Shown here in pieces: positions 1 through 64,000 of a stretch of DNA of 64,000 bases. The position numbers and the translations under genes are program-made. The stretch spans positions 62,001 through 126,000 of the forward strand of contig CP048685.1 in assembly GCA_015698285.1 (NCBI GenBank). Reading direction: 5' to 3'. This DNA is from Candidatus Nitronauta litoralis (lineage in GTDB: Bacteria; Nitrospinota; Nitrospinia; Nitrospinales; Nitrospinaceae). Every line of letters starts with the position of its first letter. Within the stretch, counting starts at the first letter, position 1. Under the pieces are notes generated by a model. That model searched no databases. It was not told the DNA's origin and worked only from the letters and a program-made list of their open reading frames with translations.

Positions 1-20
1 GGCTGGGTTAGCCTCTATTC

Positions 21-572
21 ATGCCTGTTCCACATTTCAAAACTTCGGTCGTTACCGCAATTGCCCTTTTACTGGCTTTTACGCCTCTGGCCAACGCATC
101 AGACCTTGCGACCTGTCTGAAAAAGGTCGCCGATGAAGATCTGAACCAGAAGATCAGTTTTCAAGGACAGATGCGGGATATCATCATTTCCAAGCAAGCG
201 GACCTGAACACCCTGGCCACATTGCAGCACGACTTCCAGGTTGCATTGGGAAAAAACCGCAGCAACCGATTAAAATACCTTGTCGATCACAATATTGACC
301 GAATTTCTACAAATGAACTGTCCCAGTTTCGTAATTTTGACTGGACCGAGGAAGATCAGGAAGGTTTTTTAAAGGCAGATACATATAATCAAGAGCAGTT
401 AAGTCAGATATTTGAATTAAAAAGAAAAAACCAGAACCACCCGGACTGGCCCAAGATGAGAGAGTTTATGGAGAAACACCTGCGCGGTTCAAAAGAATTT
501 CAGGACCTGATGAAAACCTTTGCAGGCACCCAGGCCAACACGGAATCTCAGCTAAAGAGTTGCTCGAATTAG
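21..572 (+). CDS. Exported protein of unknown function
   Basis: I do not recognise a family. The first 26 or so residues form a signal peptide: a short basic start, a hydrophobic core rich in Ala/Leu, and a likely cut after ANA. The mature part is about 155 residues, charged and mostly helical in character, rich in Gln, Lys and Asp, with a Cys near each end (CLKK near the new N-terminus, SCSN at the C-terminus) that could form a disulfide in the periplasm. The start is the first ATG visible in the window and lies 20 bases from its edge, so upstream signals cannot be judged. It faces the minus-strand DUF5069 gene, with 14 bases between the two stop codons. Confidence 0.7.
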   Translation: MPVPHFKTSVVTAIALLLAFTPLANASDLATCLKKVADEDLNQKISFQGQMRDIIISKQADLNTLATLQHDFQVALGKNRSNRLKYLVDHNIDRISTNELSQFRNFDWTEEDQEGFLKADTYNQEQLSQIFELKRKNQNHPDWPKMREFMEKHLRGSKEFQDLMKTFAGTQANTESQLKSCSN

Positions 573-586
573 TTTAAAATTTTTTC

Positions 587-1012
587 CTAATCCTTCCGTC
601 CTTCGTTCACTTCAATCAAATCAAAAATAGTTTCAATATCATTACGGTCAGCAAGCCCATCGTCGCTCTTGTAGTCCTGGAGTCGCTTTGTGATCCCGTT
701 GTCTTCATCTCGCCAACCCAGTTTTTCCAGGAATTTATTGAACAACAACCGGTCAAAGTCTGTACGGGGAGTTCCATTTTCGTAGCACCATTCCAGGATT
801 TCCTCGTCACCCTTTCCGGCTTCAACCTGAGCAGCCACATCGCTGTATTTCACACCAAGAAACTTGCAAAGATATCCATCCATTCCCTTACCGAGACGTT
901 CTTTATAGTCGTCTGGCAGGTCACCACTGAAATTCAGCCAGATCTTATCGACCATCCTGGCGAAATGATACATACCACCAATAGTGTCTAACGGACTGCG
1001 CGGGTAGGCCAT
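587..1012 (-). CDS. DUF5069 domain-containing protein
   Basis: A 141-residue cytosolic protein that matches the DUF5069 pattern as I know it. It has an N-terminal PRSPLDTIGG segment followed by ARMVDKIWLNFSG, a central DGYLCKFLG segment, and an acidic C-terminal half with WCYENG and LGWRDED. No signal peptide or membrane segment is present. The function of the family is unknown to me. It lies 16 bases downstream of glnS on the same strand and is probably co-transcribed with it. Confidence 0.8.
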   Translation of the reverse strand: MAYPRSPLDTIGGMYHFARMVDKIWLNFSGDLPDDYKERLGKGMDGYLCKFLGVKYSDVAAQVEAGKGDEEILEWCYENGTPRTDFDRLLFNKFLEKLGWRDEDNGITKRLQDYKSDDGLADRNDIETIFDLIEVNEGRKD

Positions 1013-1028
1013 GACACACCTCCTGAAT

Positions 1029-2756
1029 TCAACCAGCTTTGCCTTTCTTAACCATTTTACCCCAGGTGTCTTTCAACGTCACGGTGCGATTGAACACAAG
1101 AGTGCCGGGTTTGGAGTCCGGATCAACACAGAAATATCCCATCCTTAAAAACTGGAAACGCTCTCCTGGCTTGGAGTTTTCAAGTACAGGCTCTACTTTC
1201 GCGTTTTTTATAACCTTGAGCGATTCCGGATTAAGACCGTCTTTCAACTCCGGACAAGCTTTGGTATCCCAGGGTGCTTCATGCGTGAAAAGATGATCGT
1301 ATAATCTCACTTCGGCATTGACCGCATGTTGCACCGACACCCATTGGAGGGTGCCTTTGATCTTGCGCCCGTCTTTGGGGTTGCCGCCTCCGAAGGTATC
1401 GGGATCATAACTGCAATGCAGTTCAACAATATTGCCCGCTTCATCCTTGATCACTTCATCGCAACGAACAACGCAGGCGTGCTTGAGTCGAACTTCTTTG
1501 CCAGGTGACAGACGGAAGAATTTCTTCGGTGGGTCTTCTTTAAAATCGTCCCCATCGATATAGACCTCGCGACTGAACGGCACCTTGCGGTGACCATCGG
1601 CTTCATTTTCAGGATTATTCTCGGAATCGAATTCGTCGACCTGCCCTTCCGGGTAATTGGTGATAACGAGCTTCAGTGGATTGAGTACGGCCATCACGCG
1701 ATGTGCGGTCTTATTGAGTTCTTCGCGTAAACAGTGTTCGAGTTGTGCGATTTCCACTGTACTGTTCGCCTTGGCCACGCCAATCCGATCACAGAAATCA
1801 CGGATGGATTCTGGTGTATAGCCGCGTCTCTTCAGTCCGGAAATAGTCGGCATACGGGGATCGTCCCAACCGCTGACAGTCCCCTCGTTGACCAACTGGA
1901 TGAGCACCCGCTTGCTCAACATCGTGTAAGACAATTGCAGCCGCGCAAATTCGTACTGTCTCGGATGAAACACATCGAGTTTATCCAGGCACCAGTCGTA
2001 AAGCGGGCGGTGGTCTTCAAACTCCAACGTACAAATGGAATGCGTGATATTTTCAACCGAATCACTCTGCCCGTGTGCCCAGTCGTACATCGGGTAAATA
2101 CACCAGGCGTCACCCGTGCGTGGGTGAGTCGCTTTTAAAATGCGGTACAGCACCGGATCGCGCATATTCAGATTGCCGGAAGCCATGTCTATTTTGGCAC
2201 GGAGCACCTTTTGTCCGCCGTCGAACTCGCCCTGCTTCATCCGTTCAAACAGGTCGAGGTTTTCCTCAACGGTTCGGTTTCGAAAAGGGCTTTCCTTTCC
2301 CGGTTCTTTAAGAGTGCCGCGGGTTTCGCGAATTTCATCAGCCGTCTGATCATCCACGTAGGCATCGCCCTGCTCAATCAACTGCACCGCCCACTGGTAA
2401 AGCTGGTCGAAGTAATCGGAGGTATAACACTCCGGCTCTTCCCATTTGAAGCCCAGCCAGCGCACATCTCCCTTAATCGCATCGATATACTTCTGCTCTT
2501 CCTTGACCGGGTTGGTGTCATCAAAACGCAGGTTGCATTTTCCACCAAACTCCTTTGCCAAACCAAAGTTCAGACAGATTGATTTGGCGTGCCCGATATG
2601 GAGAAATCCGTTGGGTTCCGGAGGAAAACGAGTGTGGACGCGGCCCTCGTTCTTTCCCCGGCTCAAGTCGTCCTCAATTATTTTATGGATGAAGTTCGCA
2701 GGAGTAGCGCCTTCGTTCTCTTTTTCATTCGATTCGTTCATCTGGACAACTTTCAT
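1029..2756 (-). CDS. glnS: Glutamine--tRNA ligase
   Basis: Class I aminoacyl-tRNA synthetase that charges tRNA-Gln with glutamine in the cytosol using ATP. At 575 residues it has the usual bacterial GlnRS length. The N-terminal Rossmann domain carries [15 protein letters not shown] with the HIGH signature. The second class I signature appears as MLSKR, the GlnRS version of KMSKS, in the segment before the WDDPRMPT stretch that is typical of the GlnRS/GluRS family. The C-terminal half is the two-barrel anticodon-binding region. The first ATG is used here; an in-frame ATG five codons later (MNESNEK) is an alternative, since neither has a clear ribosome binding site. A GlnRS implies that Gln-tRNA is made directly rather than only by GatCAB amidation. 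Confidence 0.97.
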
Positions 2757-2810
2757 TTTGGGTTAGTGCAGGCGCATTGTAACAGATCGCCAATAATTAT
2801 TTAGGCGCTA

Positions 2811-4736
2811 TCAACTCTCCACAATCATCTCAGAAATATCCTTTACCTTTATATTTTGTCCACGTGATTTTGCAGCATCCTCCAGCATGAGCACGCAGTA
2901 AGGACAGGAGACCGCGATCGTATCCGGTTCCTCAACCATCAATTCATCAAGGCGCTGTTCATTCATTCGTGTGCCAATGTTTTCTTCCAGCAAAAACCGT
3001 GCTCCACCAGCGCCGCAGCAGGTCCCGCGTTCGCGACTATTCTCGACTTCCAACACGTCACCCTGCGCCGGTGCTAAAACATTCCGAACTGCATCGTATT
3101 CCCCATTGTGCCGCCCCATGTAACAGGAATCGTGGACGACGGTTTTACCTTCAACACGGGCTTGTTGAATTTTTCCTTCAGCCGCCAGGGATTCCAACAG
3201 CTGCGAATGATGAATCACTTCCAATCGAGCACCAAACTCCGGGTATTCATTTTTTAAGGAATTGAAACAATGCGGGCAGTGGGTCACAATTTTTAAAACA
3301 TTTTCTTCTTTGAAAGTCTCCACATTCTGTTGGGCCAGCATATCGAATAAATACTCATTTCCCAGGCGACGCGCCGGGTCTCCGGTACACCCTTCCCTGT
3401 TACCCAGAACCGAAAAAGAGACACCCGCAGTTTGAAGCGCACGGGCGACCGATTCTGAAATCGCTTTTCCGCGTTTATCAAATGACCCGTTGCACCCGAC
3501 AAAATACAGATATTCCGTCGGGTTGTTTTTATCCCACTCTGGCAAACCCGCTTCTTTCGCCCAGTCAGCGCGGGTGTTGGCGGGAAATCCCCATGGGTTC
3601 GAGTGTGTTTCCAGAGAGCGAAACGCCTGCCCCAGTTCGTGGGGGTAGCGGTCCTCCATCATTACCAGGCCTCGCCTGAGGTCGACCACTTTGTTGACGT
3701 ATTCGATCATCACCGGGCATTCCTCTTCGCACGCCCCACAGGTGGTGCAAGACCAGATTGTTTCATCATTCAACACTTCCCCAAGAAGTTTGGTCCGTTC
3801 AATTTCTTCGCGCTGGTCTTTGGGAGTGGCGAGCAACTCTGGAGACATTGCGTTGAGGTGATCGCGTAAATTGACTGTGAGTGTTTTGGGAGACAAGGGT
3901 TTACCGCTGTTCAAAGCCGGGCAGAAGACATCGCACCGTCCGCATTCTGTGCAGGTGTGCAAATCCAGCATTTGTTTCCAGGTGAACGTTTCAATCCGGG
4001 TAACACCGAATTCCTCTTCATCCTCTGCCTCAAAGTCCAGTCGCTTGATACCATTGCCAGGACTTCCGGCTCTGGAGAAAAATACATTGGGGATGGAGGT
4101 AACGATATGAAAATGCTTCGATCTCGGCAGGAGGTTGACGAAAATCAGGATCGTCAGAATATGGGTCCACCATGCTGCAATCTTGACTTCCGGGTAAGGT
4201 ATTCGGTCGAAGGCAAGGTCCGAGGACATGATGATCAGGATCAGAACAAGAATCAGGAGACCTTCTCCCGATAAAGTCAGTCGCTTGGGTTTAACGATCA
4301 GACGACGGTACAAGCCATATAAGCAGGCAAACGAAATCAGGACAACAACGGTATCTTTAAGGTAATAATATGATTGCCAGAAAAACGATGAACCCGTGGC
4401 GCCTTCTGCCGAATAAAGAGAAGGAAAAAATCCCCAAAGAAAAAACTCGAAAGCTCTCAGGAGAAGAATCAGAAATCCCCAGAAAATCAGGGCATGCATC
4501 CAACCCGGTCCTTTGTCTTTGAACATTTTGGACTGGCCAAATGCGATTTTAAATACCGCGACGATTCTTTCTGGTATGTTTCCAAACCGGTTGTCAGAAG
4601 CTCCCATTTGGAGCACTTGCCACTTTGGCCACAGTCCCCAAAAAAATCCAGCGGCCGCGATCAAAACAATTCCGCCAAGAAGCCATGGCAAAACAGCTGG
4701 TGGGAACCCTCCTACGCTTTCCAAGTTTGTTTTCAT
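2811..4736 (-). CDS. Membrane-bound heterodisulfide-reductase-type Fe-S oxidoreductase
   Basis: A 641-residue inner-membrane electron carrier. The N-terminal third (about residues 1-200) has several hydrophobic helices resembling the nitrate reductase gamma / heme b type of membrane anchor. Two 4Fe-4S motifs follow, CTECGRCDVFCP and CTTCGACEEECP, typical of HdrC-like proteins. The C-terminal half carries two CCG-type domains (HdrB-like): one around GCNGSFDKRG and NREGCTGDP, the second with HDSCYMGRHN and the CCGAGGARF signature. This is the layout of single-chain (Fe-S)-binding proteins thought to pass electrons between the quinone pool and a cytosolic partner such as a flavoprotein or acyl-CoA dehydrogenase. 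No partner gene is adjacent; glnS lies 55 bases downstream on the same strand. Its physiological donor cannot be read from the sequence. Confidence 0.9.
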   Translation of the reverse strand: MKTNLESVGGFPPAVLPWLLGGIVLIAAAGFFWGLWPKWQVLQMGASDNRFGNIPERIVAVFKIAFGQSKMFKDKGPGWMHALIFWGFLILLLRAFEFFLWGFFPSLYSAEGATGSSFFWQSYYYLKDTVVVLISFACLYGLYRRLIVKPKRLTLSGEGLLILVLILIIMSSDLAFDRIPYPEVKIAAWWTHILTILIFVNLLPRSKHFHIVTSIPNVFFSRAGSPGNGIKRLDFEAEDEEEFGVTRIETFTWKQMLDLHTCTECGRCDVFCPALNSGKPLSPKTLTVNLRDHLNAMSPELLATPKDQREEIERTKLLGEVLNDETIWSCTTCGACEEECPVMIEYVNKVVDLRRGLVMMEDRYPHELGQAFRSLETHSNPWGFPANTRADWAKEAGLPEWDKNNPTEYLYFVGCNGSFDKRGKAISESVARALQTAGVSFSVLGNREGCTGDPARRLGNEYLFDMLAQQNVETFKEENVLKIVTHCPHCFNSLKNEYPEFGARLEVIHHSQLLESLAAEGKIQQARVEGKTVVHDSCYMGRHNGEYDAVRNVLAPAQGDVLEVENSRERGTCCGAGGARFLLEENIGTRMNEQRLDELMVEEPDTIAVSCPYCVLMLEDAAKSRGQNIKVKDISEMIVES

Positions 4737-4849
4737 TTAGCCATCAAGAGAACACCTCAAGCAAAAGATTAAGGTACCCCTATAAGTAGTTAATTTTAAA
4801 ATAAAAATTCAACAGAACAACCAAGTAAGACCCGATGAGTTTCATCCCT

Positions 4850-4879
4850 TTGTCATTTTCATTCACTTTACCTTATGCT
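4850..4879 (+). promoter_or_regulatory. Possible sigma-70 promoter in the 300-bp gap before the exported-protein operon
   Basis: TTGTCA at 4850-4855 and TATGCT at 4874-4879 are separated by 18 bases and point toward the gene starting near 5054. The implied leader is about 165 nt and contains a G+C-rich patch (4905-4930) that could fold. I recognise no known riboswitch in it. Nothing else was found in the gap 4737-5035. Confidence 0.3.
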
Positions 4880-5053
4880 ATCATTGTTTCAAAGTGTTAA
4901 CGGGACCTCGCCCTATTTGGCGGCGGTATGTTACATTAGTAGTTCGGTTCTGAGTCGCAGGTGGTGATCGTACCCTATAGGTAAAAAACCTGGATCAAAT
5001 TCCGGTCTTCTTCCTGCCCTTTCCTTTTCCCAAAAATGGTTGAATACAACCCT

Positions 5054-6007
5054 ATGCAAACAAAACACAAATCCTGCCAGCCACTGATTTTCGGCTCACT
5101 TTTTCTAATCACAACCATCTGGGGTTCCCCTGCTCTTGGAATCCCTATCGGCGATGCTTTTGAAATTGACGACGGTTCGCGTCGCCCCATTTACGATTCG
5201 CATACCTACAACCCGACCAATCAGTCTCATGAACCGATGTTGAAAGAGTTGAACCCGACTTTAAACCCAAAACTCAACCTGGATCACCCGTACCCCGAGT
5301 ATCTTGAAAAATTCATGAAAGAGGACCGATATCCTCTCTACTACAAGCAACTTCTTGAAGTTGAGCCGGATGATCAGGTTCAAAGCAAGGTATTCAACCC
5401 TGAAGCATTTAAGGGCGTGAGGCGTATTGGGGTCATCAAGTTTGAAAATAAAACCAAAGGAATGGACAAGAACGAAGAGGCCGGCAGCCTGGTTGCGGAA
5501 CACGTATCCTCTGAATTGGAAACCGCTGGCAGGTACGCGGTTATTCACCCAAAAAAAATGGTTGAAGAATACCAGATGAAGATGATGACCACTCCTGAGA
5601 GTCTTCGCAATTCCGGAGCAACCACGTCTGGTAATTCTCCACAGGCGCTGAAAGCTGGCAAGGTGAATGCACAAAGCACCACCACCTACGACTTGCCTTA
5701 TTCTGCAGACAAAATTGATGCCGTCATGATCGGCGCAGTGACCCGCTACGGCAATACTTTTTACGATCAGGACAACAAACCATCACGAAGCCCCGGGGTG
5801 GCGCTGGAGTTTGGTGCCTATCTTATTAGCACCAGGACCGGCGAAGCAATTTGGGGTGCGCGCTTTGTAGGATCCCAGAAGCCTTCCATTCGCAATATCC
5901 AGTTCGGAAAACTGCGTTGGCTTAACAAACGGGAATTCACCCAAATGGTTGTCAGTAAAGTCCTCAAGGATTTTTCTGAAACAAAAATCACATCATCAGG
6001 CAAGTAA
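5054..6007 (+). CDS. Exported protein with a CsgG/LpoB-like segment
   Basis: About 317 residues. The preferred start is the ATG at 5054, which gives a compact signal peptide (MQTKHKSC, then a hydrophobic stretch ending at SPALG); an in-frame ATG at 5036 adds six residues. The middle contains RRIGVIKFENKT followed by EEAGSLVAEHVSSELETAG and YAVIHPKKM. This pattern, a strand with 'V.FEN.T' then a helix and 'L...GRY.VI', is seen in CsgG, LpoB and related periplasmic proteins. A later YDLPYSADKIDAVMIGAVTR segment fits the same fold. There is no lipobox Cys. It lies 15 bases before the HmuY-like gene, so the two are probably one operon. The fold assignment is inference; the function is unknown. 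Confidence 0.65.
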   Translation: MQTKHKSCQPLIFGSLFLITTIWGSPALGIPIGDAFEIDDGSRRPIYDSHTYNPTNQSHEPMLKELNPTLNPKLNLDHPYPEYLEKFMKEDRYPLYYKQLLEVEPDDQVQSKVFNPEAFKGVRRIGVIKFENKTKGMDKNEEAGSLVAEHVSSELETAGRYAVIHPKKMVEEYQMKMMTTPESLRNSGATTSGNSPQALKAGKVNAQSTTTYDLPYSADKIDAVMIGAVTRYGNTFYDQDNKPSRSPGVALEFGAYLISTRTGEAIWGARFVGSQKPSIRNIQFGKLRWLNKREFTQMVVSKVLKDFSETKITSSGK

Positions 6008-6022
6008 AGCGAGAAGATCATC

Positions 6023-6823
6023 ATGAGCGAACCTTTCCAACAATCAGCTACTTTAGCGGAGCCTAAAGATCCGGAGAAAGAAAAAAAGCGCAAAATGTGG
6101 CGCAACCTTTTCATCCTCAACCTTTGCATCTCCTTGTTGCTTATGGGGCTGTTCTGGCTGCCTCATAAATTCGTTCAGTTAAATGAGTTCATGGGTTCCT
6201 CAAGCGTAGAGCCGCGCCGCAAAGCTCCCGCATTTATGGAAGCGAATGAGGAAGCCAAACCTCAGCCTCCTTCCCATTTAAAGGAGTCCAAGTTTGCCAT
6301 GATAAATGCGACCTCTGAAGAAGATTGGACCTATTTCGACTTTTCCCGTGGCAAGCAGGTCGATATATTTGACAAGAGTTCACGGGAGTGGGACCTTGCG
6401 TTTCGCCGCGGAAACGTATTGACCAATGGAGGCGCAACCAACAAATTTGGTAAGGGAGGAGTGCTTGATCTCGGTGAAGTCGACTTTGATTCCGTTGACC
6501 AGGTACCGAACCGGCCCTTTGTGGCCGACCAGTCGACCCGTACCGAAACCAAAAACGAGGCACTGGCTCAATGGTATAGTTACAACTATATTACGCACAA
6601 GCTGACCCCCCGCAAACACGTTTATATTGTGAAGGCGGCCGATGGCCGGTATGCCAAGGTCCAGTTTCTCGGGTTTTATTGTGCCAACAAGGAACCGGGC
6701 TGCGTACAGATACGTTATACTTTCCAGGATAATGGAGCCCCCAATTTCATGAAAAACCAGGAAAAAGAAGCCCCCATTAAGGAGGCCTCGATCCCATCCG
6801 ACCAGAAAACATCCGACCTGTAA
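6023..6823 (+). CDS. HmuY-like protein with an N-terminal membrane anchor
   Basis: A 266-residue protein. Residues 1-27 are charged, residues 28-46 form one transmembrane helix (FILNLCISLLLMGLFWLP), and the rest is extracytoplasmic. From about residue 94 the sequence WTYFDFSRGKQVDIFD, followed by WDLAFRRGNVLTNGG, matches the HmuY family pattern. A second matching block (WYSYNYITHKLTPRKHVYIV) lies near residue 190 and is followed by AKVQFLGFYC. HmuY of Porphyromonas is a heme-binding outer-membrane lipoprotein; here the domain is tethered by a helix rather than a lipid. Whether it binds heme is not shown. It follows the CsgG-like exported gene by 15 bases and is closed by a hairpin terminator. 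Confidence 0.75.
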   Translation: MSEPFQQSATLAEPKDPEKEKKRKMWRNLFILNLCISLLLMGLFWLPHKFVQLNEFMGSSSVEPRRKAPAFMEANEEAKPQPPSHLKESKFAMINATSEEDWTYFDFSRGKQVDIFDKSSREWDLAFRRGNVLTNGGATNKFGKGGVLDLGEVDFDSVDQVPNRPFVADQSTRTETKNEALAQWYSYNYITHKLTPRKHVYIVKAADGRYAKVQFLGFYCANKEPGCVQIRYTFQDNGAPNFMKNQEKEAPIKEASIPSDQKTSDL

Positions 6824-6835
6824 CCCAATTGCATA

Positions 6836-6860
6836 CCTCCTGACTTAAACAGGGGGTTTT
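6836..6860 (+). terminator. Rho-independent terminator after the HmuY-like gene
   Basis: CCTCCTG (6836-6842) can pair with CAGGGGG (6850-6856) across a 7-nt loop, with one T-G wobble, and is followed directly by TTTT and CTT. It lies 13 bases after the stop codon of the HmuY-like gene. Confidence 0.5.
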
Positions 6861-6982
6861 CTTGACTGGGGTTTTGAGACATAATGCAGGTTTGGCAATT
6901 TCAAACTGAACTTACCGGTCTTTCCACACCCAAGACCGTCATTCTGATTTTTTCGATAATGATAGCCGTTTAGGAGGAGTAC

Positions 6983-7567
6983 ATGTCAACATTGAAAGGC
7001 ATTTTATTCAATCAGGCCGCAACTGATGCAATCAACGGACTGATTGAAACTTTGCAAACAAAATACACCAAAAAGAAAGGCCGCCGCTTTAACAGTGCAA
7101 ACATCACTTATGAGATCAGCCGCCCGCATCTCAATGGGAACTCCCTGGAGTTTGAAATCAGTTCCAAAATTCCCCAAGACGAGATCAAAGATGACGATGA
7201 AATGAAAAATTATTTTCTGGAGATAAAAAACAAAGTCAATTCAGAAAAAGACAAGCCGGTCTCTATCGAAATGGAAAATATTGTTTGGGACTCCAAAAAA
7301 GACAGTGAGAAGGAGCGCGACTACGTCAAGCTACTTTACAGCTATCCCTTGGACGACTTGTTTAATGATAAAAAAGTTCAGGACGAATACGAAACAGTAC
7401 GAAATGATCCCAAGGAAGAAAACCTGCCTCAATCCACAGGGGCGATGACAATTGCAGGGGGGATCGTGCTAAAACAAGTTCGCGAAACCATCTACAATTT
7501 TGGATTGAATCACATCAATCAGCTCATGGAAGCGAACAAAACCATTCGAGCCCAACTGAAAAAATAA
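6983..7567 (+). CDS. Cytosolic protein of unknown function
   Basis: A 194-residue protein I do not recognise. It is highly charged, with a Lys/Asp/Glu-rich centre, no signal peptide and no membrane helix. The first 60 residues (ATDAINGLIETLQTKYTKKK, then ISRPHLNGNSLEFEISSKIP) suggest an alpha/beta domain. The C-terminal part has a glycine-bearing hydrophobic stretch (GAMTIAGGIVLKQV) followed by a helix. The start is well set by TAGGAGGAG seven bases before the ATG. A small membrane protein gene begins 8 bases after its stop. Confidence 0.65.
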   Translation: MSTLKGILFNQAATDAINGLIETLQTKYTKKKGRRFNSANITYEISRPHLNGNSLEFEISSKIPQDEIKDDDEMKNYFLEIKNKVNSEKDKPVSIEMENIVWDSKKDSEKERDYVKLLYSYPLDDLFNDKKVQDEYETVRNDPKEENLPQSTGAMTIAGGIVLKQVRETIYNFGLNHINQLMEANKTIRAQLKK

Positions 7568-7575
7568 CTCAGGCC

Positions 7576-7755
7576 ATGAACTCCGTCCGCTATTTTTTCG
7601 GCCGTGCCCTGCAATTGCTCGGGATGGCCACCATCACCCTGGTGGTGTTCCAGTTTTTCACAACCATGGGTATGGAGACCCTGCTCTACTGGACAATCCT
7701 GGGGATCGGAGAGTTTTACGGCGGAACCTTGATCCTTGGCAAAAGCGACAGCTGA
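7576..7755 (+). CDS. Small membrane protein, 59 residues
   Basis: This frame reads MNSVRYFFGRALQLLGMATI through to a C-terminus at LGKSDS and has two hydrophobic helices (about residues 9-32 and 36-53) separated by METL. The start lies 8 bases after the preceding gene and the stop 21 bases before the DUF420 gene, which supports expression as part of one operon. The first helix is preceded by two Arg, as expected for a cytoplasmic N-terminus. I recognise no family. Confidence 0.55.
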   Translation: MNSVRYFFGRALQLLGMATITLVVFQFFTTMGMETLLYWTILGIGEFYGGTLILGKSDS

Positions 7756-7776
7756 CCCAACTTTGTCCCCACTATC

Positions 7777-8502
7777 ATGAATGAATTCTTAAAAACTCCT
7801 GGTTTTATTGTCAGCACCGGAACGATAGGGGCAGACATCAGCTATCTTCTGGCTGTCGTGTTCACCACGCTGTTTCTTATTGCCTGGGGCATGGCTAAAA
7901 AAGGGTACGGTACCCGTCACCACAAGCTGATCCTGATCTCCATGGTTTCCATGGTCCTGTACTTCGTGGGTTATTATTATGCACGGTCATTGGGAGCACT
8001 GGCATTTGAGGGCAAGGAAGGGTTTGGGGGCCCCGTGGAAACCTACGAGGGCGTATTTCTCCCTGTATTAAATACACACCTGATTCTGGTGCTGTTTGGT
8101 TTTATTCTCACTTTCTATATGATCTGGGAGGGGTTTCGGGCGAGCAATAAAGAAAATGGGGAATGGGCCTTGAAATCGGGACCAATGAAGGTTTCCCCAC
8201 AGAAATTCAGGCGGCTGGTTTTGGGAATTCTTGGCATTGGGGCAGCCAACCACCTCCTGCAATGGGTTGCAAGAGATCAGTTCCCCTGGCAGGCACAAAT
8301 GGCCTATGGCCTTATATTTCTAACCTTTGTGCTCATAGTCAGTATTGAAAAACTGATCGAGAAACTGTTGCCGGATGGTGCCACACGGCACCGGATTTTA
8401 GGCCGAATTACCATGGTGGTTTTTGCACTCATTTTATGCACCAGTACAGCCACCTACCTGATGCTTTATGTATTTTACCCGGCAAACCCGGCAGGCAGTT
8501 AA
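7777..8502 (+). CDS. DUF420-type multi-pass membrane protein
   Basis: A 241-residue integral membrane protein with about six hydrophobic helices. The conserved-looking His residues at helix ends (RHHKLILISM, NTHLILVLFG, RHRILGRITM) match the DUF420 family pattern. Proteins of this family often lie near terminal oxidase or cytochrome assembly genes, and His at membrane boundaries suggests heme or metal ligation. Both points are family knowledge and inference. No oxidase subunit is present in this window. It follows the 59-residue membrane protein by 21 bases. Confidence 0.7.
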   Translation: MNEFLKTPGFIVSTGTIGADISYLLAVVFTTLFLIAWGMAKKGYGTRHHKLILISMVSMVLYFVGYYYARSLGALAFEGKEGFGGPVETYEGVFLPVLNTHLILVLFGFILTFYMIWEGFRASNKENGEWALKSGPMKVSPQKFRRLVLGILGIGAANHLLQWVARDQFPWQAQMAYGLIFLTFVLIVSIEKLIEKLLPDGATRHRILGRITMVVFALILCTSTATYLMLYVFYPANPAGS

Positions 8503-8600
8503 AACGGTCAAATCCGGGGAGTTAGAGGGTGCCCCCTGGAATGAGGGTGGTTGATTTTTACCCTTGACCAATCACTGGGGCTATGATAAATTTCGCCCGT

Positions 8601-8708
8601 TCAGATGACTTCGAAATACATGAGCAGGAGATAGAGTGCCATCAGGCCATTAACACCCAGACCTATCAAAACAATAGTATCAAACAGTTTTCCGTCTTTG
8701 CTGGCCAT
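8601..8708 (-). CDS. Single-span small membrane protein, 35 residues
   Basis: The reading frame is open further upstream, but GAGGAG stands three bases before the ATG at 8708. That gives a 35-residue product starting MASKDGKLFD with one helix (IVLIGLGVNGLMALYLLLMY). The charged short N-terminus and single helix resemble accessory subunits of respiratory complexes such as CcoQ, CydX or PetN types; that comparison is by shape only. It lies on the opposite strand to its neighbours, between the DUF420 gene and two more small membrane protein genes. Confidence 0.55.
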   Translation of the reverse strand: MASKDGKLFDTIVLIGLGVNGLMALYLLLMYFEVI

Positions 8709-8879
8709 AAGCTCCTCATTAGTTAAAAAGTTAGCGTAAACTATCACCCGCAAATGCGGAGTGTCAAGAATAAAGGGCTGTTTTCTTAATCGGTTTGCCA
8801 CCGGGCGGTTAATCAGCTACAAGCGATTACCAGATTTTGCAAAACTGCTAAATCATTAATCTAATTCAAGGAAAGCCGA

Positions 8880-8981
8880 ATGCTGCAAAAATTTAAAGAA
8901 AAATCCGGTCCCTATATTTACATCGCCACTTGCGTGTTCTGTCTCTGGTTTTTCTACTGGTTTGCTTCCGTTTGGCGGTAA
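8880..8981 (+). CDS. Single-span small membrane protein, 33 residues
   Basis: MLQKFKEKSGPYIYIATCVF begins a 33-residue frame ending in FYWFASVWR. AAGGAAA lies about six bases before the ATG. The protein is a basic amphipathic start followed by one aromatic-rich helix. No family is recognised. The product is too short for length-based gene finding, but the ribosome binding site, start and composition are coherent, and another small membrane protein follows 56 bases later. Confidence 0.45.
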   Translation: MLQKFKEKSGPYIYIATCVFCLWFFYWFASVWR

Positions 8982-9036
8982 CCTGACACAATCTATTTAA
9001 AAGAATTTTTTAACTTTTAGTGGAGAACCCATTTCC

Positions 9037-9228
9037 ATGGCACAAGACGAAATTATCGAAGACGAACCCAAAAAAGGAAACATGGGTGTTGCTATCGTCT
9101 GGTACGTTATTGCACAAGCTGCGATGTTCCTGTACTACTTCGGTATCAACAACGCCCTCATGAAAGTCCAGGGTCTGAAGTACTGCTACCTCGGATGTTT
9201 CTGGCCCTTCACCTCTGGTGGTGGTTGA
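9037..9228 (+). CDS. Small membrane protein with a Cys/Trp-rich tail, 63 residues
   Basis: The protein has an acidic N-terminus (MAQDEIIEDEPKK), one helix (VAIVWYVIAQAAMFLYYFGI) and a tail KYCYLGCFWPFTSGGG. The two Cys in CYLGC and the glycine end are unusual for a plain membrane anchor and could ligate a cofactor or form a disulfide. A GTGGAGA ribosome binding site lies about 11 bases upstream. A hairpin-rich 3' region and a strong terminator follow, which suggests an abundant short transcript. No family is recognised. Confidence 0.6.
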   Translation: MAQDEIIEDEPKKGNMGVAIVWYVIAQAAMFLYYFGINNALMKVQGLKYCYLGCFWPFTSGGG

Positions 9229-9302
9229 TCCAGAAAGTTTCTGACCCCTGTTAGCTGGTGAACAGGTTCCTGGCAATAAGGGTGTGAACCGTATACTTAA
9301 GA

Positions 9303-9335
9303 AGATGGCAGAATCTTTCTGCCATCTTTTTTTTT
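9303..9335 (+). terminator. Strong rho-independent terminator
   Basis: An 11-bp perfect stem (AGATGGCAGAA at 9303-9313 with TTCTGCCATCT at 9317-9327) and a 3-nt loop are followed by a run of nine T. It ends the small-membrane-protein transcript. The 75 bases before it can form two more hairpins (CCTGTT/AACAGG at 9247-9266 and GGTTC/GAACC at 9265-9290). Confidence 0.85.
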
Positions 9336-9358
9336 GGTTTTAACCTCACCGAACTATC

Positions 9359-10009
9359 GTGTCCTATATTCCTGACCCAAATACACAAGCAGACCCATCT
9401 CTATGCACCTTGTACCTGATGAGGCATGGAGAGGTTGCCAACGCACACAACATCTGCCTCAATGGACATTTCGATGTTGATCTCTCGGACCGGGGTCGTG
9501 CCCAGTCGCAGGTGTTGGCAAACCAGTTTTCCGCGTTTCCTGTTAATGCGGTTTACTCCAGTGATCTCAAGCGCACAAGCGAAGGGGCTGACCTGATATC
9601 CAACCCGCATGACCTGACACCTTCCTACTGTCCGGAGCTTAGAGAGCTCTCATTTGGTAAATGGGAAGGGATGTCAGTCAAGGAATTGAATGAAAAACAC
9701 CCCGGTATGCTTGAACAACGGTTTCAAAACCCGGATACATTTCAGGCCGACGGCGGTGAATCTTTTCTGGACCTGTCCAACCGTGTCCTGCCCCGCTTTC
9801 ATGAAATTGCCCAGAAACATCTGGGAGAAACTATCGCCATTGTGGCCCACGGTGGGGTCAATCGTGTGGTGCTTTGCGACCTGCTTGGGTTTCCGCTGAA
9901 AAACCTGTTCCGGATCAGCCAGGAATACGCAGCTGTCAATCGTATCCTGTATCGACCCGATTCCCCGCTGGTCGATTTTGTCAACGGTACCGCCCAGCAA
10001 CTCGCCTGA
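9359..10009 (+). CDS. Histidine phosphatase family protein (phosphoglycerate mutase-like)
   Basis: A 216-residue cytosolic phosphatase of the two-histidine superfamily. LYLMRHGEV (about residues 19-27) carries the catalytic His of the RHG motif. YSSDLKRTSEGA and ELSFGKWEG are the usual follow-up segments with the second Arg and the Glu. IAIVAHGGVNRV near residue 165 supplies the second catalytic His. The closest functional types are alpha-ribazole phosphatase (CobC) and acid-phosphatase-like members; substrate cannot be fixed from sequence. It starts with GTG 24 bases after the upstream terminator's T-run and ends 8 bases before the ABC ATPase gene. Confidence 0.88.
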   Translation: MSYIPDPNTQADPSLCTLYLMRHGEVANAHNICLNGHFDVDLSDRGRAQSQVLANQFSAFPVNAVYSSDLKRTSEGADLISNPHDLTPSYCPELRELSFGKWEGMSVKELNEKHPGMLEQRFQNPDTFQADGGESFLDLSNRVLPRFHEIAQKHLGETIAIVAHGGVNRVVLCDLLGFPLKNLFRISQEYAAVNRILYRPDSPLVDFVNGTAQQLA

Positions 10010-10017
10010 TCCCGGCC

Positions 10018-10812
10018 ATGCCCCGTTTTCTAATCCAAATCGAAAATGCTACCGTTGTTCTAAAAAACCACACCGCACTGAAAAACGTTTCCTGGACCCA
10101 CCGCCCCAAGGAAAACTGGGTTCTGTTTGGAAATAACGGCTCCGGCAAAACCACACTGTTGAAACTGATTTTTGGAGAACTGCTACCGCTGGAAGGAGGC
10201 CGCGTTTCCTGGTTTGGTTCCCACGTCTGGCGTGGCCTGGCTGAAATCAGGGAACGTATTGGATTTGTTTCAGCTGAATTCCAGCAAAACTACGACCAAA
10301 ATCCCACGGCTCTGGAGGTAGTGATCACAGGTTTTTTTTCAACCATTGGTTTGTGGGAAAAGGAAACTTCACAGCAAACCCGGTCTGCAAAGGAAATGAT
10401 GAGGTTCCTTGGTATTGCGGCTCTAGCACGTAAACATTTTTATTCCCTTTCCTACGGTGAGCAGCGGAGAGTTTTGCTTGCCAGGGCCCTGGTGGCCAAA
10501 CCGGAACTACTGGTGCTGGATGAACCCTGTGCAGGTCTTGATATCCCTACCCGGGAAGGATTCCTGGCAGCTCTTGAAATGCTATCCCAAACAGGAACCC
10601 GCCTGATTTATGTCACACACCACGTTGAGGAAATTCTTCCTTCCATAACCCATGTTCTCTATCTGAAAAAAGGGGAAGTCTTTAGCCAGGGGAAAAAAAA
10701 GGACATGTTAACTGACAAAAATATCTCCAGAGCGCTTGGGTGTTCGATCAAACTGACCCGGCACGAGAACCGTTATTGGGTATCTGGTTGTCAATACAAG
10801 GGATTCATCTAA
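10018..10812 (+). CDS. ABC transporter ATP-binding protein, ModF-like
   Basis: A 264-residue single ATPase domain. The Walker A is FGNNGSGKTT, the signature motif LSYGEQRRVLLARAL, the Walker B LLVLDEPCAGLD and the H-loop VTHHVEE. The frame is open upstream, but the ATG at 10018, eight bases after the phosphatase stop, fits the domain start (IENATVVLKN). The sequence type is that of soluble ModF/PhrA-like or YlmA-like ATPases, which are found without permeases. No permease gene lies nearby, so it may act as a stand-alone ATPase or pair with a distant partner. Confidence 0.85.
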   Translation: MPRFLIQIENATVVLKNHTALKNVSWTHRPKENWVLFGNNGSGKTTLLKLIFGELLPLEGGRVSWFGSHVWRGLAEIRERIGFVSAEFQQNYDQNPTALEVVITGFFSTIGLWEKETSQQTRSAKEMMRFLGIAALARKHFYSLSYGEQRRVLLARALVAKPELLVLDEPCAGLDIPTREGFLAALEMLSQTGTRLIYVTHHVEEILPSITHVLYLKKGEVFSQGKKKDMLTDKNISRALGCSIKLTRHENRYWVSGCQYKGFI

Positions 10813-10968
10813 TAACTGACGCCAATACATCAAAAGTTCTTTGTCTTTCTTCCCGATAAAAGCCAGTCAATAGACTTAAACCTTTGGCTCTCATTTAGGT
10901 GCTTGCGGGCCCGGATTGGATTGGGTTAAAATTTTTATGAACACCACAACGGCTCTGAAGGGGATAAC

Positions 10969-11538
10969 ATGAAACGTTTGATCTATATTTTATCTCTGCT
11001 CTTCGTTTTAGCGTGTGTCTCCCCTGGACATGCGGATGAGGCACTCGACTGGTATCTCAAGGGAAACACACTGAGCCGTGAGGGGAATTATGATGCGGCT
11101 GTCGACGCTTACCTGAAAGCCATTCGAATCAACCCGGACGCCACAGGCCCTTTTTACAATATGGGTATCGCCTATAAGCGACTTGGGCAATTCCCCCAGG
11201 CGGCAGGAGCATTTGAGGCAGCACATCGACTTGAACCGGACAACCTGAATATCCGGTTCAGCCTGGGAAACATCTACAATCTAATGGAGAGGTGGGAGGA
11301 AGCCATCGGCCACCTCAATTACGTCGTTCACCGCGACCCGGAAAACGCCGAAGCCCATGGCAATCTGGGTTGGGCTTTCCTGAATTTCGACAAAGGCCCG
11401 CCGTTCAAGATGCTCGTCATTGCAAATCTGGAAAAAGCTGTCAGCCTTTTTGAGGCACAGGGTTTAAAACAACCGGCCTTGGCCACCCAGGAGACCCTGG
11501 AGCAGGCGCGGAAAAAATTTGGCTACAAAAAAGAATAA
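10969..11538 (+). CDS. Exported TPR repeat protein
   Basis: A 189-residue protein with a signal peptide (MKRLIYILSLLFVLACVSPGHA). About four tetratricopeptide repeats follow, each with the W/Y-G/A-Y-P spacing (for example GNYDAAVDAYLKAIRINPD and GQFPQAAGAFEAAHRLEPD). The Cys in the signal core sits before SPGHA, so an ordinary signal peptidase cut at GHA is more likely than lipidation. TPR arrays mediate protein-protein contacts; its partner is unknown. GAAGGGG before the ATG supports the start. Confidence 0.75.
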   Translation: MKRLIYILSLLFVLACVSPGHADEALDWYLKGNTLSREGNYDAAVDAYLKAIRINPDATGPFYNMGIAYKRLGQFPQAAGAFEAAHRLEPDNLNIRFSLGNIYNLMERWEEAIGHLNYVVHRDPENAEAHGNLGWAFLNFDKGPPFKMLVIANLEKAVSLFEAQGLKQPALATQETLEQARKKFGYKKE

Positions 11539-11639
11539 TCGGAAAAATAGAAAATATTGACTTATTTAAGATCACCGTATAAATTTCGTTTAGCATTTGA
11601 ACGATTTTTAATGACACACTCAGTAAAAAAGGCATCACC

Positions 11640-11912
11640 ATGACCGTAGACGTGACATTGGAAACAACACGCAACAGCGACTCCGTGATTTTCAAACTGG
11701 ACCGGGAACTGCTGCCACCGGGAACCGGAGACACTTACCCGAATCCTGATATTGCCCAGGAAAACCCTCTTGCCTCAGCTCTTTTTAAAATCAAAGGGGT
11801 TGCCAGCGTGTGGATTATCGGGAATGAAGTTCAAGTCTCCAAAGATGAACGTGTGAGCTGGAGCCGTATCAGTTCACGCATCATCGAAACCATCAAGCGT
11901 ACTTTAGGCTGA
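11640..11912 (+). CDS. NifU N-terminal (Nfu scaffold N) domain protein
   Basis: A 90-residue protein. LASALFKIKGVASVWIIGNEVQVSKDE matches the Nfu/NifU N-terminal domain pattern (PF08712 type), in which 'PLA..LF.I.GV..V......ITV.K' recurs. The Cys-bearing NifU C-terminal domain that holds a cluster is absent, so this is the free-standing N-domain form. Such proteins are linked to Fe-S cluster handling in the family literature; the role here is inference. It is a single gene between the TPR gene and the minus-strand aminopeptidase. Confidence 0.75.
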   Translation: MTVDVTLETTRNSDSVIFKLDRELLPPGTGDTYPNPDIAQENPLASALFKIKGVASVWIIGNEVQVSKDERVSWSRISSRIIETIKRTLG

Positions 11913-11956
11913 ACCTTCAGTATATTTTTTCCGCTTAACTGGATTTTTCCAAAAGT

Positions 11957-13273
11957 TTAAAACTCCCCTTTAAAAAACTCCTTGAACACCCTGATCAGCG
12001 CTGGGTGATCTTTTGTCCCTGCCATCTCCCGGATGGAATGCATGGACAACATGGGGTTGCCAATATCCACAGTTCTGATGCCAAGGTTGGCTGCCGTGAT
12101 TGGCCCAATCGTACTGCCGCAACGGAGATCTGATCGCATAGCGAATTGCTGAACAGGTATTTCCGCTTTCTGGCACAGCGTCGAAAAACGGGCACCGGTT
12201 TCCCCGTCAGTGGCATAGCGCTGTCCGGCGTTTGTCTTGATCACCGGTCCCGAATTTATTGCAGGCCAATGCCTTGAATCGTGCATGTCCGCATAATTGG
12301 GATGGACCGCATGGGCCATGTCCGCCGAAATAAAAAAGGACTGGGCTACGGCTCTCATGTAAGCCTGGCGAGGATCTTCCGTTCCCAGGGTCAACCGTTC
12401 CAGTGTATCGCTTAAAAACGGCGAGGCGCCTCCCTGCGCCGTCTCGCTTCCAACCTCTTCATTGTCATAAAAAGCCAGAACGCGAGTGGCTGCCGTCTTC
12501 TTTGGAGCCTCGATCAACGCCAGAGTCGCCGCATGGCAGGAAGCAAGATTGTCCAGTCGCGGAGCAAAAATAAATTCATCATTGGGACCCCCAATAGCTG
12601 AGGGTTGGATATCATGCAACATCAGATCGACACCTAAAATCTCGGCTGATTTAACTTTGGCTTCTCTGGCAATAAGTTCGCGGAAATCCTGCTCCAGTTT
12701 ATTTCCTGCTCCCGTCAAGCCAAACACAGGAGGTAAATGTTGCTGGGCATTCAGCAACAAACCTTTCTCATTGACGTTACGATTGAGGTGAATGGCCAGT
12801 TGCGGTATGCGCAACAAAGGACTGTCTATTTTGATCAACCTCGATTCGGTTCCCCTGGTTTTCGATTTTATAACCAGCCTTCCTGAGAGCCCCAGATCCC
12901 GGTCTGTCCAGGTTCCCAGCAACGCACCCCCATATACCTCCACACCCAATTGAGTGTAACCGGCATTATCATAAACAGGGTTGGGCTTTAGCCGCAGGTT
13001 AGGACTATCGGTATGTGCCCCGACTATACAAAACCCGTTTTCTTCTACCGGCTTGGTTCCAACCGCAAATGCTATAAGGGAAGATTCATTTCGAGTCAGG
13101 AAGTAGCATCCGCCTTTTTTCAGGTTCCATGAATCTTCCTCCCAAATTCGTTCAAAGCCGGCTTCACCAAGCAAGTTTCCAAGTTCATTCACCGCATGAA
13201 AGGGAGTCGGGCTTCGGTCAATAAATTTCAAAAGTTGGTCAGTTTTTTTTAATTCAATTTTTGTAAGTTTCAT
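11957..13273 (-). CDS. apeB: M18 family aminopeptidase (aspartyl aminopeptidase-like)
   Basis: A 438-residue cytosolic zinc peptidase that removes N-terminal, often acidic, residues from peptides. Zinc-site motifs are in place: VGAHTDSPNLRLKP near residue 86 (His and Asp), FYDNEEVGSETAQGG (the Glu-Glu pair) and SADMAHAVHPNY (Asp and His), with a late MHSIREMAG segment carrying the final His. The length is normal for M18. It appears to be a single gene, with about 270 bp between its start and the next gene on the opposite strand. Confidence 0.93.
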   Translation of the reverse strand: MKLTKIELKKTDQLLKFIDRSPTPFHAVNELGNLLGEAGFERIWEEDSWNLKKGGCYFLTRNESSLIAFAVGTKPVEENGFCIVGAHTDSPNLRLKPNPVYDNAGYTQLGVEVYGGALLGTWTDRDLGLSGRLVIKSKTRGTESRLIKIDSPLLRIPQLAIHLNRNVNEKGLLLNAQQHLPPVFGLTGAGNKLEQDFRELIAREAKVKSAEILGVDLMLHDIQPSAIGGPNDEFIFAPRLDNLASCHAATLALIEAPKKTAATRVLAFYDNEEVGSETAQGGASPFLSDTLERLTLGTEDPRQAYMRAVAQSFFISADMAHAVHPNYADMHDSRHWPAINSGPVIKTNAGQRYATDGETGARFSTLCQKAEIPVQQFAMRSDLRCGSTIGPITAANLGIRTVDIGNPMLSMHSIREMAGTKDHPALIRVFKEFFKGEF

Positions 13274-13542
13274 TCAAAACTTCCCATTTGAGGTCAGAAA
13301 TAACAGTTCAGATCAGAGGTAACTCAGGAAAAATTTCCAACAAGGCCCTTTCATTAATCAGGCAAAAATTGCGCCGAAAATCTCGACAAGGATCGCGTAG
13401 CCAGCTGATATTATAAGGACTTACAAGCAATCAACTCAACCACCACCTGTTTTCAGCCCGCTTTTCCCAAATAAATGCTTGCCCCGGTTCCATCGTGTCC
13501 CTCAAAATAGACTCGTAAAAACTCTTCTCTAAGGAGGGCTCT

Positions 13543-13842
13543 GTGGGAGTTGTAATCAAAGCAGATTTCAATTTAAAACTTTCACCCAAACTGCAAAAGT
13601 TTAACCCGGACAACCCTGACAAGGAATATCACACAGAAATTTTCTGCGAGCTTTACCCCAAGTTTCCTCAGTTCAAGGCGCATGTGGCGGCATTTGTCGA
13701 ACGAAACTATTGCACGATGATCAACGACGAAGACCATCCAACTCCGCATCACGTCCTGGCTTTTCTAAAACCCCACGAAATCAGTTGGCTGAATAACTGG
13801 ATTGTGACACGAGGAAAACCGCAGGCCCGAATATTATCCTGA
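13543..13842 (+). CDS. Small conserved-looking protein of unknown function
   Basis: A 99-residue cytosolic protein with a GTG start set by AAGGAGG five bases upstream. Its centre reads YPKFPQFKAHVAAFVERNYC and then EDHPTPHHVLAFLKPHEISW. The His/Pro-rich HPTPHH stretch could bind a metal, but I know no matching family. It faces exbD with about 50 bases between the stops. The 13274-13542 gap before it holds only its ribosome binding site and no clear promoter. Confidence 0.6.
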   Translation: MGVVIKADFNLKLSPKLQKFNPDNPDKEYHTEIFCELYPKFPQFKAHVAAFVERNYCTMINDEDHPTPHHVLAFLKPHEISWLNNWIVTRGKPQARILS

Positions 13843-13892
13843 CCTGCCAGACCTCCAAAAAAGTAATCTGAAATTATTTTTTGAAAGATTGC

Positions 13893-14288
13893 TTATTTAG
13901 TAGCAACCCCGATATCCACAACCTTCGCATTCTGAAGTATCCCCATCACCTCCACTATGTTTCCGAAATCCAGGTTTTTGTCGGCCCGGATCAGGACATT
14001 CAGTTTTTCGGGACGTGGGAGATCCGTCACCCTTTTTTCCAGTTCGGAAATGGTGACCAGTTTTCCATCGAGAAAAATCTGCTTATTGACTGTCATCTCG
14101 ATTTCCATCTTGCTGGGTTGCTTATCTTCGGATGAGGACTTGGATGTGGGCAAGGCAATTTCCATGCGGCGGGGAAAATCGACAAACGCGGTGGACACCA
14201 TGAAAAAAATGAGCAACAAAAACACCACGTCGATCAACGGGGTGAGTTCCAACGCAAAACTATCCTCTTCTTCTCTTTTAAAATGCAT
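13893..14288 (-). CDS. exbD: ExbD/TolR biopolymer transport protein
   Basis: A 131-residue inner-membrane protein. A short cytosolic start (MHFKREEEDSFALELTPLID) precedes a single helix (VVFLLLIFFMVSTAF). The Asp in TPLIDVVFLLL is the proton-carrying residue of ExbD and TolR. The periplasmic domain (EIEMTVNKQIFLDGKLV, IRADKNLDFGNIVEVMG) has the usual TolR/ExbD fold signature. It follows the ExbB-like gene by 21 bases on the same strand, forming a proton-driven stator pair. Whether it energises a TonB receptor or a Tol-Pal type system cannot be decided, since neither tonB nor tolA is in the window. Confidence 0.9.
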   Translation of the reverse strand: MHFKREEEDSFALELTPLIDVVFLLLIFFMVSTAFVDFPRRMEIALPTSKSSSEDKQPSKMEIEMTVNKQIFLDGKLVTISELEKRVTDLPRPEKLNVLIRADKNLDFGNIVEVMGILQNAKVVDIGVATK

Positions 14289-14309
14289 AATGGGTGACTC
14301 GTTAAGTAC

Positions 14310-15095
14310 CTAAGGAACGCGGGATTTACTACCCCGGCCTTCGACATCCTTTTGTTGTTCCAGTTTTCTATTACGGACCATCTCGTAATTCAACTCTTCA
14401 ACCAATTGCACTGATATCTCTTCCATTTCAAAAACGAAGCTGTCAATCCGTCCTCGAAAATAATGGTACAAGGCCAGGGCAGGAATGCCCACCAGCATAC
14501 CGGCAGCGGTTGTGATCAGAGCTTCAGAAATACCACTGGCAACAAGCCCGGGGTTTCCGGTCCCGCTTTGTGATATAACGTTGAAAGCCTTGATCATGCC
14601 GAACACCGTACCGAGCAACCCGAGCATGGGGGTGATATTCGCCACTGCACCCAGTAATCTCAGGTTAGAGGTCAGGAGCGAGGCTTCGTGTTGGCCAGCA
14701 CCTTCAATCGCCCGTTCAATTTCATCAACCTTGCCACCAAACCTTAATAACCCCGCTTTGAGAATTCGAGCCAGAGCATTGTCGTAAGTCTTGCATAGCT
14801 GCAAGCCCAACTGAATATCCTTCCAGTTCCAGTGGGTACGAACTTTCCTAAGGAAATCGGGATTGATAATATTTTTACGACGAAGGCTGTAGGCACGCTC
14901 GATCCCGATCCCAACAACAAAAATCGAGCACAAGGTGATGGGGTACATCATCCATCCACCTTTTTGGAAAATAGAAATCAGGCTCCAGTTTGTTGTGACG
15001 ACCGGAGCTTTTTGTTGAGCCAGGGCGGATGAGGCTGTTGCGAGGAAGGTGAGAACCAGGGCGGGAATTGAAACCCGGAAAATCCGGTTGGTCAT
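14310..15095 (-). CDS. exbB: MotA/TolQ/ExbB proton channel family protein
   Basis: A 261-residue inner-membrane protein. It starts with a cleavable-looking signal sequence (ending SSALAQQ), a form seen in longer ExbB proteins. A helix at WMMYPITLCSIFVVGIGIE and the paired helices around ANITPMLGLLGTVFGMIKAF and ALITTAAGMLVGIPALALYH follow. The TPMLGLLGTVFGM segment is the family hallmark. It forms the channel with ExbD, encoded directly downstream. The gene is divergent from bamD, with about 170 bp between them. Confidence 0.92.
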   Translation of the reverse strand: MTNRIFRVSIPALVLTFLATASSALAQQKAPVVTTNWSLISIFQKGGWMMYPITLCSIFVVGIGIERAYSLRRKNIINPDFLRKVRTHWNWKDIQLGLQLCKTYDNALARILKAGLLRFGGKVDEIERAIEGAGQHEASLLTSNLRLLGAVANITPMLGLLGTVFGMIKAFNVISQSGTGNPGLVASGISEALITTAAGMLVGIPALALYHYFRGRIDSFVFEMEEISVQLVEELNYEMVRNRKLEQQKDVEGRGSKSRVP

Positions 15096-15267
15096 TTATT
15101 TCCTTTCGTGAGCACTTTTTTCAGGTCGCCAATATTTGCAGCGACATAGCAAAGGTCTCATGAGTTGTTATTTTTAAACTTAAACAAGAGCAGGACCCAG
15201 CAGTACAAATCACTGGCTAAACCATGGTAAACTAATTTCAGCTTAATTCCAAACGTCCCCACTAGAG

Positions 15268-16026
15268 ATGATTCTACAACACAAAAACACCGCAATATGG
15301 CTGGGATTTTTCCTGATTTTCTGGGCCGCAGGATCTGGATGCACCAGCACAGAACGAAAATTCATTCCACCGCAGAAATTGCTTAAGAAGGCAAAAAATG
15401 AAATCAGGCATAACAACTTTGAAGATGCCCAGAATAGCCTGACCCAGTTAATGGAGGATTCTCCCGACAGTAAGGAGCGGATCATCTCCCAACTGTTGCT
15501 GGCGGAAGTTCATTATAGACAAGAGCAATGGCAGGAGGCAAAGTTTAATTTAAATAGATTTGTTGAACTTTACCCGGCACACAAACTGGCTCCCCGGGCT
15601 CAATACCTCAAGGCTATGGCCGAATTCAGGCAAATAGATATTTCACTTAGAGACCAGAGCTTTACCCATGCAGCAAAATCCGAGTTTGAAAAACTGGTGC
15701 AAATCTACCCGAAATCGCCTTATTCTAAAAAAGGACAGAAAAGAATTCAGGAATGTATCGACAACCTGGCACAGAATGAGCTGGAGGTCGGGCGATTTTA
15801 TTTCAGGACCAATGCCTACCAGTCAGCAATTCTCCGGTTCAAAACTATTCTGGAGGAGTTTCCTGAGCAACGGTTCCTGGATGAAGTGATTTTTTTACTG
15901 GGAGAGTCGTATTACGAAGAGGAAAGTTATCAGGAAGCCAAAACCTATTATAAAAAGCTGTTAAAGGAACACCCCCGAAGCGAATTTCGGCAAGATGCGC
16001 GGGCTCGTTTACGACAGCTAAGATAA
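15268..16026 (+). CDS. bamD: Outer membrane assembly lipoprotein BamD-like
   Basis: A 252-residue lipoprotein. The signal peptide ends in the lipobox AGSGC (Cys near residue 25), followed by TSTE, a sequence that favours outer-membrane sorting. The remainder is TPR-like repeats typical of BamD: LTQLMEDSPDSKERI, LNRFVELYPAHKLAPRA, FEKLVQIYPKSPYSKKG, FKTILEEFPEQRFLDE and YYKKLLKEHPRSEFRQDA. BamD works with BamA to insert beta-barrels, which fits the TpsB and other outer-membrane proteins encoded here. The sigma factor gene starts 25 bases later. Confidence 0.85.
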   Translation: MILQHKNTAIWLGFFLIFWAAGSGCTSTERKFIPPQKLLKKAKNEIRHNNFEDAQNSLTQLMEDSPDSKERIISQLLLAEVHYRQEQWQEAKFNLNRFVELYPAHKLAPRAQYLKAMAEFRQIDISLRDQSFTHAAKSEFEKLVQIYPKSPYSKKGQKRIQECIDNLAQNELEVGRFYFRTNAYQSAILRFKTILEEFPEQRFLDEVIFLLGESYYEEESYQEAKTYYKKLLKEHPRSEFRQDARARLRQLR

Positions 16027-16051
16027 ACTGACAGTGGGGCGAAAAACCCAA

Positions 16052-16951
16052 ATGGCTGACAAAAAGAAATCAAAATCGAAGGTGTCCCGCACCTCAAAAA
16101 AGTCCAAAAAAGCTGAGGCCAATTCATCCTCAGGCGACACCCTTAACCAATACCTTTCAGATATCAGTCAGCTCAAACCCTTGTCGCGTGAAGAAGAAGC
16201 CAACCTGGCCATTCAGATTCGTGAGGGCAATACCCAATCCATGCAGGAGCTGGTGAAGCGTAATTTGAAATATGTGGTTACTGTTGCCAACCGCTACCGG
16301 GGTTGCGGGGTCCCAATGCAGGACCTGATTGAAGAAGGCAATATTGGACTCATTCAAGCTGCCAAGCGGTTTGATGAAAGTCACCACGTCAAGTTCATCA
16401 CCTATGCTGTCTGGTGGATTCGGCAGGCCATCCTTCATTTCCTGGCAGAACAATCTGGCACGGTGAAACTCCCCGTCAAACAAGCCGGTAAACTTTATAA
16501 AATAGAACGTAAATTCACAAGTATGGCGCAGGATCTGGAACGCGAACCCACGTCTGCAGAAGTCGCAAAGGATATGGGTCTCAGTGTCGAGGAAATTGAA
16601 AACATCATGCGTGCCTACCGCACCCACCTTTCGCTCGACACTCCACTAAAAAAAGATGAAGTGACCGAATACATTGACCTTCTCGAAAACCCGGAGTTTA
16701 TTCCCTACGATGACCAGATGATGCGGGAATCCCTGTCTGCCAAGGTGAACTCGCTTTTGAAACACCTCAATGAGCGGGAAGAAAAAATCCTCCGCCTCCG
16801 CTTTGGTTTTAATGGGGATGCCAAAACACTGGAGGAAATTGGAAAAGAGCTCGGATTGTCCCGGGAGCGGGTCCGTCAGATTGAAAAGCGGGCCAAAGCC
16901 CGGCTGCGTAGCCGCAGCGACGAAGAACATATGGAAGACCACCTGGTCTGA
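16052..16951 (+). CDS. RNA polymerase sigma-70 family factor (RpoD/RpoS-like group)
   Basis: A 299-residue sigma factor that directs RNA polymerase to promoters. After a Lys/Ser-rich start come region 1.2 (LNQYLSDISQLKPLSREEE), region 2 with the -10 reading and melting segment (AAKRFDESHHVKFITYAVWW), region 3 (EREPTSAEVAKDMGLS) and region 4 with the -35 helix-turn-helix (LEEIGKELGLSRERVRQIEK). It lacks the long 1.1 region of housekeeping sigma factors, so it is probably a group 2 (alternative, RpoS-like) factor. The ATG at 16052 is preferred; a GTG at 16034 adds six residues. Confidence 0.92.
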   Translation: MADKKKSKSKVSRTSKKSKKAEANSSSGDTLNQYLSDISQLKPLSREEEANLAIQIREGNTQSMQELVKRNLKYVVTVANRYRGCGVPMQDLIEEGNIGLIQAAKRFDESHHVKFITYAVWWIRQAILHFLAEQSGTVKLPVKQAGKLYKIERKFTSMAQDLEREPTSAEVAKDMGLSVEEIENIMRAYRTHLSLDTPLKKDEVTEYIDLLENPEFIPYDDQMMRESLSAKVNSLLKHLNEREEKILRLRFGFNGDAKTLEEIGKELGLSRERVRQIEKRAKARLRSRSDEEHMEDHLV

Positions 16952-16972
16952 TTTCAAACCACCATTCTCACC

Positions 16973-17563
16973 ATGAACCTGCTTATCATTCTGTGCCTCA
17001 CCGCCTACCTGCTCGGATCGATTCCCTTTGGCGTCATCTTCGCGCGCCTCAACAAGGTCGATTTGCGCAAGCACGGAAGTGGCAATATTGGAGCGACCAA
17101 CGTTGCGCGAACTCTTGGTAAAAAACTCGGAGTGCTCACGCTTGTTGGCGATGCATTGAAAGGTGTCGCAGCCGTGGCACTTGCCGATGCCCTCCAAACC
17201 AATCCGGTTCACATAGCCATTGCCGGGTTGCTCGCTTTTCTAGGCCACCTGTTCCCGGTTTTCCTCAAATTCAGGGGTGGCAAGGGTGTGGCCACGGGCC
17301 TGGGTATTTTTCTCTACCTGATGCCGATCCCCACGTTGGCATCAATGGCTGTATTTGGGGTCAGCCTCTGGATGTGGAATTTTGTTTCTCTTAGTTCAAT
17401 AGTGGCAGCGGCCACTATTCCACTTCTGGCTTTCTTTTTTTCTATGGAACAGGCCTATGCAGCCCTGGCGAGTGTTGTGGCGGTTCTCGTCATCATCCGG
17501 CATCATGCCAACATTTCACGGCTGATGAAGGGGACCGAAAACAGGTTTCCGTCCAAAAGCTGA
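16973..17563 (+). CDS. plsY: Glycerol-3-phosphate acyltransferase PlsY
   Basis: A 196-residue inner-membrane enzyme that moves an acyl group from acyl-phosphate to glycerol-3-phosphate, the first step of phospholipid synthesis. Motifs of the family are clear: GSIPFGVIFARL, the glycine-rich KHGSGNIGATNVART loop, and GHLFPVFLKFRGGKGVATG. There are five or more hydrophobic helices and the length is normal. It starts 21 bases after the sigma factor stop, so it may be co-transcribed. A promoter for two tRNAs follows. Confidence 0.95.
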   Translation: MNLLIILCLTAYLLGSIPFGVIFARLNKVDLRKHGSGNIGATNVARTLGKKLGVLTLVGDALKGVAAVALADALQTNPVHIAIAGLLAFLGHLFPVFLKFRGGKGVATGLGIFLYLMPIPTLASMAVFGVSLWMWNFVSLSSIVAAATIPLLAFFFSMEQAYAALASVVAVLVIIRHHANISRLMKGTENRFPSKS

Positions 17564-17613
17564 ACAAAAACCCATCTGCATCTTTGCAGCTTCAGCTTTG
17601 TTAAAATTAGGGT

Positions 17614-17641
17614 TTGACAATCGGGGTCGGGACCCTATAAT
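17614..17641 (+). promoter_or_regulatory. Consensus sigma-70 promoter for the tRNA pair
   Basis: A perfect -35 TTGACA (17614-17619) and a perfect -10 TATAAT (17636-17641) are separated by 16 bases. The predicted start is near 17648, about 27 bases before tRNA-Gly. The G+C-rich GGGACCC just before the -10 box is in the spacer, not the discriminator. Confidence 0.85.
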
Positions 17642-17674
17642 TGTACGCGATCAAAGGAAGTTACAAAGCAATAT

Positions 17675-17746
<72 letters not shown>

Positions 17747-17784
17747 CCTTCCTTTCCCTCATTTCCCCCTAAAACATACCCAGC

Positions 17785-17859
17785 GGCGCCGTGGCCAAGT
17801 GGCTAAGGCAGAGGTCTGCAAAACCTTTATCGGCGGTTCGAATCCGCCCGGCGCCTCCA
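17785..17859 (+). tRNA. tRNA-Cys (anticodon GCA)
   Basis: The acceptor GGCGCCG pairs with CGGCGCC. The discriminator T is the identity base expected for tRNA-Cys. The anticodon loop CTGCAAA gives GCA. The T arm is GGCGG-TTCGAAT-CCGCC. CCA directly follows the discriminator and appears encoded. It lies 38 bases after tRNA-Gly and converges on ftsY. Confidence 0.95.
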
Positions 17860-17870
17860 TTTTTTCTGGA

Positions 17871-18839
17871 TTAGTTTTCGCTATCGCGGCTCAGGAGTGC
17901 ATCAACAAATTCTGAGGCGTTGAAGGGTTGCAAATCGTCCGCACCCTCCCCTACTCCAATGAATTTTACCGGCAGCCCCATCGTGTCGGTGATGTTGAGC
18001 AACACCCCGCCTTTGGAAGTTCCGTCTAGTTTGGTCATGATAAGGCCATCCACTCCCAGTGCTTCATGGAACAGTTTGGCCTGGGAAATACTGTTCTGAC
18101 CTATACCGGCATCCAGCACCAGCCAGGTGGCGTGTGGTGCCCCTTCATGAACCTTGCCAATCACGCGCTTGATCTTTTTTAACTCTTCCATGAGGTTGGC
18201 GTTGGTCTGTAAACGCCCGGCGGTGTCCACCAATACCCGGTCCATCTTTCGGGACACTGCCGCTTGCACGGCATCAAAGGCAACAGCGGAAGGATCTGCA
18301 CCGTGAGGTTGGCTGATAATGGATACTCCAGTCCGGTCTGCCCAGGTTTTTAACTGATCAATGGCCGCTGCCCGGAAAGTATCTCCCGCAGCCAGCAATA
18401 CCTTATGACCACCATCATTCCAATGAGAGGCCAATTTCCCTATGGTGGTTGTTTTGCCAGACCCATTGATGCCAATGACCAGGATCACGTAGGGCGCATG
18501 CTCTGAGTAATCTGTCTCTTTTCCCGGTCCTTCCAGAATTTCGACCATCATGGCTTTGAGACGCGCCATGACTTCGTCAGATTCCCGGATCCGGTTTTCC
18601 GACACCTCGGATTCAAGTGCCTCAATAATTTTACTGGTGGTGCCCAGCCCCGCATCGGATACCAACAACGCCTCTTCAATCTCCTGTAGCAGTTCGGGGC
18701 CGACTTTGGCTCGACCCTGCACCAGGTTCTCAAGACTCCCACTGATATTTTTTCGGGTCTTGACAAGGCCTTTTTTCAAACGCGAGAAAAACCCGCCTTT
18801 TGATTCTTCCTGTGTACTTTCAGATTCCATAACACCCAT
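17871..18839 (-). CDS. ftsY: Signal recognition particle receptor FtsY
   Basis: A 322-residue SRP-receptor GTPase that docks ribosome-SRP complexes at the inner membrane for co-translational insertion. The N-terminal helical domain begins GGFFSRLKKGLVKTRKN. GTPase motifs are G1 GINGSGKTTTIGKLA, the insertion box DTFRAAAIDQL, G3 DTAGRLQ and G4 TKLDGTSKGG. The A domain is short (about 20 residues), as in many bacteria outside enterics. GTG, ATG and a further in-frame ATG lie within 12 bases at the start; the first ATG is used. The gene converges on tRNA-Cys with 11 bases between them. Confidence 0.96.
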   Translation of the reverse strand: MGVMESESTQEESKGGFFSRLKKGLVKTRKNISGSLENLVQGRAKVGPELLQEIEEALLVSDAGLGTTSKIIEALESEVSENRIRESDEVMARLKAMMVEILEGPGKETDYSEHAPYVILVIGINGSGKTTTIGKLASHWNDGGHKVLLAAGDTFRAAAIDQLKTWADRTGVSIISQPHGADPSAVAFDAVQAAVSRKMDRVLVDTAGRLQTNANLMEELKKIKRVIGKVHEGAPHATWLVLDAGIGQNSISQAKLFHEALGVDGLIMTKLDGTSKGGVLLNITDTMGLPVKFIGVGEGADDLQPFNASEFVDALLSRDSEN

Positions 18840-18842
18840 CAC

Positions 18843-19482
18843 AAATCATTAGCTTCTGTTGGCAAAAGCGTAGTCTAAATTAAAGGGAACAAAGAAGGAA
18901 GGATATACACATTTGTTTTACACGTTTTCGTAACAATATACAGTTCAAAATCAGGCTAAGGACAGAAAACTCTCAGGTTTCCGAAAACACAACGGGTTTG
19001 CTGGTACAGTTCCCCTTACCAGGCAGAAAAGGAACCCCGTTTTTAAATTCATTTTTCCGAATTGGTTCACCTAAGCTAATACTCAAACAATTCCTGTCCC
19101 CAAAATCCCACAACACCAATCCGCTTCCCCAAGGCCAAAAACTCCTGACCGCACCATTTACGGAGATACTATTCAAGGAATTTAAATTCATAATCTAAAA
19201 AAACATCCTTAACGACATAACTATTTATTTTTTAAATAGTTAATTGGTTTTCTCCGAAAATTTCAACAGTTGAGGAAAGTTCAGGTTCTGTTAAAAAGCC
19301 CGGTAGTATCAAATGAATTGTAACCAGAGAGTCAGAATCTACACAGTTTTAATTTCCTGAATCTACCCATGCCGCAAACAGAAGAGGGATGGGAGTCGAT
19401 TCTCAAGTTTTCTTTGATATTTTCCGATACGAGGCTTAGAATCCCTTTTGAAGTAAAGGGTTAATGGTCACCTTTCACCCTG
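18843..19482. other. Intergenic region of about 640 bp, no gene supported
   Basis: This is an A+T-rich divergent stretch between ftsY and a plus-strand gene. Open frames of about 70 codons exist on both strands near 18973-19198, but they overlap each other, lack ribosome binding sites and have no recognisable composition. I see no strong promoter pair, tRNA or repeat. It probably holds the control regions of both flanking genes. Confidence 0.5.
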
Positions 19483-20106
19483 ATGATTTACTGCATGGAA
19501 ACCAAAACACGGGATACTCCAGACTTATCAAACCCCGTTCGAAATTCAAAACTTCGCCCCAAAAAAATACTGATCATCCAGTCGGCATCCCGTGTTTTCA
19601 AGAAAACTCTCGAGTCCCTTCGAAATGAATTTCCGGAGGCAACTTTCACAATCCTGACCGCGCATCCAGACGAGATGAAAGATAGTCTGGTTGGGAGTGC
19701 GGATTACCAGATTCTGCCCCTTCCTGAGGGCAAACACATATCTATTTTTTCTTACGGGATCGGAAAACGAAAATATTTGCATGAACAAAATTTTGACCTT
19801 GCAGCCGTTTTGTACAATATCGAAAAAGGCTGGGGTTACGCCAATGTCGAATCCCTGGCCTGGTCCACCGGTGCGAAAGAAATACGAGGCTATTTTCCGG
19901 CCGGGACATTTAAACACCTGACTTTAAGTCAGATTTTTAAAAACAGGTTGCGGGAACAAACAGCGATAGGATGGGTTGCCCTCAACATTCTGACCGCCTT
20001 TATTCAATTAGTCATTGTCGGCTTTTCCATGGCAGGAGAAGCTGGTTATCGACGCATTTTTGCAAAAAGGTCTTCCAGCACCAAACCAAAAGGTTCCTCT
20101 GAATGA
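19483..20106 (+). CDS. Unknown protein, partner of a radical SAM gene
   Basis: A 207-residue protein. After a polar start the segment RPKKILIIQSASRVFKKTLE, then LRNEFPEATFTILTAHP, has the look of the N-terminal half of GT-B glycosyltransferases (heptosyltransferase/GT9 style), where 'ILII..S.' opens a Rossmann fold. The rest, including a hydrophobic stretch near residue 165 (GWVALNILTAFIQLVIVGFS) that may anchor it to the membrane, does not complete such an enzyme. Its stop overlaps the start of the radical SAM gene (ATGA), so the two are translationally coupled. The start may be the ATG at 19483 or 19495. Function is unknown. Confidence 0.6.
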   Translation: MIYCMETKTRDTPDLSNPVRNSKLRPKKILIIQSASRVFKKTLESLRNEFPEATFTILTAHPDEMKDSLVGSADYQILPLPEGKHISIFSYGIGKRKYLHEQNFDLAAVLYNIEKGWGYANVESLAWSTGAKEIRGYFPAGTFKHLTLSQIFKNRLREQTAIGWVALNILTAFIQLVIVGFSMAGEAGYRRIFAKRSSSTKPKGSSE

Positions 20107-21851
20107 ACATCGTCGTAGCAAATTCCGTCGGGGTAGACCAAAACGGATACCATTTGGTACACGTTCCTTCGCGCTGGTCGCTCGGTGTCAAAAATCATAC
20201 TAATTGTGGGTACTACCCCTGGGAACTGGCCTACACTTCCAGCCTGCTGAAGCGGGAAACGAATCACAACGTAAAATTCCTGGACGGTATTCTAAATGGC
20301 TGGGATTTTGAAACTTACTTCACCCATCTGGAAAAGGAACAGCCAGACTGGCTGATCATGGAAAGCTCTTCGCGCACCTGGGGTGAGGATAAACGGCTTG
20401 CACAGGCAGCTCAAAAAGAGTTTGGCACCCGGGTGATTTTCACAGGTCAACACCCGATGGCGCGTCCCGAGGAAGTCTCCCAGGTAGCAGAACATGTCTG
20501 CCTCGGTGAATACGAATTTACTGTGCTCGATATAATTAGTGGCAAAGAGGCCGCAGGTCTTCCCGGGGTTTATCCGAATGAACGAGCCGGTCTGATTGAT
20601 GTGAACGCTCTGCCTTTCCCTGAAGACAATGACGTCAGCCGGATGGATTACCACGAACCCAATTGTATTTATCGGCAAATTCAAATGTATGGCTCGCGTG
20701 GATGCCCCAGGCGTTGCAATTTTTGCGCAGCGGCTACCCTGTATTACGATGAACTCAACTGGCGCCCGCGAGATGTCCACGATGTCGTCAAAGAAATCGG
20801 CACCCTTCATTCAAAATATCCTGAGATGGAAGGGGTCTTCTTTGATGAAGAAGCGCACAACATCCGGCCCAGCTACAATATCGCACTGGCCCAGGCTATC
20901 AGAGCTGAAGGGCTGGGCCACCTCAAATACGAAGCTATGTGCGAATACGCATCGCTGGACCCGGAGGCTATGCGTGAAATGAAACAGGCCGGGTATTATA
21001 AAATCCGATTTGGTATTGAAACCGGCAGCGATGCTGTAGCCGGATCCATGACTCTAGGAAAAAAACACGACCTCGAAAAAATGTGGCGCATGCTGAGAGT
21101 GGGAAAAGATCTCGGACTTATGTTTTACGGTACCATCAGTGTCGGGGGTCTCGGTTCCAGTGAGGAGGAAGACCGTAAAACCGTTGACCTGGTTTATGAC
21201 CTCACCAGCCTCGGGCTTTTGGACGAAGTTCAGGTTTCAATCAACACCCCTCAGCCAGGGACGGATTTCTACGAAAGCGTGAAGGCTAAAGGGTGGTTGA
21301 AACAGATCGAAAGTTACGACGATTTTGATGGCAATGGCCAGGTTTGTGTGAACTACCCCCACTACCCTGCGGAAAAAATCCAGGCATCTTTTCAAGCTGC
21401 CCTGCAGGCATTCGACAGGGGAAAAGAAAAAGCCCGCAGCGCATCTTTAAAATCAGAACTTGAAAAATCTCTAAACCCAATCAAACCTGGAAGTCGTGTC
21501 CTGACTTTACGAAGCGTTCGGACATGGATGATTTCTATCCTTCTGGACACGTTACAAAACAAGGCTGGCCAGGCAACCGATCTGCTGGGGCAGAACGTTA
21601 TCCTCGATCATTTCAATGAACACCCTGCGGTACGTAAAACTTTCTCCTATGGAGATGGTTTTTTCTCCCCAGAACAATTTCCACCTGAACTCGAATCCAG
21701 AATCAGGCAGGCCGCTTACGACTGGGTCATTGTACCGATGGCCAACCACCATATGGAGGGTTACGCCAATGCCCTTGGTGTAGCTCGTAAACTAGGCGCT
21801 TCCCATCTTCTGGGAGTGTTTGCAGATGGTTCATCAAAAGAATTAGCCTGA
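20103..21851 (+). CDS. B12-binding-type radical SAM protein
   Basis: A 582-residue enzyme. The N-terminal 170 residues resemble a cobalamin-binding Rossmann-like domain (PDWLIMESSSRTWGED, VIFTGQHPMARPEEV), though no clear DxHxxG motif is visible. The radical SAM core follows with GSRGCPRRCNFCAAA (CxxxCxxC cluster site near residues 202-209), then FFDEEAHNIRP and FGIETGSDAVAGSMTLGK, typical of the methyltransferase-like Elp3/MiaB-NifB fold group. The last 130 residues are an extra domain of unknown type. Substrate is unknown. It overlaps the preceding gene by four bases, and its stop is only four bases from the convergent FG-GAP gene. Confidence 0.82.
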   Translation: MNIVVANSVGVDQNGYHLVHVPSRWSLGVKNHTNCGYYPWELAYTSSLLKRETNHNVKFLDGILNGWDFETYFTHLEKEQPDWLIMESSSRTWGEDKRLAQAAQKEFGTRVIFTGQHPMARPEEVSQVAEHVCLGEYEFTVLDIISGKEAAGLPGVYPNERAGLIDVNALPFPEDNDVSRMDYHEPNCIYRQIQMYGSRGCPRRCNFCAAATLYYDELNWRPRDVHDVVKEIGTLHSKYPEMEGVFFDEEAHNIRPSYNIALAQAIRAEGLGHLKYEAMCEYASLDPEAMREMKQAGYYKIRFGIETGSDAVAGSMTLGKKHDLEKMWRMLRVGKDLGLMFYGTISVGGLGSSEEEDRKTVDLVYDLTSLGLLDEVQVSINTPQPGTDFYESVKAKGWLKQIESYDDFDGNGQVCVNYPHYPAEKIQASFQAALQAFDRGKEKARSASLKSELEKSLNPIKPGSRVLTLRSVRTWMISILLDTLQNKAGQATDLLGQNVILDHFNEHPAVRKTFSYGDGFFSPEQFPPELESRIRQAAYDWVIVPMANHHMEGYANALGVARKLGASHLLGVFADGSSKELA

Positions 21852-21855
21852 ACAA

Positions 21856-23052
21856 TCAGCTTGGTTCGGCTTCAGGTTCAGGTTCAGGCTGGTAAATCGA
21901 AAAACCCTGAGGCAGGTTGCGCTTGGTCAGAACATTGATCATGTTCTTATCACGGCAGGATACAGCGATATCCATTTTGCCATCCTTGTTAAAATCCCCC
22001 ACCACTATACCCTGAGGATACTCTTCAACACGATGCTCCTTGGCCGGATAAGTGAACGTTCCGTCACCAAACCCCAGCAAGACTGAAATCGTATCATTAG
22101 TTGCATTTGATATCGCAAGATCCGGAATATTGTCACCTGTAAAGTCATAGGAAGCGACAAACTTTGGAAACTCCCCGGCAGAAAAATCTTCAAGTGCCTT
22201 AAAGGTACGATCCTTATTGTTGAGGATCATGGTGATGGCATGGAATGAGTTGCTGGAAGTGAGCAAATCCATGTAACCGTCATTATTGGCATCAAGGTTA
22301 ATTATCGTTAGCGGCTGCCTTCCTCCTCTAAATAGATTTGAAGGCAGAAATTTTCCTCCGCCTTTACCCCAGAACAATTGGATACCCGTTTTCCCTGTCC
22401 CGGCCAGAGCCACCGCCATATCCAGAATGCCATCGTTATCATAATCACCGGAAATGATTCCTGTAGGCTGCCCTTTGACGGGGTGATGTTCTGGCTCGCT
22501 GAATAAACCGTTGCCCTTTCCCCACAAAAATGCCACTTTGTGGAACCGTAGAGAGACCACCAGATCCGTCAGCCCATCACCATTAAAATCCGCCGCGGTA
22601 AGATTGATTGGAATCTTTCCGGGTTTGAGGATTTCTCCCGTATCGCGGAAAGAGTTTCCTGTATTTATAAAAACGTGAATCGTCTGATCCTGGTAATTCA
22701 GTTCAGCAAAGTCCGGAAGCTTATCGTTGTTGAAATCTGCAACCGCGATACAGATCGGGTCTGCTCCTGCCTTGAGCTTGATTCCTTCCTTGAAAGAACC
22801 ATCCCCATTGCCTTTTAAATACGACAGGGTATGCTCAGCGCTATTGGCTACCAGCAGATCCAGATTGCTATCATTATTAAAATCATCGGAAACGAGAAAC
22901 GAGGGTTCCTTTCCGGTATCCGCTACTCCTGACAGGAGAAACAATCTGGGAATTTTTAGTTTCTTTTTTGGGGGCTTGGAATCGGAACAGGCCAAAAGGC
23001 TGAGGCCGAAAATAAGCACTGCGAAAGATAAAAACAACTGTTTAATTTTCAT
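21856..23052 (-). CDS. FG-GAP/VCBS repeat lipoprotein
   Basis: About 398 residues from the ATG at 23052, which gives a lipoprotein signal peptide (MKIKQLFLSFAVLIFGLSLLA-C), whereas the longer frame would bury it. The mature protein has about seven FG-GAP/VCBS repeats, each with a calcium-loop-like DFNNDxxxD motif (DFNNDSNLDLLVANS, DFNNDKLPDFAELN, DFNGDGLTDLVVS, DYDNDGILDMAVA, DFTGDNIPDLAIS, DFNKDGKMDIAVS). This predicts a beta-propeller on the outer membrane or cell surface. It ends in a short Glu-Pro tail (PEPEPEAEPS). The role is unknown; such propellers often mediate adhesion. Confidence 0.85.
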   Translation of the reverse strand: MKIKQLFLSFAVLIFGLSLLACSDSKPPKKKLKIPRLFLLSGVADTGKEPSFLVSDDFNNDSNLDLLVANSAEHTLSYLKGNGDGSFKEGIKLKAGADPICIAVADFNNDKLPDFAELNYQDQTIHVFINTGNSFRDTGEILKPGKIPINLTAADFNGDGLTDLVVSLRFHKVAFLWGKGNGLFSEPEHHPVKGQPTGIISGDYDNDGILDMAVALAGTGKTGIQLFWGKGGGKFLPSNLFRGGRQPLTIINLDANNDGYMDLLTSSNSFHAITMILNNKDRTFKALEDFSAGEFPKFVASYDFTGDNIPDLAISNATNDTISVLLGFGDGTFTYPAKEHRVEEYPQGIVVGDFNKDGKMDIAVSCRDKNMINVLTKRNLPQGFSIYQPEPEPEAEPS

Positions 23053-23166
23053 AGTTTTGCCTTTGGAAAAGCAGGAGAATATCATACCGTTCGCCACTTC
23101 ACAATATGGATAAGAAGCACGCTGTTCCGGGTTCTGATCCTGCTTCCCTCTGTTCGGAGATTGCGT

Positions 23167-24696
23167 TTATTTATCAGCATTCACAGCCTGTCGATAAAAA
23201 TAATTGAGCATGCCCTTGAAAATATAGGTGTGGAAGCTTTGCATGAATCCCCAATATAATTGGCCCCAGAAACGGTACGGAATAAAATGAGCTTTCAGAG
23301 TAAGACGGGTGCCACCAGAGGATAAAGGTACCAGACTGAATTGTAACCAGGAAAACCCAGGCGACATCAACTCAGCTCTCAATAATAATTCCCTTGGCGG
23401 CTCCAGGATTTCGACCCGCCAGAAATCCACAGAATCTCCCAATCGCAATTCCTGGTCATCACGCCTGCCACGATGCAGCCCGACCCCCCCCAGGAGCCGG
23501 TCAATCCAACCTCGAATTTCCCACAAAAAGTTTCCGTGCAACCAACCATGCTTTCCACCAATCCGGCACACGATATCGAAAACTTTTTGGGGCTCTTCTG
23601 GAATGTCGATAGAATGCTCATCAATCACAAAATCTGTGGACTCATACTCGCAAATCGGCATTAAATCTCCCATATTTTCAGGAGGAACGTCGGTCCAATG
23701 GGAAAATACTTTCCTGTTTTTTTCTTTTTCAAGAGCCCAAATTACAGCAGTATTAAAATCAAGTGGTTCGAAGGGAATTAACTCCCGTACATAATTATCC
23801 GGGCATACCACATCGGTACGTAAACTCTCCAGCAAAAGAGTCACAATATTTACTGAAACAGGGCTGATCAAATGCATCCACCAGCCAAATATCCGAATCA
23901 TAATAAAAACAGGAACAGGCACCCACCCAACATCGATAAAACCAATCTTTCGTTTCATGATTTTGGCGAATCGTTTCACCAGTTCCCGATAGGTCAATAC
24001 GTCCTGGCCACCAATAGGGTATTTCCCGGTTTCCAAATCGGGTAACTCCATTAGTCCAACCAGATACTTAATGACATCCCGGACTGCGATCGGTTGGCAC
24101 CTGGAGTTAAACTCTGAAAGAAAAGGAATCCACCGGTGATGTAAAACAAGTGACTTGATAAGTTCGTACGATGCACTACCTGTCCCCAGAATAATTGCCG
24201 CTCGCACCCTCACCACAGTGCACCGGGCTTCAGACAAAATGGCACCGACTTCAATACGGCTTGAAAGGTGAGGTGAAATCTCCTTACTGGTTTCTCCCAG
24301 TCCCCCCAGATAAACAATTCGTTCTAATTCCCATTTGTTGGCAGCTTGAACAAAATTGCGCGCCACTTCCTTTTCAGCCCCGCTAAACTCTCTTTTGTCG
24401 AGTCGGAGGCTATGCATCAGATAATAAGCAACTTCCATTCCTTCCATCGCTCTATCCAGTTGTTCCGGGTTGCGACCATCAGCATACACATACTCAAGGT
24501 TTGGATGTTTAAGAATGGGAGCCACGGTTTGGGTACGCAACATACATCGGACTCGATACCCTCTAAACAAGAGTTCCGGAACAAGACGCCGCCCAACATA
24601 ACCATTTGCCCCAGTCACTAGAACACGAGTGTCCGGCGGTAACGGTTTGGTGGGAAGATCATCGGTGTAATGGTAATTTACTTTTTCCGGGTCCAT
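23167..24696 (-). CDS. NAD(P)-binding SDR family protein with DUF2867-type C-terminus
   Basis: A 509-residue protein. The N-terminal 300 residues are an NmrA/extended SDR Rossmann domain: VLVTGANGYVGRRLVPELL has the GxxGxxG nucleotide loop, and YADGRNPEQL and VYLGGLGETS follow as in complex-I-assembly-like SDRs. The last 170 residues form a SRPBCC-like domain of the DUF2867 type (HGWLHGNFLWEIRGWIDRLLGG, LRLGDSVDFWRVE, FIPYRFWGQLYWGFMQSFH). Proteins with this layout are common but of unknown substrate. No partner is evident; it shares its orientation with the FG-GAP and MBL genes. Confidence 0.85.
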   Translation of the reverse strand: MDPEKVNYHYTDDLPTKPLPPDTRVLVTGANGYVGRRLVPELLFRGYRVRCMLRTQTVAPILKHPNLEYVYADGRNPEQLDRAMEGMEVAYYLMHSLRLDKREFSGAEKEVARNFVQAANKWELERIVYLGGLGETSKEISPHLSSRIEVGAILSEARCTVVRVRAAIILGTGSASYELIKSLVLHHRWIPFLSEFNSRCQPIAVRDVIKYLVGLMELPDLETGKYPIGGQDVLTYRELVKRFAKIMKRKIGFIDVGWVPVPVFIMIRIFGWWMHLISPVSVNIVTLLLESLRTDVVCPDNYVRELIPFEPLDFNTAVIWALEKEKNRKVFSHWTDVPPENMGDLMPICEYESTDFVIDEHSIDIPEEPQKVFDIVCRIGGKHGWLHGNFLWEIRGWIDRLLGGVGLHRGRRDDQELRLGDSVDFWRVEILEPPRELLLRAELMSPGFSWLQFSLVPLSSGGTRLTLKAHFIPYRFWGQLYWGFMQSFHTYIFKGMLNYFYRQAVNADK

Positions 24697-24802
24697 GAAA
24701 CCACATGGGTTGGTTACTCTTATTCAGCACTGAATATCTATTTTTTAAACTTTAATTTTCGAGGGAACACCGACCCTACGTTTTCCTATGCAAGGCTCGA
24801 GG

Positions 24803-25636
24803 TTAATTGCGGTGACAGAAAAAGGGGTTATGACGATTTTCTTCACCAACGGTAGTAGCAGGCCCGTGCCCCGGATGCAAAACCGTTCTATCAGGAAGAC
24901 TGAGTAACTTTTCGGTAATTGAATCATACAGATCCCGCCAGGAAGAATTAGCCCTCCCCATGGAACCTGCAAATATACAATCTCCGGAAAAAACCGTATT
25001 ATGGATTTTGTAGGATACGCCTCCCGGCGTATGCCCCGGAGTGTTTAAAGTTTCTATTATTAACTGTCCCAGTATTAATTCGCCTTCATCTTTAATCACT
25101 CTAAGGTCTCGACTACCCCGCGGCTTAGGCTCCATTTTTCCAATCCAGGTCGGACACTCAAAAGCCTTGTCCAGCTCTCCCAACCCCCAGGCGTGATCGG
25201 GGTGATTATGAGTCAGCAGGATGCGGGATACGTTCACATTTTTTTCACGCACTGTTTTGATGATCGTTTCAGGGTTGGCCCCTGTGTCAATCACCACAGA
25301 TTCTTTCGTTTTCGGACAGGTAACGAGATAGCATTTAACCGGATAAGCACCCATAAAAACTTCCATACAAGTTAGCTCGAATGAGGGATCGACCACCGGT
25401 GTTTTTGGAACCCATTGTTCCCTGGCAATGATCTTCAATGCTGTCGCATCGAGATCCAGGACTTTTGCCAGTTCAACTATCTGGTCATCCCGAGGAGTCA
25501 GTTCATACCGTTCCATCCGGTCGATTTCGGATTCCGGTATTCCGGCAGCCCGCGCCAGGTCCCGCTGAGACATCGCCTTGCCGTCCCGGGCCTTTTGTAG
25601 AAGATCACCAAACTCGTCTTCAAGTGAAAGCGTCAT
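24803..25636 (-). CDS. XRE helix-turn-helix fused to a metallo-beta-lactamase hydrolase
   Basis: A 277-residue protein with two domains. Residues 1-72 are a Cro/XRE-type DNA-binding domain (MSQRDLARAAGIPESEIDRM, the turn and recognition helix, then LTPRDDQIVELAKVLDLD). Residues 85-277 are a metallo-beta-lactamase fold of the glyoxalase II-like group: LLTHNHPDHAWG is the HxHxDH zinc site, NTPGHTPGGVSY gives the next His, FSGDCIFAGSMGRAN the bridging Asp, and LHPGHGPATT the last His. The zinc ligands look complete, so it is probably an active hydrolase. It starts about 210 bp from the divergent pentapeptide gene. Confidence 0.85.
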   Translation of the reverse strand: MTLSLEDEFGDLLQKARDGKAMSQRDLARAAGIPESEIDRMERYELTPRDDQIVELAKVLDLDATALKIIAREQWVPKTPVVDPSFELTCMEVFMGAYPVKCYLVTCPKTKESVVIDTGANPETIIKTVREKNVNVSRILLTHNHPDHAWGLGELDKAFECPTWIGKMEPKPRGSRDLRVIKDEGELILGQLIIETLNTPGHTPGGVSYKIHNTVFSGDCIFAGSMGRANSSWRDLYDSITEKLLSLPDRTVLHPGHGPATTVGEENRHNPFFCHRN

Positions 25637-25843
25637 CCTGATCCCTGAATTATAGGTATTTCATTATACAGTACTCCTCATTAAACCCTGTTCAGCCCCC
25701 TATCTGCTCTGCGTTTCAGAATTTCCGTATTCTCCCCCTTGCGTTCCGTTCAACCGTGGGCTATGGTTCTAGTTTGCATTCAATCTAAACTATCGATTTT
25801 AGAGCCGAAAACCCGGCTACCTAATAGCATAAAGGAAGTAATC

Positions 25844-27340
25844 ATGCCCGACCTGACCCGGGAAGAAGTAGAAGAACTGCTCGAAAAAATGCGGGAAATC
25901 CGCGAACGGGAAGAAGAGGAAGCGGAACAGGAAGATTCGGCAAAACCCGAAGAAGAAACATCAGAAGAAGCCCCTCCTGCAGATGATAAAGAAATTGCTG
26001 CATCCACAACCGAATCAACGGAAGACGAGGCAACTGAAAAAGAAGGCGAAACCGAGGATGAAGTATCCAGTGGAGAAGACGGGGAACCCGAAGAAGAAGG
26101 TGAGCCTGAAGAAGAGCGCCCCACCCTTTCCGATCTTGATCTGGAAGGTCTTGATCTTTCCGGTCTGCAATTTTACGGAATAGACATGATCGGAACAAAA
26201 TTGAAGGGTTGCGACCTGCACGATGCAGACCTGTCCGAGTCCAATATGGAAAACGCAGAGATGGTTGAAGCCAATTTACAGGATGCCATTCTGATCTCGA
26301 CCTGCCTCAAAGGTGCAAAACTTAACAAAGCCAACCTGGAACGCGCAGACATGCGCAAATCAGAATTTCATGAAGCCGACCTGACAGAAGCCAATCTGAT
26401 GGAATCGGAAATGGGGAAGGCGAGGTTCATCAGGGCGGTATTGACTAAAGCAAACATGACAGGAGCTGATCTCAACCGCTCCAACTTCAAAGGAGCAGAC
26501 ATGCGCCATGTCGATCTGTCAGATTCAAAAATGGCCGCTGCCAACTTTTTTGAGGTGAATTTTACCGATGCCAATCTGACAAGAGCCCAGATCAAGGGAG
26601 CCCGACTGGCACAGGCATTGTTCAAAAACACTAAAATGATGCGTGCCGATCTGACGGGCGCTGATCTTTCCGATTGTAAAATTCTGGGAGTCGATCTCAG
26701 CAGATCAAAATTCAATGGCTCCATTCTAAGACGGGCCACACTGGACGGTTCCAACCTTACAGAATCTGTGCTCGATATCGCCGACTGCCATCAGGCCAGC
26801 CTGGTAGGAGTTGTTTTGGAAGGTGCAAAAATGCAACGCATTAAACTAAACGAGGCCACCCTAAAGAATGCCAGACTTGCCGGAGTAGATCTCACGCGTG
26901 CGCGTCTCAATCAGACACAGCTCGAAAGTGTCGACCTGAGTGGCGGGATTTTAAAAGGAGCCGATTTCTCTGAAGCCAATTTGGAAAATGCCGATCTCAG
27001 CAGAGCCAATTTAAATGAAGCAATACTCAACCGGGCACGTGCCAAAAATTCCTTTTTTACAGGTGCCGATTTAAGACAGACCCAGGCGGAAGAGGCAGAT
27101 ATGGAAAATGCGGATTTCGCAGGATCACGGATCAATAGGGCAAATTTTAAAGGAGCCCGTTTGGTAAACTCTGATCTTCATCGCGCTGCACTCGATCAGG
27201 CTGATTTCTCGAAAGCCGATTTGAGCAAGGCCAACCTGAATGGAGCCAAACTCTATCGGGCCAATCTCACCGGAGCCAATACCAAAGGCGCAACTTTTGA
27301 GGGTGCCGACCTCACCGAAATTGAAGGGTATACAGGGTAG
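25844..27340 (+). CDS. Long pentapeptide-repeat protein with an acidic N-terminus
   Basis: A 498-residue protein from the ATG at 25844, which has AAAGGAAG seven bases upstream; the frame is open further back without a better start. Residues 1-95 are Glu-rich, low complexity and probably coiled or disordered. From about residue 100 to the end there are some 75 pentapeptide units of the A(D/N)Lxx kind, interrupted once or twice (for example ADLTGADLSDCKILGVDLSR). This predicts a right-handed quadrilateral beta-helix of about 18 turns. Short members of the class (Qnr, MfpA) mimic DNA for gyrase, but this is far longer and has a different N-terminus, so that role is not implied. There is no signal peptide. 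Confidence 0.88.
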   Translation: MPDLTREEVEELLEKMREIREREEEEAEQEDSAKPEEETSEEAPPADDKEIAASTTESTEDEATEKEGETEDEVSSGEDGEPEEEGEPEEERPTLSDLDLEGLDLSGLQFYGIDMIGTKLKGCDLHDADLSESNMENAEMVEANLQDAILISTCLKGAKLNKANLERADMRKSEFHEADLTEANLMESEMGKARFIRAVLTKANMTGADLNRSNFKGADMRHVDLSDSKMAAANFFEVNFTDANLTRAQIKGARLAQALFKNTKMMRADLTGADLSDCKILGVDLSRSKFNGSILRRATLDGSNLTESVLDIADCHQASLVGVVLEGAKMQRIKLNEATLKNARLAGVDLTRARLNQTQLESVDLSGGILKGADFSEANLENADLSRANLNEAILNRARAKNSFFTGADLRQTQAEEADMENADFAGSRINRANFKGARLVNSDLHRAALDQADFSKADLSKANLNGAKLYRANLTGANTKGATFEGADLTEIEGYTG

Positions 27341-27382
27341 AAAACCCGACCCCGACCTGTAGACTCAGGAAGCAGTTTCAAT

Positions 27383-30300
27383 TTATTTAAATGACAGAAT
27401 AGAACCCGCTTTTTTGAAAAAGGAAAGAATGCCGGAATCTTTTTTATCCTGACGGCGCTTGCGCGGTTTGGAAGCGGTTTTCTTTTCTTTTTTAGCCCGT
27501 TTTTTCTTCACCGCTTTTTTCTTCTCCCGGGAATCCGTTTCCTTAATATTTTCCACATTAAAATCATTCCAATGCCACACATTCTCCAGATGAGCCAGGT
27601 CACCGTCTTCTGGATTACCTTCCTTCACTTCCACAAGGGGAAAAGGCTCGCCAAATAAATCTCCAAGGTGCTCACCACCTGGAGAACCCGAATCTTTTAT
27701 CTTTCCTGCAGGTGAACCCTCAGCCGGATCCCAGTCGAAGCGGTTTGAGCCGCTGGCAAATTCCAAATCAATAATGTTATCGATCGTCCGTTCAATGGAC
27801 AAGGCATCGCGATCCTTTCCTGTATCGCCCAGCTCCTGACTGAGGGTGAGCCCGGAGGCGCGATCCTTGATAAAAAACCGCCCAATAATTATTTCGATAT
27901 TGTCAGTACCGGATAACATCCCATTATAGGATCCAAAAATATCACCATTACTTCCCTGAGTCAGGTTGGCAAGATGCAGTGAATCGGTTTCAAAAAATGC
28001 AATGTCTCCGTTGGTTGAGTTGGTGAGGTCCAGCGTATGAATGCGCGTTTCAATCGGGTTATCTTCTGTACCAAAACCATTAGTGGTGCGTGCAAACAAT
28101 CCTCCGTTTGCAGCGATGATGTCTTCACCACCAATATCACCGCCATCAATCACCGCCCCTCCGACTTCCAGATGAATTGCGTGAAGGGAACTACTGTCGC
28201 TTACCAGCTGCCCCAATGTCAGGTTACCAGCTGAGTTTAAGCGTAGCGTGCCCATCCCCGCATTCAGGAACGCTCCATCGTCAAACCCGATACCGCTAGA
28301 AGTGCTGCTCACAACCACTGGACCGTTGGCGTCGACACCACCAACAAACTGGATCGCCTGTGGAGTACTCAGGCTGAATGCCCCGCCTATATTGGAATCG
28401 CCAAGACGAACCGTCTGTCCGTTATTGAAGAGATTGGATATTGAAACATTACCGCCTGAACCAGTGAACAGGTTGAGCGAACCCCCGAAAAAGTTGCCCG
28501 AATCGTTAAGCACAATCCCCTGCCCTGCACCGAAGGCTCGTAGAGTGGTATTTATTGGTGACACAAGTGGCCCTTGCAAGTTGAGCCCTCTGCCCCACAC
28601 ATCAAACTCCTGAGTGATGTTGGCAGAGTTGATTGTCACATTCCCCAAAGTGGCATTACCGGTTGTAAACAAAGATAAAAAACCCGCACGCAAAAACGCC
28701 AATTCAGTAGTATCCAGGGTCATATCACCCACGGCAGTACCAACGCCCAGTGCCCCACCATCAGAAGTTCGCAGCCCAAAAACACCATCGCCCACGCTCA
28801 ATTGACCGTTTACCGCAATGTCATCTGCAGACAATATGATGTTGCGAAACTCCGACTGATTATCAAAGGTAGCCATTCCTCCGGAATGGATGTCCATTAA
28901 CAGAATTTCTTCGCTTTGGGCCCCGGTAACACCATCAACAAAAACAGCACCTCCTGTATCTGTTCCTATTTCAAGATCCCAGGCTACAATTTTATCCAAT
29001 TCATTTCCGTCTAATGTCAGTCCACAGGCACCCCCACAATTTGCATTGCCCAGACCTATGGTCCCACTCTGGGAATCGACAACGGTCATCTTACCGGCAC
29101 CAACATTCACCGCAGTTCCGTTCAGGGTCACATCGGCTGCTGTCAGGTTGAGGTCACCGTTGGTGTTGGTGATGACACCCGCGGTCTGGTTGAAGGTACC
29201 GGTCCCGTCTGCATCCACATCTGAATTGACCGTCAGGTTACCGTTTCCAGTTAAGTTTCCACTGACAGTCACCCCATTGTTGGTGCGAATCGTATCTCCA
29301 TTCATTTGACTGGTACCGGTTACCGTCAACTGATCCAGCGCGGTCGTGCTGCCGATGTTCCCACCAAAAATTGTGGTTCCTGCGCCTGAATTGACCTGAA
29401 CGTTCGCCCCACCATCAAGTGTGTTGTTAAAGGCAATGTTGCCACCGGTTGCGCTAAGCAACACGGGGCTGGCATCAGCGTTGGCGGTCACTGCGTTATT
29501 GAACGTCATCGAACCCGCTGTTGTGGCAATATCCACACCACCATCAATTGTGGTTGTCCCGTTTGCGATCAGGGATCCAAAGGAAGAATTCATTCCATTA
29601 AACGTCAACATTGTTCCATTTAATGTGGTACCGGCATTGTTGGTCACATTATTTACTGTGATCCCTCCTGTGCCGTTGCCGAACACAAAACCACCTGCCG
29701 TGATCTGGCCCAGTTCCGTGTTGTCCAGGCGCAACCCGCCAGTTGCGTCCCCAAGGCTCATGTCCTGATTCTGTGATGCGATGAGTGTGGTTGTGCCCCC
29801 TCCTGAATTAAGTGTTCCGGTCAGATTAAAATCCTGAGCCGTAATCGAAAGGGCGTTGCCGCCTGTTGAAAGAGAGCCTGACTGTTGCGTGAAAGTTCCA
29901 CCACCGGCATTCAGGTTGAAACCCGAAGCATTACTGGCGGTAACCATTCCATTAAATGTGATTCCGTTGTTGGTCAGAAGAGAAGCTCCGGAAAACGTGG
30001 TTGTGCCATTTACCGTCAAACTGTTCAACCTTGTAGTCGCACCGACCGAACCACCGAAAATCACATTCCCGGTTCCCGAGGTGAGAGTCAGATTCTGTCC
30101 GCCATCTACATTGCCATCCAATGTTAAGTCGCCTCCGCCACCACCAGTAGATAATTGGACAGACCCATTAGTTAAAGAAAGAGTATTGTTAAAACTCATA
30201 CCCATGTTATTCGTCGTAATGTTAACCCCGGCGATTGTGGTCGGGCCATTTACCGTCAATAAACCGAAAGAAGAACTGCCTCCATTAAATAAAACCGTCG

Positions 30301-33300
30301 ATCCATTGACTGTATTGTTCAGCGTGTTGTTGACGTTATCGACTGTTATCCTTCCGGTACCATTGCCAAAGACAAATCCTCCGGTGGTGGCAAAATTGCC
30401 AAGCTCTGGGTTACTGAGACGGAAGTCCCCCACTTCATTGGCATCACCCAGGCTCATCCCCTGATTCTGTGAAGCAATGATGGTCGTAATCCCTGCGCCA
30501 GAGTTGGTTCCGCCGGCCAGGTTAATATCCCGGGCGGTGATGGACAGGGCATTGCCGTTGGTGTTCAATGTTCCCGCCTGCTGATCGAAAGTACCGACAC
30601 CCGTATTGTCCGCATCCGCATTAAGATCGAGGCCGGAGTTTGCGGTGACGTTTCCATTGAAGGTGATGCCGTTGTTGGTTTCCAGTGTGGACCGGGCGAT
30701 GGTGGTCGTTCCGGTTGCAGACAGGCTGTTCAATGTAGTCGTGTCACCGACGGAACCATTGAGTGATATTGTCCCGGTCCCCGAGTTGAGCGCAAGGTCC
30801 TGCGCCCCGTCTATGGCACCAATCTGGATATTTCCCCCACCGATTCCGGTATTTATATTGACCGCACCGGTATCGAGCGTGACCCCGCTATTAAATGTCA
30901 CATCTCCATTGGCCGTGTTGATGCTTGCCCCGCTGATCGTACTGGCACCGGTAACGTTAAGCGATGTCAGTGCCGTGTTGAACCCGATATTGCCATCCAG
31001 GTTGATCCCGCCTCCCCCGGAGTTCAGTACCAGATCCTGACTGCCATCCACGGCATTGAGGTTGATTCCTCCAACCCCTGAACTGATCGTACTGTTTCCG
31101 CCCAGGGTCAGGTTATTGTTAAAAGAAACCGGTCCATTCTGTACGGTGACATCTCCGTTTATGGTTGAGTTGCCCGACACAATGACCGAGCTCAGAGATG
31201 TTGTGGAACCCACGTTCCCCTGGAACGTAGAGGTCCCCGTGCCGGTACTAACGGTCAGGCCCTGATCTCCCGGAGCGGCCCCTTCAATTGTTCCTGAAAA
31301 ATTCACATCGCCCCCACCAGCCCCGGTGTTGATGTTGACCGTATTGCCGAGTGTGACGTTGTTGTTGAAGGTCACGTTTCCGTTGGAGGTATTGAGGGCC
31401 GAACCATTCAATGTGGTGTTTCCTGTAACGGTAAGTGAGTACAAGGCAGTGGTATTGCCTACACTGCCGCCAAAGGTTGAGGTGCCTGCACCGGAATTGA
31501 CCTGTACATCAGCTCCGCCATTGAGCGAGTTATTGAAAAAGATATTGCCGCCGGTTGCTCCTAAAATAACGGGATTGGCATTGGCATCTACAGTCAAGGC
31601 ATTACTGAATGTCATGGAGCCCGCCGCAGTGGACAAATCAACGCCATCCTTGATATTGGCAATTCCATTAACCGTCAGGCTGTTGAATGATGAGTCCGCG
31701 CCCTCAAAAACAATCGTGTTGCCGGTCAGGGAAACTCCGTTTGCGATATTGGCAAGATGAGTGGTGTGATCCACTCCATTGGCGGTGAGAGTTCCAACGG
31801 TGGCATCCACACTCAAACTGCCTGCAGTGATTCGGCCCAGCTCCGTATCGTCCAGACGGAAACGACCGGGATTATTTGCAAGTGCCAGATCAACACCATT
31901 GGCATTGGTGGATCGGATCGTTGTTGAAGCACCACCACTGTCCAGGCTACCGTCAAGCATCATGTTTGATGCTGTGATGTCCAGTGCCTGCCCCATCGTG
32001 TTAATGGTTTTCCCTCCTGAAAGGAAAAAGCTTCCCGTACGATTACCATCGACATCGGCATTGATGGTGAAAGGGCCAGCCCCTGTAAAGTCCAGGTCAC
32101 TGTTTAGGGTGAGTCCATTATTTCCGTTGCCAGCTTCCAGCCGATTGGCATTGTTCTGAAAAATTATTTTGTTGGCACCGGCATTAATAAAATTGGCCGA
32201 ACCGGTCATGCCCACATTGTCATTAAATGTCAGGTCTCCTGCCGTCGTTATACTGTCATCCAATACAATCCCATTGGCGCCGTTCAACGTCAATGCACCG
32301 GCCCCTATGATCCCCCCTGTTGTTCCTTTTAAAGTCAGTGTTCCCGTAGCAGAGGACAGTGAAATCCCTGCAGCAAGATTTAAACTATCAGGAATATTAA
32401 GCGTTGAGGGATCATTTATATTATTTACATCCCCATCAAGGGATAAGCTCCCGCCAGCAGTCAAATCAGAATTAACCGTGACACCTTCAAGCGCTTCGAC
32501 GACAAGAGAACTGTTTAAAAAATTTGAAGCGTTGTTTCCAAAGTTTACTGAACCTGCAGGCAGCACCCCACCAAAACTTCCCTTTACTGGATTTACTGCT
32601 CTTAGAATAGTTGTTCCAGTTACCATTGGCCCCGAACTGACTCCGTTCACATCAATCCTTCCAGCCCTGCCTTCGAAATCTGTTGTACCGCCAATAATCA
32701 GATTCCCGGCTGTAATATTTGACAATTCCGTATTGTCGATCCGAAGACCTCCGGTCGCGGCTCCCAGACTTATAATGCCCTCATCCTTTCCAAAAATCGA
32801 AACCGTGCCAGTCCCAGCATTAATATGCCCGAGCATCATATCGCCCCCGGCCTTTAAAATAATATCTCCTCCCTGAGTACTGATTTCATCATTCACATCC
32901 TGAAATTCAATATTTCCATTTTTGGCAATTAAACTTACCCGGTTTCCGGCTGTTTGGCGGAAGCTTATTCTGTTATCCGTGGTCAGGTCTTCGATAAAAA
33001 TATTGTCTTCGGCAAGCAGATTGATATTAGTTGTCGCGGATTGACTCTCCAGCGCTAATTCAGAAACCGTGAAAGAAATTCCTCCACTGGCAGCGATATC
33101 CGGCAAACTCGTATCACCCGGTTCTCCCAGGATGCCACTTTTTATCGTAATGTTGTCCGGGTCTAAGAGTAACGTTCCCGTTTCACCATTGAGAGCGGTG
33201 GTGTCGACTTGACCGTCAAAAAACAGTGTTTCCTTACCGGAAACTTCAACGAAACCACCATCACCAGACAGAGCGCCGCCTCTGGCCCGCACTCGCCCGA

Positions 33301-34630
33301 GGAAATAATTGCGTCGATCTGCCCAGAAAATGGCGCGGCCGCCATTGCCCGTGTTCATCGCATCGGCCCAGATACTGGCATCAGACCCGACAAAGGTATC
33401 GGTCGCATTTTGCACGGTGCCATTGCCCTGATAATCACCACCGAATAGAAGGGTTCCACCGCCTGCATCACCAGAGATGTCGATAAAACCATAGCCATCA
33501 AGAAATACTCGATCCCCTAGCACGTGGATAACGCCGCCCGTCTCATCTTCACCGTAACCCGACGCATCGAGTGTTCCGGTAACATTGACCGTTCCGGTCT
33601 CACCACCCATCAAATAAATTTCGCCGTTTTTTTCTGCAATGGATTGAGCCTGAATCAGGCCCGACATGTTGATCGCATGGTCCACCAGATCACGTGCCGC
33701 GTTCACACCCAGTGTCACGCGTCCGCCATCTGCAAAAATTTCCCCGCTATTGGTGACAAGTGATGACAGGGGCTGACCGTTCGGCCCTAACACCTGTTCG
33801 GTCACTTCCGAATCCAGGCCCAGGTTGACCAGTTGGTCGCCATATAAATCAAGCGTGAATGTCTTACCTGAATGAAGCGAGACGCGCCCAAGTTGTGCGT
33901 TGATGATGCCGCTGTTTTCAACACCCGGTGCAACAAAAGCGGCGAGTCCACCCTGTTTTACTGTGATGGTTCCCCGATTCACAACCGAGCTGTTGAAAGG
34001 TGAGGCGATGTTGAAGTTGTACCGTCCCGCCATGAAATCCTGGTTACTGATATCACTGGTCGTCGCCACCAGTCCGTTGACATCCACCTGCGAACCCTGC
34101 CCGAACAGGATCCCATTAGGGTTCACCAGGAACAATTGACCATTGGAGGTGAGCTTGCCAAAAATTTCCGATGCATTGCCACCCGTGACACGACTCAGGT
34201 TGACTGAATCTGCCGAGGGCATGTCGAAATTCACATGCTCGCCCGATTGAATGTTGAAATGGATCCAGTCGATAATCGCGCGTTCAGATTGTTGATTGAT
34301 ATTGAGAGAGCCGGAGCCGCCGGATTGAATTGAAGCCGTTCCCCCCTGAACGGTTCCCCCGGATGGGAGCGCATGAACTTGAACAGGAAAAAACGTGACT
34401 GCAAAAGACAGCAGAGCAACCCAAAGATGCGCGCAGGAAGCCGGACACAATTTAAGATGACTCAGGAGCGAGGTCTTTTTTAGCCTTGGATTTGTTTTGG
34501 GAGATCTGCGGTTTCTCATCTTTTTCTTATCGGTCAAAAAGCCCGAAAATGCAGGTGCCATAAGGGATATCCTCAAATCAAGGTAGCGTGTGATCTGACC
34601 CGTTTTAAATTTTTTTGCGTTTTGTCCCAT
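27383..34630 (-). CDS. Two-partner secretion exoprotein (filamentous hemagglutinin-like, TpsA)
   Basis: A 2415-residue secreted protein. An extended signal region of about 90 residues ends in VQVHA. It is followed by the TPS domain that TpsB recognises: GGTVQGGTASIQSGGSGSLN, AIIDWIHFNIQSGEHVNF and the hallmark NPNGILFGQGSQVDVNGLVA. The body is long beta-helix repeats rich in Gly, Asn and Thr, with near-duplicate units (for example FGNGTGRITVDNVNN and FGNGTGGITVNNVTN some 220 residues apart). The last 45 residues are very basic (KKKAVKKKRAKKEKK and onward). No CDI-type toxin module is visible, so it is probably an adhesin. AAGAAGGA lies nine bases before the ATG. It starts 24 bases after the TpsB gene. 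Confidence 0.92.
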   Translation of the reverse strand: MGQNAKKFKTGQITRYLDLRISLMAPAFSGFLTDKKKMRNRRSPKTNPRLKKTSLLSHLKLCPASCAHLWVALLSFAVTFFPVQVHALPSGGTVQGGTASIQSGGSGSLNINQQSERAIIDWIHFNIQSGEHVNFDMPSADSVNLSRVTGGNASEIFGKLTSNGQLFLVNPNGILFGQGSQVDVNGLVATTSDISNQDFMAGRYNFNIASPFNSSVVNRGTITVKQGGLAAFVAPGVENSGIINAQLGRVSLHSGKTFTLDLYGDQLVNLGLDSEVTEQVLGPNGQPLSSLVTNSGEIFADGGRVTLGVNAARDLVDHAINMSGLIQAQSIAEKNGEIYLMGGETGTVNVTGTLDASGYGEDETGGVIHVLGDRVFLDGYGFIDISGDAGGGTLLFGGDYQGNGTVQNATDTFVGSDASIWADAMNTGNGGRAIFWADRRNYFLGRVRARGGALSGDGGFVEVSGKETLFFDGQVDTTALNGETGTLLLDPDNITIKSGILGEPGDTSLPDIAASGGISFTVSELALESQSATTNINLLAEDNIFIEDLTTDNRISFRQTAGNRVSLIAKNGNIEFQDVNDEISTQGGDIILKAGGDMMLGHINAGTGTVSIFGKDEGIISLGAATGGLRIDNTELSNITAGNLIIGGTTDFEGRAGRIDVNGVSSGPMVTGTTILRAVNPVKGSFGGVLPAGSVNFGNNASNFLNSSLVVEALEGVTVNSDLTAGGSLSLDGDVNNINDPSTLNIPDSLNLAAGISLSSATGTLTLKGTTGGIIGAGALTLNGANGIVLDDSITTAGDLTFNDNVGMTGSANFINAGANKIIFQNNANRLEAGNGNNGLTLNSDLDFTGAGPFTINADVDGNRTGSFFLSGGKTINTMGQALDITASNMMLDGSLDSGGASTTIRSTNANGVDLALANNPGRFRLDDTELGRITAGSLSVDATVGTLTANGVDHTTHLANIANGVSLTGNTIVFEGADSSFNSLTVNGIANIKDGVDLSTAAGSMTFSNALTVDANANPVILGATGGNIFFNNSLNGGADVQVNSGAGTSTFGGSVGNTTALYSLTVTGNTTLNGSALNTSNGNVTFNNNVTLGNTVNINTGAGGGDVNFSGTIEGAAPGDQGLTVSTGTGTSTFQGNVGSTTSLSSVIVSGNSTINGDVTVQNGPVSFNNNLTLGGNSTISSGVGGINLNAVDGSQDLVLNSGGGGINLDGNIGFNTALTSLNVTGASTISGASINTANGDVTFNSGVTLDTGAVNINTGIGGGNIQIGAIDGAQDLALNSGTGTISLNGSVGDTTTLNSLSATGTTTIARSTLETNNGITFNGNVTANSGLDLNADADNTGVGTFDQQAGTLNTNGNALSITARDINLAGGTNSGAGITTIIASQNQGMSLGDANEVGDFRLSNPELGNFATTGGFVFGNGTGRITVDNVNNTLNNTVNGSTVLFNGGSSSFGLLTVNGPTTIAGVNITTNNMGMSFNNTLSLTNGSVQLSTGGGGGDLTLDGNVDGGQNLTLTSGTGNVIFGGSVGATTRLNSLTVNGTTTFSGASLLTNNGITFNGMVTASNASGFNLNAGGGTFTQQSGSLSTGGNALSITAQDFNLTGTLNSGGGTTTLIASQNQDMSLGDATGGLRLDNTELGQITAGGFVFGNGTGGITVNNVTNNAGTTLNGTMLTFNGMNSSFGSLIANGTTTIDGGVDIATTAGSMTFNNAVTANADASPVLLSATGGNIAFNNTLDGGANVQVNSGAGTTIFGGNIGSTTALDQLTVTGTSQMNGDTIRTNNGVTVSGNLTGNGNLTVNSDVDADGTGTFNQTAGVITNTNGDLNLTAADVTLNGTAVNVGAGKMTVVDSQSGTIGLGNANCGGACGLTLDGNELDKIVAWDLEIGTDTGGAVFVDGVTGAQSEEILLMDIHSGGMATFDNQSEFRNIILSADDIAVNGQLSVGDGVFGLRTSDGGALGVGTAVGDMTLDTTELAFLRAGFLSLFTTGNATLGNVTINSANITQEFDVWGRGLNLQGPLVSPINTTLRAFGAGQGIVLNDSGNFFGGSLNLFTGSGGNVSISNLFNNGQTVRLGDSNIGGAFSLSTPQAIQFVGGVDANGPVVVSSTSSGIGFDDGAFLNAGMGTLRLNSAGNLTLGQLVSDSSSLHAIHLEVGGAVIDGGDIGGEDIIAANGGLFARTTNGFGTEDNPIETRIHTLDLTNSTNGDIAFFETDSLHLANLTQGSNGDIFGSYNGMLSGTDNIEIIIGRFFIKDRASGLTLSQELGDTGKDRDALSIERTIDNIIDLEFASGSNRFDWDPAEGSPAGKIKDSGSPGGEHLGDLFGEPFPLVEVKEGNPEDGDLAHLENVWHWNDFNVENIKETDSREKKKAVKKKRAKKEKKTASKPRKRRQDKKDSGILSFFKKAGSILSFK

Positions 34631-34654
34631 TTATCAATCCTTCTTGCACCGCTA

Positions 34655-36448
34655 TCAGTAACGCGCTGTCAGCCCAAAAAACAGGCGTGGGTCACGGTCA
34701 CCTTCTGAGGACACAATTTTGTCGATGGGAATGGCCAATTCCCCATAACCTGAAAGCCAGGGTGTGAACGTGGCACGCACCCCGGCCCCTGATGATTTCA
34801 GGTCTTCAAAGAAAACCATGCGATTGAACTCGTGCTTGTGAAATACCGCCCCGTAATCAAAAAAGAGATAAGGCTGCAGACTTTTTATCCATTTCTCATT
34901 GAAGGCGTGTGTGTACTGAACCTCTGCAATGAGAGACACACCCCCGTCTCCTGCAATTTCCGAGGAATCATAAGCTCTCAAGAAGCGAGGCCCTCCCGCT
35001 GTAAATTCCTGGGAAGCCAGCATGTCATCGAAACCCACCTGCCATGCAGTGGACAGCATTAAATTCCAACGCGGAGCCAATCTCTGGAAACGGGTCACCT
35101 CTCCCTCAAGGCGGGTGAAGTCTGTGCGACCGAATTGACGGGACAAAAATGCAGAACCGGTTTCACGAGCACCCAAGGCGTTCACCCCCTGAGTGATCCG
35201 GGCACTGATGATGTTGATGCCCTGCAACCGGTCAGCGAAATCAAATGTAAGTCCTGCTCGAAAATATCGGACACGATCCTCAGCAGTTGTGATCCCGACT
35301 AACTGGGTTTCAGAATTGATCATTCCAAATCCGAAGGATGCTGTGAGGTTACGCTCGCGCGTCCGCCAGATAGGATGGGACAACTGAAAACTGAAGGAGC
35401 TACTGTCGCCGTCCACCTGAAACACTTCGAGACCACCACCGGGTTGAGATGAAGCCAGGGACCCTGCGATGAACAGGCGTGTGCCTTCTATCGTGATGGG
35501 CAGATCGACAGAACCACTGAAGTAACGCAGCTCATCCGTCTGGGTTGTCAGGATTCCGTTGAGTTGCAGACGCTCATAAAGTTTGAGCATGCTGTTAACT
35601 GAAACACCTGCGTTGAATTGGATCGGCCCGTTAAATTGTGAACCCCGGTTATCGAAACCAACATGCGCATCGACCGGCTTGTGTTCCAATATGATGGTCA
35701 GTTGAGCCGTTCCGGGATTGGTATCGGAGGGTTTCAACACTGATCTGGCCCGCATACCGGGTTGATCATTGATGAGCAACAGGTTGCGTTCGAGAACTTT
35801 TGAGTTAAGGGGCCGCGATTGCAGGATGCGCTTTCGAAATAATTTGAGGACGCGAGTCGGCCCCTGGGGTTTTCCCTGAAAGGTCACTTTTTCAATATGT
35901 CCCTCAATGACCTTGAGACGCATTTCACCTTTGGCACCCACTTTTTGCGGTGGAACCAGAACCTGGCTCAGGATGTAGCCATCGTTTCGATATTTTGCAG
36001 TGAGCGCATCGGCAATATACTGGACCACACTCAGATTGACTGACCGATCAAGATAGCGTCGATAAACCTGACTCAATTCACCCCGCTTGTAGGCTGTGAC
36101 TCCCTCAAGTTTGATCCTGCGAAGAACGAACCGGACCTCAGGTTTCTTTTTCTTTTTTTGAAGGTTGGGTTTGCGGGGAACAGGAACCTGTTTCCTGGGC
36201 TGTGCTTTTGGGAGAGTGGGGCGTTCGAACCGTTTGTCAAAACGTTCAGGCTCCACCGTCCTCGGCAATATCTGGGAAAACGCAGCGCTTGGAATTAGTA
36301 TCAAAAATCCCAGAAGCAGAAATCCCGAAATCCAGCAAGATTTGGGAAAACGAGGCAATGGGTTTCTCAAGGAAAACAGCACGGGCGGGGAGACTCCGCA
36401 AACTTTGCGACGATTAATTTTGAATGGCATAAAGGAGGGGTCACGCAC
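34655..36448 (-). CDS. TpsB family outer-membrane transporter (ShlB/FhaC-like)
   Basis: About 597 residues. A signal peptide core (SGFLLLGFLILIPSAAFS) precedes a Pro/Lys-rich linker. Two POTRA-like domains come next: one around RRIKLEGVTAYKRGELSQVY, the other carrying EGHIEKVTFQGKPQG with the preceding NDGYILSQVLVPPQ. The C-terminal 380 residues are a 16-strand barrel, with FLRAYDSSEIAGDGG near the conserved motif that plugs into the pore (VRGY/F-type position) and a terminal strand ending RLFFGLTARY. It exports the TpsA encoded just downstream. The GTG at 36448 has GAGAGG close before it; an ATG six codons later (36430) is an alternative. Confidence 0.92.
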   Translation of the reverse strand: MRDPSFMPFKINRRKVCGVSPPVLFSLRNPLPRFPKSCWISGFLLLGFLILIPSAAFSQILPRTVEPERFDKRFERPTLPKAQPRKQVPVPRKPNLQKKKKKPEVRFVLRRIKLEGVTAYKRGELSQVYRRYLDRSVNLSVVQYIADALTAKYRNDGYILSQVLVPPQKVGAKGEMRLKVIEGHIEKVTFQGKPQGPTRVLKLFRKRILQSRPLNSKVLERNLLLINDQPGMRARSVLKPSDTNPGTAQLTIILEHKPVDAHVGFDNRGSQFNGPIQFNAGVSVNSMLKLYERLQLNGILTTQTDELRYFSGSVDLPITIEGTRLFIAGSLASSQPGGGLEVFQVDGDSSSFSFQLSHPIWRTRERNLTASFGFGMINSETQLVGITTAEDRVRYFRAGLTFDFADRLQGINIISARITQGVNALGARETGSAFLSRQFGRTDFTRLEGEVTRFQRLAPRWNLMLSTAWQVGFDDMLASQEFTAGGPRFLRAYDSSEIAGDGGVSLIAEVQYTHAFNEKWIKSLQPYLFFDYGAVFHKHEFNRMVFFEDLKSSGAGVRATFTPWLSGYGELAIPIDKIVSSEGDRDPRLFFGLTARY

Positions 36449-36641
36449 ACCTCTCGTCGGAATTCCTATCGACTTTTTCCTGATTCGGCTTGAACCCGAC
36501 CAGCGAAATGTCTCTAAACCATTCTTTTCATTAATTTAAAAGCAAAGTTGATGCCAAAGACGGGAGGGACGACAAACGAAAAATACCAATGATATCAATG
36601 GGTTAAAAGGCGGGACCTGAGTGACAAGGCCGAAACCAATC

Positions 36642-36678
36642 AATAAGGGCAAATTTTTCCATCAAGCCCTTATTTTTT
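36642..36678. terminator. Possible terminator hairpin between TPR and tpsB genes
   Basis: AATAAGGGC (36642-36650) pairs perfectly with GCCCTTATT (36666-36674) across a 15-nt loop. A T-run lies on the plus-strand 3' side. The minus-strand TPR gene ends 22 bases away, but in that direction the following bases are ATTGATTGG, a weak U-tract. It may separate the TPR and TPS transcripts. Confidence 0.4.
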
Positions 36679-36700
36679 ACCTGTTTAAGAAGAGTCCGGA

Positions 36701-37195
36701 TCAATCGCCGAGATCAAAGTCTTCTGGCTTAAAATCATATTTAGAAAAATAGCGACGCAAGTTACGGCGAGCTTCTGCAAGCCCTTTTACGTTACCGCGG
36801 GATTTTTCGAGCGACTCCGCTTTTTTCATGTGGATGATTGCATTGGCTCCATCACCGAGACGGTCATAGACTTCTCCAACCTCCATATGAGCAGGGGCAT
36901 CATTGGGGTGTGCCTTCAATTGGGATTCGATCTGGTCCAGTTGGGTTTGGAGTTCCTTTCGGGTTTTAGGAGTTGATTCGCGCAAACGCTGCAACTCGGC
37001 ATCCAGAAATTCCTGAAGTTTCTGAATGAAAACCCGGGTCATTTCCTGGCCAATTTCCCTGACCTGTTCTCCCATGGGCTCTGTTTCTGCACTTCCTTCC
37101 TGAGAGGGCACGTTTTCATGGGCCATTGCATGCAAGGGAAGCAATACAGGGATAGTCAACAAACCGGTAAAAAACAATATTGAAAAGCGAGGCAT
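36701..37195 (-). CDS. Small exported TPR-like protein
   Basis: About 164 residues from the ATG at 37195, which has AAAGGAA five bases upstream; a TTG 15 bases earlier is less likely. It has a signal peptide (MPRFSILFFTGLLTIPVLLP, cut near AMA). A charged helical middle (FIQKLQEFLDAELQRLRES, ELQTQLDQIESQLKAHP) looks coiled coil. One or two TPR-like units follow (APAHMEVGEVYDRLGDGAN, AIIHMKKAESLEKSRG). The tail is aromatic and acidic. The role is unknown. Confidence 0.7.
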   Translation of the reverse strand: MPRFSILFFTGLLTIPVLLPLHAMAHENVPSQEGSAETEPMGEQVREIGQEMTRVFIQKLQEFLDAELQRLRESTPKTRKELQTQLDQIESQLKAHPNDAPAHMEVGEVYDRLGDGANAIIHMKKAESLEKSRGNVKGLAEARRNLRRYFSKYDFKPEDFDLGD

Positions 37196-37313
37196 GGAAA
37201 TTCCTTTCAATAAAAATTAGATCCTCTTCTGAATCACCCTCCAGAACTATTGTCTCTTAATAAATCGTGTGTGAAAACCCCGGAATTTTCTTTGATAGAA
37301 AGGTGTTTCTGGC

Positions 37314-37343
37314 AAAAAAAAACCCGCGCCATAAAGGCGCGGG
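37314..37343 (-). terminator. Rho-independent terminator after kamA
   Basis: Read on the minus strand, CCCGCGCC pairs with GGCGCGGG (8 bp, all strong) around a 5-nt loop and is followed by nine U. It lies 24 bases after the kamA stop. Confidence 0.9.
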
Positions 37344-37367
37344 AGATAATTCAAAAATTCAACTTTT

Positions 37368-38555
37368 TTATACAGCGTTCATCAAGTCGTCCATTTCCCA
37401 GGCATCTTCAGATTCCTCACCCCACACCGAACCATCGTCGACCAATTCGGTGTAATCGTCGAACCAGTAGGCCTCGGGATTTCGCTTGAACACCATGAAG
37501 CGTGCGGAATTATGATTGTCTGCTGCCCGCTGGTAACGGAAATAAATATTTTTCCCTGTTAACCCAACGCATTCTATTTTTCCTGAATTATGCGACATCA
37601 CAAACCTGGCTCTCTTGCCAAGTCCCGAGCAATAGGTTCTGGCTCTTTCAAAAATTTCATAGGCACGTTCAACAGGCATTGTGTAAGGCTTGTTGCCCAG
37701 GGTTGGCCTGCAATGAAAGACATAGTATGGAGGCACACCGATGTAAGACAATTCATTGAACAAATTTCCAAGAGTTTTTGGATCGTCGTTTACACCTGCG
37801 ATCATCGGAGTCTGGTTAAGCACAATGGCTCCTGATTCCATCAGGAAGTTCAAGCCTCGAATTGCCTCCGGAGTCAATTCCCGCGGATGGTTGAAGTGCG
37901 CCATTATATAAATACGCTTCTCGGTAGTGCTGTATTTACGGAACATCTCGCGCAAGCTCTCGTCGTTATAAATTCGCATTGGATTGAAAGCTGGAATCTT
38001 GGTACCGATTCGGATGATGCGCACATGGTCCACTTCCCGGAGCTTTTGAATAATCGGTTCAAGCTTGGAAGTCGACATGATAAGTGGATCCCCGCCCGTT
38101 AAAAGCACGTTGTTAATTTCCTTATGCTCTTTGATGTAAGCCAGGCCACCGGTAATGTCTTTCGTCACCTCATCGTTTTCGTCCATAAAGAGACGTTTGC
38201 GGAAACAGAACCGACAATAGGCGGCGCAAACTTCGTTGACCAACAATAGAGCGGTGGAATCGTATTTGTGTTCGATTCCCGGAGCCACGGTGTATTCTTC
38301 TTCACCTGATGCGTCCAACTGCCCCCATTCTTCCAACTCCTGCACTTCCGGGATCACAATCTTGCGGATCGGGTCGTGAGGATCATTCCAGTCGATGAGT
38401 GAATTGTAATAATCGTTGGAACGGAAAATAAATTTATCGTTCACGTCTTGCAGGTCATCCCTCTCATGGTCATTGAGTTCCGGAACCTGATGGAGACGGG
38501 TAAGATATTTTGGTTTTTTCTGCGTAAATTCACCTTGCGGTTTCAAACGGTTCAT
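37368..38555 (-). CDS. kamA: KamA family radical SAM aminomutase
   Basis: A 395-residue enzyme of the lysine 2,3-aminomutase family, which uses SAM, a 4Fe-4S cluster and PLP to shift an amino group. The cluster motif is CAAYCRFCFRKRLF (CxxxCxxC). VLLTGGDPLIMSTSKLEPII is the GGDPL segment typical of the family. MAHFNHPRELTPEAI, LNQTPMIAGVNDDP and PYYVFHCRPTLGNKPYTMP follow in order as in KamA and EpmB. At 395 residues it is longer than EpmB (about 340) and shorter than clostridial KamA (about 416). It could serve lysine use or beta-lysine osmolyte synthesis; no yodP/ablB-type acetyltransferase lies next to it. It ends in an acidic Trp/Glu/Asp stretch. Confidence 0.88.
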   Translation of the reverse strand: MNRLKPQGEFTQKKPKYLTRLHQVPELNDHERDDLQDVNDKFIFRSNDYYNSLIDWNDPHDPIRKIVIPEVQELEEWGQLDASGEEEYTVAPGIEHKYDSTALLLVNEVCAAYCRFCFRKRLFMDENDEVTKDITGGLAYIKEHKEINNVLLTGGDPLIMSTSKLEPIIQKLREVDHVRIIRIGTKIPAFNPMRIYNDESLREMFRKYSTTEKRIYIMAHFNHPRELTPEAIRGLNFLMESGAIVLNQTPMIAGVNDDPKTLGNLFNELSYIGVPPYYVFHCRPTLGNKPYTMPVERAYEIFERARTYCSGLGKRARFVMSHNSGKIECVGLTGKNIYFRYQRAADNHNSARFMVFKRNPEAYWFDDYTELVDDGSVWGEESEDAWEMDDLMNAV

Positions 38556-39591
38556 ACAAACACCTTTTGAAGTGGAGGACCATTAAACTATTGGCTCCCC
38601 CGATGAGCCATACCGGGATTCTAATTTTCAGAAAACCCGGCGCCTTCATTGAAAAGTTCCCAAGTATATTGGGAACCCGTCAATTCACTATTAAAATTGA
38701 GACCACCTGAAACTGAGGGTCTCTGGACAAAACCTTACTTTCTCTCAACCAGAAGAAGCAGGTTTTTGTTAAGAATCCTGATTTATTAGATGACTATTAA
38801 TTTCTGGAATAGGAGCGAGCTTTACCTATTCTTTACCGGGAGGCCGGTATTTACTCTTGGATATAAATTAAACGGGACAAACCTCTTTCCCCACAAATAC
38901 ACTGCGAGGCAAAACGATAAGTCGTAAATCCATTCCCGGTCATTGGTCGGATCGAACGCATTCTGACATAACCTGACCCGGTTTTGGTCAATACCAGCAA
39001 ATAAATATACATTTTTATGGATAAATTCACAGGTAATTGTGGCGAGTCATCCGCTCCTTCCAATCTCACCCTGCACAGCAAACTTTACCGCCTGGATTGT
39101 CGGGGTCAAGCAGTCAACAGATTCTTAATTTAAAGAATAACTTCCTTGTATTAACTACTAAAAACAACCAAAACATCCAGGCTCCCCAAACATGACTTAA
39201 TCATTGTTTTTTAACAGGTTATGCAGGGCAAGGTTAATAGGCCAACGAGGACCGGAATGGATTTTTTTATTGTTTACTAAAATACTTAAAGACCCCTAAA
39301 CATCTGTAGTGCCTCCAACTGCCAATCAAAACCTTCCCCAACTTCTGTTATTTTTTGGTTTAAAAGGGTAAGCCGAAGCCCCTTTTAACACAAAAAAAAC
39401 ACATAAGGTTAAATCCTGACATGGAATTTTAGATTGAAAATTGACAGTAAACAAATGAAAGATTGAGAAACCTTATGGTCCTGTAACCCGGCAAAATTCA
39501 GGCCCTTAAGCAAAGTCATTTTGATATAAAGCATTGATTTGACGAGCAAAATTGTTAAAATGCCAATATTATCCCAAGAAAAACCACACAA
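38556..39591. other. Intergenic region of about 1 kb, no gene supported
   Basis: This divergent stretch lies between kamA and the giant sensor gene. It holds an 8-bp inverted repeat (38656-38676) and a second imperfect hairpin GAGACC...GGTCTC (38699-38723), both on the kamA side. The longest open frame (38851-39081, minus, 76 codons) has no ribosome binding site and no recognisable composition. The rest is A+T-rich with several poly-T and poly-A runs. It probably contains leader and promoter sequence for both genes. Confidence 0.5.
38656..38676. promoter_or_regulatory. Perfect inverted repeat upstream of kamA, candidate operator
   Basis: GTTCCCAA (38656-38663), a 5-nt spacer, and TTGGGAAC (38669-38676) lie about 100 bases before the kamA start. 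The symmetry with a 5-nt centre fits a dimeric regulator site. No T-run follows on either strand, which argues against a terminator. Confidence 0.4.
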
Positions 39592-39606
39592 TTGAAGGAG
39601 TGGGGA

Positions 39607-42600
39607 TTGCGAAGTGAGATTCCTCTACAAAGCAATCCGGACGGCATGGAAACCTCCCTGTCATCGCAAATAGAAGGGGAGCCCAAATCCCAGTCCGGAT
39701 GGGCCGATATGGGTCGAGGACTCTTCCTGGGCCTGATATTGCTATTGCTGGTTGTCCTCTTGTCCTGGTGGTCTTTGGAGCAAATTGAGGAAAAAACCAG
39801 GGATGATCTGGAAAGCACCCTCAATACAGTTCTAAACACGACGCACGAAGCCCTTCATATATGGGCAGGTGAACGAAAGGCCGATATTTCTGCAATTATC
39901 GACCAACCGCGATTGCAACAAATAGTTCAGGCGACAGTAAACTCCCGGAAAACCTCCCGCCAGGACCTTCTTTCCAGCCCTCAACTCAATGAATTACGCT
40001 CCCTCTTCCGTGAAACTTTAACCCGACAAGGTTACCTCGGGTTTGCTGTGATCAACCCCCATGGGGTGATCCTTGGAGCAACGGAAGATGCTCTGGTTGG
40101 TGGAAAGCACATCCTTTCCAGAAATGGTGATTATCTCAAGCGGGTTTTTGAAGGTGAAGTCCTGGTGAGTTTACCCATGGTATCTGAAGTCCTGCTCCCC
40201 AACCCTTTTGGGGAATATGAAAAAAATCAACCGACGATGTTTGTGGTTGGTCCTGTCCGGAATGTGGGAGAACAGGTTCTGGGTGCCCTGGCGCTCAGAA
40301 TTGATCCAAACAAGGATTTCACTCGCATTCCCCAATTGGGCCGCATGGGTTTATCAGGTGAAACCTATGGGTTTGGTGGTGACGGGAAACTGCTAACCGA
40401 GAGCCGCTTTGAACAACACCTGATCCAGACCGGTCTTTTAAGACCCGGGCAAGGTGCCATTCTTAATGTCGACATACGGGACCCGGGCGGAAGCCTGGTT
40501 GACGGCTTTCGCCCTACTGTTTCAAGAGAGAAACAACCCCTGACCCAAATGGCCGTAAGCGCTCTGGACCATGAAAGTGGTGCCAATATGGAAGGTTACC
40601 GGGATTACCGTGGAACACCGGTTGTTGGAGTGTGGCTGTGGGATTCTGAGCTGGGTCTGGGACTCACTACCGAAATGGATGTGGATGAAGCTTTCGAGTC
40701 TTTCCGGTCGACGCGGTTCCTGGTAGTCAATACTCTTGCGCTCATTCTTGTTTTTTTCCTGGCATTTTCTGTAGCACAAACTCGGGGACGCACCCGGGCT
40801 CTCCAGCTTGCTCACCAGATACGCGAACGTGAAAACCAGATAACGGCTGTTCTCGACAACGTGGTCGACGCCATTCTCACTATTGACTCCGAGGGATCGA
40901 TCGAATCGTTTAACAACGCGGCGGAGAGAATTTTTGGTTACAAGGACAACGAAGTGATTGGCAGCCAGTTTAAAATTCTCATTGCCCATCAGGATGACAA
41001 TTCAGAAATAGAATCTGACGAAGAGCCCTCGGATTCATTCACCGATTTTGACGCACTCTCCACCAGAAAAGAACTATCGGGTATCCGGGCGGATGGCTCT
41101 ATCTTTCCAATGGAGCTCAATTACAGCCAAGTGGCTTTCGAAAACCGGAGTCTCACAATCGTAATAGTCAGGGACATTAGCGAACGCATAAGGGCTGAAA
41201 AGGAAATCCAGGATGCCAAGGACGAATTGGAAAACCGGGTCCAAGAACGCACTTCGGACCTTGAAAACGCCCTAAAAGCCGTTGAAGCCGAAATCAGTAA
41301 ACGCCAGGCTTTTGAAAAAGAGCTGCAGGATTCCAATGAATTCCTGACAAGTATTCTGGGAAGCCCCACTGACATTTCCATTGTATCAACGGACCTGAAT
41401 GGCAAAATCCTTTACTGGAATCAGGGTGCTGAAAATTTACTAGGTTACAAGGCCGAAGAAATGGTCAATAAGGAAACAGTCAATATCCTCTATCCCGAAG
41501 ACGGGCCATCCCGTGACCTTGCTGCAGAAAAAGCCATGCAGATCGTAAAGACTAAACGAGGAACCAGCTTTGAAGTAGAAGAAATCACCCGTGAAGGAAA
41601 ACGAATCTGGGTGCAGTTGACCCTTTCCCCAAGGCTCAATCATCAGGAGGAAGTAATCGGTATTTTAGGGATCGGTGGCAACATCACCGGACTTAAACAT
41701 ACCGAGGCAACACTAAAAAAACAGTCCACTTATCTGCAAATGCTGGAAGACCTCGCCCACACCTCCAGTCGGGCAGCGAGCCATGATGAGGCTCTTCAAA
41801 CCTGCCTCGATCAGATCTGCACCGGGCTCGACTGGCCAATGGCAAATTTGTTTGTTCCGGCGGAAGATGCGTCAGGCGATTTACTCTGCTCCCCCATTCA
41901 CCACAACAGCGAAACAGCACTGTTACGGAACCTGAGGAAACTGACGGAAGTCACGCGTCTGCCTCGGGGTGAAGATTTGCCGGGTCGTGTTTTTCAAACA
42001 TCTGCACCCTACTGGACCAACCAGGTAGAAGAGGACATTTTACCTGTAAGAGCAAGGGAGGCACGGCGTGCTGAAATAAAAAGCGGATTCGCCTTTCCTA
42101 TCCTCATGGGCACTGAAGTTTTAGGTGTCCTGGAGTTTTTTTCACTTAAAGAGCACAAGCAGGATCAGGAGCTTTTAGAGTTTATGGCCCAGGTAGGCCA
42201 TCAAATGGGACGCATTTTAAATCGCAAACGTGCCGACCGCGTTTTGAAACGCATGCAAAACTTTCTTGGGCTATACAAAGGACTTGCGGAAGCTGCTTAT
42301 CGCTCGGTTTCGCTGGAAGAAGCCCTTCAAACTTCCATTGATCATCTTTGCAACCTCCATAACTGGTCGGTGGGCCATTTAATTAAACCCGACCTGGAGC
42401 ATCAGGAATCTCTGGTAAGCGCGGGTATCTGGCATTTTGACAATCCGGAATCCTCACAAAATTTTCGAAAAGTTTCTGAAGAAATGACGTTTTCGAAAGG
42501 GATTGGATTTCCAGGACTGGTCACTGAAAACCGCGCCCCGGTCTGGCTTAACGATCTGGGTGAAAAAAGCACCTTTGATCGCGCCAGTCTGGCCCGCGGC

Positions 42601-43932
42601 CTTGGGCTCGCCTCGGCCTGGGCCTTTCCCCTCATTTACCAGCAGAAGGTCGTGGGCATATTTGAATGTTATGGAAAAACTGCCGCCAAACCTGATAAAG
42701 ATTTCCTGGAGGACATGCAGGGCATCTGTGACCTGTTGGCCCAGTTGATTCACTTAAGACAACAGGAATCCGAGTCCAATCGGGACACCAACCGCCAGAG
42801 AACCCTTATCCAGCAAGCCCCGGTCGGCATCATGGCATTGAAAACCGATGGCACCATTGTTTCTTTCAACCCTGCCGCCGAATTCATTCTTGGATATGAA
42901 GCCGACGACATTTGTGGAGAAAATGTCTCAGGCATATTGCCAGAGGCCTATAGCGGGGGTTCTTCCTCATGGCTCATCCAGGCAGCAGGAACATCCGGCA
43001 CTTCGAACGCCTCCCTTCAAAGGACCACATTCGGGCTACGTAAAAATGGAACTCCGGTACAACTGAACATCGCCATCAATCACGCACACGGCGAAGACGA
43101 AGACCTTTTGATTGTGATCATGCACTATGTACCACAAGTCGACACCAGACAGGAGAGGCACCTTCCATCTGCACCAACCGCAAAACAGGATCAGCCGGTT
43201 TCCCCCGATCAACCTCTTGACCTTGCCCGCCCGCAAAAACGATTCCCACTGGCCGAGCAATTAACAGAGGTGGGTAACCAGACCATCACCACCGCGCACG
43301 ATTTCAATTCACCCGTGTTTGGCGTGCAACAGCTTGTGAAATCCTTACGCAGTATGGTTCAGCTGAGTGACCACCAGAAAGCGCTGTTCGATTTGCTCGA
43401 AAGAAAATGCCGCCGTATTGGGGAGGGGTTTAAGCAATTAAAGGAATTTTATCGGCCTCATTCAGGAATTGGCGGACCGCTGGATGTAAACGAAGCACTG
43501 GAAGACATCCTCACTCTTAATCAGAAAGTGTTTGAAAACCGACGCATCAAGATTGAAAAACATTACGCAGATAATCTACCCAAAATCGATGCGGTTTCTG
43601 ATCAAATCCATCAGGCATTACAAAATTTGATCCGGCATTCAGAAGAAAGTATTGCGGACCATACCGGAGAAATAATGATCGCAACAGAAGCGGAAGCAGA
43701 TTGGGTAAAAATTTATATTCTGGACAATGGAAACAGTATGGCTCCCGGGTATCTTGAATCATTATTTGATCCGGTATCGGGCAACTCCGCAAACGAGGAC
43801 AAGGAAACCAGCCTGCCTTTACAATATTCGATCAATATCATCAAAACCCACAGTGGCAATCTGGAAGTTTCTCGGCGTGAAGAAAAAGGAAACGTTTACA
43901 CCGTAACCCTTCCTGTTCTGGGCAATGGTTAG
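39607..43932 (+). CDS. Giant membrane PAS/GAF sensor with a degenerate histidine-kinase core
   Basis: About 1441 residues. A TTG at 39607, seven bases after AAGGAG, is the likely start; an ATG at 39646 is the alternative. Order: membrane helix (about residues 36-57), periplasmic Cache-like sensor (to about 365), second helix (about 371-390), PAS (TAVLDNVVDAILTIDSEG), coiled coil, second PAS (SIVSTDLNGKILYWNQGAE), two GAF domains (each opening with DEALQTCLDQIC or EEALQTSIDHLC), third PAS (APVGIMALKTDGTIVSFNPA), and a kinase-like end. The H-box reads TAHDFNSPVFGVQQL with its His at 43297. The ATP site is eroded: the N-box Asn is His (NLIRHS, 43636), G1 reads DNGNS in place of DxGxG (43723), and the G2 glycines are missing (SLPLQYSINI). 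It may therefore signal without autophosphorylation. The channel-like gene follows closely. Confidence 0.88.
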   Translation: MRSEIPLQSNPDGMETSLSSQIEGEPKSQSGWADMGRGLFLGLILLLLVVLLSWWSLEQIEEKTRDDLESTLNTVLNTTHEALHIWAGERKADISAIIDQPRLQQIVQATVNSRKTSRQDLLSSPQLNELRSLFRETLTRQGYLGFAVINPHGVILGATEDALVGGKHILSRNGDYLKRVFEGEVLVSLPMVSEVLLPNPFGEYEKNQPTMFVVGPVRNVGEQVLGALALRIDPNKDFTRIPQLGRMGLSGETYGFGGDGKLLTESRFEQHLIQTGLLRPGQGAILNVDIRDPGGSLVDGFRPTVSREKQPLTQMAVSALDHESGANMEGYRDYRGTPVVGVWLWDSELGLGLTTEMDVDEAFESFRSTRFLVVNTLALILVFFLAFSVAQTRGRTRALQLAHQIRERENQITAVLDNVVDAILTIDSEGSIESFNNAAERIFGYKDNEVIGSQFKILIAHQDDNSEIESDEEPSDSFTDFDALSTRKELSGIRADGSIFPMELNYSQVAFENRSLTIVIVRDISERIRAEKEIQDAKDELENRVQERTSDLENALKAVEAEISKRQAFEKELQDSNEFLTSILGSPTDISIVSTDLNGKILYWNQGAENLLGYKAEEMVNKETVNILYPEDGPSRDLAAEKAMQIVKTKRGTSFEVEEITREGKRIWVQLTLSPRLNHQEEVIGILGIGGNITGLKHTEATLKKQSTYLQMLEDLAHTSSRAASHDEALQTCLDQICTGLDWPMANLFVPAEDASGDLLCSPIHHNSETALLRNLRKLTEVTRLPRGEDLPGRVFQTSAPYWTNQVEEDILPVRAREARRAEIKSGFAFPILMGTEVLGVLEFFSLKEHKQDQELLEFMAQVGHQMGRILNRKRADRVLKRMQNFLGLYKGLAEAAYRSVSLEEALQTSIDHLCNLHNWSVGHLIKPDLEHQESLVSAGIWHFDNPESSQNFRKVSEEMTFSKGIGFPGLVTENRAPVWLNDLGEKSTFDRASLARGLGLASAWAFPLIYQQKVVGIFECYGKTAAKPDKDFLEDMQGICDLLAQLIHLRQQESESNRDTNRQRTLIQQAPVGIMALKTDGTIVSFNPAAEFILGYEADDICGENVSGILPEAYSGGSSSWLIQAAGTSGTSNASLQRTTFGLRKNGTPVQLNIAINHAHGEDEDLLIVIMHYVPQVDTRQERHLPSAPTAKQDQPVSPDQPLDLARPQKRFPLAEQLTEVGNQTITTAHDFNSPVFGVQQLVKSLRSMVQLSDHQKALFDLLERKCRRIGEGFKQLKEFYRPHSGIGGPLDVNEALEDILTLNQKVFENRRIKIEKHYADNLPKIDAVSDQIHQALQNLIRHSEESIADHTGEIMIATEAEADWVKIYILDNGNSMAPGYLESLFDPVSGNSANEDKETSLPLQYSINIIKTHSGNLEVSRREEKGNVYTVTLPVLGNG

Positions 43933-43940
43933 AGAGGGTG

Positions 43941-46163
43941 ATGATGAACCAGCCTCCGGACCTGAATGAAACATCCAGGAAACGGCTCAATGATCCACGA
44001 CAGGTTGAATTAGCCGACACTGGTAAAAAGAGATTTTCACCAAAACTCCTGTTCAGGGTTTTTTCAAGCCTTTCTGTTTTGGGCCTGTTATTGTCTTCCT
44101 CCCTTTGGTTCCAATATCTCAACAACAAAGAACAGGCAATCCAGGTTGCTAAAACCAATGCCAGCCTGATCACAAGTCATTCAGCAGAAGAAATTGACAC
44201 TTTGTTGACTGCTATCACTCCTTTGGCAGACAGCCTTGCCAATGAGTTAAGCGAAGGTGTTGTTGACCGGAAAGAGTTACTTCCCAGGTTGCGGAAGATT
44301 CTCGATAACAACACCGGTATTCGAGGTGCAGGAGTCGCCTATGCCCCCAATCAATACGATCCAGAAATTCGCCTTTTTGCTCCCATGTACATCCGTGAAG
44401 GCTCCAGCCTGAATTTCATGCAGGTTGAATCCCTTTACGATTACACTCTGCAGGAACACGACTGGTATTCAATTCCTTTCGCCAATCGTAGCCCAATCTG
44501 GACAGAGCCGGAACTGGACCCGGAGTCCGGAGATATCGTAGCCCGCTATGGAGTTCCATTTTACAAACCGGGAAACAACCGCCGTGGAGAACCCGCAGGG
44601 GTGGTGTTCCTTCAGTTACTTCTGAATCAGATAAAAAACCTGGTTGGGTCACTAGACCTTGGAAAAACCGGTTACGGATTTATCCTTTCAAAAAAAGGCC
44701 GCTTTCTTTCTCACCCAATCGAAAAATATGTCAAATCGGGACTGAGCCTTTTTGATCTTGCCGACCAGCAAAAGGATGGCACGTTGCGAATGGTCGGAGC
44801 CCAGGTCATCACTGGGAAAAGTGGATCCGTTGAACATGTCAACCCCGCTACGGGTCAGTTGTCGTGGATGTTTTTTGAACCTATACCATCGACAGGCTGG
44901 TCCATGGTGGTTGTCTTTGTGCGCGAGAAAATTGGTGCCAACACGCAGCAATTGAGGCAGCAGGAAATCTGGATCGCCATGAGCGCGGTGATCGTCCTGT
45001 CTTTATTGTCGGTCCTTCTCACTCGGGCTTATCTCGGCGGGTTGCGTCGCATCTGGACCCTGATGCTGACCATTTCGGTCCTGTTCATGTGCGGCATTGC
45101 ATTCATTTGGCATTTGACCATTCGCGATCCTATCAATGAAGAGAAACGTGTCGTCACAATTGTCGATCGTGCAGGTCTGGACAATTTTGTAACCTCTCTC
45201 AAAAAATCCATGGGAGACAGCACCGGGCATCCACCGGTTTTTATTCCCACCGGATTGTTCGTCCAGTCAATGGAGTTTGCGAATGCGAACAACACAATCC
45301 TCACGGGCTACCTCTGGCAAAAGTTCACACTGGGAGAGCATGACAATATCGAGCGTGGCTTTTTATTTCCTGAGTTGTCTTCTTCCGACGATGTTGATAT
45401 CGAGGAGCAGTTCCGGCGCAAGGATAGTGATACCGAGACAGTCCAATGGTATTTCCGCGTTGTGCTCAGGGAAAGGTTCGATTATTCGCATTACCCTTTT
45501 GACAAGGTAAATATCAGGATTCGGTTATGGTCAAAAGATTTTAATAATAATGTTATCCTTATACCAGATCTGGAAGCGTACACTCTGATCAACCCAACCT
45601 CTCTGCCTGGCCTGGAGAAAGATTTATTTCTTCCGGGATGGACTTTCCAGGAAAGCTATTTCGATTACAAGTACAACACCTTCACCACTGACTTTGGCAA
45701 AATCAGTCACCGCGGTCATGAAACTCTTCCAGAAATGTATTTTAATATCGTTTCGCGACGCAACTTTCTTGGCCCCTTCATTTCGAACCTGATCCCGATC
45801 ATTGTCGTTTCCTTCATGCTGTTCGGTCTCCTCATGATCGGAACAAAGCATTCTGAAAAAAGCAGTTGGCTCAATTTTAACGCCCAGGATATCCTCGCTT
45901 CCTGCGCCGCCTTGATATTCGTAATCATCCTCGCCCATATAGATCTGCGTGGCACTCTCGCGTCAGAAGGAATCCTGTATCTGGAGTACTTTTATTTTGT
46001 CATGTACATCGCTACCTTGATGGTCACCGTAAACGCCATCCTGTTTTCATGGGATATCCAGCTCAAATTGATCCAGTATGAAGACAATCTGATTCCAAAA
46101 CTGATGTTCTGGCCGCTCATCACAGGATGCCTGCTTATCCTGACTCTGGTCATTTTTTACTGA
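43941..46163 (+). CDS. Double-Cache sensor fused to a pentameric ligand-gated ion channel-like module
   Basis: About 740 residues. The start is one of adjacent GTG/ATG/ATG codons after AGAGGG; 43941 is used. Helix 1 (about 39-59) leads to a periplasmic double-Cache domain (70-335, with WYSIPFANRSPIWTEPELD and ARYGVPFYKP). Helices at about 344-362 and 372-392 flank an Arg-rich cytosolic turn. A periplasmic beta-rich domain (400-605) contains RFDYSHYPFDKVNIRIRLWS, which resembles the Pro-loop of Cys-loop-type receptors without the cysteines. SRRNFLGPFISNLIPIIVVS then looks like the start of M1, and M2 (650-667), M3 (678-704) and a C-terminal M4 (721-740) follow. This is the topology of prokaryotic pLGICs with extra N-terminal domains. 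The gene lies 8 bases after the sensor gene. Ligand and ion are unknown. Confidence 0.75.
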   Translation: MMNQPPDLNETSRKRLNDPRQVELADTGKKRFSPKLLFRVFSSLSVLGLLLSSSLWFQYLNNKEQAIQVAKTNASLITSHSAEEIDTLLTAITPLADSLANELSEGVVDRKELLPRLRKILDNNTGIRGAGVAYAPNQYDPEIRLFAPMYIREGSSLNFMQVESLYDYTLQEHDWYSIPFANRSPIWTEPELDPESGDIVARYGVPFYKPGNNRRGEPAGVVFLQLLLNQIKNLVGSLDLGKTGYGFILSKKGRFLSHPIEKYVKSGLSLFDLADQQKDGTLRMVGAQVITGKSGSVEHVNPATGQLSWMFFEPIPSTGWSMVVVFVREKIGANTQQLRQQEIWIAMSAVIVLSLLSVLLTRAYLGGLRRIWTLMLTISVLFMCGIAFIWHLTIRDPINEEKRVVTIVDRAGLDNFVTSLKKSMGDSTGHPPVFIPTGLFVQSMEFANANNTILTGYLWQKFTLGEHDNIERGFLFPELSSSDDVDIEEQFRRKDSDTETVQWYFRVVLRERFDYSHYPFDKVNIRIRLWSKDFNNNVILIPDLEAYTLINPTSLPGLEKDLFLPGWTFQESYFDYKYNTFTTDFGKISHRGHETLPEMYFNIVSRRNFLGPFISNLIPIIVVSFMLFGLLMIGTKHSEKSSWLNFNAQDILASCAALIFVIILAHIDLRGTLASEGILYLEYFYFVMYIATLMVTVNAILFSWDIQLKLIQYEDNLIPKLMFWPLITGCLLILTLVIFY

Positions 46164-46227
46164 AGGAAAAACCCTCTAAAAAGCCTGGGCCAGCAAGAGG
46201 AAATCCATTGATTTTAAAAGGATTTTC

Positions 46228-46257
46228 TTGACATTACCCGATCGGATAAATTAGCAT
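46228..46257 (+). promoter_or_regulatory. Possible sigma-70 promoter for the T6SS locus
   Basis: TTGACA (46228-46233) and TAGCAT (46252-46257) are 18 bases apart, about 190 bases before the TssJ-like start at 46449. The -35 box is perfect and the -10 box is partial. The intervening leader stays open in frame with the lipoprotein (ATG at 46269), but translation from there would place 60 residues before the lipoprotein signal. Confidence 0.4.
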
Positions 46258-46448
46258 ATGCCGGTAGGATGAGAGAGCTTTCTCTCGGTCTGAAAATCCA
46301 ACCGGAAGATTATGGAACCTCATTAACCACGTTCCAGAATCAATCGGATGGATCCCCCTGCCATGCTTTCTGCACGGATTCCTTAGGCCACCCGCTTCCT
46401 ACAATCCGGAAGCTCGCTCACCGTTATTTCCCTGAATTGAAGGAGACC

Positions 46449-46961
46449 ATGTTTTCCGACACCCCAAAACCACGGAACCAAGGATCAGCCAGGCAAAGTT
46501 TTCTTTTGCTCATGATCCTTTTTCTGGCCCTCATACTCAACGGATGCAATGTAGGGGCACGAACCATGGCCTTATTTGGTGGAGACTTGAACGTGCAGGT
46601 CGCTATCAGCGAACAAGCCAACCATAACCAACCGTTGATGGTGGATCTTGTGCTGGTCAACGATTCTGAGCTTCTCAAAAAATTGATGGAATTACCGGCG
46701 GATGAATGGTTTCAAAAGAGGGAACAATTTAAACGGGACTATCCGAAACGAACCGGGTTTGAATCCTGGGAATGGGAATGGACTCCAGGTCAAAAAGTTC
46801 CTGACCTGATCTTGCCGATTCGTGTCAAAGCGGAAGCTGGGTTAATTTTTGCTCGCTACTTTACAGAAGGCGATCACCGGGCCCGGTTTGATCCGCTAAA
46901 AAATATCTTCATTGAGTTTAACGAAGAAAGTTTCCAGGTCACCGTAACCCAGGGAACCTGA
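46449..46961 (+). CDS. tssJ: TssJ-like outer-membrane lipoprotein of the T6SS
   Basis: A 170-residue lipoprotein starting at the ATG with AGGAG three bases upstream. The signal peptide (SFLLLMILFLALILNG-C) ends in a lipobox. The mature part has LNVQVAISEQANHNQPLMVD, LVLVNDSELLKKLMELPADE and WFQKREQFKRDYP. This follows the TssJ pattern of a transthyretin-like sandwich in which 'V.L..L.D...F......FF' recurs. Similarity to classical TssJ is modest, and the call rests partly on position directly before tssK. TssJ anchors the TssLM envelope complex to the outer membrane. Confidence 0.7.
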   Translation: MFSDTPKPRNQGSARQSFLLLMILFLALILNGCNVGARTMALFGGDLNVQVAISEQANHNQPLMVDLVLVNDSELLKKLMELPADEWFQKREQFKRDYPKRTGFESWEWEWTPGQKVPDLILPIRVKAEAGLIFARYFTEGDHRARFDPLKNIFIEFNEESFQVTVTQGT

Positions 46962-47007
46962 ACAGTAACCTGTCTGTTATCAGGCGCAAATTTAAAGGAC
47001 CGGAATA

Positions 47008-48348
47008 ATGGTCGACGCACGCAGAATTCCATTTCCAATTCAGTGGCATGAGGGCATGATGCTGGCCCCCCAGCACTTCCAGCAATCGGCCTCACGTCAT
47101 GAGGAATTACTGCATTATCATTTAATGTCTTCCAACCCGTTTCATTGGGGAGTCCGTCGTTTAAAAATCGACCCTGTCCTGCTGGTCAGTGGTAAATTCC
47201 GGATCCTGGAGCTAGAGGCGATCCTGCCTGATGGCCTGATTGTAGAACATGGGCATTTAGACGACACATCGGCCCTCGAAATAGAGTTGGAAGAGTTTGC
47301 TGAAGACATCCGGACCACCCCCCTATTGATCCACCTCGCCCTTCCGGAAAAAAAAGTAGGGACCTCTTTCAAGGGCGACCTGGCACGCTTCGACTCCATT
47401 GAAGGGAGGCCCGTCTCCGATGAAAATACCGGAGACAACGAAATCCCCATACCCAGATTAAAACCCCGGCTCCTGCTTCTCGCCACAGACGAGCCACCGC
47501 AAAAATACGTGAGTTTTCCTCTCGCTGAAGTCACATACAAAAATGAGACATTTGCCCAAACAGACTACCTTCCCCCAAGCCTGGCCATCTCATTAGGTTC
47601 TCCATTGGGGGAATTGTGCCAACAGATTTCCCAGCGGCTGCGTGAAAAAGCCATTTACCTTTCGGAACAGGTGCAGTCGCCGTCGTCATCGGCGGGCGCA
47701 CCTATGATTCTCGAAACAAAAAACACCATTAAAAGCCTGGTGGCTAATCTACCTCAGTTCGAGGCTGTATTGAATACCGGCGTGTCACATCCCTTCCCAC
47801 TGTACGTTTCATTATGCGGGCTGGTTGGGGAAATGGCGGCTCTCGGTACTGGAATGGTGCCACCGGTTCTTCCTGCATACAATCACAACGACATTCGGTT
47901 TTCTTTCGATACAGCACGTGAATTCATTTTCCGCATGATCGAAGAAGGCATCAACGAAGCCTATACCGGTTACCCGTTTACCTGGGTCGACAACCTGTTT
48001 GCTCTGAACTTTTCCGAAGCCTGGATGAAACAAAAACACGTTTATCTGGGAGTACGCGGACCTTCCGGAATGGGAGAAAAAGACCTTGTTAGCTGGATAG
48101 AAAAAAGCTGGATTGGGACCGTCAATAAAATCCCTTCCATGAGGGAAAAACGCATACTGGGTCCAGAACGCAAACCCATCGAAGGCGACCGCGACATCAT
48201 CCCGGCGCGCGGAGTGGTGTTGTTTCAACTTACAGTCGATCCGGACTTTATTGAACCCGAACAACCCCTTCAGATTTTCAACACTGCAGACAAAACGGAT
48301 GCTGGACGTCCTATGGAAATTCTGCTCTACGTAAAAGCCAACACCTGA
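47008..48348 (+). CDS. tssK: T6SS baseplate subunit TssK
   Basis: A 446-residue cytosolic protein that links the baseplate to the TssLM membrane complex. The N-terminus IPFPIQWHEGMMLAPQHFQQ is the family signature. The middle (SNPFHWGVRRLKIDPVLLVS, LEAILPDGLIVEH) and the C-terminal domain (LQIFNTADKTDAGRPMEILLYVK) agree with TssK order and length. AAAGGACCGGAATA lies before the ATG. A small hairpin follows the stop, then the first vWA gene. Confidence 0.93.
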   Translation: MVDARRIPFPIQWHEGMMLAPQHFQQSASRHEELLHYHLMSSNPFHWGVRRLKIDPVLLVSGKFRILELEAILPDGLIVEHGHLDDTSALEIELEEFAEDIRTTPLLIHLALPEKKVGTSFKGDLARFDSIEGRPVSDENTGDNEIPIPRLKPRLLLLATDEPPQKYVSFPLAEVTYKNETFAQTDYLPPSLAISLGSPLGELCQQISQRLREKAIYLSEQVQSPSSSAGAPMILETKNTIKSLVANLPQFEAVLNTGVSHPFPLYVSLCGLVGEMAALGTGMVPPVLPAYNHNDIRFSFDTAREFIFRMIEEGINEAYTGYPFTWVDNLFALNFSEAWMKQKHVYLGVRGPSGMGEKDLVSWIEKSWIGTVNKIPSMREKRILGPERKPIEGDRDIIPARGVVLFQLTVDPDFIEPEQPLQIFNTADKTDAGRPMEILLYVKANT

Positions 48349-48372
48349 AGCCGCTCGTCCTAAGCGACGGCT
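48349..48372 (+). other. Hairpin directly after tssK
   Basis: AGCCG and TCG (48349-48357, one bulged C) can pair with CGA and CGGCT (48365-48372) around a 7-nt loop, one base after the tssK stop. No U-run follows, so it is unlikely to be a complete terminator. It could stabilise or process the mRNA between the tss genes and the signalling genes. Confidence 0.35.
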
Positions 48373-48519
48373 CATCTCAATGGTTCTCTAATGGGTATCT
48401 CAAAAATTACTTCTGGTCACGAGCCCGCTCCGATTTTTTGGTGGGGCAAGCTGCCGAAACGGAAACTTCCGAAATAATTGAGATCCCCTTATAAACCCCT
48501 CACCGCAAGGAGACTCCAC

Positions 48520-49224
48520 ATGAACCGACGACCCGGTGGCGAAATGGCCACCCGGCCACTGCATTTCATCTGGATAGCCGACTGCTCAGGTTCCATGGGA
48601 GTGGACGGTAAAATTCAGGCTCTCAACAATGCCATTCGTGAAGCCATCCCACACATGCAGGAAGTGGCCGATGAAAACCCGAATGCCCAGGTATTGGTAC
48701 GTGCCTTGCGTTTCAGTACTGGAGCCCAGTGGCACATCACCCAACCAACACCCATTGCCGATTTTAAATGGGAAAACCTCAATGCAGACGGCGTAACAGA
48801 CCTGGGTCAGGCGCTCAACATGGTGGCTGAGCAACTTCGCATTCCTCCCATGACAGACCGTGCCTTGCCTCCTGTTCTGGTTCTCATTTCAGATGGTCAA
48901 CCTACTGACGATTTCAATGCAGGATTGAAAACCCTGCTCCATGAACCCTGGGGCAAAAAGGCGGTAAGGGTCGCAATTGCCATCGGTGAAGATGCCGATC
49001 ACGAGGTATTGCAAAAGTTCATTGGAAATCCAGAGTTCCAACCTTTGCAGGCGAACAATCCAGAAGCGCTCAAAAATAAAATCAAATGGACCTCTACGGT
49101 CGTTTTGAAAGCCGCTTCGGCACCGACAAGCCAGACGGAAGACACCCAGACCCTGGGTAATGTTCCCATTCCCAAGGCACATGACTCGAATACTGAGGCT
49201 ATTTCCGCCGGAGACATCTGGTGA
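48520..49224 (+). CDS. TerY-like von Willebrand factor A domain protein (first triad)
   Basis: A 234-residue cytosolic protein starting at the ATG with AAGGAG seven bases upstream. The vWA domain has a complete metal site: ADCSGSMG (Asp21, Ser23, Ser25), the Thr in NADGVTDLGQA and the Asp in LISDGQPTDDF. The arrangement and length match TerY of tellurite-resistance gene clusters. TerY-type proteins form the 'TerY-P triad' with a PP2C phosphatase and a kinase, exactly the kinds of gene that follow. Its stop overlaps the PP2C start. A role as metal-dependent scaffold of the phospho-switch is inferred from that family. Confidence 0.88.
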   Translation: MNRRPGGEMATRPLHFIWIADCSGSMGVDGKIQALNNAIREAIPHMQEVADENPNAQVLVRALRFSTGAQWHITQPTPIADFKWENLNADGVTDLGQALNMVAEQLRIPPMTDRALPPVLVLISDGQPTDDFNAGLKTLLHEPWGKKAVRVAIAIGEDADHEVLQKFIGNPEFQPLQANNPEALKNKIKWTSTVVLKAASAPTSQTEDTQTLGNVPIPKAHDSNTEAISAGDIW

Positions 49225-50138
49225 AAACAGAACCTGACTCCGCCTGGCGGGCGTTCGGGAAAAGCGTTAGAGGTGCCTCGCATATCCGGGATAACAGGCC
49301 CAACCAGGATGCAATACTCTGGTCTTCAGGAGAAAGTGATGGGCTGCCTTTGGTCATGGCGTTATCAGACGGTCACGGCAGTCAACGCAGTTTCAGGAGC
49401 GAAACCGGTGCCGCATTTGCGGTGGATGCCATTTCCACCTGTCTGACTGACTTTGCCCGACAATTGTTCCCGAGTAGTCAATTCAAGGCTCTTGAACAGG
49501 ATGCCCGTAAAAACCTTCCACGCGAACTGGAATACCGATGGAAACGCACCGTTCTGGATCATCTGACAACAAACCAATTTTCAAACGAAGAAATTGAGAC
49601 CCTTTACGTCTATCAGGAAAAAAACGAGGGAGAACCCCCAATACTTAACCCTTTCCTGGCCTATGGGGCGACAGCGCTAGGTGTACTCGTCACTCAATCC
49701 TACCGGCTGTATTTACAGCTTGGTGATGGTGACATGCTCAACGTGTATTCCGACGGAAAAACAGAGCGACCTCTCCCCGATGACCCCAGGCTGATCGGTA
49801 ATGCCACAACGTCTCTATGCGCGCGCAAAGCGGCTCAGGATGTCCGATTGAGTATTCAATTCGGAGACAGACAGATTCCTGAATTGATACTTGTATCCAC
49901 AGATGGCTATGCGAATTCATTTAAAAATGATGAAGAGTTTTTAAGGGTCGGGCCGGATATTCTGGACATCATCCGCACCGACGGTCTTGATTATATCGAG
50001 CGTCACCTTGGCGACTGGCTTGAAGAAACCACGCAGGTTGGCAGCGGTGATGACATCACCCTCGGCATTCTGTCCAATTCAGTCGTAAACCTGCCTGAGG
50101 TCGAAACCCTTAAAACGACACAACTGTCTACAGAATAA
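49221..50138 (+). CDS. PP2C-type protein phosphatase (first triad)
   Basis: A 305-residue cytosolic metal-dependent Ser/Thr phosphatase. RDNRPNQDA (metal Asp30), ALSDGHGS (Asp50, Gly51), LQLGDGDMLN, LVSTDGYANS and GSGDDITLGIL (Asp277, Asp278) supply the usual PP2C metal ligands, so it should be active. The GTG start overlaps the vWA stop by four bases. It would reverse the action of the kinase encoded two genes on. The next gene starts directly after its stop codon. Confidence 0.92.
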   Translation: MKTEPDSAWRAFGKSVRGASHIRDNRPNQDAILWSSGESDGLPLVMALSDGHGSQRSFRSETGAAFAVDAISTCLTDFARQLFPSSQFKALEQDARKNLPRELEYRWKRTVLDHLTTNQFSNEEIETLYVYQEKNEGEPPILNPFLAYGATALGVLVTQSYRLYLQLGDGDMLNVYSDGKTERPLPDDPRLIGNATTSLCARKAAQDVRLSIQFGDRQIPELILVSTDGYANSFKNDEEFLRVGPDILDIIRTDGLDYIERHLGDWLEETTQVGSGDDITLGILSNSVVNLPEVETLKTTQLSTE

Positions 50139-52364
50139 ATGCACCCCCTGCCTCGACAACAGCTGAAATCCATTCTCGATGACTACGGAATCGGGCTCTG
50201 TGATGAACCCAAACGTATTGAAGGATTGCTCCGCGATTTTTGTGGGAAATACCGCCGGGAGATATTTGTCCTCGTTAGTGCCCTGAAAGAAGGTATCGCC
50301 TCAGATCTGCGCGCTTCTCACCCCAGTGCACCCCGGGACCTTCTTGTGATGAAACTGATTCAACGCTTGAAAGAAAACCTTGCACTTTCAGAACCTGCTG
50401 CACGTTGGGCGGTAGAAACCTGGGCACTTGCCCTAAACATTATCACTGCAGACGAATTAAAAATTGAAAAGGTTGAACGAGCTCCGGAACAATCCTCCCT
50501 CTTCCCGGAAACACCAACACCCGTCCCTGTTGAAACCGTCCATCCAACAGCAATTCCAGATCCGAAATTACCGAATCGTGTCACTGTATCCAAACGCGGG
50601 GATGCCGACTTTAAATCTATTAATGCCGCGTTGCAGGCTTGCGCAGAAGGTGGGAAGGTCAAAATCCTGCCTGGAATTTACAAGGAATCGGTCACACTCA
50701 ACAAATCGATAGAAGTTGTTGGTGAGGGTCCCTCACATGAGATTGTCCTCATCGGGCAGGGAAAACCAACGATCAAAATGGAGACTGGAAAAGCAGCGGT
50801 AAGGGGTTTGACGTTACGCGCTTCCGCTGCACAGTCCAACTCCCAGGAACCCACGGTAAACATCCCCCGGGGAGAACTGTTGATCGAAAACTGTGAAATC
50901 GTATCCGCTTCAGGACCTTGTGTTTCAATCGAAGGACCAGGCACTCAACCCACCATTAGACAATGTAAAATCCGCAATGGCCTGTTGCAGGGTATTGTTA
51001 TTTCCAAAGGAGGACAGGGGCGGTTCGAGGATTGCGAAATATCAGGGCACACCTCCACCACAATCCATATCAGGGAGCAAGCCAATCCCCTGTTCAGGAA
51101 CTGTAAAATCCATAGTGGAAAAGAAAACGGAATTGTTGTCACTGATGGTGGACTGGGCGTTTTTGAAGATTGTGACATTTCCAAAATGTCGAAAGCAGCA
51201 GTCGTCATTCAGGATGAAGGGGACCCTGTACTCAGACGCTGTGTCATTCATCACGGGCGTGGCGGCGTACTCGTTTATCAGAATGGAAAAGGTGTACTAG
51301 AAGAATGCGACCTGCATGACAACCACTGTGCGGGTATTGAAATTTTCAATCAGGGTGATCCTCGTCTGACAGCTTGCCGCATCCGCGACGGTAAAACAGC
51401 GGGAGTTTTTATTTATAAAGAAGGACGCGGAGTACTCCGTGCCTGCGATATCAGTGGAAATCAGGCTGCGGGTGTCGCAATAAAACAACAAGCGGACCCC
51501 ACCCTGGTCAATTGCACGATCCACCACAACAAGGAAAGCGGATTGATCGTATTTGAGCAGGGCCTTGGACGCCTTGAAGAATGCGACATTTTTGAAAACG
51601 GTCTTGCTGGAATTGAGCTTAAAGAACAGGCCCAGCCGCAACTGGTCCAATGCAAAATCCACGACGGAAATGGAGGCGTTTTCATCTACGACCAGGCAAA
51701 AGGTTCGTTCAAACAATGCGAAATCTTCGCCAATCGATTTTCCGGTGTGGAAATCAAAAAACACAGTGACCCCGAATTCATAGAATGCCGGATTCACGGT
51801 GGTAAAAGTGGCGGAGTCTTTATCTATAAAAATGGAGCCGGTCAATTCACCTCCTGCCGCATTTTTGCCAACGCTGCTCCAGGATTAACAGTAAAACAAA
51901 GCGGTGATCCCCGCTTGAAAGACTGCCAGATCTATGGGAACCATGACTGCGGAATTGCTGTGTACGAAGGTGGCAGAGGAAAATTCAAACATTGCGAAGT
52001 ATTCGACAACCACCTTTCCGGAACCGAAATAAAACAAGAAGGGTTGCCTTTCTTTTCATATTGCACACTTCGCAACAACCAGCGTCACGGTGTACATCTT
52101 CTGGAAGGCGGGAACGGTAAATTCCGCCATTGCGAAATTTCCCGAAATGATGGCTGTGGAGTTGAAGTTGCCACTCAGGCTAATGCAGAGTTCGAACACT
52201 GCGGAATCGTTCTGAATAAAAGGAAAGGTGTAATCGCTGCAAAATACTCAAACGGTTTTTTCGACAACTGCACCCTGACAGGAAATGTCAAAGGAGCCTG
52301 GGGATTAGATCTTAAAAGCCGTGTCCGCTGGATGAAACCTGAAAAGGCGGCGGACCCGAAATGA
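50139..52364 (+). CDS. Right-handed beta-helix repeat protein of the T6SS signalling block
   Basis: A 741-residue protein without signal peptide. Residues 1-115 form a helical module (RIEGLLRDFCGKYRREIFVL, then LSEPAARWAVETWALAL) that I have seen at the N-terminus of assorted bacterial signalling proteins but cannot name. A Pro-rich linker leads to residues 145-735, a parallel beta-helix opened by a pectate-lyase-like motif (DADFKSINAALQACAEGGKV, ILPGIYKES). It then has a 46-residue double-turn repeat: 'C.I..N...GI.I...GDP.L..C.I..G...GV.IY..G.G'. No catalytic residues are evident. It starts right after the PP2C stop and overlaps the kinase start by four bases, which places it inside the triad as a likely binding scaffold or substrate. 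Confidence 0.88.
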   Translation: MHPLPRQQLKSILDDYGIGLCDEPKRIEGLLRDFCGKYRREIFVLVSALKEGIASDLRASHPSAPRDLLVMKLIQRLKENLALSEPAARWAVETWALALNIITADELKIEKVERAPEQSSLFPETPTPVPVETVHPTAIPDPKLPNRVTVSKRGDADFKSINAALQACAEGGKVKILPGIYKESVTLNKSIEVVGEGPSHEIVLIGQGKPTIKMETGKAAVRGLTLRASAAQSNSQEPTVNIPRGELLIENCEIVSASGPCVSIEGPGTQPTIRQCKIRNGLLQGIVISKGGQGRFEDCEISGHTSTTIHIREQANPLFRNCKIHSGKENGIVVTDGGLGVFEDCDISKMSKAAVVIQDEGDPVLRRCVIHHGRGGVLVYQNGKGVLEECDLHDNHCAGIEIFNQGDPRLTACRIRDGKTAGVFIYKEGRGVLRACDISGNQAAGVAIKQQADPTLVNCTIHHNKESGLIVFEQGLGRLEECDIFENGLAGIELKEQAQPQLVQCKIHDGNGGVFIYDQAKGSFKQCEIFANRFSGVEIKKHSDPEFIECRIHGGKSGGVFIYKNGAGQFTSCRIFANAAPGLTVKQSGDPRLKDCQIYGNHDCGIAVYEGGRGKFKHCEVFDNHLSGTEIKQEGLPFFSYCTLRNNQRHGVHLLEGGNGKFRHCEISRNDGCGVEVATQANAEFEHCGIVLNKRKGVIAAKYSNGFFDNCTLTGNVKGAWGLDLKSRVRWMKPEKAADPK

Positions 52365-53680
52365 GCCAAATACTCGACACAAAACGCGAACTGATCGCAC
52401 AAACCTCAGGACTGACCTGCAAGGTAAAACGCTTGCTCGGTTCCGGGGGGCAAGGCGAAGTGTATGAAGCCCGATTAAACAACCAGCCCGTAGCTCTAAA
52501 ATGGTACCACCCCCAGGTCGCCACCTCTCAACAGCGTAAGGCTCTTGAAATGCTGGTGGCAAAAGGACCTCCGGATCGTTCTTTTCTCTGGCCTCTGGAT
52601 ATTGTCACCACTCCGGACTTGCCTCACTATGGCTATCTCATGCCGTTACGTGACCCGCGTTACCAGGGCATCGCCGACTTGATGAAAGGACGAATCGATC
52701 CAACTTTTCGTATTCTGGCCACGGCAGGCATGAACCTTGCCAGTAGTTTTCTTCAATTGCATGCACGCGGGATGTGCTACCGGGACATTGCGTTCGGAAA
52801 TGTTTTTTTCGATGCCGATACCGGCGAAGTCCTGATCTGCGACAACGATAATGTCAGTGTGGATCACGAAGAAAAAGGCAGCGTTCTCGGAACGCCACGT
52901 TTCATGGCACCTGAGGTGGTTCGAGGTGAAGCGTGGCCCAGCACACAAACGGATTTATTCTCTCTGTCAGTCCTCCTGTTCTATATGTTCATGGTTCACC
53001 ATCCGCTGGAAGGCAAACGAGAGGTTGAGATCAAATGCCTGGACCTGCCTGCAATGACACGCCTCTATGGTGAAAACCCGGTTTTTATTTTCGACCCCGA
53101 AAACAAAACCAATCGTCCACACAAAGAGTTTCAGAAAAATCCCCTGGCATTCTGGCCCGTGTATCCAGAGTTTTTGCGGAAATTATTTGTACGTGCCTTC
53201 ACTGAAGGCCTGCATGACCCATCCAGACGCGTGCGGGAAAGCGAATGGCGTAACACCCTGATACGCCTGCGGGACTCCATTTTGTATTGCGCAGATTGTG
53301 GGACCGAAAATGTTTATGATCGGGAATCGCTTGGAGAAGGCGCTCAATCCAGCGGAGCCTGCTGGTCCTGCCAAAAACCTATTCCCCTGCCCCCCCGTAT
53401 CCGGATTGAAAAATCCATTATCATGCTGAACCATGACACCCATGTATTCCCGCACCACGTCGATGACCAGAAACTTTATGATTTTTCCCTGCCTGTTGCC
53501 GAGGTCAATCAGCACCCGGACAAACCCGGAATCTGGGGACTCAAAAACATTTCGAGAGACAAGTGGGTCATGACCACACCGCAGGACGAAACTCTCGATG
53601 TTCCTCCCCACAAAACAGTTCCTTTGTTAAACGGCACCCGTATTCACTTTGGTAATAAACAGGGGGAGATACGGTCCTGA
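52361..53680 (+). CDS. Ser/Thr protein kinase with zinc ribbon and C-terminal beta domain (first triad)
   Basis: A 439-residue kinase. The glycine loop is LLGSGGQGEVYEA (26-36), the ATP Lys is VALKW (Lys47), the catalytic loop YRDIAFGNVFF (Asp142, Asn147), the metal site CDNDN in place of DFG (Asp161) and the activation end GTPRFMAPEV. These make an active enzyme likely, of the unusual TerY-P type. A zinc-ribbon-like pair, YCADCG and CWSCQ, follows near residue 310. The last 90 residues (NQHPDKPGIWGLKNISRDKW, LLNGTRIHFGNKQGEI) resemble an FHA-like or related beta domain. It overlaps the beta-helix gene by four bases; about 80 bases separate it from the second vWA gene. Confidence 0.9.
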   Translation: MSQILDTKRELIAQTSGLTCKVKRLLGSGGQGEVYEARLNNQPVALKWYHPQVATSQQRKALEMLVAKGPPDRSFLWPLDIVTTPDLPHYGYLMPLRDPRYQGIADLMKGRIDPTFRILATAGMNLASSFLQLHARGMCYRDIAFGNVFFDADTGEVLICDNDNVSVDHEEKGSVLGTPRFMAPEVVRGEAWPSTQTDLFSLSVLLFYMFMVHHPLEGKREVEIKCLDLPAMTRLYGENPVFIFDPENKTNRPHKEFQKNPLAFWPVYPEFLRKLFVRAFTEGLHDPSRRVRESEWRNTLIRLRDSILYCADCGTENVYDRESLGEGAQSSGACWSCQKPIPLPPRIRIEKSIIMLNHDTHVFPHHVDDQKLYDFSLPVAEVNQHPDKPGIWGLKNISRDKWVMTTPQDETLDVPPHKTVPLLNGTRIHFGNKQGEIRS

Positions 53681-53761
53681 TTTGCCTTTGTTTGTTTTTC
53701 CCTCCTGGTTAAATTAAACTGGTGACGTTTCAACCGATCCGTTTAATTCCAGGCTTCCGAC

Positions 53762-54847
53762 ATGCCCCAATACATTTGCAGTCAGTGCAATAAAGAGTAC
53801 GACACCATAACTGCTGACGGTTTTTGCACCAACCAGCCGGAATGCGAGTTTGGTACAGGCTGGCTTCGGGAAAAAGGTTCGGCTAAATCCGCCGATGACT
53901 CCGGACTGACTCCCCTTGAGTTCGGAAACGAAGCGGGACTGTGCATCCTGATGATGGACGGCTCGTTTTCAATGAACGAACCGGCTTTTCCTGAGAGTGA
54001 TTATCCTGGCACACGTTACAAACTGGTCGCCATGAATGCAGCGGGCGGAATCTGGTCATTAAAGTCCATGACCCATCGCGAAAGTGCCTACCTGGCGTTA
54101 GCTGTGTTTGGTGGAGAACCAAAGCTGGTCTCAATAAAAAGTGTGGAAGATATTTTTAAAGAACACGACACACCAGAAGCGTTGGCCGACTCCATTCAAA
54201 AAACTCTTGAAAACGAAACACCCGATGCCCGTTTCACAAATATCAACTCAGCTGTTCAGTTGGCGTATGAAATTAAACAGGCATTCATCGGCGGAGACCT
54301 CTCCGGTTTTGGCGGACCCACAGATTTCAAACCGGTTATCCATCCTGTCGTTCGAGGTAGCGAGGAAAGGGAAGAGTTTATTGACATCCCTAATGTGCGA
54401 GCGCTCATATACACGGATGGTGAACACAATGTCACCTCCGCCATCAAAAATCCGTTTGCCGGTGATGAACAATCTGTTTTGATCACAGCGTTCATCGGTG
54501 AAAAAGATGCGAAAGGTGTTTCCCAAATGCAGGGACTGGCCTGCACCTGCCCCAAACACGGACCTGCCAACGGATTTTTTCTGATCGATTCACCCGAGCG
54601 GGTACAAACGCTTCGTGGAATTTTCCGTATGGCTTCAGGTGCATCAGGGTTCTGCTCGGCCTGCCTTCATGTGGAACAAAAGGGCCTTGAAATAACAGAA
54701 CCCGAAAGCGACCTGGAAGAAGCGGGAGAATCCGGGGCCGGTCCGGCAGAAACTGGAGTCGACTCCGAAAACCCATCTGACAAAGAAGAGTCCATCGTTG
54801 ACACACCCGCCCCCCAGTCTGAAACCTCCTCATCGCAAGGCACTTGA
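53762..54847 (+). CDS. vWA domain protein with N-terminal zinc finger (second triad)
   Basis: A 361-residue cytosolic protein. A short zinc-finger-like start (CSQC at 6-9, then Cys22 and Cys28) precedes the vWA domain with LMMDGSFSMNEP (Asp66, Ser68, Ser70), the Thr in ARFTNINSA and the Asp in IYTDGEHN, a complete metal site. The last 55 residues are a Glu/Ser/Pro-rich disordered tail. It differs from the first vWA protein in finger, spacing and tail, so the two are not recent copies. Its stop overlaps a TTG in the next frame; the next gene probably starts at the ATG nine bases further on. Confidence 0.88.
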   Translation: MPQYICSQCNKEYDTITADGFCTNQPECEFGTGWLREKGSAKSADDSGLTPLEFGNEAGLCILMMDGSFSMNEPAFPESDYPGTRYKLVAMNAAGGIWSLKSMTHRESAYLALAVFGGEPKLVSIKSVEDIFKEHDTPEALADSIQKTLENETPDARFTNINSAVQLAYEIKQAFIGGDLSGFGGPTDFKPVIHPVVRGSEEREEFIDIPNVRALIYTDGEHNVTSAIKNPFAGDEQSVLITAFIGEKDAKGVSQMQGLACTCPKHGPANGFFLIDSPERVQTLRGIFRMASGASGFCSACLHVEQKGLEITEPESDLEEAGESGAGPAETGVDSENPSDKEESIVDTPAPQSETSSSQGT

Positions 54848-54855
54848 CTCCTTTT

Positions 54856-55701
54856 ATGGAACTCAAAAATTCCTGCACACTTATTGGAGAAGTTCTTTCG
54901 TCATCCGGCCCAAGAAAAAAGACACTGGAAGACAATTCTCCTCACAATGTTGAACTGGGAGAAGATTCCGGGGGAATCTTGATGGTAGGTGGGAACACCG
55001 GCTGGATGTGGGTTGCGGATGGAGCCAGCGACATGCACTCCATCGGTGGGTACTCTTCACGCACCCTTGCCCAGGATCTTGGTCGTTATTTCACCGGGCA
55101 AATTTTAGAACACCCGGAAGAGTCTCCCGTTACGCCGGTATTAATTTCCAATCTTTTCGATAATGCTGTGAGATTAACCACTGACTCATGGAACTCCAAG
55201 TTGAAGCACGATCAACATGCAGCTTCCGATTTAAAACAAAAACTTTCAGCATGGCAAAATCAATCGGGCGGCGCAGAAAAAGCCAATATCTTTTTTGAAT
55301 TTGCTTCGACATTCTCCTCAGCCTGCCTGGATTCAAAAGGTCAGCTTACCGGTATCAGTATTGGGGATTCGTATCTTATGAGTAATCCCAACGGGTTGCT
55401 CCAGTTTTTCGCCCTAAAAAAGGGGGCCGTGACACTCCGACTGAAACTGGAAAACAACCACTTACAGTTTTCTGTTTCCGTGCCTTCCCCTGAAAACTTT
55501 GAAAGTCAAAACGTTCACCTGGTTGCTCTGGCAACGGATGGTACACGCGAAACCTTTCAGCACCTTCAAAATACCCTCCCTCCCGAATTCTTTTTATCCC
55601 CCAAAAGTTTTGCCGGGTTCCGTAAGGCAATTGGATCAACCCTTCCAAAAACCCAGGACGACAAAACACTGGCCTGGCTTGGGCGGATCAATGCTGGTTA
55701 A
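54856..55701 (+). CDS. Divergent PP2C-like phosphatase (second triad)
   Basis: A 281-residue protein. PP2C landmarks are present in weak form: KKTLEDNSPH where R.NQD is usual, MWVADGASDMHSIGGYSS in place of SDG.G, SIGDSYLMSN for the GD.R strand, LVALATDGTRE for the late DG, and TQDDKTLAWLG matching the terminal DD.T. Enough acidic residues remain that activity is possible. A TTG at 54844 overlapping the vWA stop is an alternative start; the ATG at 54856 is preferred. The kinase-like gene starts inside its last codons. Confidence 0.7.
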   Translation: MELKNSCTLIGEVLSSSGPRKKTLEDNSPHNVELGEDSGGILMVGGNTGWMWVADGASDMHSIGGYSSRTLAQDLGRYFTGQILEHPEESPVTPVLISNLFDNAVRLTTDSWNSKLKHDQHAASDLKQKLSAWQNQSGGAEKANIFFEFASTFSSACLDSKGQLTGISIGDSYLMSNPNGLLQFFALKKGAVTLRLKLENNHLQFSVSVPSPENFESQNVHLVALATDGTRETFQHLQNTLPPEFFLSPKSFAGFRKAIGSTLPKTQDDKTLAWLGRINAG

Positions 55702-56614
55702 AATCGGCAATAAAAAACTCGATTTCAATCCTGATGTCATATGCTGGCAGCATCAATCATCACCCCTGACACGGTTCGGCGTGTGGTCCTCTGATTCTGG
55801 CCCAATTTTTGTTAAACGTTTCAGTGAGAAACCTGCCGGGTGGGATCTGCTAAAAACCATTAAAGGCAAAAAACTTCACAACACCCCAACTGTATTGGCA
55901 CTTTTTGAGGGAAAAAAAGAATACTTTGCCTTTTTTGAGTGGCTCCAAGGTGAAATTTTGAGCCAGATACTCCAAAAAGGGAAAACAAAAGAGTTTTTTG
56001 GCGTTGAGGGGCTACAAATAGAGCAGAAAAATCATTTAATCATAAGCATTTATGGAACTTTCTCCAACCTGCACCGCCTGGAGTTCTGGTACCCGGACCT
56101 GGACTTCAAAAATGTGTTTATTTCCCCATCCAAGTCCGGTTTTCGGGCCTGTTTAATTGATTTGGACAGCTGTGTAGGTTTTGGAGAACCGGCGCTCCCG
56201 GACCAGGTTTCACAGCGCTATTGGGAGGGATTGATCACAACTTACAAGGAAGCCGGAAAACCCTTTCTAAAAAAGGGCCTGAATGAATTTCACCGCGATA
56301 TTTCAGCCCATGGCAGATCCCTCAATCAATCGATGCTTCTCCTGTTCGCCTATGCCATTCAAAGAATAGGAAAAGTCCCGCCTGAAGCCCCCCTCTTTTC
56401 ACCAATGATATCGCCACAAAATCCTATTTCAAAAGAAGTTAGAAGGTTACATAAAGGTTGGTCAGGCAACCAGAATCTGGAAAAAGACCTGCATATCTGG
56501 CTGGCAAATCATTTGAAAATAACGCCTGGCGAACTTACCAATATCACCTCCCGTTTGACTCCATCCTTCCCAACAGGAATCCGATCTTTCTTTTCCAGGT
56601 GGCTCGGGAACTGA
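55691..56614 (+). CDS. Atypical kinase-like protein (second triad)
   Basis: A 307-residue protein from the ATG at 55691, which overlaps the PP2C-like stop by 11 bases; the frame is open further upstream without support. Kinase features are FVKRF (candidate ATP Lys42), the hinge-like FAFFEWLQGE, a catalytic loop WYPDLDFKNVFI (Asp136, Asn141) and IDLDSC in place of DFG (Asp157). There is no clear glycine loop. The DxxxxN...IDLD pattern is closest to WaaP/Kdo-kinase- and RIO-like atypical kinases, unlike the first triad's kinase. It ends about 160 bases before tssL, in an A+T-rich gap. Confidence 0.68.
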   Translation: MLVKIGNKKLDFNPDVICWQHQSSPLTRFGVWSSDSGPIFVKRFSEKPAGWDLLKTIKGKKLHNTPTVLALFEGKKEYFAFFEWLQGEILSQILQKGKTKEFFGVEGLQIEQKNHLIISIYGTFSNLHRLEFWYPDLDFKNVFISPSKSGFRACLIDLDSCVGFGEPALPDQVSQRYWEGLITTYKEAGKPFLKKGLNEFHRDISAHGRSLNQSMLLLFAYAIQRIGKVPPEAPLFSPMISPQNPISKEVRRLHKGWSGNQNLEKDLHIWLANHLKITPGELTNITSRLTPSFPTGIRSFFSRWLGN

Positions 56615-56691
56615 GGTTTTTCGCCTGCAACCGGTATTTTGCCAATATGCTATAAATCCTTTTATTTCAATCGAATATTCAAAAAAGTTTA

Positions 56692-56719
56692 TTGAAATTT
56701 TAATTAATTATGGTATAAA
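56692..56719 (+). promoter_or_regulatory. Possible internal promoter for tssL-tssM-tssA
   Basis: TTGAAA (56692-56697) and TATAAA (56714-56719) are 16 bases apart within a markedly A+T-rich 100-bp gap, about 58 bases before the tssL start. This would let the structural genes be expressed apart from the signalling genes. Confidence 0.45.
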
Positions 56720-56776
56720 TAGTTCCAACCGATAATAAATGTAATAGGCAAAAAACTCTTAAGCCAAGGCATTCCC

Positions 56777-57640
56777 ATGAACGGAATAGTCCAGATGGGC
56801 GATTCTTTCCTGTTGGCCCGTTTTCGTGAGTTTTACCACGAAGTCATTCGCTTGAAACAACAGATAGCGACCACAGGCTGGATGAACAGCCCTGCAACCA
56901 CACCTGCGGCAACCCAACCGGCAATGGCATTTCCGGAAGGCTCCGTAGAGTCCGTAGAAGAGGAAAGTTCCGGCGAAGTAAATGAAGTAGAGGCCATTAC
57001 CGAAGACGAGTCCCAGAACATGGCCAATCTGGTCTGGCAGCGGTTGCTATACCTCCTCGAGCAACAGGAAATTTCTGCCAATCGTTTCGGGGGTGAATAT
57101 GTCCGGGAATTGTACAAGGACGCCCAATTTGTCATGGCTGCATTAGCCGATGAAATATTTCTTCAGCTCGACTGGGAAGGTCGGGAAGCCTGGTACACCA
57201 ACCTCCTCGAAACCAAACTTTTCCAGTCCCATGCCGCAGGTGACATCTTCTTTCAGAAGGTGGACAAGCTGCTGAAACATCGAGATCCAGTGCAGGCTGA
57301 CCTCGCCAAGGTATACCTGATGGCCCTGGCCTTCGGTTTTCAGGGACGTTTCCGGGGTGAGGAAAAGGGAATGGAGCGCCTCGATTTTTACCGAAGAGAA
57401 CTGTTCAATTTTATTTTCCACCGATCCCCCGACATTTTAAGCGAGTCCAAACATTTCTGCCCGGAAGCCTACCTTCACAATATAGGTGAAGGGGTTGGGC
57501 TGAAACTGGAGCACCCTCAAAAATGGTTTCTCTATCTTGCCCTATTGCTGGCAGTGTTGCTGCTGGTCTCACAAAATATCTGGCATGTCATGACCAATGA
57601 ATTGGAAACGATTATTCAATTGATACTGGATGAAGCGTGA
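56777..57640 (+). CDS. tssL: T6SS membrane subunit TssL (DotU family)
   Basis: A 287-residue inner-membrane protein. The DotU domain is recognisable by LLARFREFYHEVIRLKQQ at the start, YKDAQFVMAALADEIFLQLD in the middle and LMALAFGFQGRFRGEEKGME, then a single C-terminal helix (KWFLYLALLLAVLLLVSQNI). A Glu-rich loop of about 35 residues (55-75) is inserted after the first helix. The periplasmic OmpA-like peptidoglycan domain found in some TssL proteins is absent. It partners TssM, encoded 22 bases downstream. Confidence 0.92.
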   Translation: MNGIVQMGDSFLLARFREFYHEVIRLKQQIATTGWMNSPATTPAATQPAMAFPEGSVESVEEESSGEVNEVEAITEDESQNMANLVWQRLLYLLEQQEISANRFGGEYVRELYKDAQFVMAALADEIFLQLDWEGREAWYTNLLETKLFQSHAAGDIFFQKVDKLLKHRDPVQADLAKVYLMALAFGFQGRFRGEEKGMERLDFYRRELFNFIFHRSPDILSESKHFCPEAYLHNIGEGVGLKLEHPQKWFLYLALLLAVLLLVSQNIWHVMTNELETIIQLILDEA

Positions 57641-57662
57641 TTAGATATCAGGCGAACATAAA

Positions 57663-60600
57663 ATGAACCCAACCCTGGACCAGGCATACAGTACGTTCAA
57701 ATCCATTTCGTACTGGATTCCCCATACCCTGGGCGTTTTGCTATTGCTGGGCCTCTTGTATTTCGTCTATTACAAAATAAAGAACCGGAAGGCCGACGGG
57801 ATGGAGGACGAAGAAGAATCCACCCAGACCATCGGCAACCAGCGAAGTCATCGGTCTGCATCCTGGTTCAGGTTGAGACGCAATATGCGTCGCGCAATGG
57901 CTACTCTTAAAGCCAATGTTTATGGTCGCCATCATCGCTACCAGATTCCCTGGTTCCTGCTGATTGGTGAAACCGGTTCGGGCAAAACAGAAGCTCTCCA
58001 TCACACAGACATCACCCTGCCGCTCGGTGCCCCCCAGGAAAACATGGAAGGCAGTCGGGAGGGGTGGAAATGGTGGTTTTTCGACCAGGGTATTGTTATC
58101 GATGTCGATGGCGATTATGTCCTCCGTACTGATGGCCACCCTACCGACCACAGGGGATGGAGAAAGCTACTAAAACTGCTACAAAGCCATCGTCCCCAGA
58201 GACCCATTGATGGAATTATCCTGACCATTCCTGCCACTGATCTTGTTGGGCCACCCGAAACACTGAACGAACGTGTCATCAAGGTAGGCGATAAAGCAGC
58301 GGCCCTGTTCGATAAAATGGTCAGTGCCCAGAAGGTTTTGGGAATGCGGCTCCCGGTCTACCTGATGGTCACCAAATGCGATCATGTCCGGGGCTTTAAA
58401 AGTTTCTGCGGAGAGTTGCCAAAAGGACTGCAACAGGATGTCCTGGGATGGTCCAACCCCTACACTCTGGACACAGCCTATTCCTCGGTCTGGATAGACG
58501 AAGCTTTCGAAAATTTATACAAAAACCTGTACCAGACTCAAATCGAAGTCATCGTTGACGGCATTCAGGTCCATGATTCCGATGACTTCTTCATGTTCCC
58601 CAGCGACTTCAGCACCATGATGGAGCCGCTCCGCACCTACACGAATCATATATTCAAGCAAAGCGTCTATCATGAAGCCCTCTTTTTCCGTGGAATGTTT
58701 TTTGTTGGGGATGCAACACAAGGTTCATCGGTTCCCATGCAAAACCTTTCCCAGACCAAACAGGTCTCCGAAGAAAATACGGACGACCTTGAACCGGCCC
58801 TTTTGAAAGAGCGAAGTTTAGCCTCTTCTCCATCATCAAAGGGTCCCAAGCGTCTGGCTTTTTTAAAAGATCTGTTTGAACAAAAAATATTTCCTGAATT
58901 TAGACTGGCCCGTCCAACCGCAAAAATATTTTTATGGAGGAACCGGCTGACCTGGAGTTTGCGAGCCGCTTTAATCGGTATTGCTGTGATCTGGTCACTA
59001 GGTTTGTGGTGGAGCTACAACGATCTCGGAAAAGAAAAAGCAACTTTGAACCCTCTTTTAGAGGATATCGACAAAAAGCTGAGATTTTTGAAAGTGCGTG
59101 GCCCGGAAGAGGAGTTGGCCTTTAATAAAATGGCGGTTGACCTGCTCAATGGAATGACGAATATCAACACCAGTAGCCTGACCAACGTTTTCATTCCCTG
59201 GTCCTGGTTTAGCGATCTAGATTCTGATATTCGCCAATCCATGGTAATCGCCTATGACAAAATCATTCTGAAATCACTCTATTTCAAGCTGGAAGATAAA
59301 ATTAAAGAAACCCTCCAGGGCGTAGAAGATCAGGATTTTGAAAAACCCATTGAGGGTCAGGAACTGATCACTGTTCCAGTAAAACTGGAAGAAATCCCAG
59401 AAATGCAACGCTTGAGAAAAGTGGTCCTTGAACTCGAAAAGCTTTGGGGAATCGCCAAGCTTTACAATGGACTGCAAAACAGCGAAAACCTATCGCAACT
59501 AGGCGAAGTTGTTAAGTTTCTGTTCAACTTTGATCTTCCAGAAGATTTTTATAAAAACGCTTCGTATTACCATAACGCCTTAAAACTGGTCGAATACAGT
59601 TCCTACGATCCGACCATCACCCGTTATCTTGAAGCAATTCCAAAAGTCAGAGGACTTTCACAGGATTTGTTTATCAGGTTATATGAAGAAAATAATTTTC
59701 TCGCTCACCTGGAAAATTTTTCGAAGGATCTGGAAAACAACTACGGGGATCGATCACGGGCATTTGGCAGAAACAGAAATGGGAGCTTTGAAGCTCTGCT
59801 TGTAAAAATTCTCGAAATGAAAAAACTCATTGCACGACCCGAATTCGCCTGGATGGGCCAATCAAAACTAAACCTCGGGCCCAAATTTAACGAGTTGCTG
59901 GCTTCTATCGGGACCTCCCCTTTCCTTGGGCCAGAACTCAGAGATGAAATTCAAGAAATGGGTAAAGCAGGATTCGAAGACTTTTCTTTAAAACTACTGA
60001 GACAAAGCACATCCCTCACAGGCCCGCTTCTCAAACAGGAAAACAGCAAAATCAAAATGGAACCTGGTGAAGGGGTAAAGAAAGTTGAAGATGCCCTTCA
60101 ACAATTCCTGAGTCATGATTTCATGACTGTTGAGGACGAAGGAGAGGAGCTGGTAGCGGAAATTGCACCAAATGACCGTCTTACATGGAATCCGAAAATT
60201 CTAGCGTCCACTGTAGATCTTTACCAGGACTACCAGGATTTTGAGCGAAACACGTTGCCTCTGTTTCCGGATTCCCTGAAAACCAGAGTGCAGCGCGCCT
60301 CAATGAAAAAGCTCGAATCGAGCATGAACAGACTGGTGGCCAAAAGCCAGACGTTCAAACCCGTACGCGAGCAGTTCGCCTTTAATCGCAAAGAAGAAGA
60401 ATTGGCTACTGAAATAAGAAGTTTCAAAAAATCGGCTCCGCTTCTTGGGCGTCTCATGGATATTTTCTTTGAGCTGGATTTCACCGAATCGTCCCGGTCC
60501 CTGTTCAATCTGGTGACTCGCCACGGTTATCACCTGCTCAATAATGTTGACCGGGTACTGGAAACCGAAGGGTTGTATGAATTCAAGGATGGGAACTTCT

Positions 60601-61850
60601 CCTGGTGGACTGGGCTAACGCCTGCTTCTCTGGAAGCCTATGACGCGTTGGACGACAAAGAGCTGTCCTACTATCTGTCAATTCAGAGGGAACGAATTAA
60701 ATACCTGGCCCGACAGTATTCGGAACCCTTGGTGAACTTCCTGGTGAACCGCACTATAAAGCGCGGCCAGCTCGAGGAAAGACTGGTCACCAAATGGCAT
60801 CGGATTCTGGTGGAACTGGACAGATACGATGCTAAAAGAACCAGTAATACGCTCACCCTTCTGGAGCGTTTCATCAAGGTGGAAATGGAAACCATTACCC
60901 CTGAAAATTGTCGGCAGAAAATCCCGCTTGAAGACCTTAAACGAACGGCCCGGGACTTTTTTGGGAAAAACCTGTATCTGTTGAAAAAGGAATTATCCGA
61001 TCAATGCCGCCTGCTGGCCCGGGATGAAGTTCTGCGTGACTATTCTATAGTCCAGGCCTTTTTTAACAATCGGATTGCGGGTAAATACCCGTTTGCACCA
61101 CTAGGCGAAAATTCGATCATAAATGAAGCCGACCCGGTTGACCTCAGAAAGTTTTATCACCTGCTGGACCGCTATCTGGATCACAGTCTGGGACAGCTTG
61201 AGAAGAGCACAAAATTTGGACATTCGAGAGATAATGCTTTAGAATTCATATATCTAATGGAAGAAGCGCGGCCTTTTTTCGCGCCGTATCTCACTCTGGA
61301 AAAATCAGAATTGCCAGCCTATGCACTGGATGTTGATTTCCGAGTGAACCGAAGTGCGGAGAGTGGGGCCAACCAGGTTATCGAATGGAAGTTCGAAACC
61401 AAGGGTGAGACAGTTCAGGATCACCGGAAAAAGAAAACGCCACTAAATTGGGATCTCGGCGATCCCATTCGGCTATCTTTTCGGTGGGCCAAAGACTCTC
61501 CGGATGTCCCCGTGTCTTCGGGGGACTGGTTCGGTGCTCAAGTCGACAAGCGGACGGTCACCTTCGAATACGATAATCAATGGTCATTGATTCAACTACT
61601 TTCGCGCCACGAAGCGGGAGTAGAAGATTTTGGACCGTTGGGTGATCCTATGCCTCATACTTTGCGATTCAAGGTTAAAACCCTTGAGCGGGATGAAGAC
61701 CGAATGCAAAAAGAAGTCTTTACCCCCAAATCCGGGGAAACCCGGTTCTTTGTCCGGGTGGTGGTTAAATCGCCCAAAACAAAAGAAAGGGTCATTTTAC
61801 CGGCACTGCCTTTTGAGGCCCCTTTACTTAAAAACGGCCTCAATAGTTAG
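57663..61850 (+). CDS. tssM: T6SS membrane subunit TssM (IcmF family)
   Basis: A 1395-residue inner-membrane protein that spans the periplasm and joins TssL to TssJ. One helix lies at about 21-38, a second at about 430-450 (LRAALIGIAVIWSLGLWWSY). Between them is the cytosolic domain with Walker A GETGSGKT (102-109) and the IcmF segment HRPQRPIDGIILTIPATDLV, so nucleotide binding is probably kept. The periplasmic part ends in a beta domain (LLSRHEAGVEDFGPLGDPM, LRFKVKTLERDEDRMQKE) that matches the TssJ-binding region. It is longer than many TssM proteins (1100-1200). Confidence 0.95.
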   Translation: MNPTLDQAYSTFKSISYWIPHTLGVLLLLGLLYFVYYKIKNRKADGMEDEEESTQTIGNQRSHRSASWFRLRRNMRRAMATLKANVYGRHHRYQIPWFLLIGETGSGKTEALHHTDITLPLGAPQENMEGSREGWKWWFFDQGIVIDVDGDYVLRTDGHPTDHRGWRKLLKLLQSHRPQRPIDGIILTIPATDLVGPPETLNERVIKVGDKAAALFDKMVSAQKVLGMRLPVYLMVTKCDHVRGFKSFCGELPKGLQQDVLGWSNPYTLDTAYSSVWIDEAFENLYKNLYQTQIEVIVDGIQVHDSDDFFMFPSDFSTMMEPLRTYTNHIFKQSVYHEALFFRGMFFVGDATQGSSVPMQNLSQTKQVSEENTDDLEPALLKERSLASSPSSKGPKRLAFLKDLFEQKIFPEFRLARPTAKIFLWRNRLTWSLRAALIGIAVIWSLGLWWSYNDLGKEKATLNPLLEDIDKKLRFLKVRGPEEELAFNKMAVDLLNGMTNINTSSLTNVFIPWSWFSDLDSDIRQSMVIAYDKIILKSLYFKLEDKIKETLQGVEDQDFEKPIEGQELITVPVKLEEIPEMQRLRKVVLELEKLWGIAKLYNGLQNSENLSQLGEVVKFLFNFDLPEDFYKNASYYHNALKLVEYSSYDPTITRYLEAIPKVRGLSQDLFIRLYEENNFLAHLENFSKDLENNYGDRSRAFGRNRNGSFEALLVKILEMKKLIARPEFAWMGQSKLNLGPKFNELLASIGTSPFLGPELRDEIQEMGKAGFEDFSLKLLRQSTSLTGPLLKQENSKIKMEPGEGVKKVEDALQQFLSHDFMTVEDEGEELVAEIAPNDRLTWNPKILASTVDLYQDYQDFERNTLPLFPDSLKTRVQRASMKKLESSMNRLVAKSQTFKPVREQFAFNRKEEELATEIRSFKKSAPLLGRLMDIFFELDFTESSRSLFNLVTRHGYHLLNNVDRVLETEGLYEFKDGNFSWWTGLTPASLEAYDALDDKELSYYLSIQRERIKYLARQYSEPLVNFLVNRTIKRGQLEERLVTKWHRILVELDRYDAKRTSNTLTLLERFIKVEMETITPENCRQKIPLEDLKRTARDFFGKNLYLLKKELSDQCRLLARDEVLRDYSIVQAFFNNRIAGKYPFAPLGENSIINEADPVDLRKFYHLLDRYLDHSLGQLEKSTKFGHSRDNALEFIYLMEEARPFFAPYLTLEKSELPAYALDVDFRVNRSAESGANQVIEWKFETKGETVQDHRKKKTPLNWDLGDPIRLSFRWAKDSPDVPVSSGDWFGAQVDKRTVTFEYDNQWSLIQLLSRHEAGVEDFGPLGDPMPHTLRFKVKTLERDEDRMQKEVFTPKSGETRFFVRVVVKSPKTKERVILPALPFEAPLLKNGLNS

Positions 61851-61885
61851 GGCGAAAAGAAAATTTGAAAAGACACGGAAAAACT

Positions 61886-61984
61886 ATGGCAACCACAATC
61901 CTTTTCAGTACTTCGCAAAGGGGTTATCGGAGCCAGAAAAAATCATATGAGGTCAACCAGAAACAGGCAGGCTCTGATCTATGA
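61886..61984 (+). CDS. Possible 32-residue protein coupled to tssA
   Basis: The frame begins MATTILFSTSQRGYRSQKKS and ends GSDL with its TGA inside the tssA start (ATGA overlap). It is basic, polar and has no recognised family. ACGGAAAA upstream is a weak ribosome binding site. The coupling geometry is the main support; it may be a leader that helps tssA translation, or chance. Confidence 0.3.
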   Translation: MATTILFSTSQRGYRSQKKSYEVNQKQAGSDL

Positions 61985-63168
61985 CCATTTCGGTAACACC
62001 TCGGTGGGTGGGTTGGGAAAAACTTGATGCCCCCATCAGTGAAGATAAGCCCGAAGGTGAGTCCCTCAGGTACGAGGGCACCTACGACAAAATACAGGAC
62101 GCACGGAAACGGGACGATCCCAGACTCGAACAGGGTGTCTGGGAAACAGACCTGAAGCAAGCCGACTGGGACCTGGTCATCCAGCATTCAGTGGAGGCCC
62201 TGGAAACACGCACCAAGGACCTCCAGATAGCAGCCTGGCTGCTCGAAGCCTGGACTTACCGTTACGGGTTTGAAGGAATCCGACACGGCCTGGAGGTGTT
62301 GTTTCGTTTGTGCCAACATTTTTGGGATACGGTGTACCCCCAGATTGATGAAGAAGACTTTGACGCCAGGGTCCGCCCGTTTGAATGGATCAATTCCAAA
62401 CTTACGATCCAATTAAAATTGATTCCCTTGTCTGCTCCAAAACTGAGCGAGCATGTACCGGTTACATTTGCAGACTATGAAATAGCAGCACGCAACGAGA
62501 ATGAGGCAAGGAAAAATCAAAAAGCCCGGGAAAATCTCGAATCAGAGCTCAACTACAATCGTTTTTTTGCGAGTTGTGACCATACGCCGCCAGAATTCTA
62601 CCGGGAACTGGCAACCCAGGTGCAAGGATCACGAGACCGGCTGAGGAACCTTGAAGGATACCTGGACGACAAATGCGGAAAGGAATCCCCCAGTCTGCTG
62701 GAGTACAGGGAAGCTCTGCGGTCTATCAACCGGCTGCTGGAAGAGATCCTGAACCGGCAGGGAATTGAGGCTGAAGAAATTGACCCCCAGCCCGTTGGTC
62801 AGCCGGCACAATCTATCGAGGAGGGAACCGAATCCGTGGATAACGAGGCCCTTGATGTAGAACAGAAAAACACTGGCTTGGAAAACCTGGGAAACAAGGA
62901 TGAAACCACTCAGAGTAACGGTGTGTCTGGCCCCCCAGGGAAAATCAGGTCCAGAAGCGAAGCCTATCGTTTGCTCACTGAGGTTGCGGATTATCTCGAA
63001 CGTACCGAGCCACACAGCCCCACACCTCACCTCGTCCGGCGAGCGGTTTCATGGGGGGACATGACCCTCGATCAGTTATTGATAGAAATAGTGCGCGACG
63101 ATAACGATCTTCGATTCATTTACGACCTTCTGGGACTGGGAACAGGGCCAGAGGAAACAGACGATTAA
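61981..63168 (+). CDS. tssA: T6SS protein TssA (ImpA N-terminal family)
   Basis: A 395-residue cytosolic protein that primes and caps the sheath and tail. The ImpA N-terminal domain is clear: LDAPISEDKPEGESLRYEGT, then DARKRDDPRLEQGVW and DLQIAAWLLEAWTYRYGFEG with the FWDTVYPQIDEED motif. The C-terminal 60 residues (RSRSEAYRLLTEVADYLERT, SPTPHLVRRAVSWGDMTL) form the VasJ-like end seen in short TssA proteins. About 95 bases separate it from tssB. Confidence 0.93.
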   Translation: MTISVTPRWVGWEKLDAPISEDKPEGESLRYEGTYDKIQDARKRDDPRLEQGVWETDLKQADWDLVIQHSVEALETRTKDLQIAAWLLEAWTYRYGFEGIRHGLEVLFRLCQHFWDTVYPQIDEEDFDARVRPFEWINSKLTIQLKLIPLSAPKLSEHVPVTFADYEIAARNENEARKNQKARENLESELNYNRFFASCDHTPPEFYRELATQVQGSRDRLRNLEGYLDDKCGKESPSLLEYREALRSINRLLEEILNRQGIEAEEIDPQPVGQPAQSIEEGTESVDNEALDVEQKNTGLENLGNKDETTQSNGVSGPPGKIRSRSEAYRLLTEVADYLERTEPHSPTPHLVRRAVSWGDMTLDQLLIEIVRDDNDLRFIYDLLGLGTGPEETDD

Positions 63169-63262
63169 TTTCAATGGGGATGGAATTTAGATTTTCAGTG
63201 TTTTTTTATAAGAGTTTTTACCTTTTTACTAACCAGATGGAAACCTCTAAAAAGGAGGGGAT

Positions 63263-63802
63263 ATGGCTGAAAGTATCCAGCATAAATTAGGCCGGGTTCG
63301 GCCACCCAGAGTCCAGATCACTTATGATGTGGAAACCCTGGGTGCGATCGAAATGAAAGAACTTCCGTTCGTTGTCGGAATCCTGGCGGACCTTTCGGGA
63401 AATCCCGAAGAACCGCTGCCGCTACTCAAGGAACGCAAGTTTGTCGAAATTGATCGGGATAACTTTAACGAGATCATGGCATCAATCGAGCCGCGTCTGA
63501 CCATGCGGGTCAAAAATACCATTCTGGATGACGATTCCCAACTCAATGTGGAATTGAAACTCCGTCACATGGATGACTTTGAACCAGTTGAAGTCGTCAA
63601 ACAGGTCCCTGCACTGCGCAAATTATATGAAGCACGCCAGAAGCTGAGCGACCTTCTCACCAAACTGGATGGTAATGATGAACTCGACCGTCTGTTGGGT
63701 GAAGTTGTCGAAAACACCGAAGGTCTGAACGAAATGAAAGCCGCCCGCCCTGCCGATGAAGAAGGCGAAGGAGCGGAAGGCGAGGAAGGAGGAGAAGGCT
63801 AA
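63263..63802 (+). CDS. tssB: T6SS contractile sheath small subunit TssB (VipA)
   Basis: A 179-residue cytosolic protein. RVRPPRVQITYDVETLGAIE, then LPFVVGILADLSGNP and KFVEIDRDNFNEIMASI, is the classic VipA sequence. A Glu/Gly-rich tail (EEGEGAEGEEGGEG) is added at the C-terminus. AAAGGAGGGG lies just before the ATG. The tssC start overlaps its stop (TAATG), as is usual for equimolar sheath subunits. Confidence 0.97.
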   Translation: MAESIQHKLGRVRPPRVQITYDVETLGAIEMKELPFVVGILADLSGNPEEPLPLLKERKFVEIDRDNFNEIMASIEPRLTMRVKNTILDDDSQLNVELKLRHMDDFEPVEVVKQVPALRKLYEARQKLSDLLTKLDGNDELDRLLGEVVENTEGLNEMKAARPADEEGEGAEGEEGGEG

Positions 63803-64000
63803 TGGCTGAAGAAACCAGTGCAGAAGGCGGAGCCACAGCAGAAGAATTGAGCCTCGTCGACAATATCATTCAAAACGGCCGTATCGCCCGTGACGAATCC
63901 CAATTGGATTACGCCAAGGACCTCGTTGCCGAATTTGCAACACAAATTCTGGACGAGGGTATGACCGTCAACGCCGACACCGTGGCGATGATCAGTAACC
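63802..64000 (+). CDS. tssC: T6SS contractile sheath large subunit TssC (VipB), 5' part
   Basis: Only the first 66 codons lie in the window; the gene continues past the end. The visible part has an Ala/Glu/Gly-rich start and then LVDNIIQNGRIARDESQLDY and AKDLVAEFATQIL, the N-terminal TssC pattern, in which this helix donates to neighbouring sheath strands. The start overlaps the tssB stop. Hcp, ClpV, TssE, TssF, TssG and VgrG are not in the window and may follow. Confidence 0.92.
   Translation, partial: MAEETSAEGGATAEELSLVDNIIQNGRIARDESQLDYAKDLVAEFATQILDEGMTVNADTVAMISN

Follow-up and report, generated by a model that had tools for sequence, protein, structure and literature searches.

We find that the multi-sensor, histidine kinase-like protein encoded in the window analysed here (64 kb of DNA spanning 62001-126000 in the single 3.92-Mb contig of a marine bacterium of the nitrite-oxidiser type) has a HATPase_c fold whose catalytic residues have been lost, that these losses are common to its orthologue and that the fold is under selection, which makes the protein a pseudo-histidine kinase. 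Its gene directly precedes that of a pentameric ligand-gated ion channel (pLGIC), and it is the pair of sensor and channel, rather than the kinase, that appears to be conserved, since all four channels found in the class have a sensor partner. The loss of kinase function that the original prediction suggested is well supported at the level of sequence by the losses shared with the orthologue, their bias toward the nucleotide site and the purifying selection on the domain.

The sensor has the three PAS and two GAF domains first noticed by eye, and all of these stretches pass the Pfam cut-offs (Table 1). The match to HATPase_c spans 107 of the 111 profile positions. The Cache-like sensor of the original prediction is at most hinted at: the N-terminal membrane region is homologous across five proteins, but the sensor protein itself has no listed dCache match, two of its relatives reach 19.0 and 20.4 bits with the dCache model, whose cut-off is 45, and a profile of the N-terminal sensor found no relative among solved structures, the one match having an E value of 0.45.

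Table 1. Features of the sensor and channel genes (positions in the window) and members of the His-less paralogue family (positions in their own loci)
Feature	Position	Strand	Basis or remark
Multi-sensor pseudo-histidine kinase gene, 1446 aa	39592..43932	+	Start uncertain: TTG 39592, TTG 39607 or ATG 39646
N-terminal membrane/Cache-like region, aa about 36-400	39697..40791	+	Putative periplasmic sensor flanked by two hydrophobic stretches
PAS 1, aa about 405-535	40804..41196	+	Pfam
PAS 2, aa about 590-700	41359..41691	+	Pfam
GAF 1, aa about 725-880	41764..42231	+	Pfam
GAF 2, aa about 905-1055	42304..42756	+	Pfam
PAS 3, aa about 1075-1180	42814..43131	+	Third PAS stretch; approximate borders, drawn by eye
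HisKA/DHp-like region, aa about 1210-1292	43219..43467	+	18.4 bits, under cut-off 26.9
H-box His1236, retained (AHDFNSPV)	43297..43299	+	Alignment
Ser1240 at H+4	43309..43311	+	Alignment; Asn in 91% of 43 related cores
Degenerate HATPase_c domain, aa 1336-1442	43597..43917	+	Pfam 41.7 bits, cut-off 26.4
N-box His1349 in place of Asn (NLIRHSEES)	43636..43638	+	Alignment; Asn in 43/43 related cores
G1 DNGNS, second Gly lost, Asp1378 retained	43723..43737	+	Alignment; orthologue DNSNS
F-box/ATP-lid FFTTK lost, aa 1395-1399	43774..43788	+	Alignment
G2 ETSLPL instead of GTGLGL, aa 1405-1410	43804..43821	+	Alignment; stretch ETSLPLQ
Cache-fused pLGIC gene, 741 aa	43938..46163	+	5 bp downstream of sensor gene
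dCache_1 domain of channel, aa 64-326	44127..44915	+	Pfam 59.3 bits
pLGIC extracellular domain and four-helix channel domain, aa about 430-740	45225..46157	+	AF2, GLIC match
His-less family member, own genome	L186:2305-7107		Contig C1, about 3166.8-3171.6 kb
His-less family member	L187:1348-6147		
His-less family member	L188:2274-6815		

What had been read from the DNA about the kinase core, namely that the H-box His is present, that the N-box Asn is replaced by His, that G1 reads DNGNS and that the G2 glycines are absent, was borne out at each of the four boxes, the codons in question being those of His1236 and His1349 and the stretches that start at 43723 and 43804. Beyond this, the lid motif FFTTK is lost as well and the Asn at H+4 has become Ser. 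The boxes can be taken as correctly aligned because HATPase_c is recognised at well above its cut-off, and the core aligns through all boxes with the PDB kinase ZraS (E 4.2e-19) and via the same boxes with other kinases in the PDB search. We considered misaligned motifs as the cause of the substitutions and rejected this, since the Pfam, PDB and multiple alignments concur.

In a set of 43 aligned cores from the same genome and its relatives in the order, 37 columns were at least 80% conserved, and the sensor core retains 21 of them, including His1236, Pro1241, Arg1275, Gln1341, Asn1345, Asp1378, Phe1392, Pro1394, Leu1408, Leu1410 and Gly1422. Among the lost residues are the N-box Asn and the adjoining Ala (now Ser), the second glycine of G1, the glycines of G2, the Phe-Thr-Thr-Lys of the lid and the Asn at H+4, and a few conserved columns are also lost outside the nucleotide site (1223, 1424, 1428, 1431 and 1436). 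The losses thus concentrate on the N box, G1, the lid and G2, and the structural residues mostly stay. The H+4 position is important for phosphatase activity. Because of the residues lost, the kinase and phosphatase functions are probably both impaired, and the kinase part of the sensor is probably no longer able to use ATP.

Within its own genome the core stands alone. When all 55 HATPase_c hits were aligned together with the orthologue from a genome of the same genus (G002), the N-box Asn was kept in 53 and one copy, broken by a stop, was gapped there, making the sensor core the sole substitution of this residue; two other cores (L169 and L170) have an altered G1 with N box and G2 intact. 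The orthologue, 84% identical to the sensor protein, answers the question of whether homologues share the substitutions: it has the same N-box His and the same ETSLPLQYS, and one additional G1 glycine is gone (DNSNS). A close core was found only in G002 among the 64 genomes of the order, the remaining matches being at most 38% identical and retaining the N-box Asn in all those that were aligned, so that the degenerate core is carried by two sequences only. In an IQ-TREE phylogeny from which 11 of 45 rows had been removed beforehand, the sensor core falls among Nitrospinota kinases, where its branch is long and its neighbours are poorly supported.

Despite these losses, the domain is under strong purifying selection and can be regarded as a maintained pseudo-histidine kinase. 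Compared with G002, the degenerate HATPase has a dN of 0.068, a dS of 1.51 and a dN/dS of 0.045 (Nei-Gojobori), compared with 0.048 in the N-terminal sensor region and 0.026 in the channel domain, all values being rough with synonymous sites close to saturation. The ATP-intact HATPase of a paralogue (L186/L187) has a dN of 0.096 in the same species pair and so evolves no slower than the degenerate one. The low dN/dS and the higher dN of the paralogue together show that the dead domain is kept by selection.

The neighbouring gene appears to encode a true pLGIC by its predicted fold, with an extracellular beta-sandwich and four transmembrane helices. An AF2 model of the 397 C-terminal residues, built on an 80-sequence alignment, had a mean pLDDT of 84.7 and a pTM of 0.77; the model from the single sequence reached a pLDDT of 42. 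The best Foldseek match of the model in the PDB was GLIC (E 1.1e-12; TM 0.60 by query and 0.75 by target), and VIA-align gave a Z of 20.4 and an rmsd of 2.5 across 274 residues to the same structure. GLIC was also matched by sequence with the 80-sequence profile (E 1.9e-5); a 5-sequence profile found no relative among solved structures. The motif YPFD, which we take to be the Pro-loop, is invariant across the alignment of five sequences, and its Pro176 and Asp178 are conserved at 90% or more in the 80-sequence alignment, which consists of 78 stretches that passed a coverage filter, the channel studied here and one more (L046), with short or split channel hits excluded. The search of the genome collection for such channels returned 79 loci in bacteria and archaea. 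Three of the channel genes (L083:5337-9140, L127 and L129:6867-10238) are oversized, at 1267 and 1123 aa versus the usual 700, and probably have extra domains fused to the pLGIC core.

The original prediction had named the channel-like gene as a natural partner of the sensor, and this holds as a gene pairing: the neighbour has the pLGIC fold, and the pair recurs in four genomes, two of them without a kinase core. In the 5-bp gap before the channel gene a ribosome-site-like sequence, AGAGAGGG, overlaps the sensor stop codon. When the entire channel gene was searched for in 100 genomes, 77 of them in the class, matches extending into the channel domain were found in four of the 77 (G000, G002, G052 and G054) and in one genome outside the class (G078), all other hits being to the Cache part only. 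In all four class genomes a sensor gene lies directly upstream on the same strand, at a distance of 5 bp in the genome studied here, 12 bp in G002 and 17 bp in both G052 and G054, and all four channels fall into a single clade (support 0.996). The sensors of G052 and G054, which belong to another family, are only 860 and 859 aa long; they consist of the N-terminal region followed by a single PAS domain and two GAF domains, and end after the second of these. Neither HisKA nor HATPase_c was detected in them by Pfam, even at an E value of 0.1, and tblastn found no kinase core beside them, a lone 21-residue match at the far end of L044 (E 0.30) being noise. Since these two genomes keep sensor and channel without the core, the kinase core is younger or less stable than the pair, and could reflect either a gain in one family or a loss from the other.

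Outside this group, the channel as such does not appear to need the sensor. No sensor was found within the 19.9 kb examined around the G078 channel, and in the public collection a sensor lies upstream at three of the 79 channel loci (L052, L054 and L055, which are the genomes G002, G052 and G054), with none seen outside Nitrospinaceae at the other 76, about nine of which begin at the channel gene and so offer no upstream side to judge. At two loci (L085 and L090), matches to other kinases or to PAS lie several kilobases from the channel. The upstream neighbours at 10 of the 79 loci include no sensor kinase: they comprise a TIR-WD40 protein, two ABC transporters, a Mg-chelatase-like protein, an epimerase, a P-type ATPase, a weak Cache match and one match to the Thymosin model, and two had no match. 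At one Microcystis locus, 22 bp separate the gene of a TIR and WD40 protein (L056:728-4912) from the Cache-pLGIC gene downstream of it.

With a dead kinase part next to a channel, the signal may pass by contact and not by phosphate transfer. We give about an even chance to the reading that the sensor, a non-enzymatic subunit with several sensory domains, modulates the channel as a pseudo-histidine kinase acting by contact, through a coupling that we infer. The protein would be membrane-anchored, with a putative extracytoplasmic domain, three PAS domains, two GAF domains and a catalytically dead DHp-CA core. Cues sensed by the PAS, GAF and periplasmic domains would alter the conformation of the sensor dimer, and this change would cause the channel to be opened, closed, assembled or placed, with the channel reading a second periplasmic cue through its own Cache domain. 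The DHp-CA core would be an add-on, a module for protein interaction and not the output, because the core-less sensors of the relatives would do the same job. The retained H-box His and G1 Asp are not needed by a pure scaffold and count against this contact model, and the adjacency of sensor and channel can mean co-regulation alone. As had been predicted, no response regulator is encoded nearby, none of the 64 Response_reg hits of the genome falling within the window, which is the arrangement expected of an orphan two-component kinase. The further claim that this absence fits a role outside phosphorelay carries little weight, because the genome has 64 such matches.

The kept His could be phosphorylated in trans by another kinase. 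In a two-component pseudokinase of this kind, the sensor would form a heterodimer with an active histidine kinase and feed an orphan response regulator elsewhere, either by having its His phosphorylated in trans or by steering the partner kinase, and the channel would be merely co-transcribed. The H-box His and Pro are kept in both orthologues, the genome offers dozens of histidine kinases besides its receiver matches, and in Corynebacterium glutamicum a ChrS with a broken CA domain heterodimerises with HrrS, according to the text available of PMC9491836. However, the core-less sensors of G052 and G054 still adjoin the channel, and neither a kinase nor a regulator is adjacent to the sensor gene, and we consider this explanation rather unlikely. 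By analogy with DivL, the flow of information might instead be reversed, so that the dead DHp-CA core would bind a phosphorylated response regulator as input and tune the channel or another kinase. A conserved fold with lost catalysis agrees with this, as does the precedent of DivL, which binds TNP-ATP weakly and shows neither autokinase nor phosphatase activity (PMC4211667), but the vicinity has no dedicated regulator and the proposal appears improbable.

That the protein is a weak yet real kinase, with unusual residues permitting nucleotide binding and slow autophosphorylation, would agree with the HATPase fold being kept overall, along with Asp1378 in G1 and the His of the H box. It is very unlikely, given the joint loss of the lid motif, the N-box Asn, one glycine of G1 and both of G2, and given that the orthologue shows a further loss of a G1 glycine. 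A decaying pseudogene or vestigial domain would account for the lost catalytic residues and for the missing core in relatives, but a reading frame that stays open over 1446 codons in both species, and the strong purifying selection on the degenerate domain, make this hardly credible, and we rejected decay on the latter ground. Equally, there is little to recommend the sensor as regulator of the type VI secretion (T6SS) cluster downstream, in which genes for TssK, VWA, PP2C, a kinase-like protein, TssL, TssM, TssA and TssB follow from 47008 on: the same-genus genome G001 has the same T6SS order without the pair upstream and without a channel match, G054 carries the pair but gives no TssK match, and in G052 the pair and TssK are on separate contigs. 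Because of these arrangements the sensor-channel pair does not appear to be tied to the T6SS, and we assign this role a very small probability.

A 230-aa open reading frame at 46269 sits between the channel gene and the T6SS genes, and the stretch 46269-63802 holds the T6SS cluster, where the genes for TssK, TssL, TssM, TssA and TssB are interspersed with ones for VWA, PP2C phosphatase, Ser/Thr-kinase-like and beta-helix proteins. The gene order is common to G002 and, as far as fetched, to G001, where the upstream neighbourhood of the cluster differs; TssK is present in 8 of the 64 genomes of the order. The kinase-like protein of the cluster (52361-53680) matches Pkinase from profile position 109 only (aa 128-236), which raises the possibility of a divergent or degenerate N-lobe here as well. 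Elsewhere in the window, a gene for a 2415-aa protein (27383-34630) adjoins one for an outer-membrane protein that by eye is ShlB/FhaC-like (34655-36448, minus strand), which suggests a two-partner secretion pair.

The genome also encodes what could be called the mirror image of this pseudokinase, a multi-PAS family of 1500-1600 aa in which the H-box His is lost (AQQINNP or VDLVNNP) and the ATP site is intact. Its member in the genome studied here, of 1600 aa, is the best-scoring other core of the genome and has Gln at the position of the H-box His (AQQINNP), as has the core in G002; in the members from G003, G005 and G008, AHE is replaced by VDL. We can only speculate that the dead core of the sensor pairs with this His-less core as a natural split kinase. 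The family groups with the sensor core in FastTree (0.774), but the IQ-TREE values are 42/68 on a very long branch, and its presence in G003, G005 and G008, where the channel search gave no match, argues against an obligate complementation.

The role that bacterial relatives of the nicotinic and GABA receptors play in their own cells is largely open, and the conserved pairing with an intracellular sensor that was reduced from a histidine kinase offers a concrete partner and a testable input. It also shows that one lineage can dismantle a kinase core that another lacks, with sensor and channel remaining paired in both. Pseudo-histidine kinases and Cache-pLGICs are each known; as a pair we found no report, and the titles and abstract beginnings listed in searches of open-licence PMC papers describe no pairing of a pLGIC with a histidine kinase or with a PAS/GAF protein. 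NifL combines a PAS sensor with a kinase-like core and influences its partner, the activator NifA, through contact instead of phosphate transfer, with nucleotide binding retained. The NCBIfam model for NifL matches the sensor protein at 67.6 bits, far under its cut-off of 242.45.

On the channel side, Cache-fused prokaryotic channels have been known for two decades, and the ART-LGIC of Tasneem et al. has an N-terminal Cache domain and a pLGIC core like the channel gene here; in Rhodopseudomonas a stand-alone Cache gene lies beside the channel, and the available portion of that paper describes no histidine kinase partner, the term "histidine kinase" having no occurrence (PMC549065). DeCLIC is likewise a pLGIC with an extra periplasmic N-terminal module, one that influences gating, but this module consists of jelly-roll lobes and not of a Cache domain, and no partner sensor is described in the accessible text (PMC9897478). 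In the text at hand of a pLGIC inventory, the terms "histidine kinase" and "operon" have no mentions (PMC4795631). On the sensor side, the ChrS variant of C. glutamicum has also lost its CA function through a lesion of the CA domain, but is a laboratory frameshift that acts via heterodimers with HrrS (PMC9491836, as far as available), in contrast to the natural, selected and substituted CA domain here. The likeness to DivL of Caulobacter is in the PAS-bearing sensor with a complete DHp-CA fold, which in DivL is without kinase or phosphatase activity (PMC4211667, in the part accessible). DivL, however, has Tyr550 at the place of the phospho-acceptor, where the present sensor retains its His, having lost the ATP site; and the targets of DivL are CckA and DivK, whereas the neighbour of the present sensor is an ion channel.

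Follow-up and report, generated by a model that had tools for sequence, protein, structure and literature searches.

A double Cache receptor fused to a pentameric ligand-gated ion channel-like module in Candidatus Nitronauta litoralis

Background

The window analysed here is a stretch of 64,000 nucleotides of contig CP048685.1 of Candidatus Nitronauta litoralis. Between a large sensor gene and a type VI secretion system (T6SS) it holds an open reading frame that had been read as a Cache sensor joined to a module resembling the pentameric ligand-gated ion channels (pLGICs). This locus raises two questions: whether the C-terminal half of the protein is a pLGIC, and, if it is, with which of its neighbours, the sensor or the secretion system, it works.

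The gene and its Cache half

The frame is open from 43938/43941 to 46163 on the + strand, its product is 740 aa long, and the start shared with the sister species (L023), ATG 43944, is directly preceded by a ribosome-binding-like GAGAGGG. A chance reading frame is excluded by a full-length orthologue (85% identical) in a second species and by the 37 full-length fused proteins that align with it. The genome is a single contig of 3.9 Mb, and profile matches to the Cache-fused channel family were found in one place only. The layout is TM1, double Cache, TM2, TM3, beta-sandwich with a YPFD Pro-loop, and M1-M4 (Table 1).

Table 1. Coordinates in the window of the Cache-channel gene, its parts and its neighbours
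Feature	Position	Strand	Remarks
Sensor: TM-Cache-like region-TM, PAS x3, GAF x2, degenerate HisKA/HATPase	39592..43932	+	8-11 bp upstream of channel
Cache-fused pLGIC-like subunit, 740 aa	43941..46163	+	conserved start ATG 43944
TM1, about residues 34-60, beginning a long helix into the Cache	44040..44120	+	hydropathy, AlphaFold2; 37/37 fused members
Double Cache sensor, residues 63-325, periplasmic by prediction	44127..44915	+	Pfam, PDB sequence match, Foldseek
Hairpin of TM2, short basic loop and TM3 linking Cache to channel, residues 337-391	44949..45113	+	hydropathy, AlphaFold2
pLGIC-like extracellular beta-sandwich, residues 433-607; Pro-loop YPFD 518-521, pre-M1 Arg 607	45237..45761	+	
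M1-M4, residues 610-633, 648-672, 679-703, 717-739	45768..46157	+	
T6SS cluster	46269..63802	+	judged a neighbour, outside the channel system

Both marks of dCache_1 membership, a Pfam score above the cut-off (59.3 bits against 45, E 5.3e-16, over the whole domain) and a dCache fold, are present. The closest solved Cache domains by sequence are the Methanosarcina kinase sensors 3LI8/3LIB (PDB 3li8, E 8.6e-19), and the predicted Cache fold matches 3li9 in Foldseek with a TM of 0.85. The motif common to dCache_1AA and dCache_1AM domains contains an Asp (D173 in PctA, D235 in PctD), to which the AA subfamily adds an Arg (R126 in PctA; PMC10104139). When the protein is aligned to 3li8, Gln225 stands at the position of the Asp and His173, two residues before Trp175, at that of the Arg, while the aligned family has N/E/S and T/Y/H in these columns. 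The dCache_1AA / dCache_1AM motif is thus absent from this Cache, and as its Asp is replaced the ligand class is not predictable from dCache motifs. The Methanosarcina domains mmHK1S-Z2/Z3 (PDB 3LI8/3LIB) also differ in having a kinase as their output.

By hydropathy and in the AlphaFold2 model, the Cache is followed by helices at about residues 343-361 and 371-389, so that the original count of two helices flanking the Cache and a third ahead of the beta-rich domain was right. TM2 is found in 37/37 and TM3 in 36/37 of the fused relatives. In stand-alone channels, L003 for example, TM3 has its counterpart in the N-terminal anchor, and the fused protein therefore looks like two whole membrane precursors linked end-to-end.

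The channel half

Beyond TM3 lies a beta-rich region (residues 404-607), followed by four helices in M1-M4 order according to both hydropathy and AlphaFold2. From the genome collection 60 loci of the family were gathered, of which 51 C-terminal halves were aligned to build a profile. Against all PDB sequences this profile found pLGICs throughout the 60 matches listed (best E 0.0025), including GLIC, GABA-A subunits and a GLIC/GLRA1 chimera. In hhalign it was compared with three canonical bacterial pLGICs, themselves found with PF02931, and matched them over 273 columns spanning the ligand-binding domain and M1-M4, through M4 (probability 96.6%, E 5.9e-10). The C-terminal half modelled alone as a monomer reaches a pLDDT of 84.5 and a pTM of 0.76, and a Foldseek comparison of this model with the PDB gave only pLGICs among the 50 matches listed (GABA-A, GLIC, DeCLIC, sTeLIC and glycine receptor; E about 1e-13, TM up to 0.77). 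A beta-sandwich with four transmembrane helices in the pLGIC fold and a significant profile relationship to known members, two marks of the superfamily, are both found here. The reading of the protein as Cache plus pLGIC is supported by profile-profile comparison, by the family HMM against the PDB and by fold comparison alike. A lack of any pLGIC match to residues 400-740 had been named as the outcome that would speak against it; the searches were run, and profile, hhalign and Foldseek all matched pLGICs.

Single-sequence scans would by themselves have led to a false rejection. Neither Neur_chan_LBD (PF02931) nor Neur_chan_memb was matched in Pfam scans of the 740-aa protein or of six relatives; Pfam and NCBIfam gave no match on the C-terminal half, Pfam detecting the Cache half alone; and PF02931 has no match in the genome of the window. 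As the family profile and the fold do match pLGICs, this silence is not read as absence: it is an annotation gap, from models that do not cover this branch, and not the failure of a defining feature. Since the tested Pfam models miss the branch, annotation pipelines are likely to overlook the family.

The signature residues named by Tasneem et al. (PMC549065), an aromatic-Pro-x-Asp motif, a basic pre-M1 residue and a proline in M1, are all kept in the 740-aa protein. The YPFD segment singled out earlier as Pro-loop-like (Y518, P519, F520, D521) is such an aromatic-Pro-x-Asp loop, with its Pro invariant (51/51) and its Asp in 50/51 of the aligned family. The pre-M1 Arg607 occurs in 47/51 (K in 2/51) and Pro619 of M1 in 39/51 aligned members. 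The family has invariants of its own as well, namely Arg670 at the outer end of M2 and Glu682, Phe684, Tyr685 and Tyr689 in M3, Arg670 and Glu682 being present in 51/51. In M2, the registers given by HMMER and hhalign lie four residues, i.e. one helical turn, apart, and residues 653, 656/657, 660, 664 and 667 form one face of the helix in both. No conserved charge occurs at the cytoplasmic selectivity position of M2 in the aligned family (n=51), for which reason we make no call on ion-charge selectivity.

Spread and age of the fusion

Members of the family are carried by Nitrospinota (four carriers), cyanobacteria, Methanosarcina and other groups. Among the 37 fused proteins, once close pairs were removed, pairwise identities of the Cache and of the channel are correlated (Mantel rho 0.76; 0/999 permutations). 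The Cache of the window protein shares up to 40% identity with channel-fused Caches of cyanobacteria, against 27-32% in strong matches to channel-free Caches of its own order. The maximum-likelihood tree requires at most 4 changes between the fused and the stand-alone state, an upper figure because L049 is scored as stand-alone merely for having a contig that begins within the gene. Correlated divergence and few changes on the tree suggest that Cache and channel have for the most part been inherited as a unit, and judging from these comparisons the fusion is old and has been co-inherited across groups.

Two loci carry tandem duplicates with two family genes adjoining, a fused pair in Phormidium (L044, 1522-3675) and a fused gene with a stand-alone one in Anaerolineae (L037, 2643-4763); such tandem genes would permit heteromeric channels. 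An archaeal member of 1267 aa (L038, 5268-9071) has a much longer N-terminal part ahead of the channel, and a Dependentiae member (L069, 9109-10395) lies 28 bp upstream of a gene for an Nramp-type metal transporter.

Relation to known channels

Extra N-terminal domains on prokaryotic pLGICs, Cache-like ones among them, were already known, as the original prediction held. In the available passages of Tasneem et al. 2004 (PMC549065), some prokaryotic pLGICs are described with N-terminal MCP-N and Cache domains, Methanosarcina, Cytophaga and Microbulbifer are named as carriers of the fusion, and other prokaryotic pLGICs are said to share operons with PBP or Cache genes. This was the sole relevant paper on Cache and pLGIC in the literature searched, in which no experimental work on Cache-fused pLGICs was found. 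We detected family members in 7/31 Methanosarcina-group genomes, several with frames of about 700 aa. A pLGIC detectable with PF02931 was found in 0/16 genomes of the group, which is weak evidence of absence given that the PF02931 control was positive nowhere. With members of this length present and no PF02931 pLGIC found, the Methanosarcina genes of those passages almost certainly belong to the family described here.

The ART-LGICs of those passages resemble the window protein in carrying a Cache N-terminal to a ligand-binding domain and four-helix core in one chain. The window protein differs from them by its Nitrospinota carriers. Its region ahead of the Cache is a transmembrane segment with a long helix. 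The same passages make no mention of the two extra helices between Cache and ligand-binding domain, of a sensor-gene partner or of a T6SS neighbour. DeCLIC of Desulfofustis, a fold match to the C-terminal half (E 3e-13), is likewise a prokaryotic pLGIC with a large extra N-terminal module in the periplasm; its lobes are, however, calcium-binding-domain-like and extend the extracellular domain (PMC12664993, PMC9897478), whereas in the window protein a dCache receptor forms the module and brings along a membrane anchor and a TM hairpin of its own. According to a 2025 paper, DeCLIC alone among pLGICs has an N-terminal domain that has been characterised in part. GLIC, ELIC and the GABA-A receptors share the extracellular beta-sandwich, Pro-loop, pre-M1 Arg and M1-M4 with the window protein, at about 14% identity to its Pfam-silent C-terminal half; GLIC and ELIC have no Cache.

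The type of fusion has thus been known since 2004 and the window protein is another member of it. The present analysis adds a 7-TM layout in which a dedicated hairpin separates Cache and ligand-binding domain, the pairing with a sensor in Nitrospinota, the evidence of long co-inheritance of Cache and channel, and the rejection of a link to the T6SS.

Probable sensor partners

The conserved neighbour of the channel in Nitrospinota is the upstream sensor and not the T6SS: a homologous sensor gene lies 8-17 bp upstream of the channel in 4/4 Nitrospinota carriers. The sensors of the two distant carriers measure 859-860 aa and comprise TM, Cache, TM, PAS, GAF and GAF, the kinase core being absent; the orthologues at L024 and L025 stop ahead of any kinase domain. 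In the genus of the window two further PAS domains and a kinase core are present, the latter retaining the H-box (AHDFNSP) and the Asn of the N-box. Its G-boxes appear degenerate on inspection (DNGNSM / SLPLQYSI in the window, DNSNSM / SLPLQYSI in L023), which makes kinase activity doubtful, and the sensor may be a pseudokinase. The PAS/GAF protein is likely to be a functional partner of the channel. It is possible, if rather unlikely, that in Nitrospinota the two form a two-protein receptor in which the sensor, its Cache outside and its PAS and GAF domains inside, would lack a working kinase and the pLGIC would be the output, gated jointly by PAS/GAF and Cache signals; we know of no description of an ion channel gated by cytoplasmic PAS/GAF and periplasmic Cache signals together.

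Sensors of other kinds accompany the family elsewhere. At L060 and L065, and by homology at L058, a gene for a separate dCache receptor lies 18-40 bp from the stand-alone channel. Genes for periplasmic binding proteins adjoin L052 and L049 (Peripla_BP_6) and L072 (SBP_bac_3), and L067 adjoins an SBP_bac_3 domain joined to one of glycine-transporter type. These neighbours suggest that channels of the family operate together with sensors of small molecules in the periplasm. Whether by old fusion or by gene neighbourhood, the family ties the pLGIC to nutrient or signal receptors (dCache, periplasmic binding proteins), which offers a route to the native ligands of prokaryotic pLGICs.

The receptor genes at L058 (9007-11421), L060 (6127-8176) and L065 (2857-4914) lie 3' of the stand-alone channels, and their products are three homologues of about 680-800 aa, each combining a (d)Cache-like sensor with two TMs and a helical portion in the cytoplasm. 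At L085 (1114-3382, - strand) a canonical pLGIC gene recognised by Pfam overlaps an upstream ORF for a stand-alone Cache-like receptor, a partnership as in the fused family that may be compared with Rhodopseudomonas in Tasneem 2004 (PMC549065); the same genome also carries the fused member L033.

Proposed mechanism and alternatives

The Cache, the pLGIC-type extracellular domain, the order and fold of M1-M4, the gating residues and the long co-inheritance of the halves are established. We consider it probable that the product is a subunit of a homopentameric, ligand-gated prokaryotic pLGIC and that its N-terminus carries an entire double-Cache receptor, membrane anchor included. Five such subunits, to extrapolate from monomer models, would assemble around M2. 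A periplasmic small molecule would bind the Cache, and perhaps a site in the beta-sandwich too; the change would pass through the TM2/TM3 hairpin to the extracellular domain and on to the contact between Pro-loop and M2-M3, at which signal the M2-lined pore would open, with ion flux or depolarisation as the putative output. In this marine bacterium of the Nitrospinaceae, a nutrient-type sensor domain is joined to a relative of the neurotransmitter-gated ion channels of animals.

Could the protein instead be a pLGIC-derived receptor that no longer conducts, keeping the pentameric fold with M2 as a scaffold and signalling by protein contact? M2 has small residues in its cytoplasmic half, a nearly invariant Phe660 and strong hydrophobicity, all compatible with this, as is the conserved adjacency in Nitrospinota to a sensor protein, a possible contact partner. 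Hydrophobic gates are, however, normal in pLGICs; the family-wide conservation in M2 and M3, with Arg670 and Glu682 in every aligned member, is as expected of a pore; and no full-length sensor homologues were found beside the channel in carriers outside Nitrospinota. A non-conducting receptor is therefore improbable in our view.

Less probable still is that ion flux through the channel is an input to the adjacent T6SS, as the original prediction had suggested. The gene does lie between a large sensor and a real T6SS, with genes for TssK, DotU/TssL, IcmF/TssM, ImpA/TssA and VipA/TssB, a TssJ-like gene by position, and further genes for VWA, PP2C, a right-handed beta-helix protein and a Ser/Thr kinase, and channel and T6SS are 105 bp apart on one strand in two species of one genus (the window and L023). 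The T6SS adjoins the channel in this genus only, however, and a promoter-like site, TTGACA-18-TAGCAT (46228-46257; a consensus match only), precedes the T6SS genes within the gap. Channel and T6SS also occur each without the other: within the genus itself, a third genome (G001) carries a TssK cluster without channel or upstream sensor; G013, G014, G016 and G018 have TssK and no channel; and in the two more distant carriers channel and T6SS are on separate contigs (G052) or the channel occurs with no TssK or T6SS detected (G054), a pattern that counts as a whole, single absences being weak in draft genomes. Neither TssK nor the other T6SS genes adjoining in the window were found within the fetched flanks of channel loci outside Nitrospinota. 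The link to secretion is unsupported and the adjacency looks incidental. The protein might also be a Cache-type receptor of the ordinary kind, with a C-terminal membrane domain that resembles pLGICs but is unrelated to them. The missing Pfam match and the identity of only 13-15% to solved pLGICs would fit this reading, but searches by profile, by profile-profile comparison and by fold agree in contradicting it, as does the gating motif found throughout the family, and they leave it hardly credible.

Two features of the window stand apart from the Cache-channel protein favoured here. The run of VWA, PP2C, beta-helix protein and Ser/Thr kinase genes at 48478-53680 suggests a T6SS controlled by phosphorylation. 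On the - strand at 27383-36448, a 2415-aa exoprotein with a TPS domain and a ShlB/FhaC-type transporter form a two-partner secretion pair.
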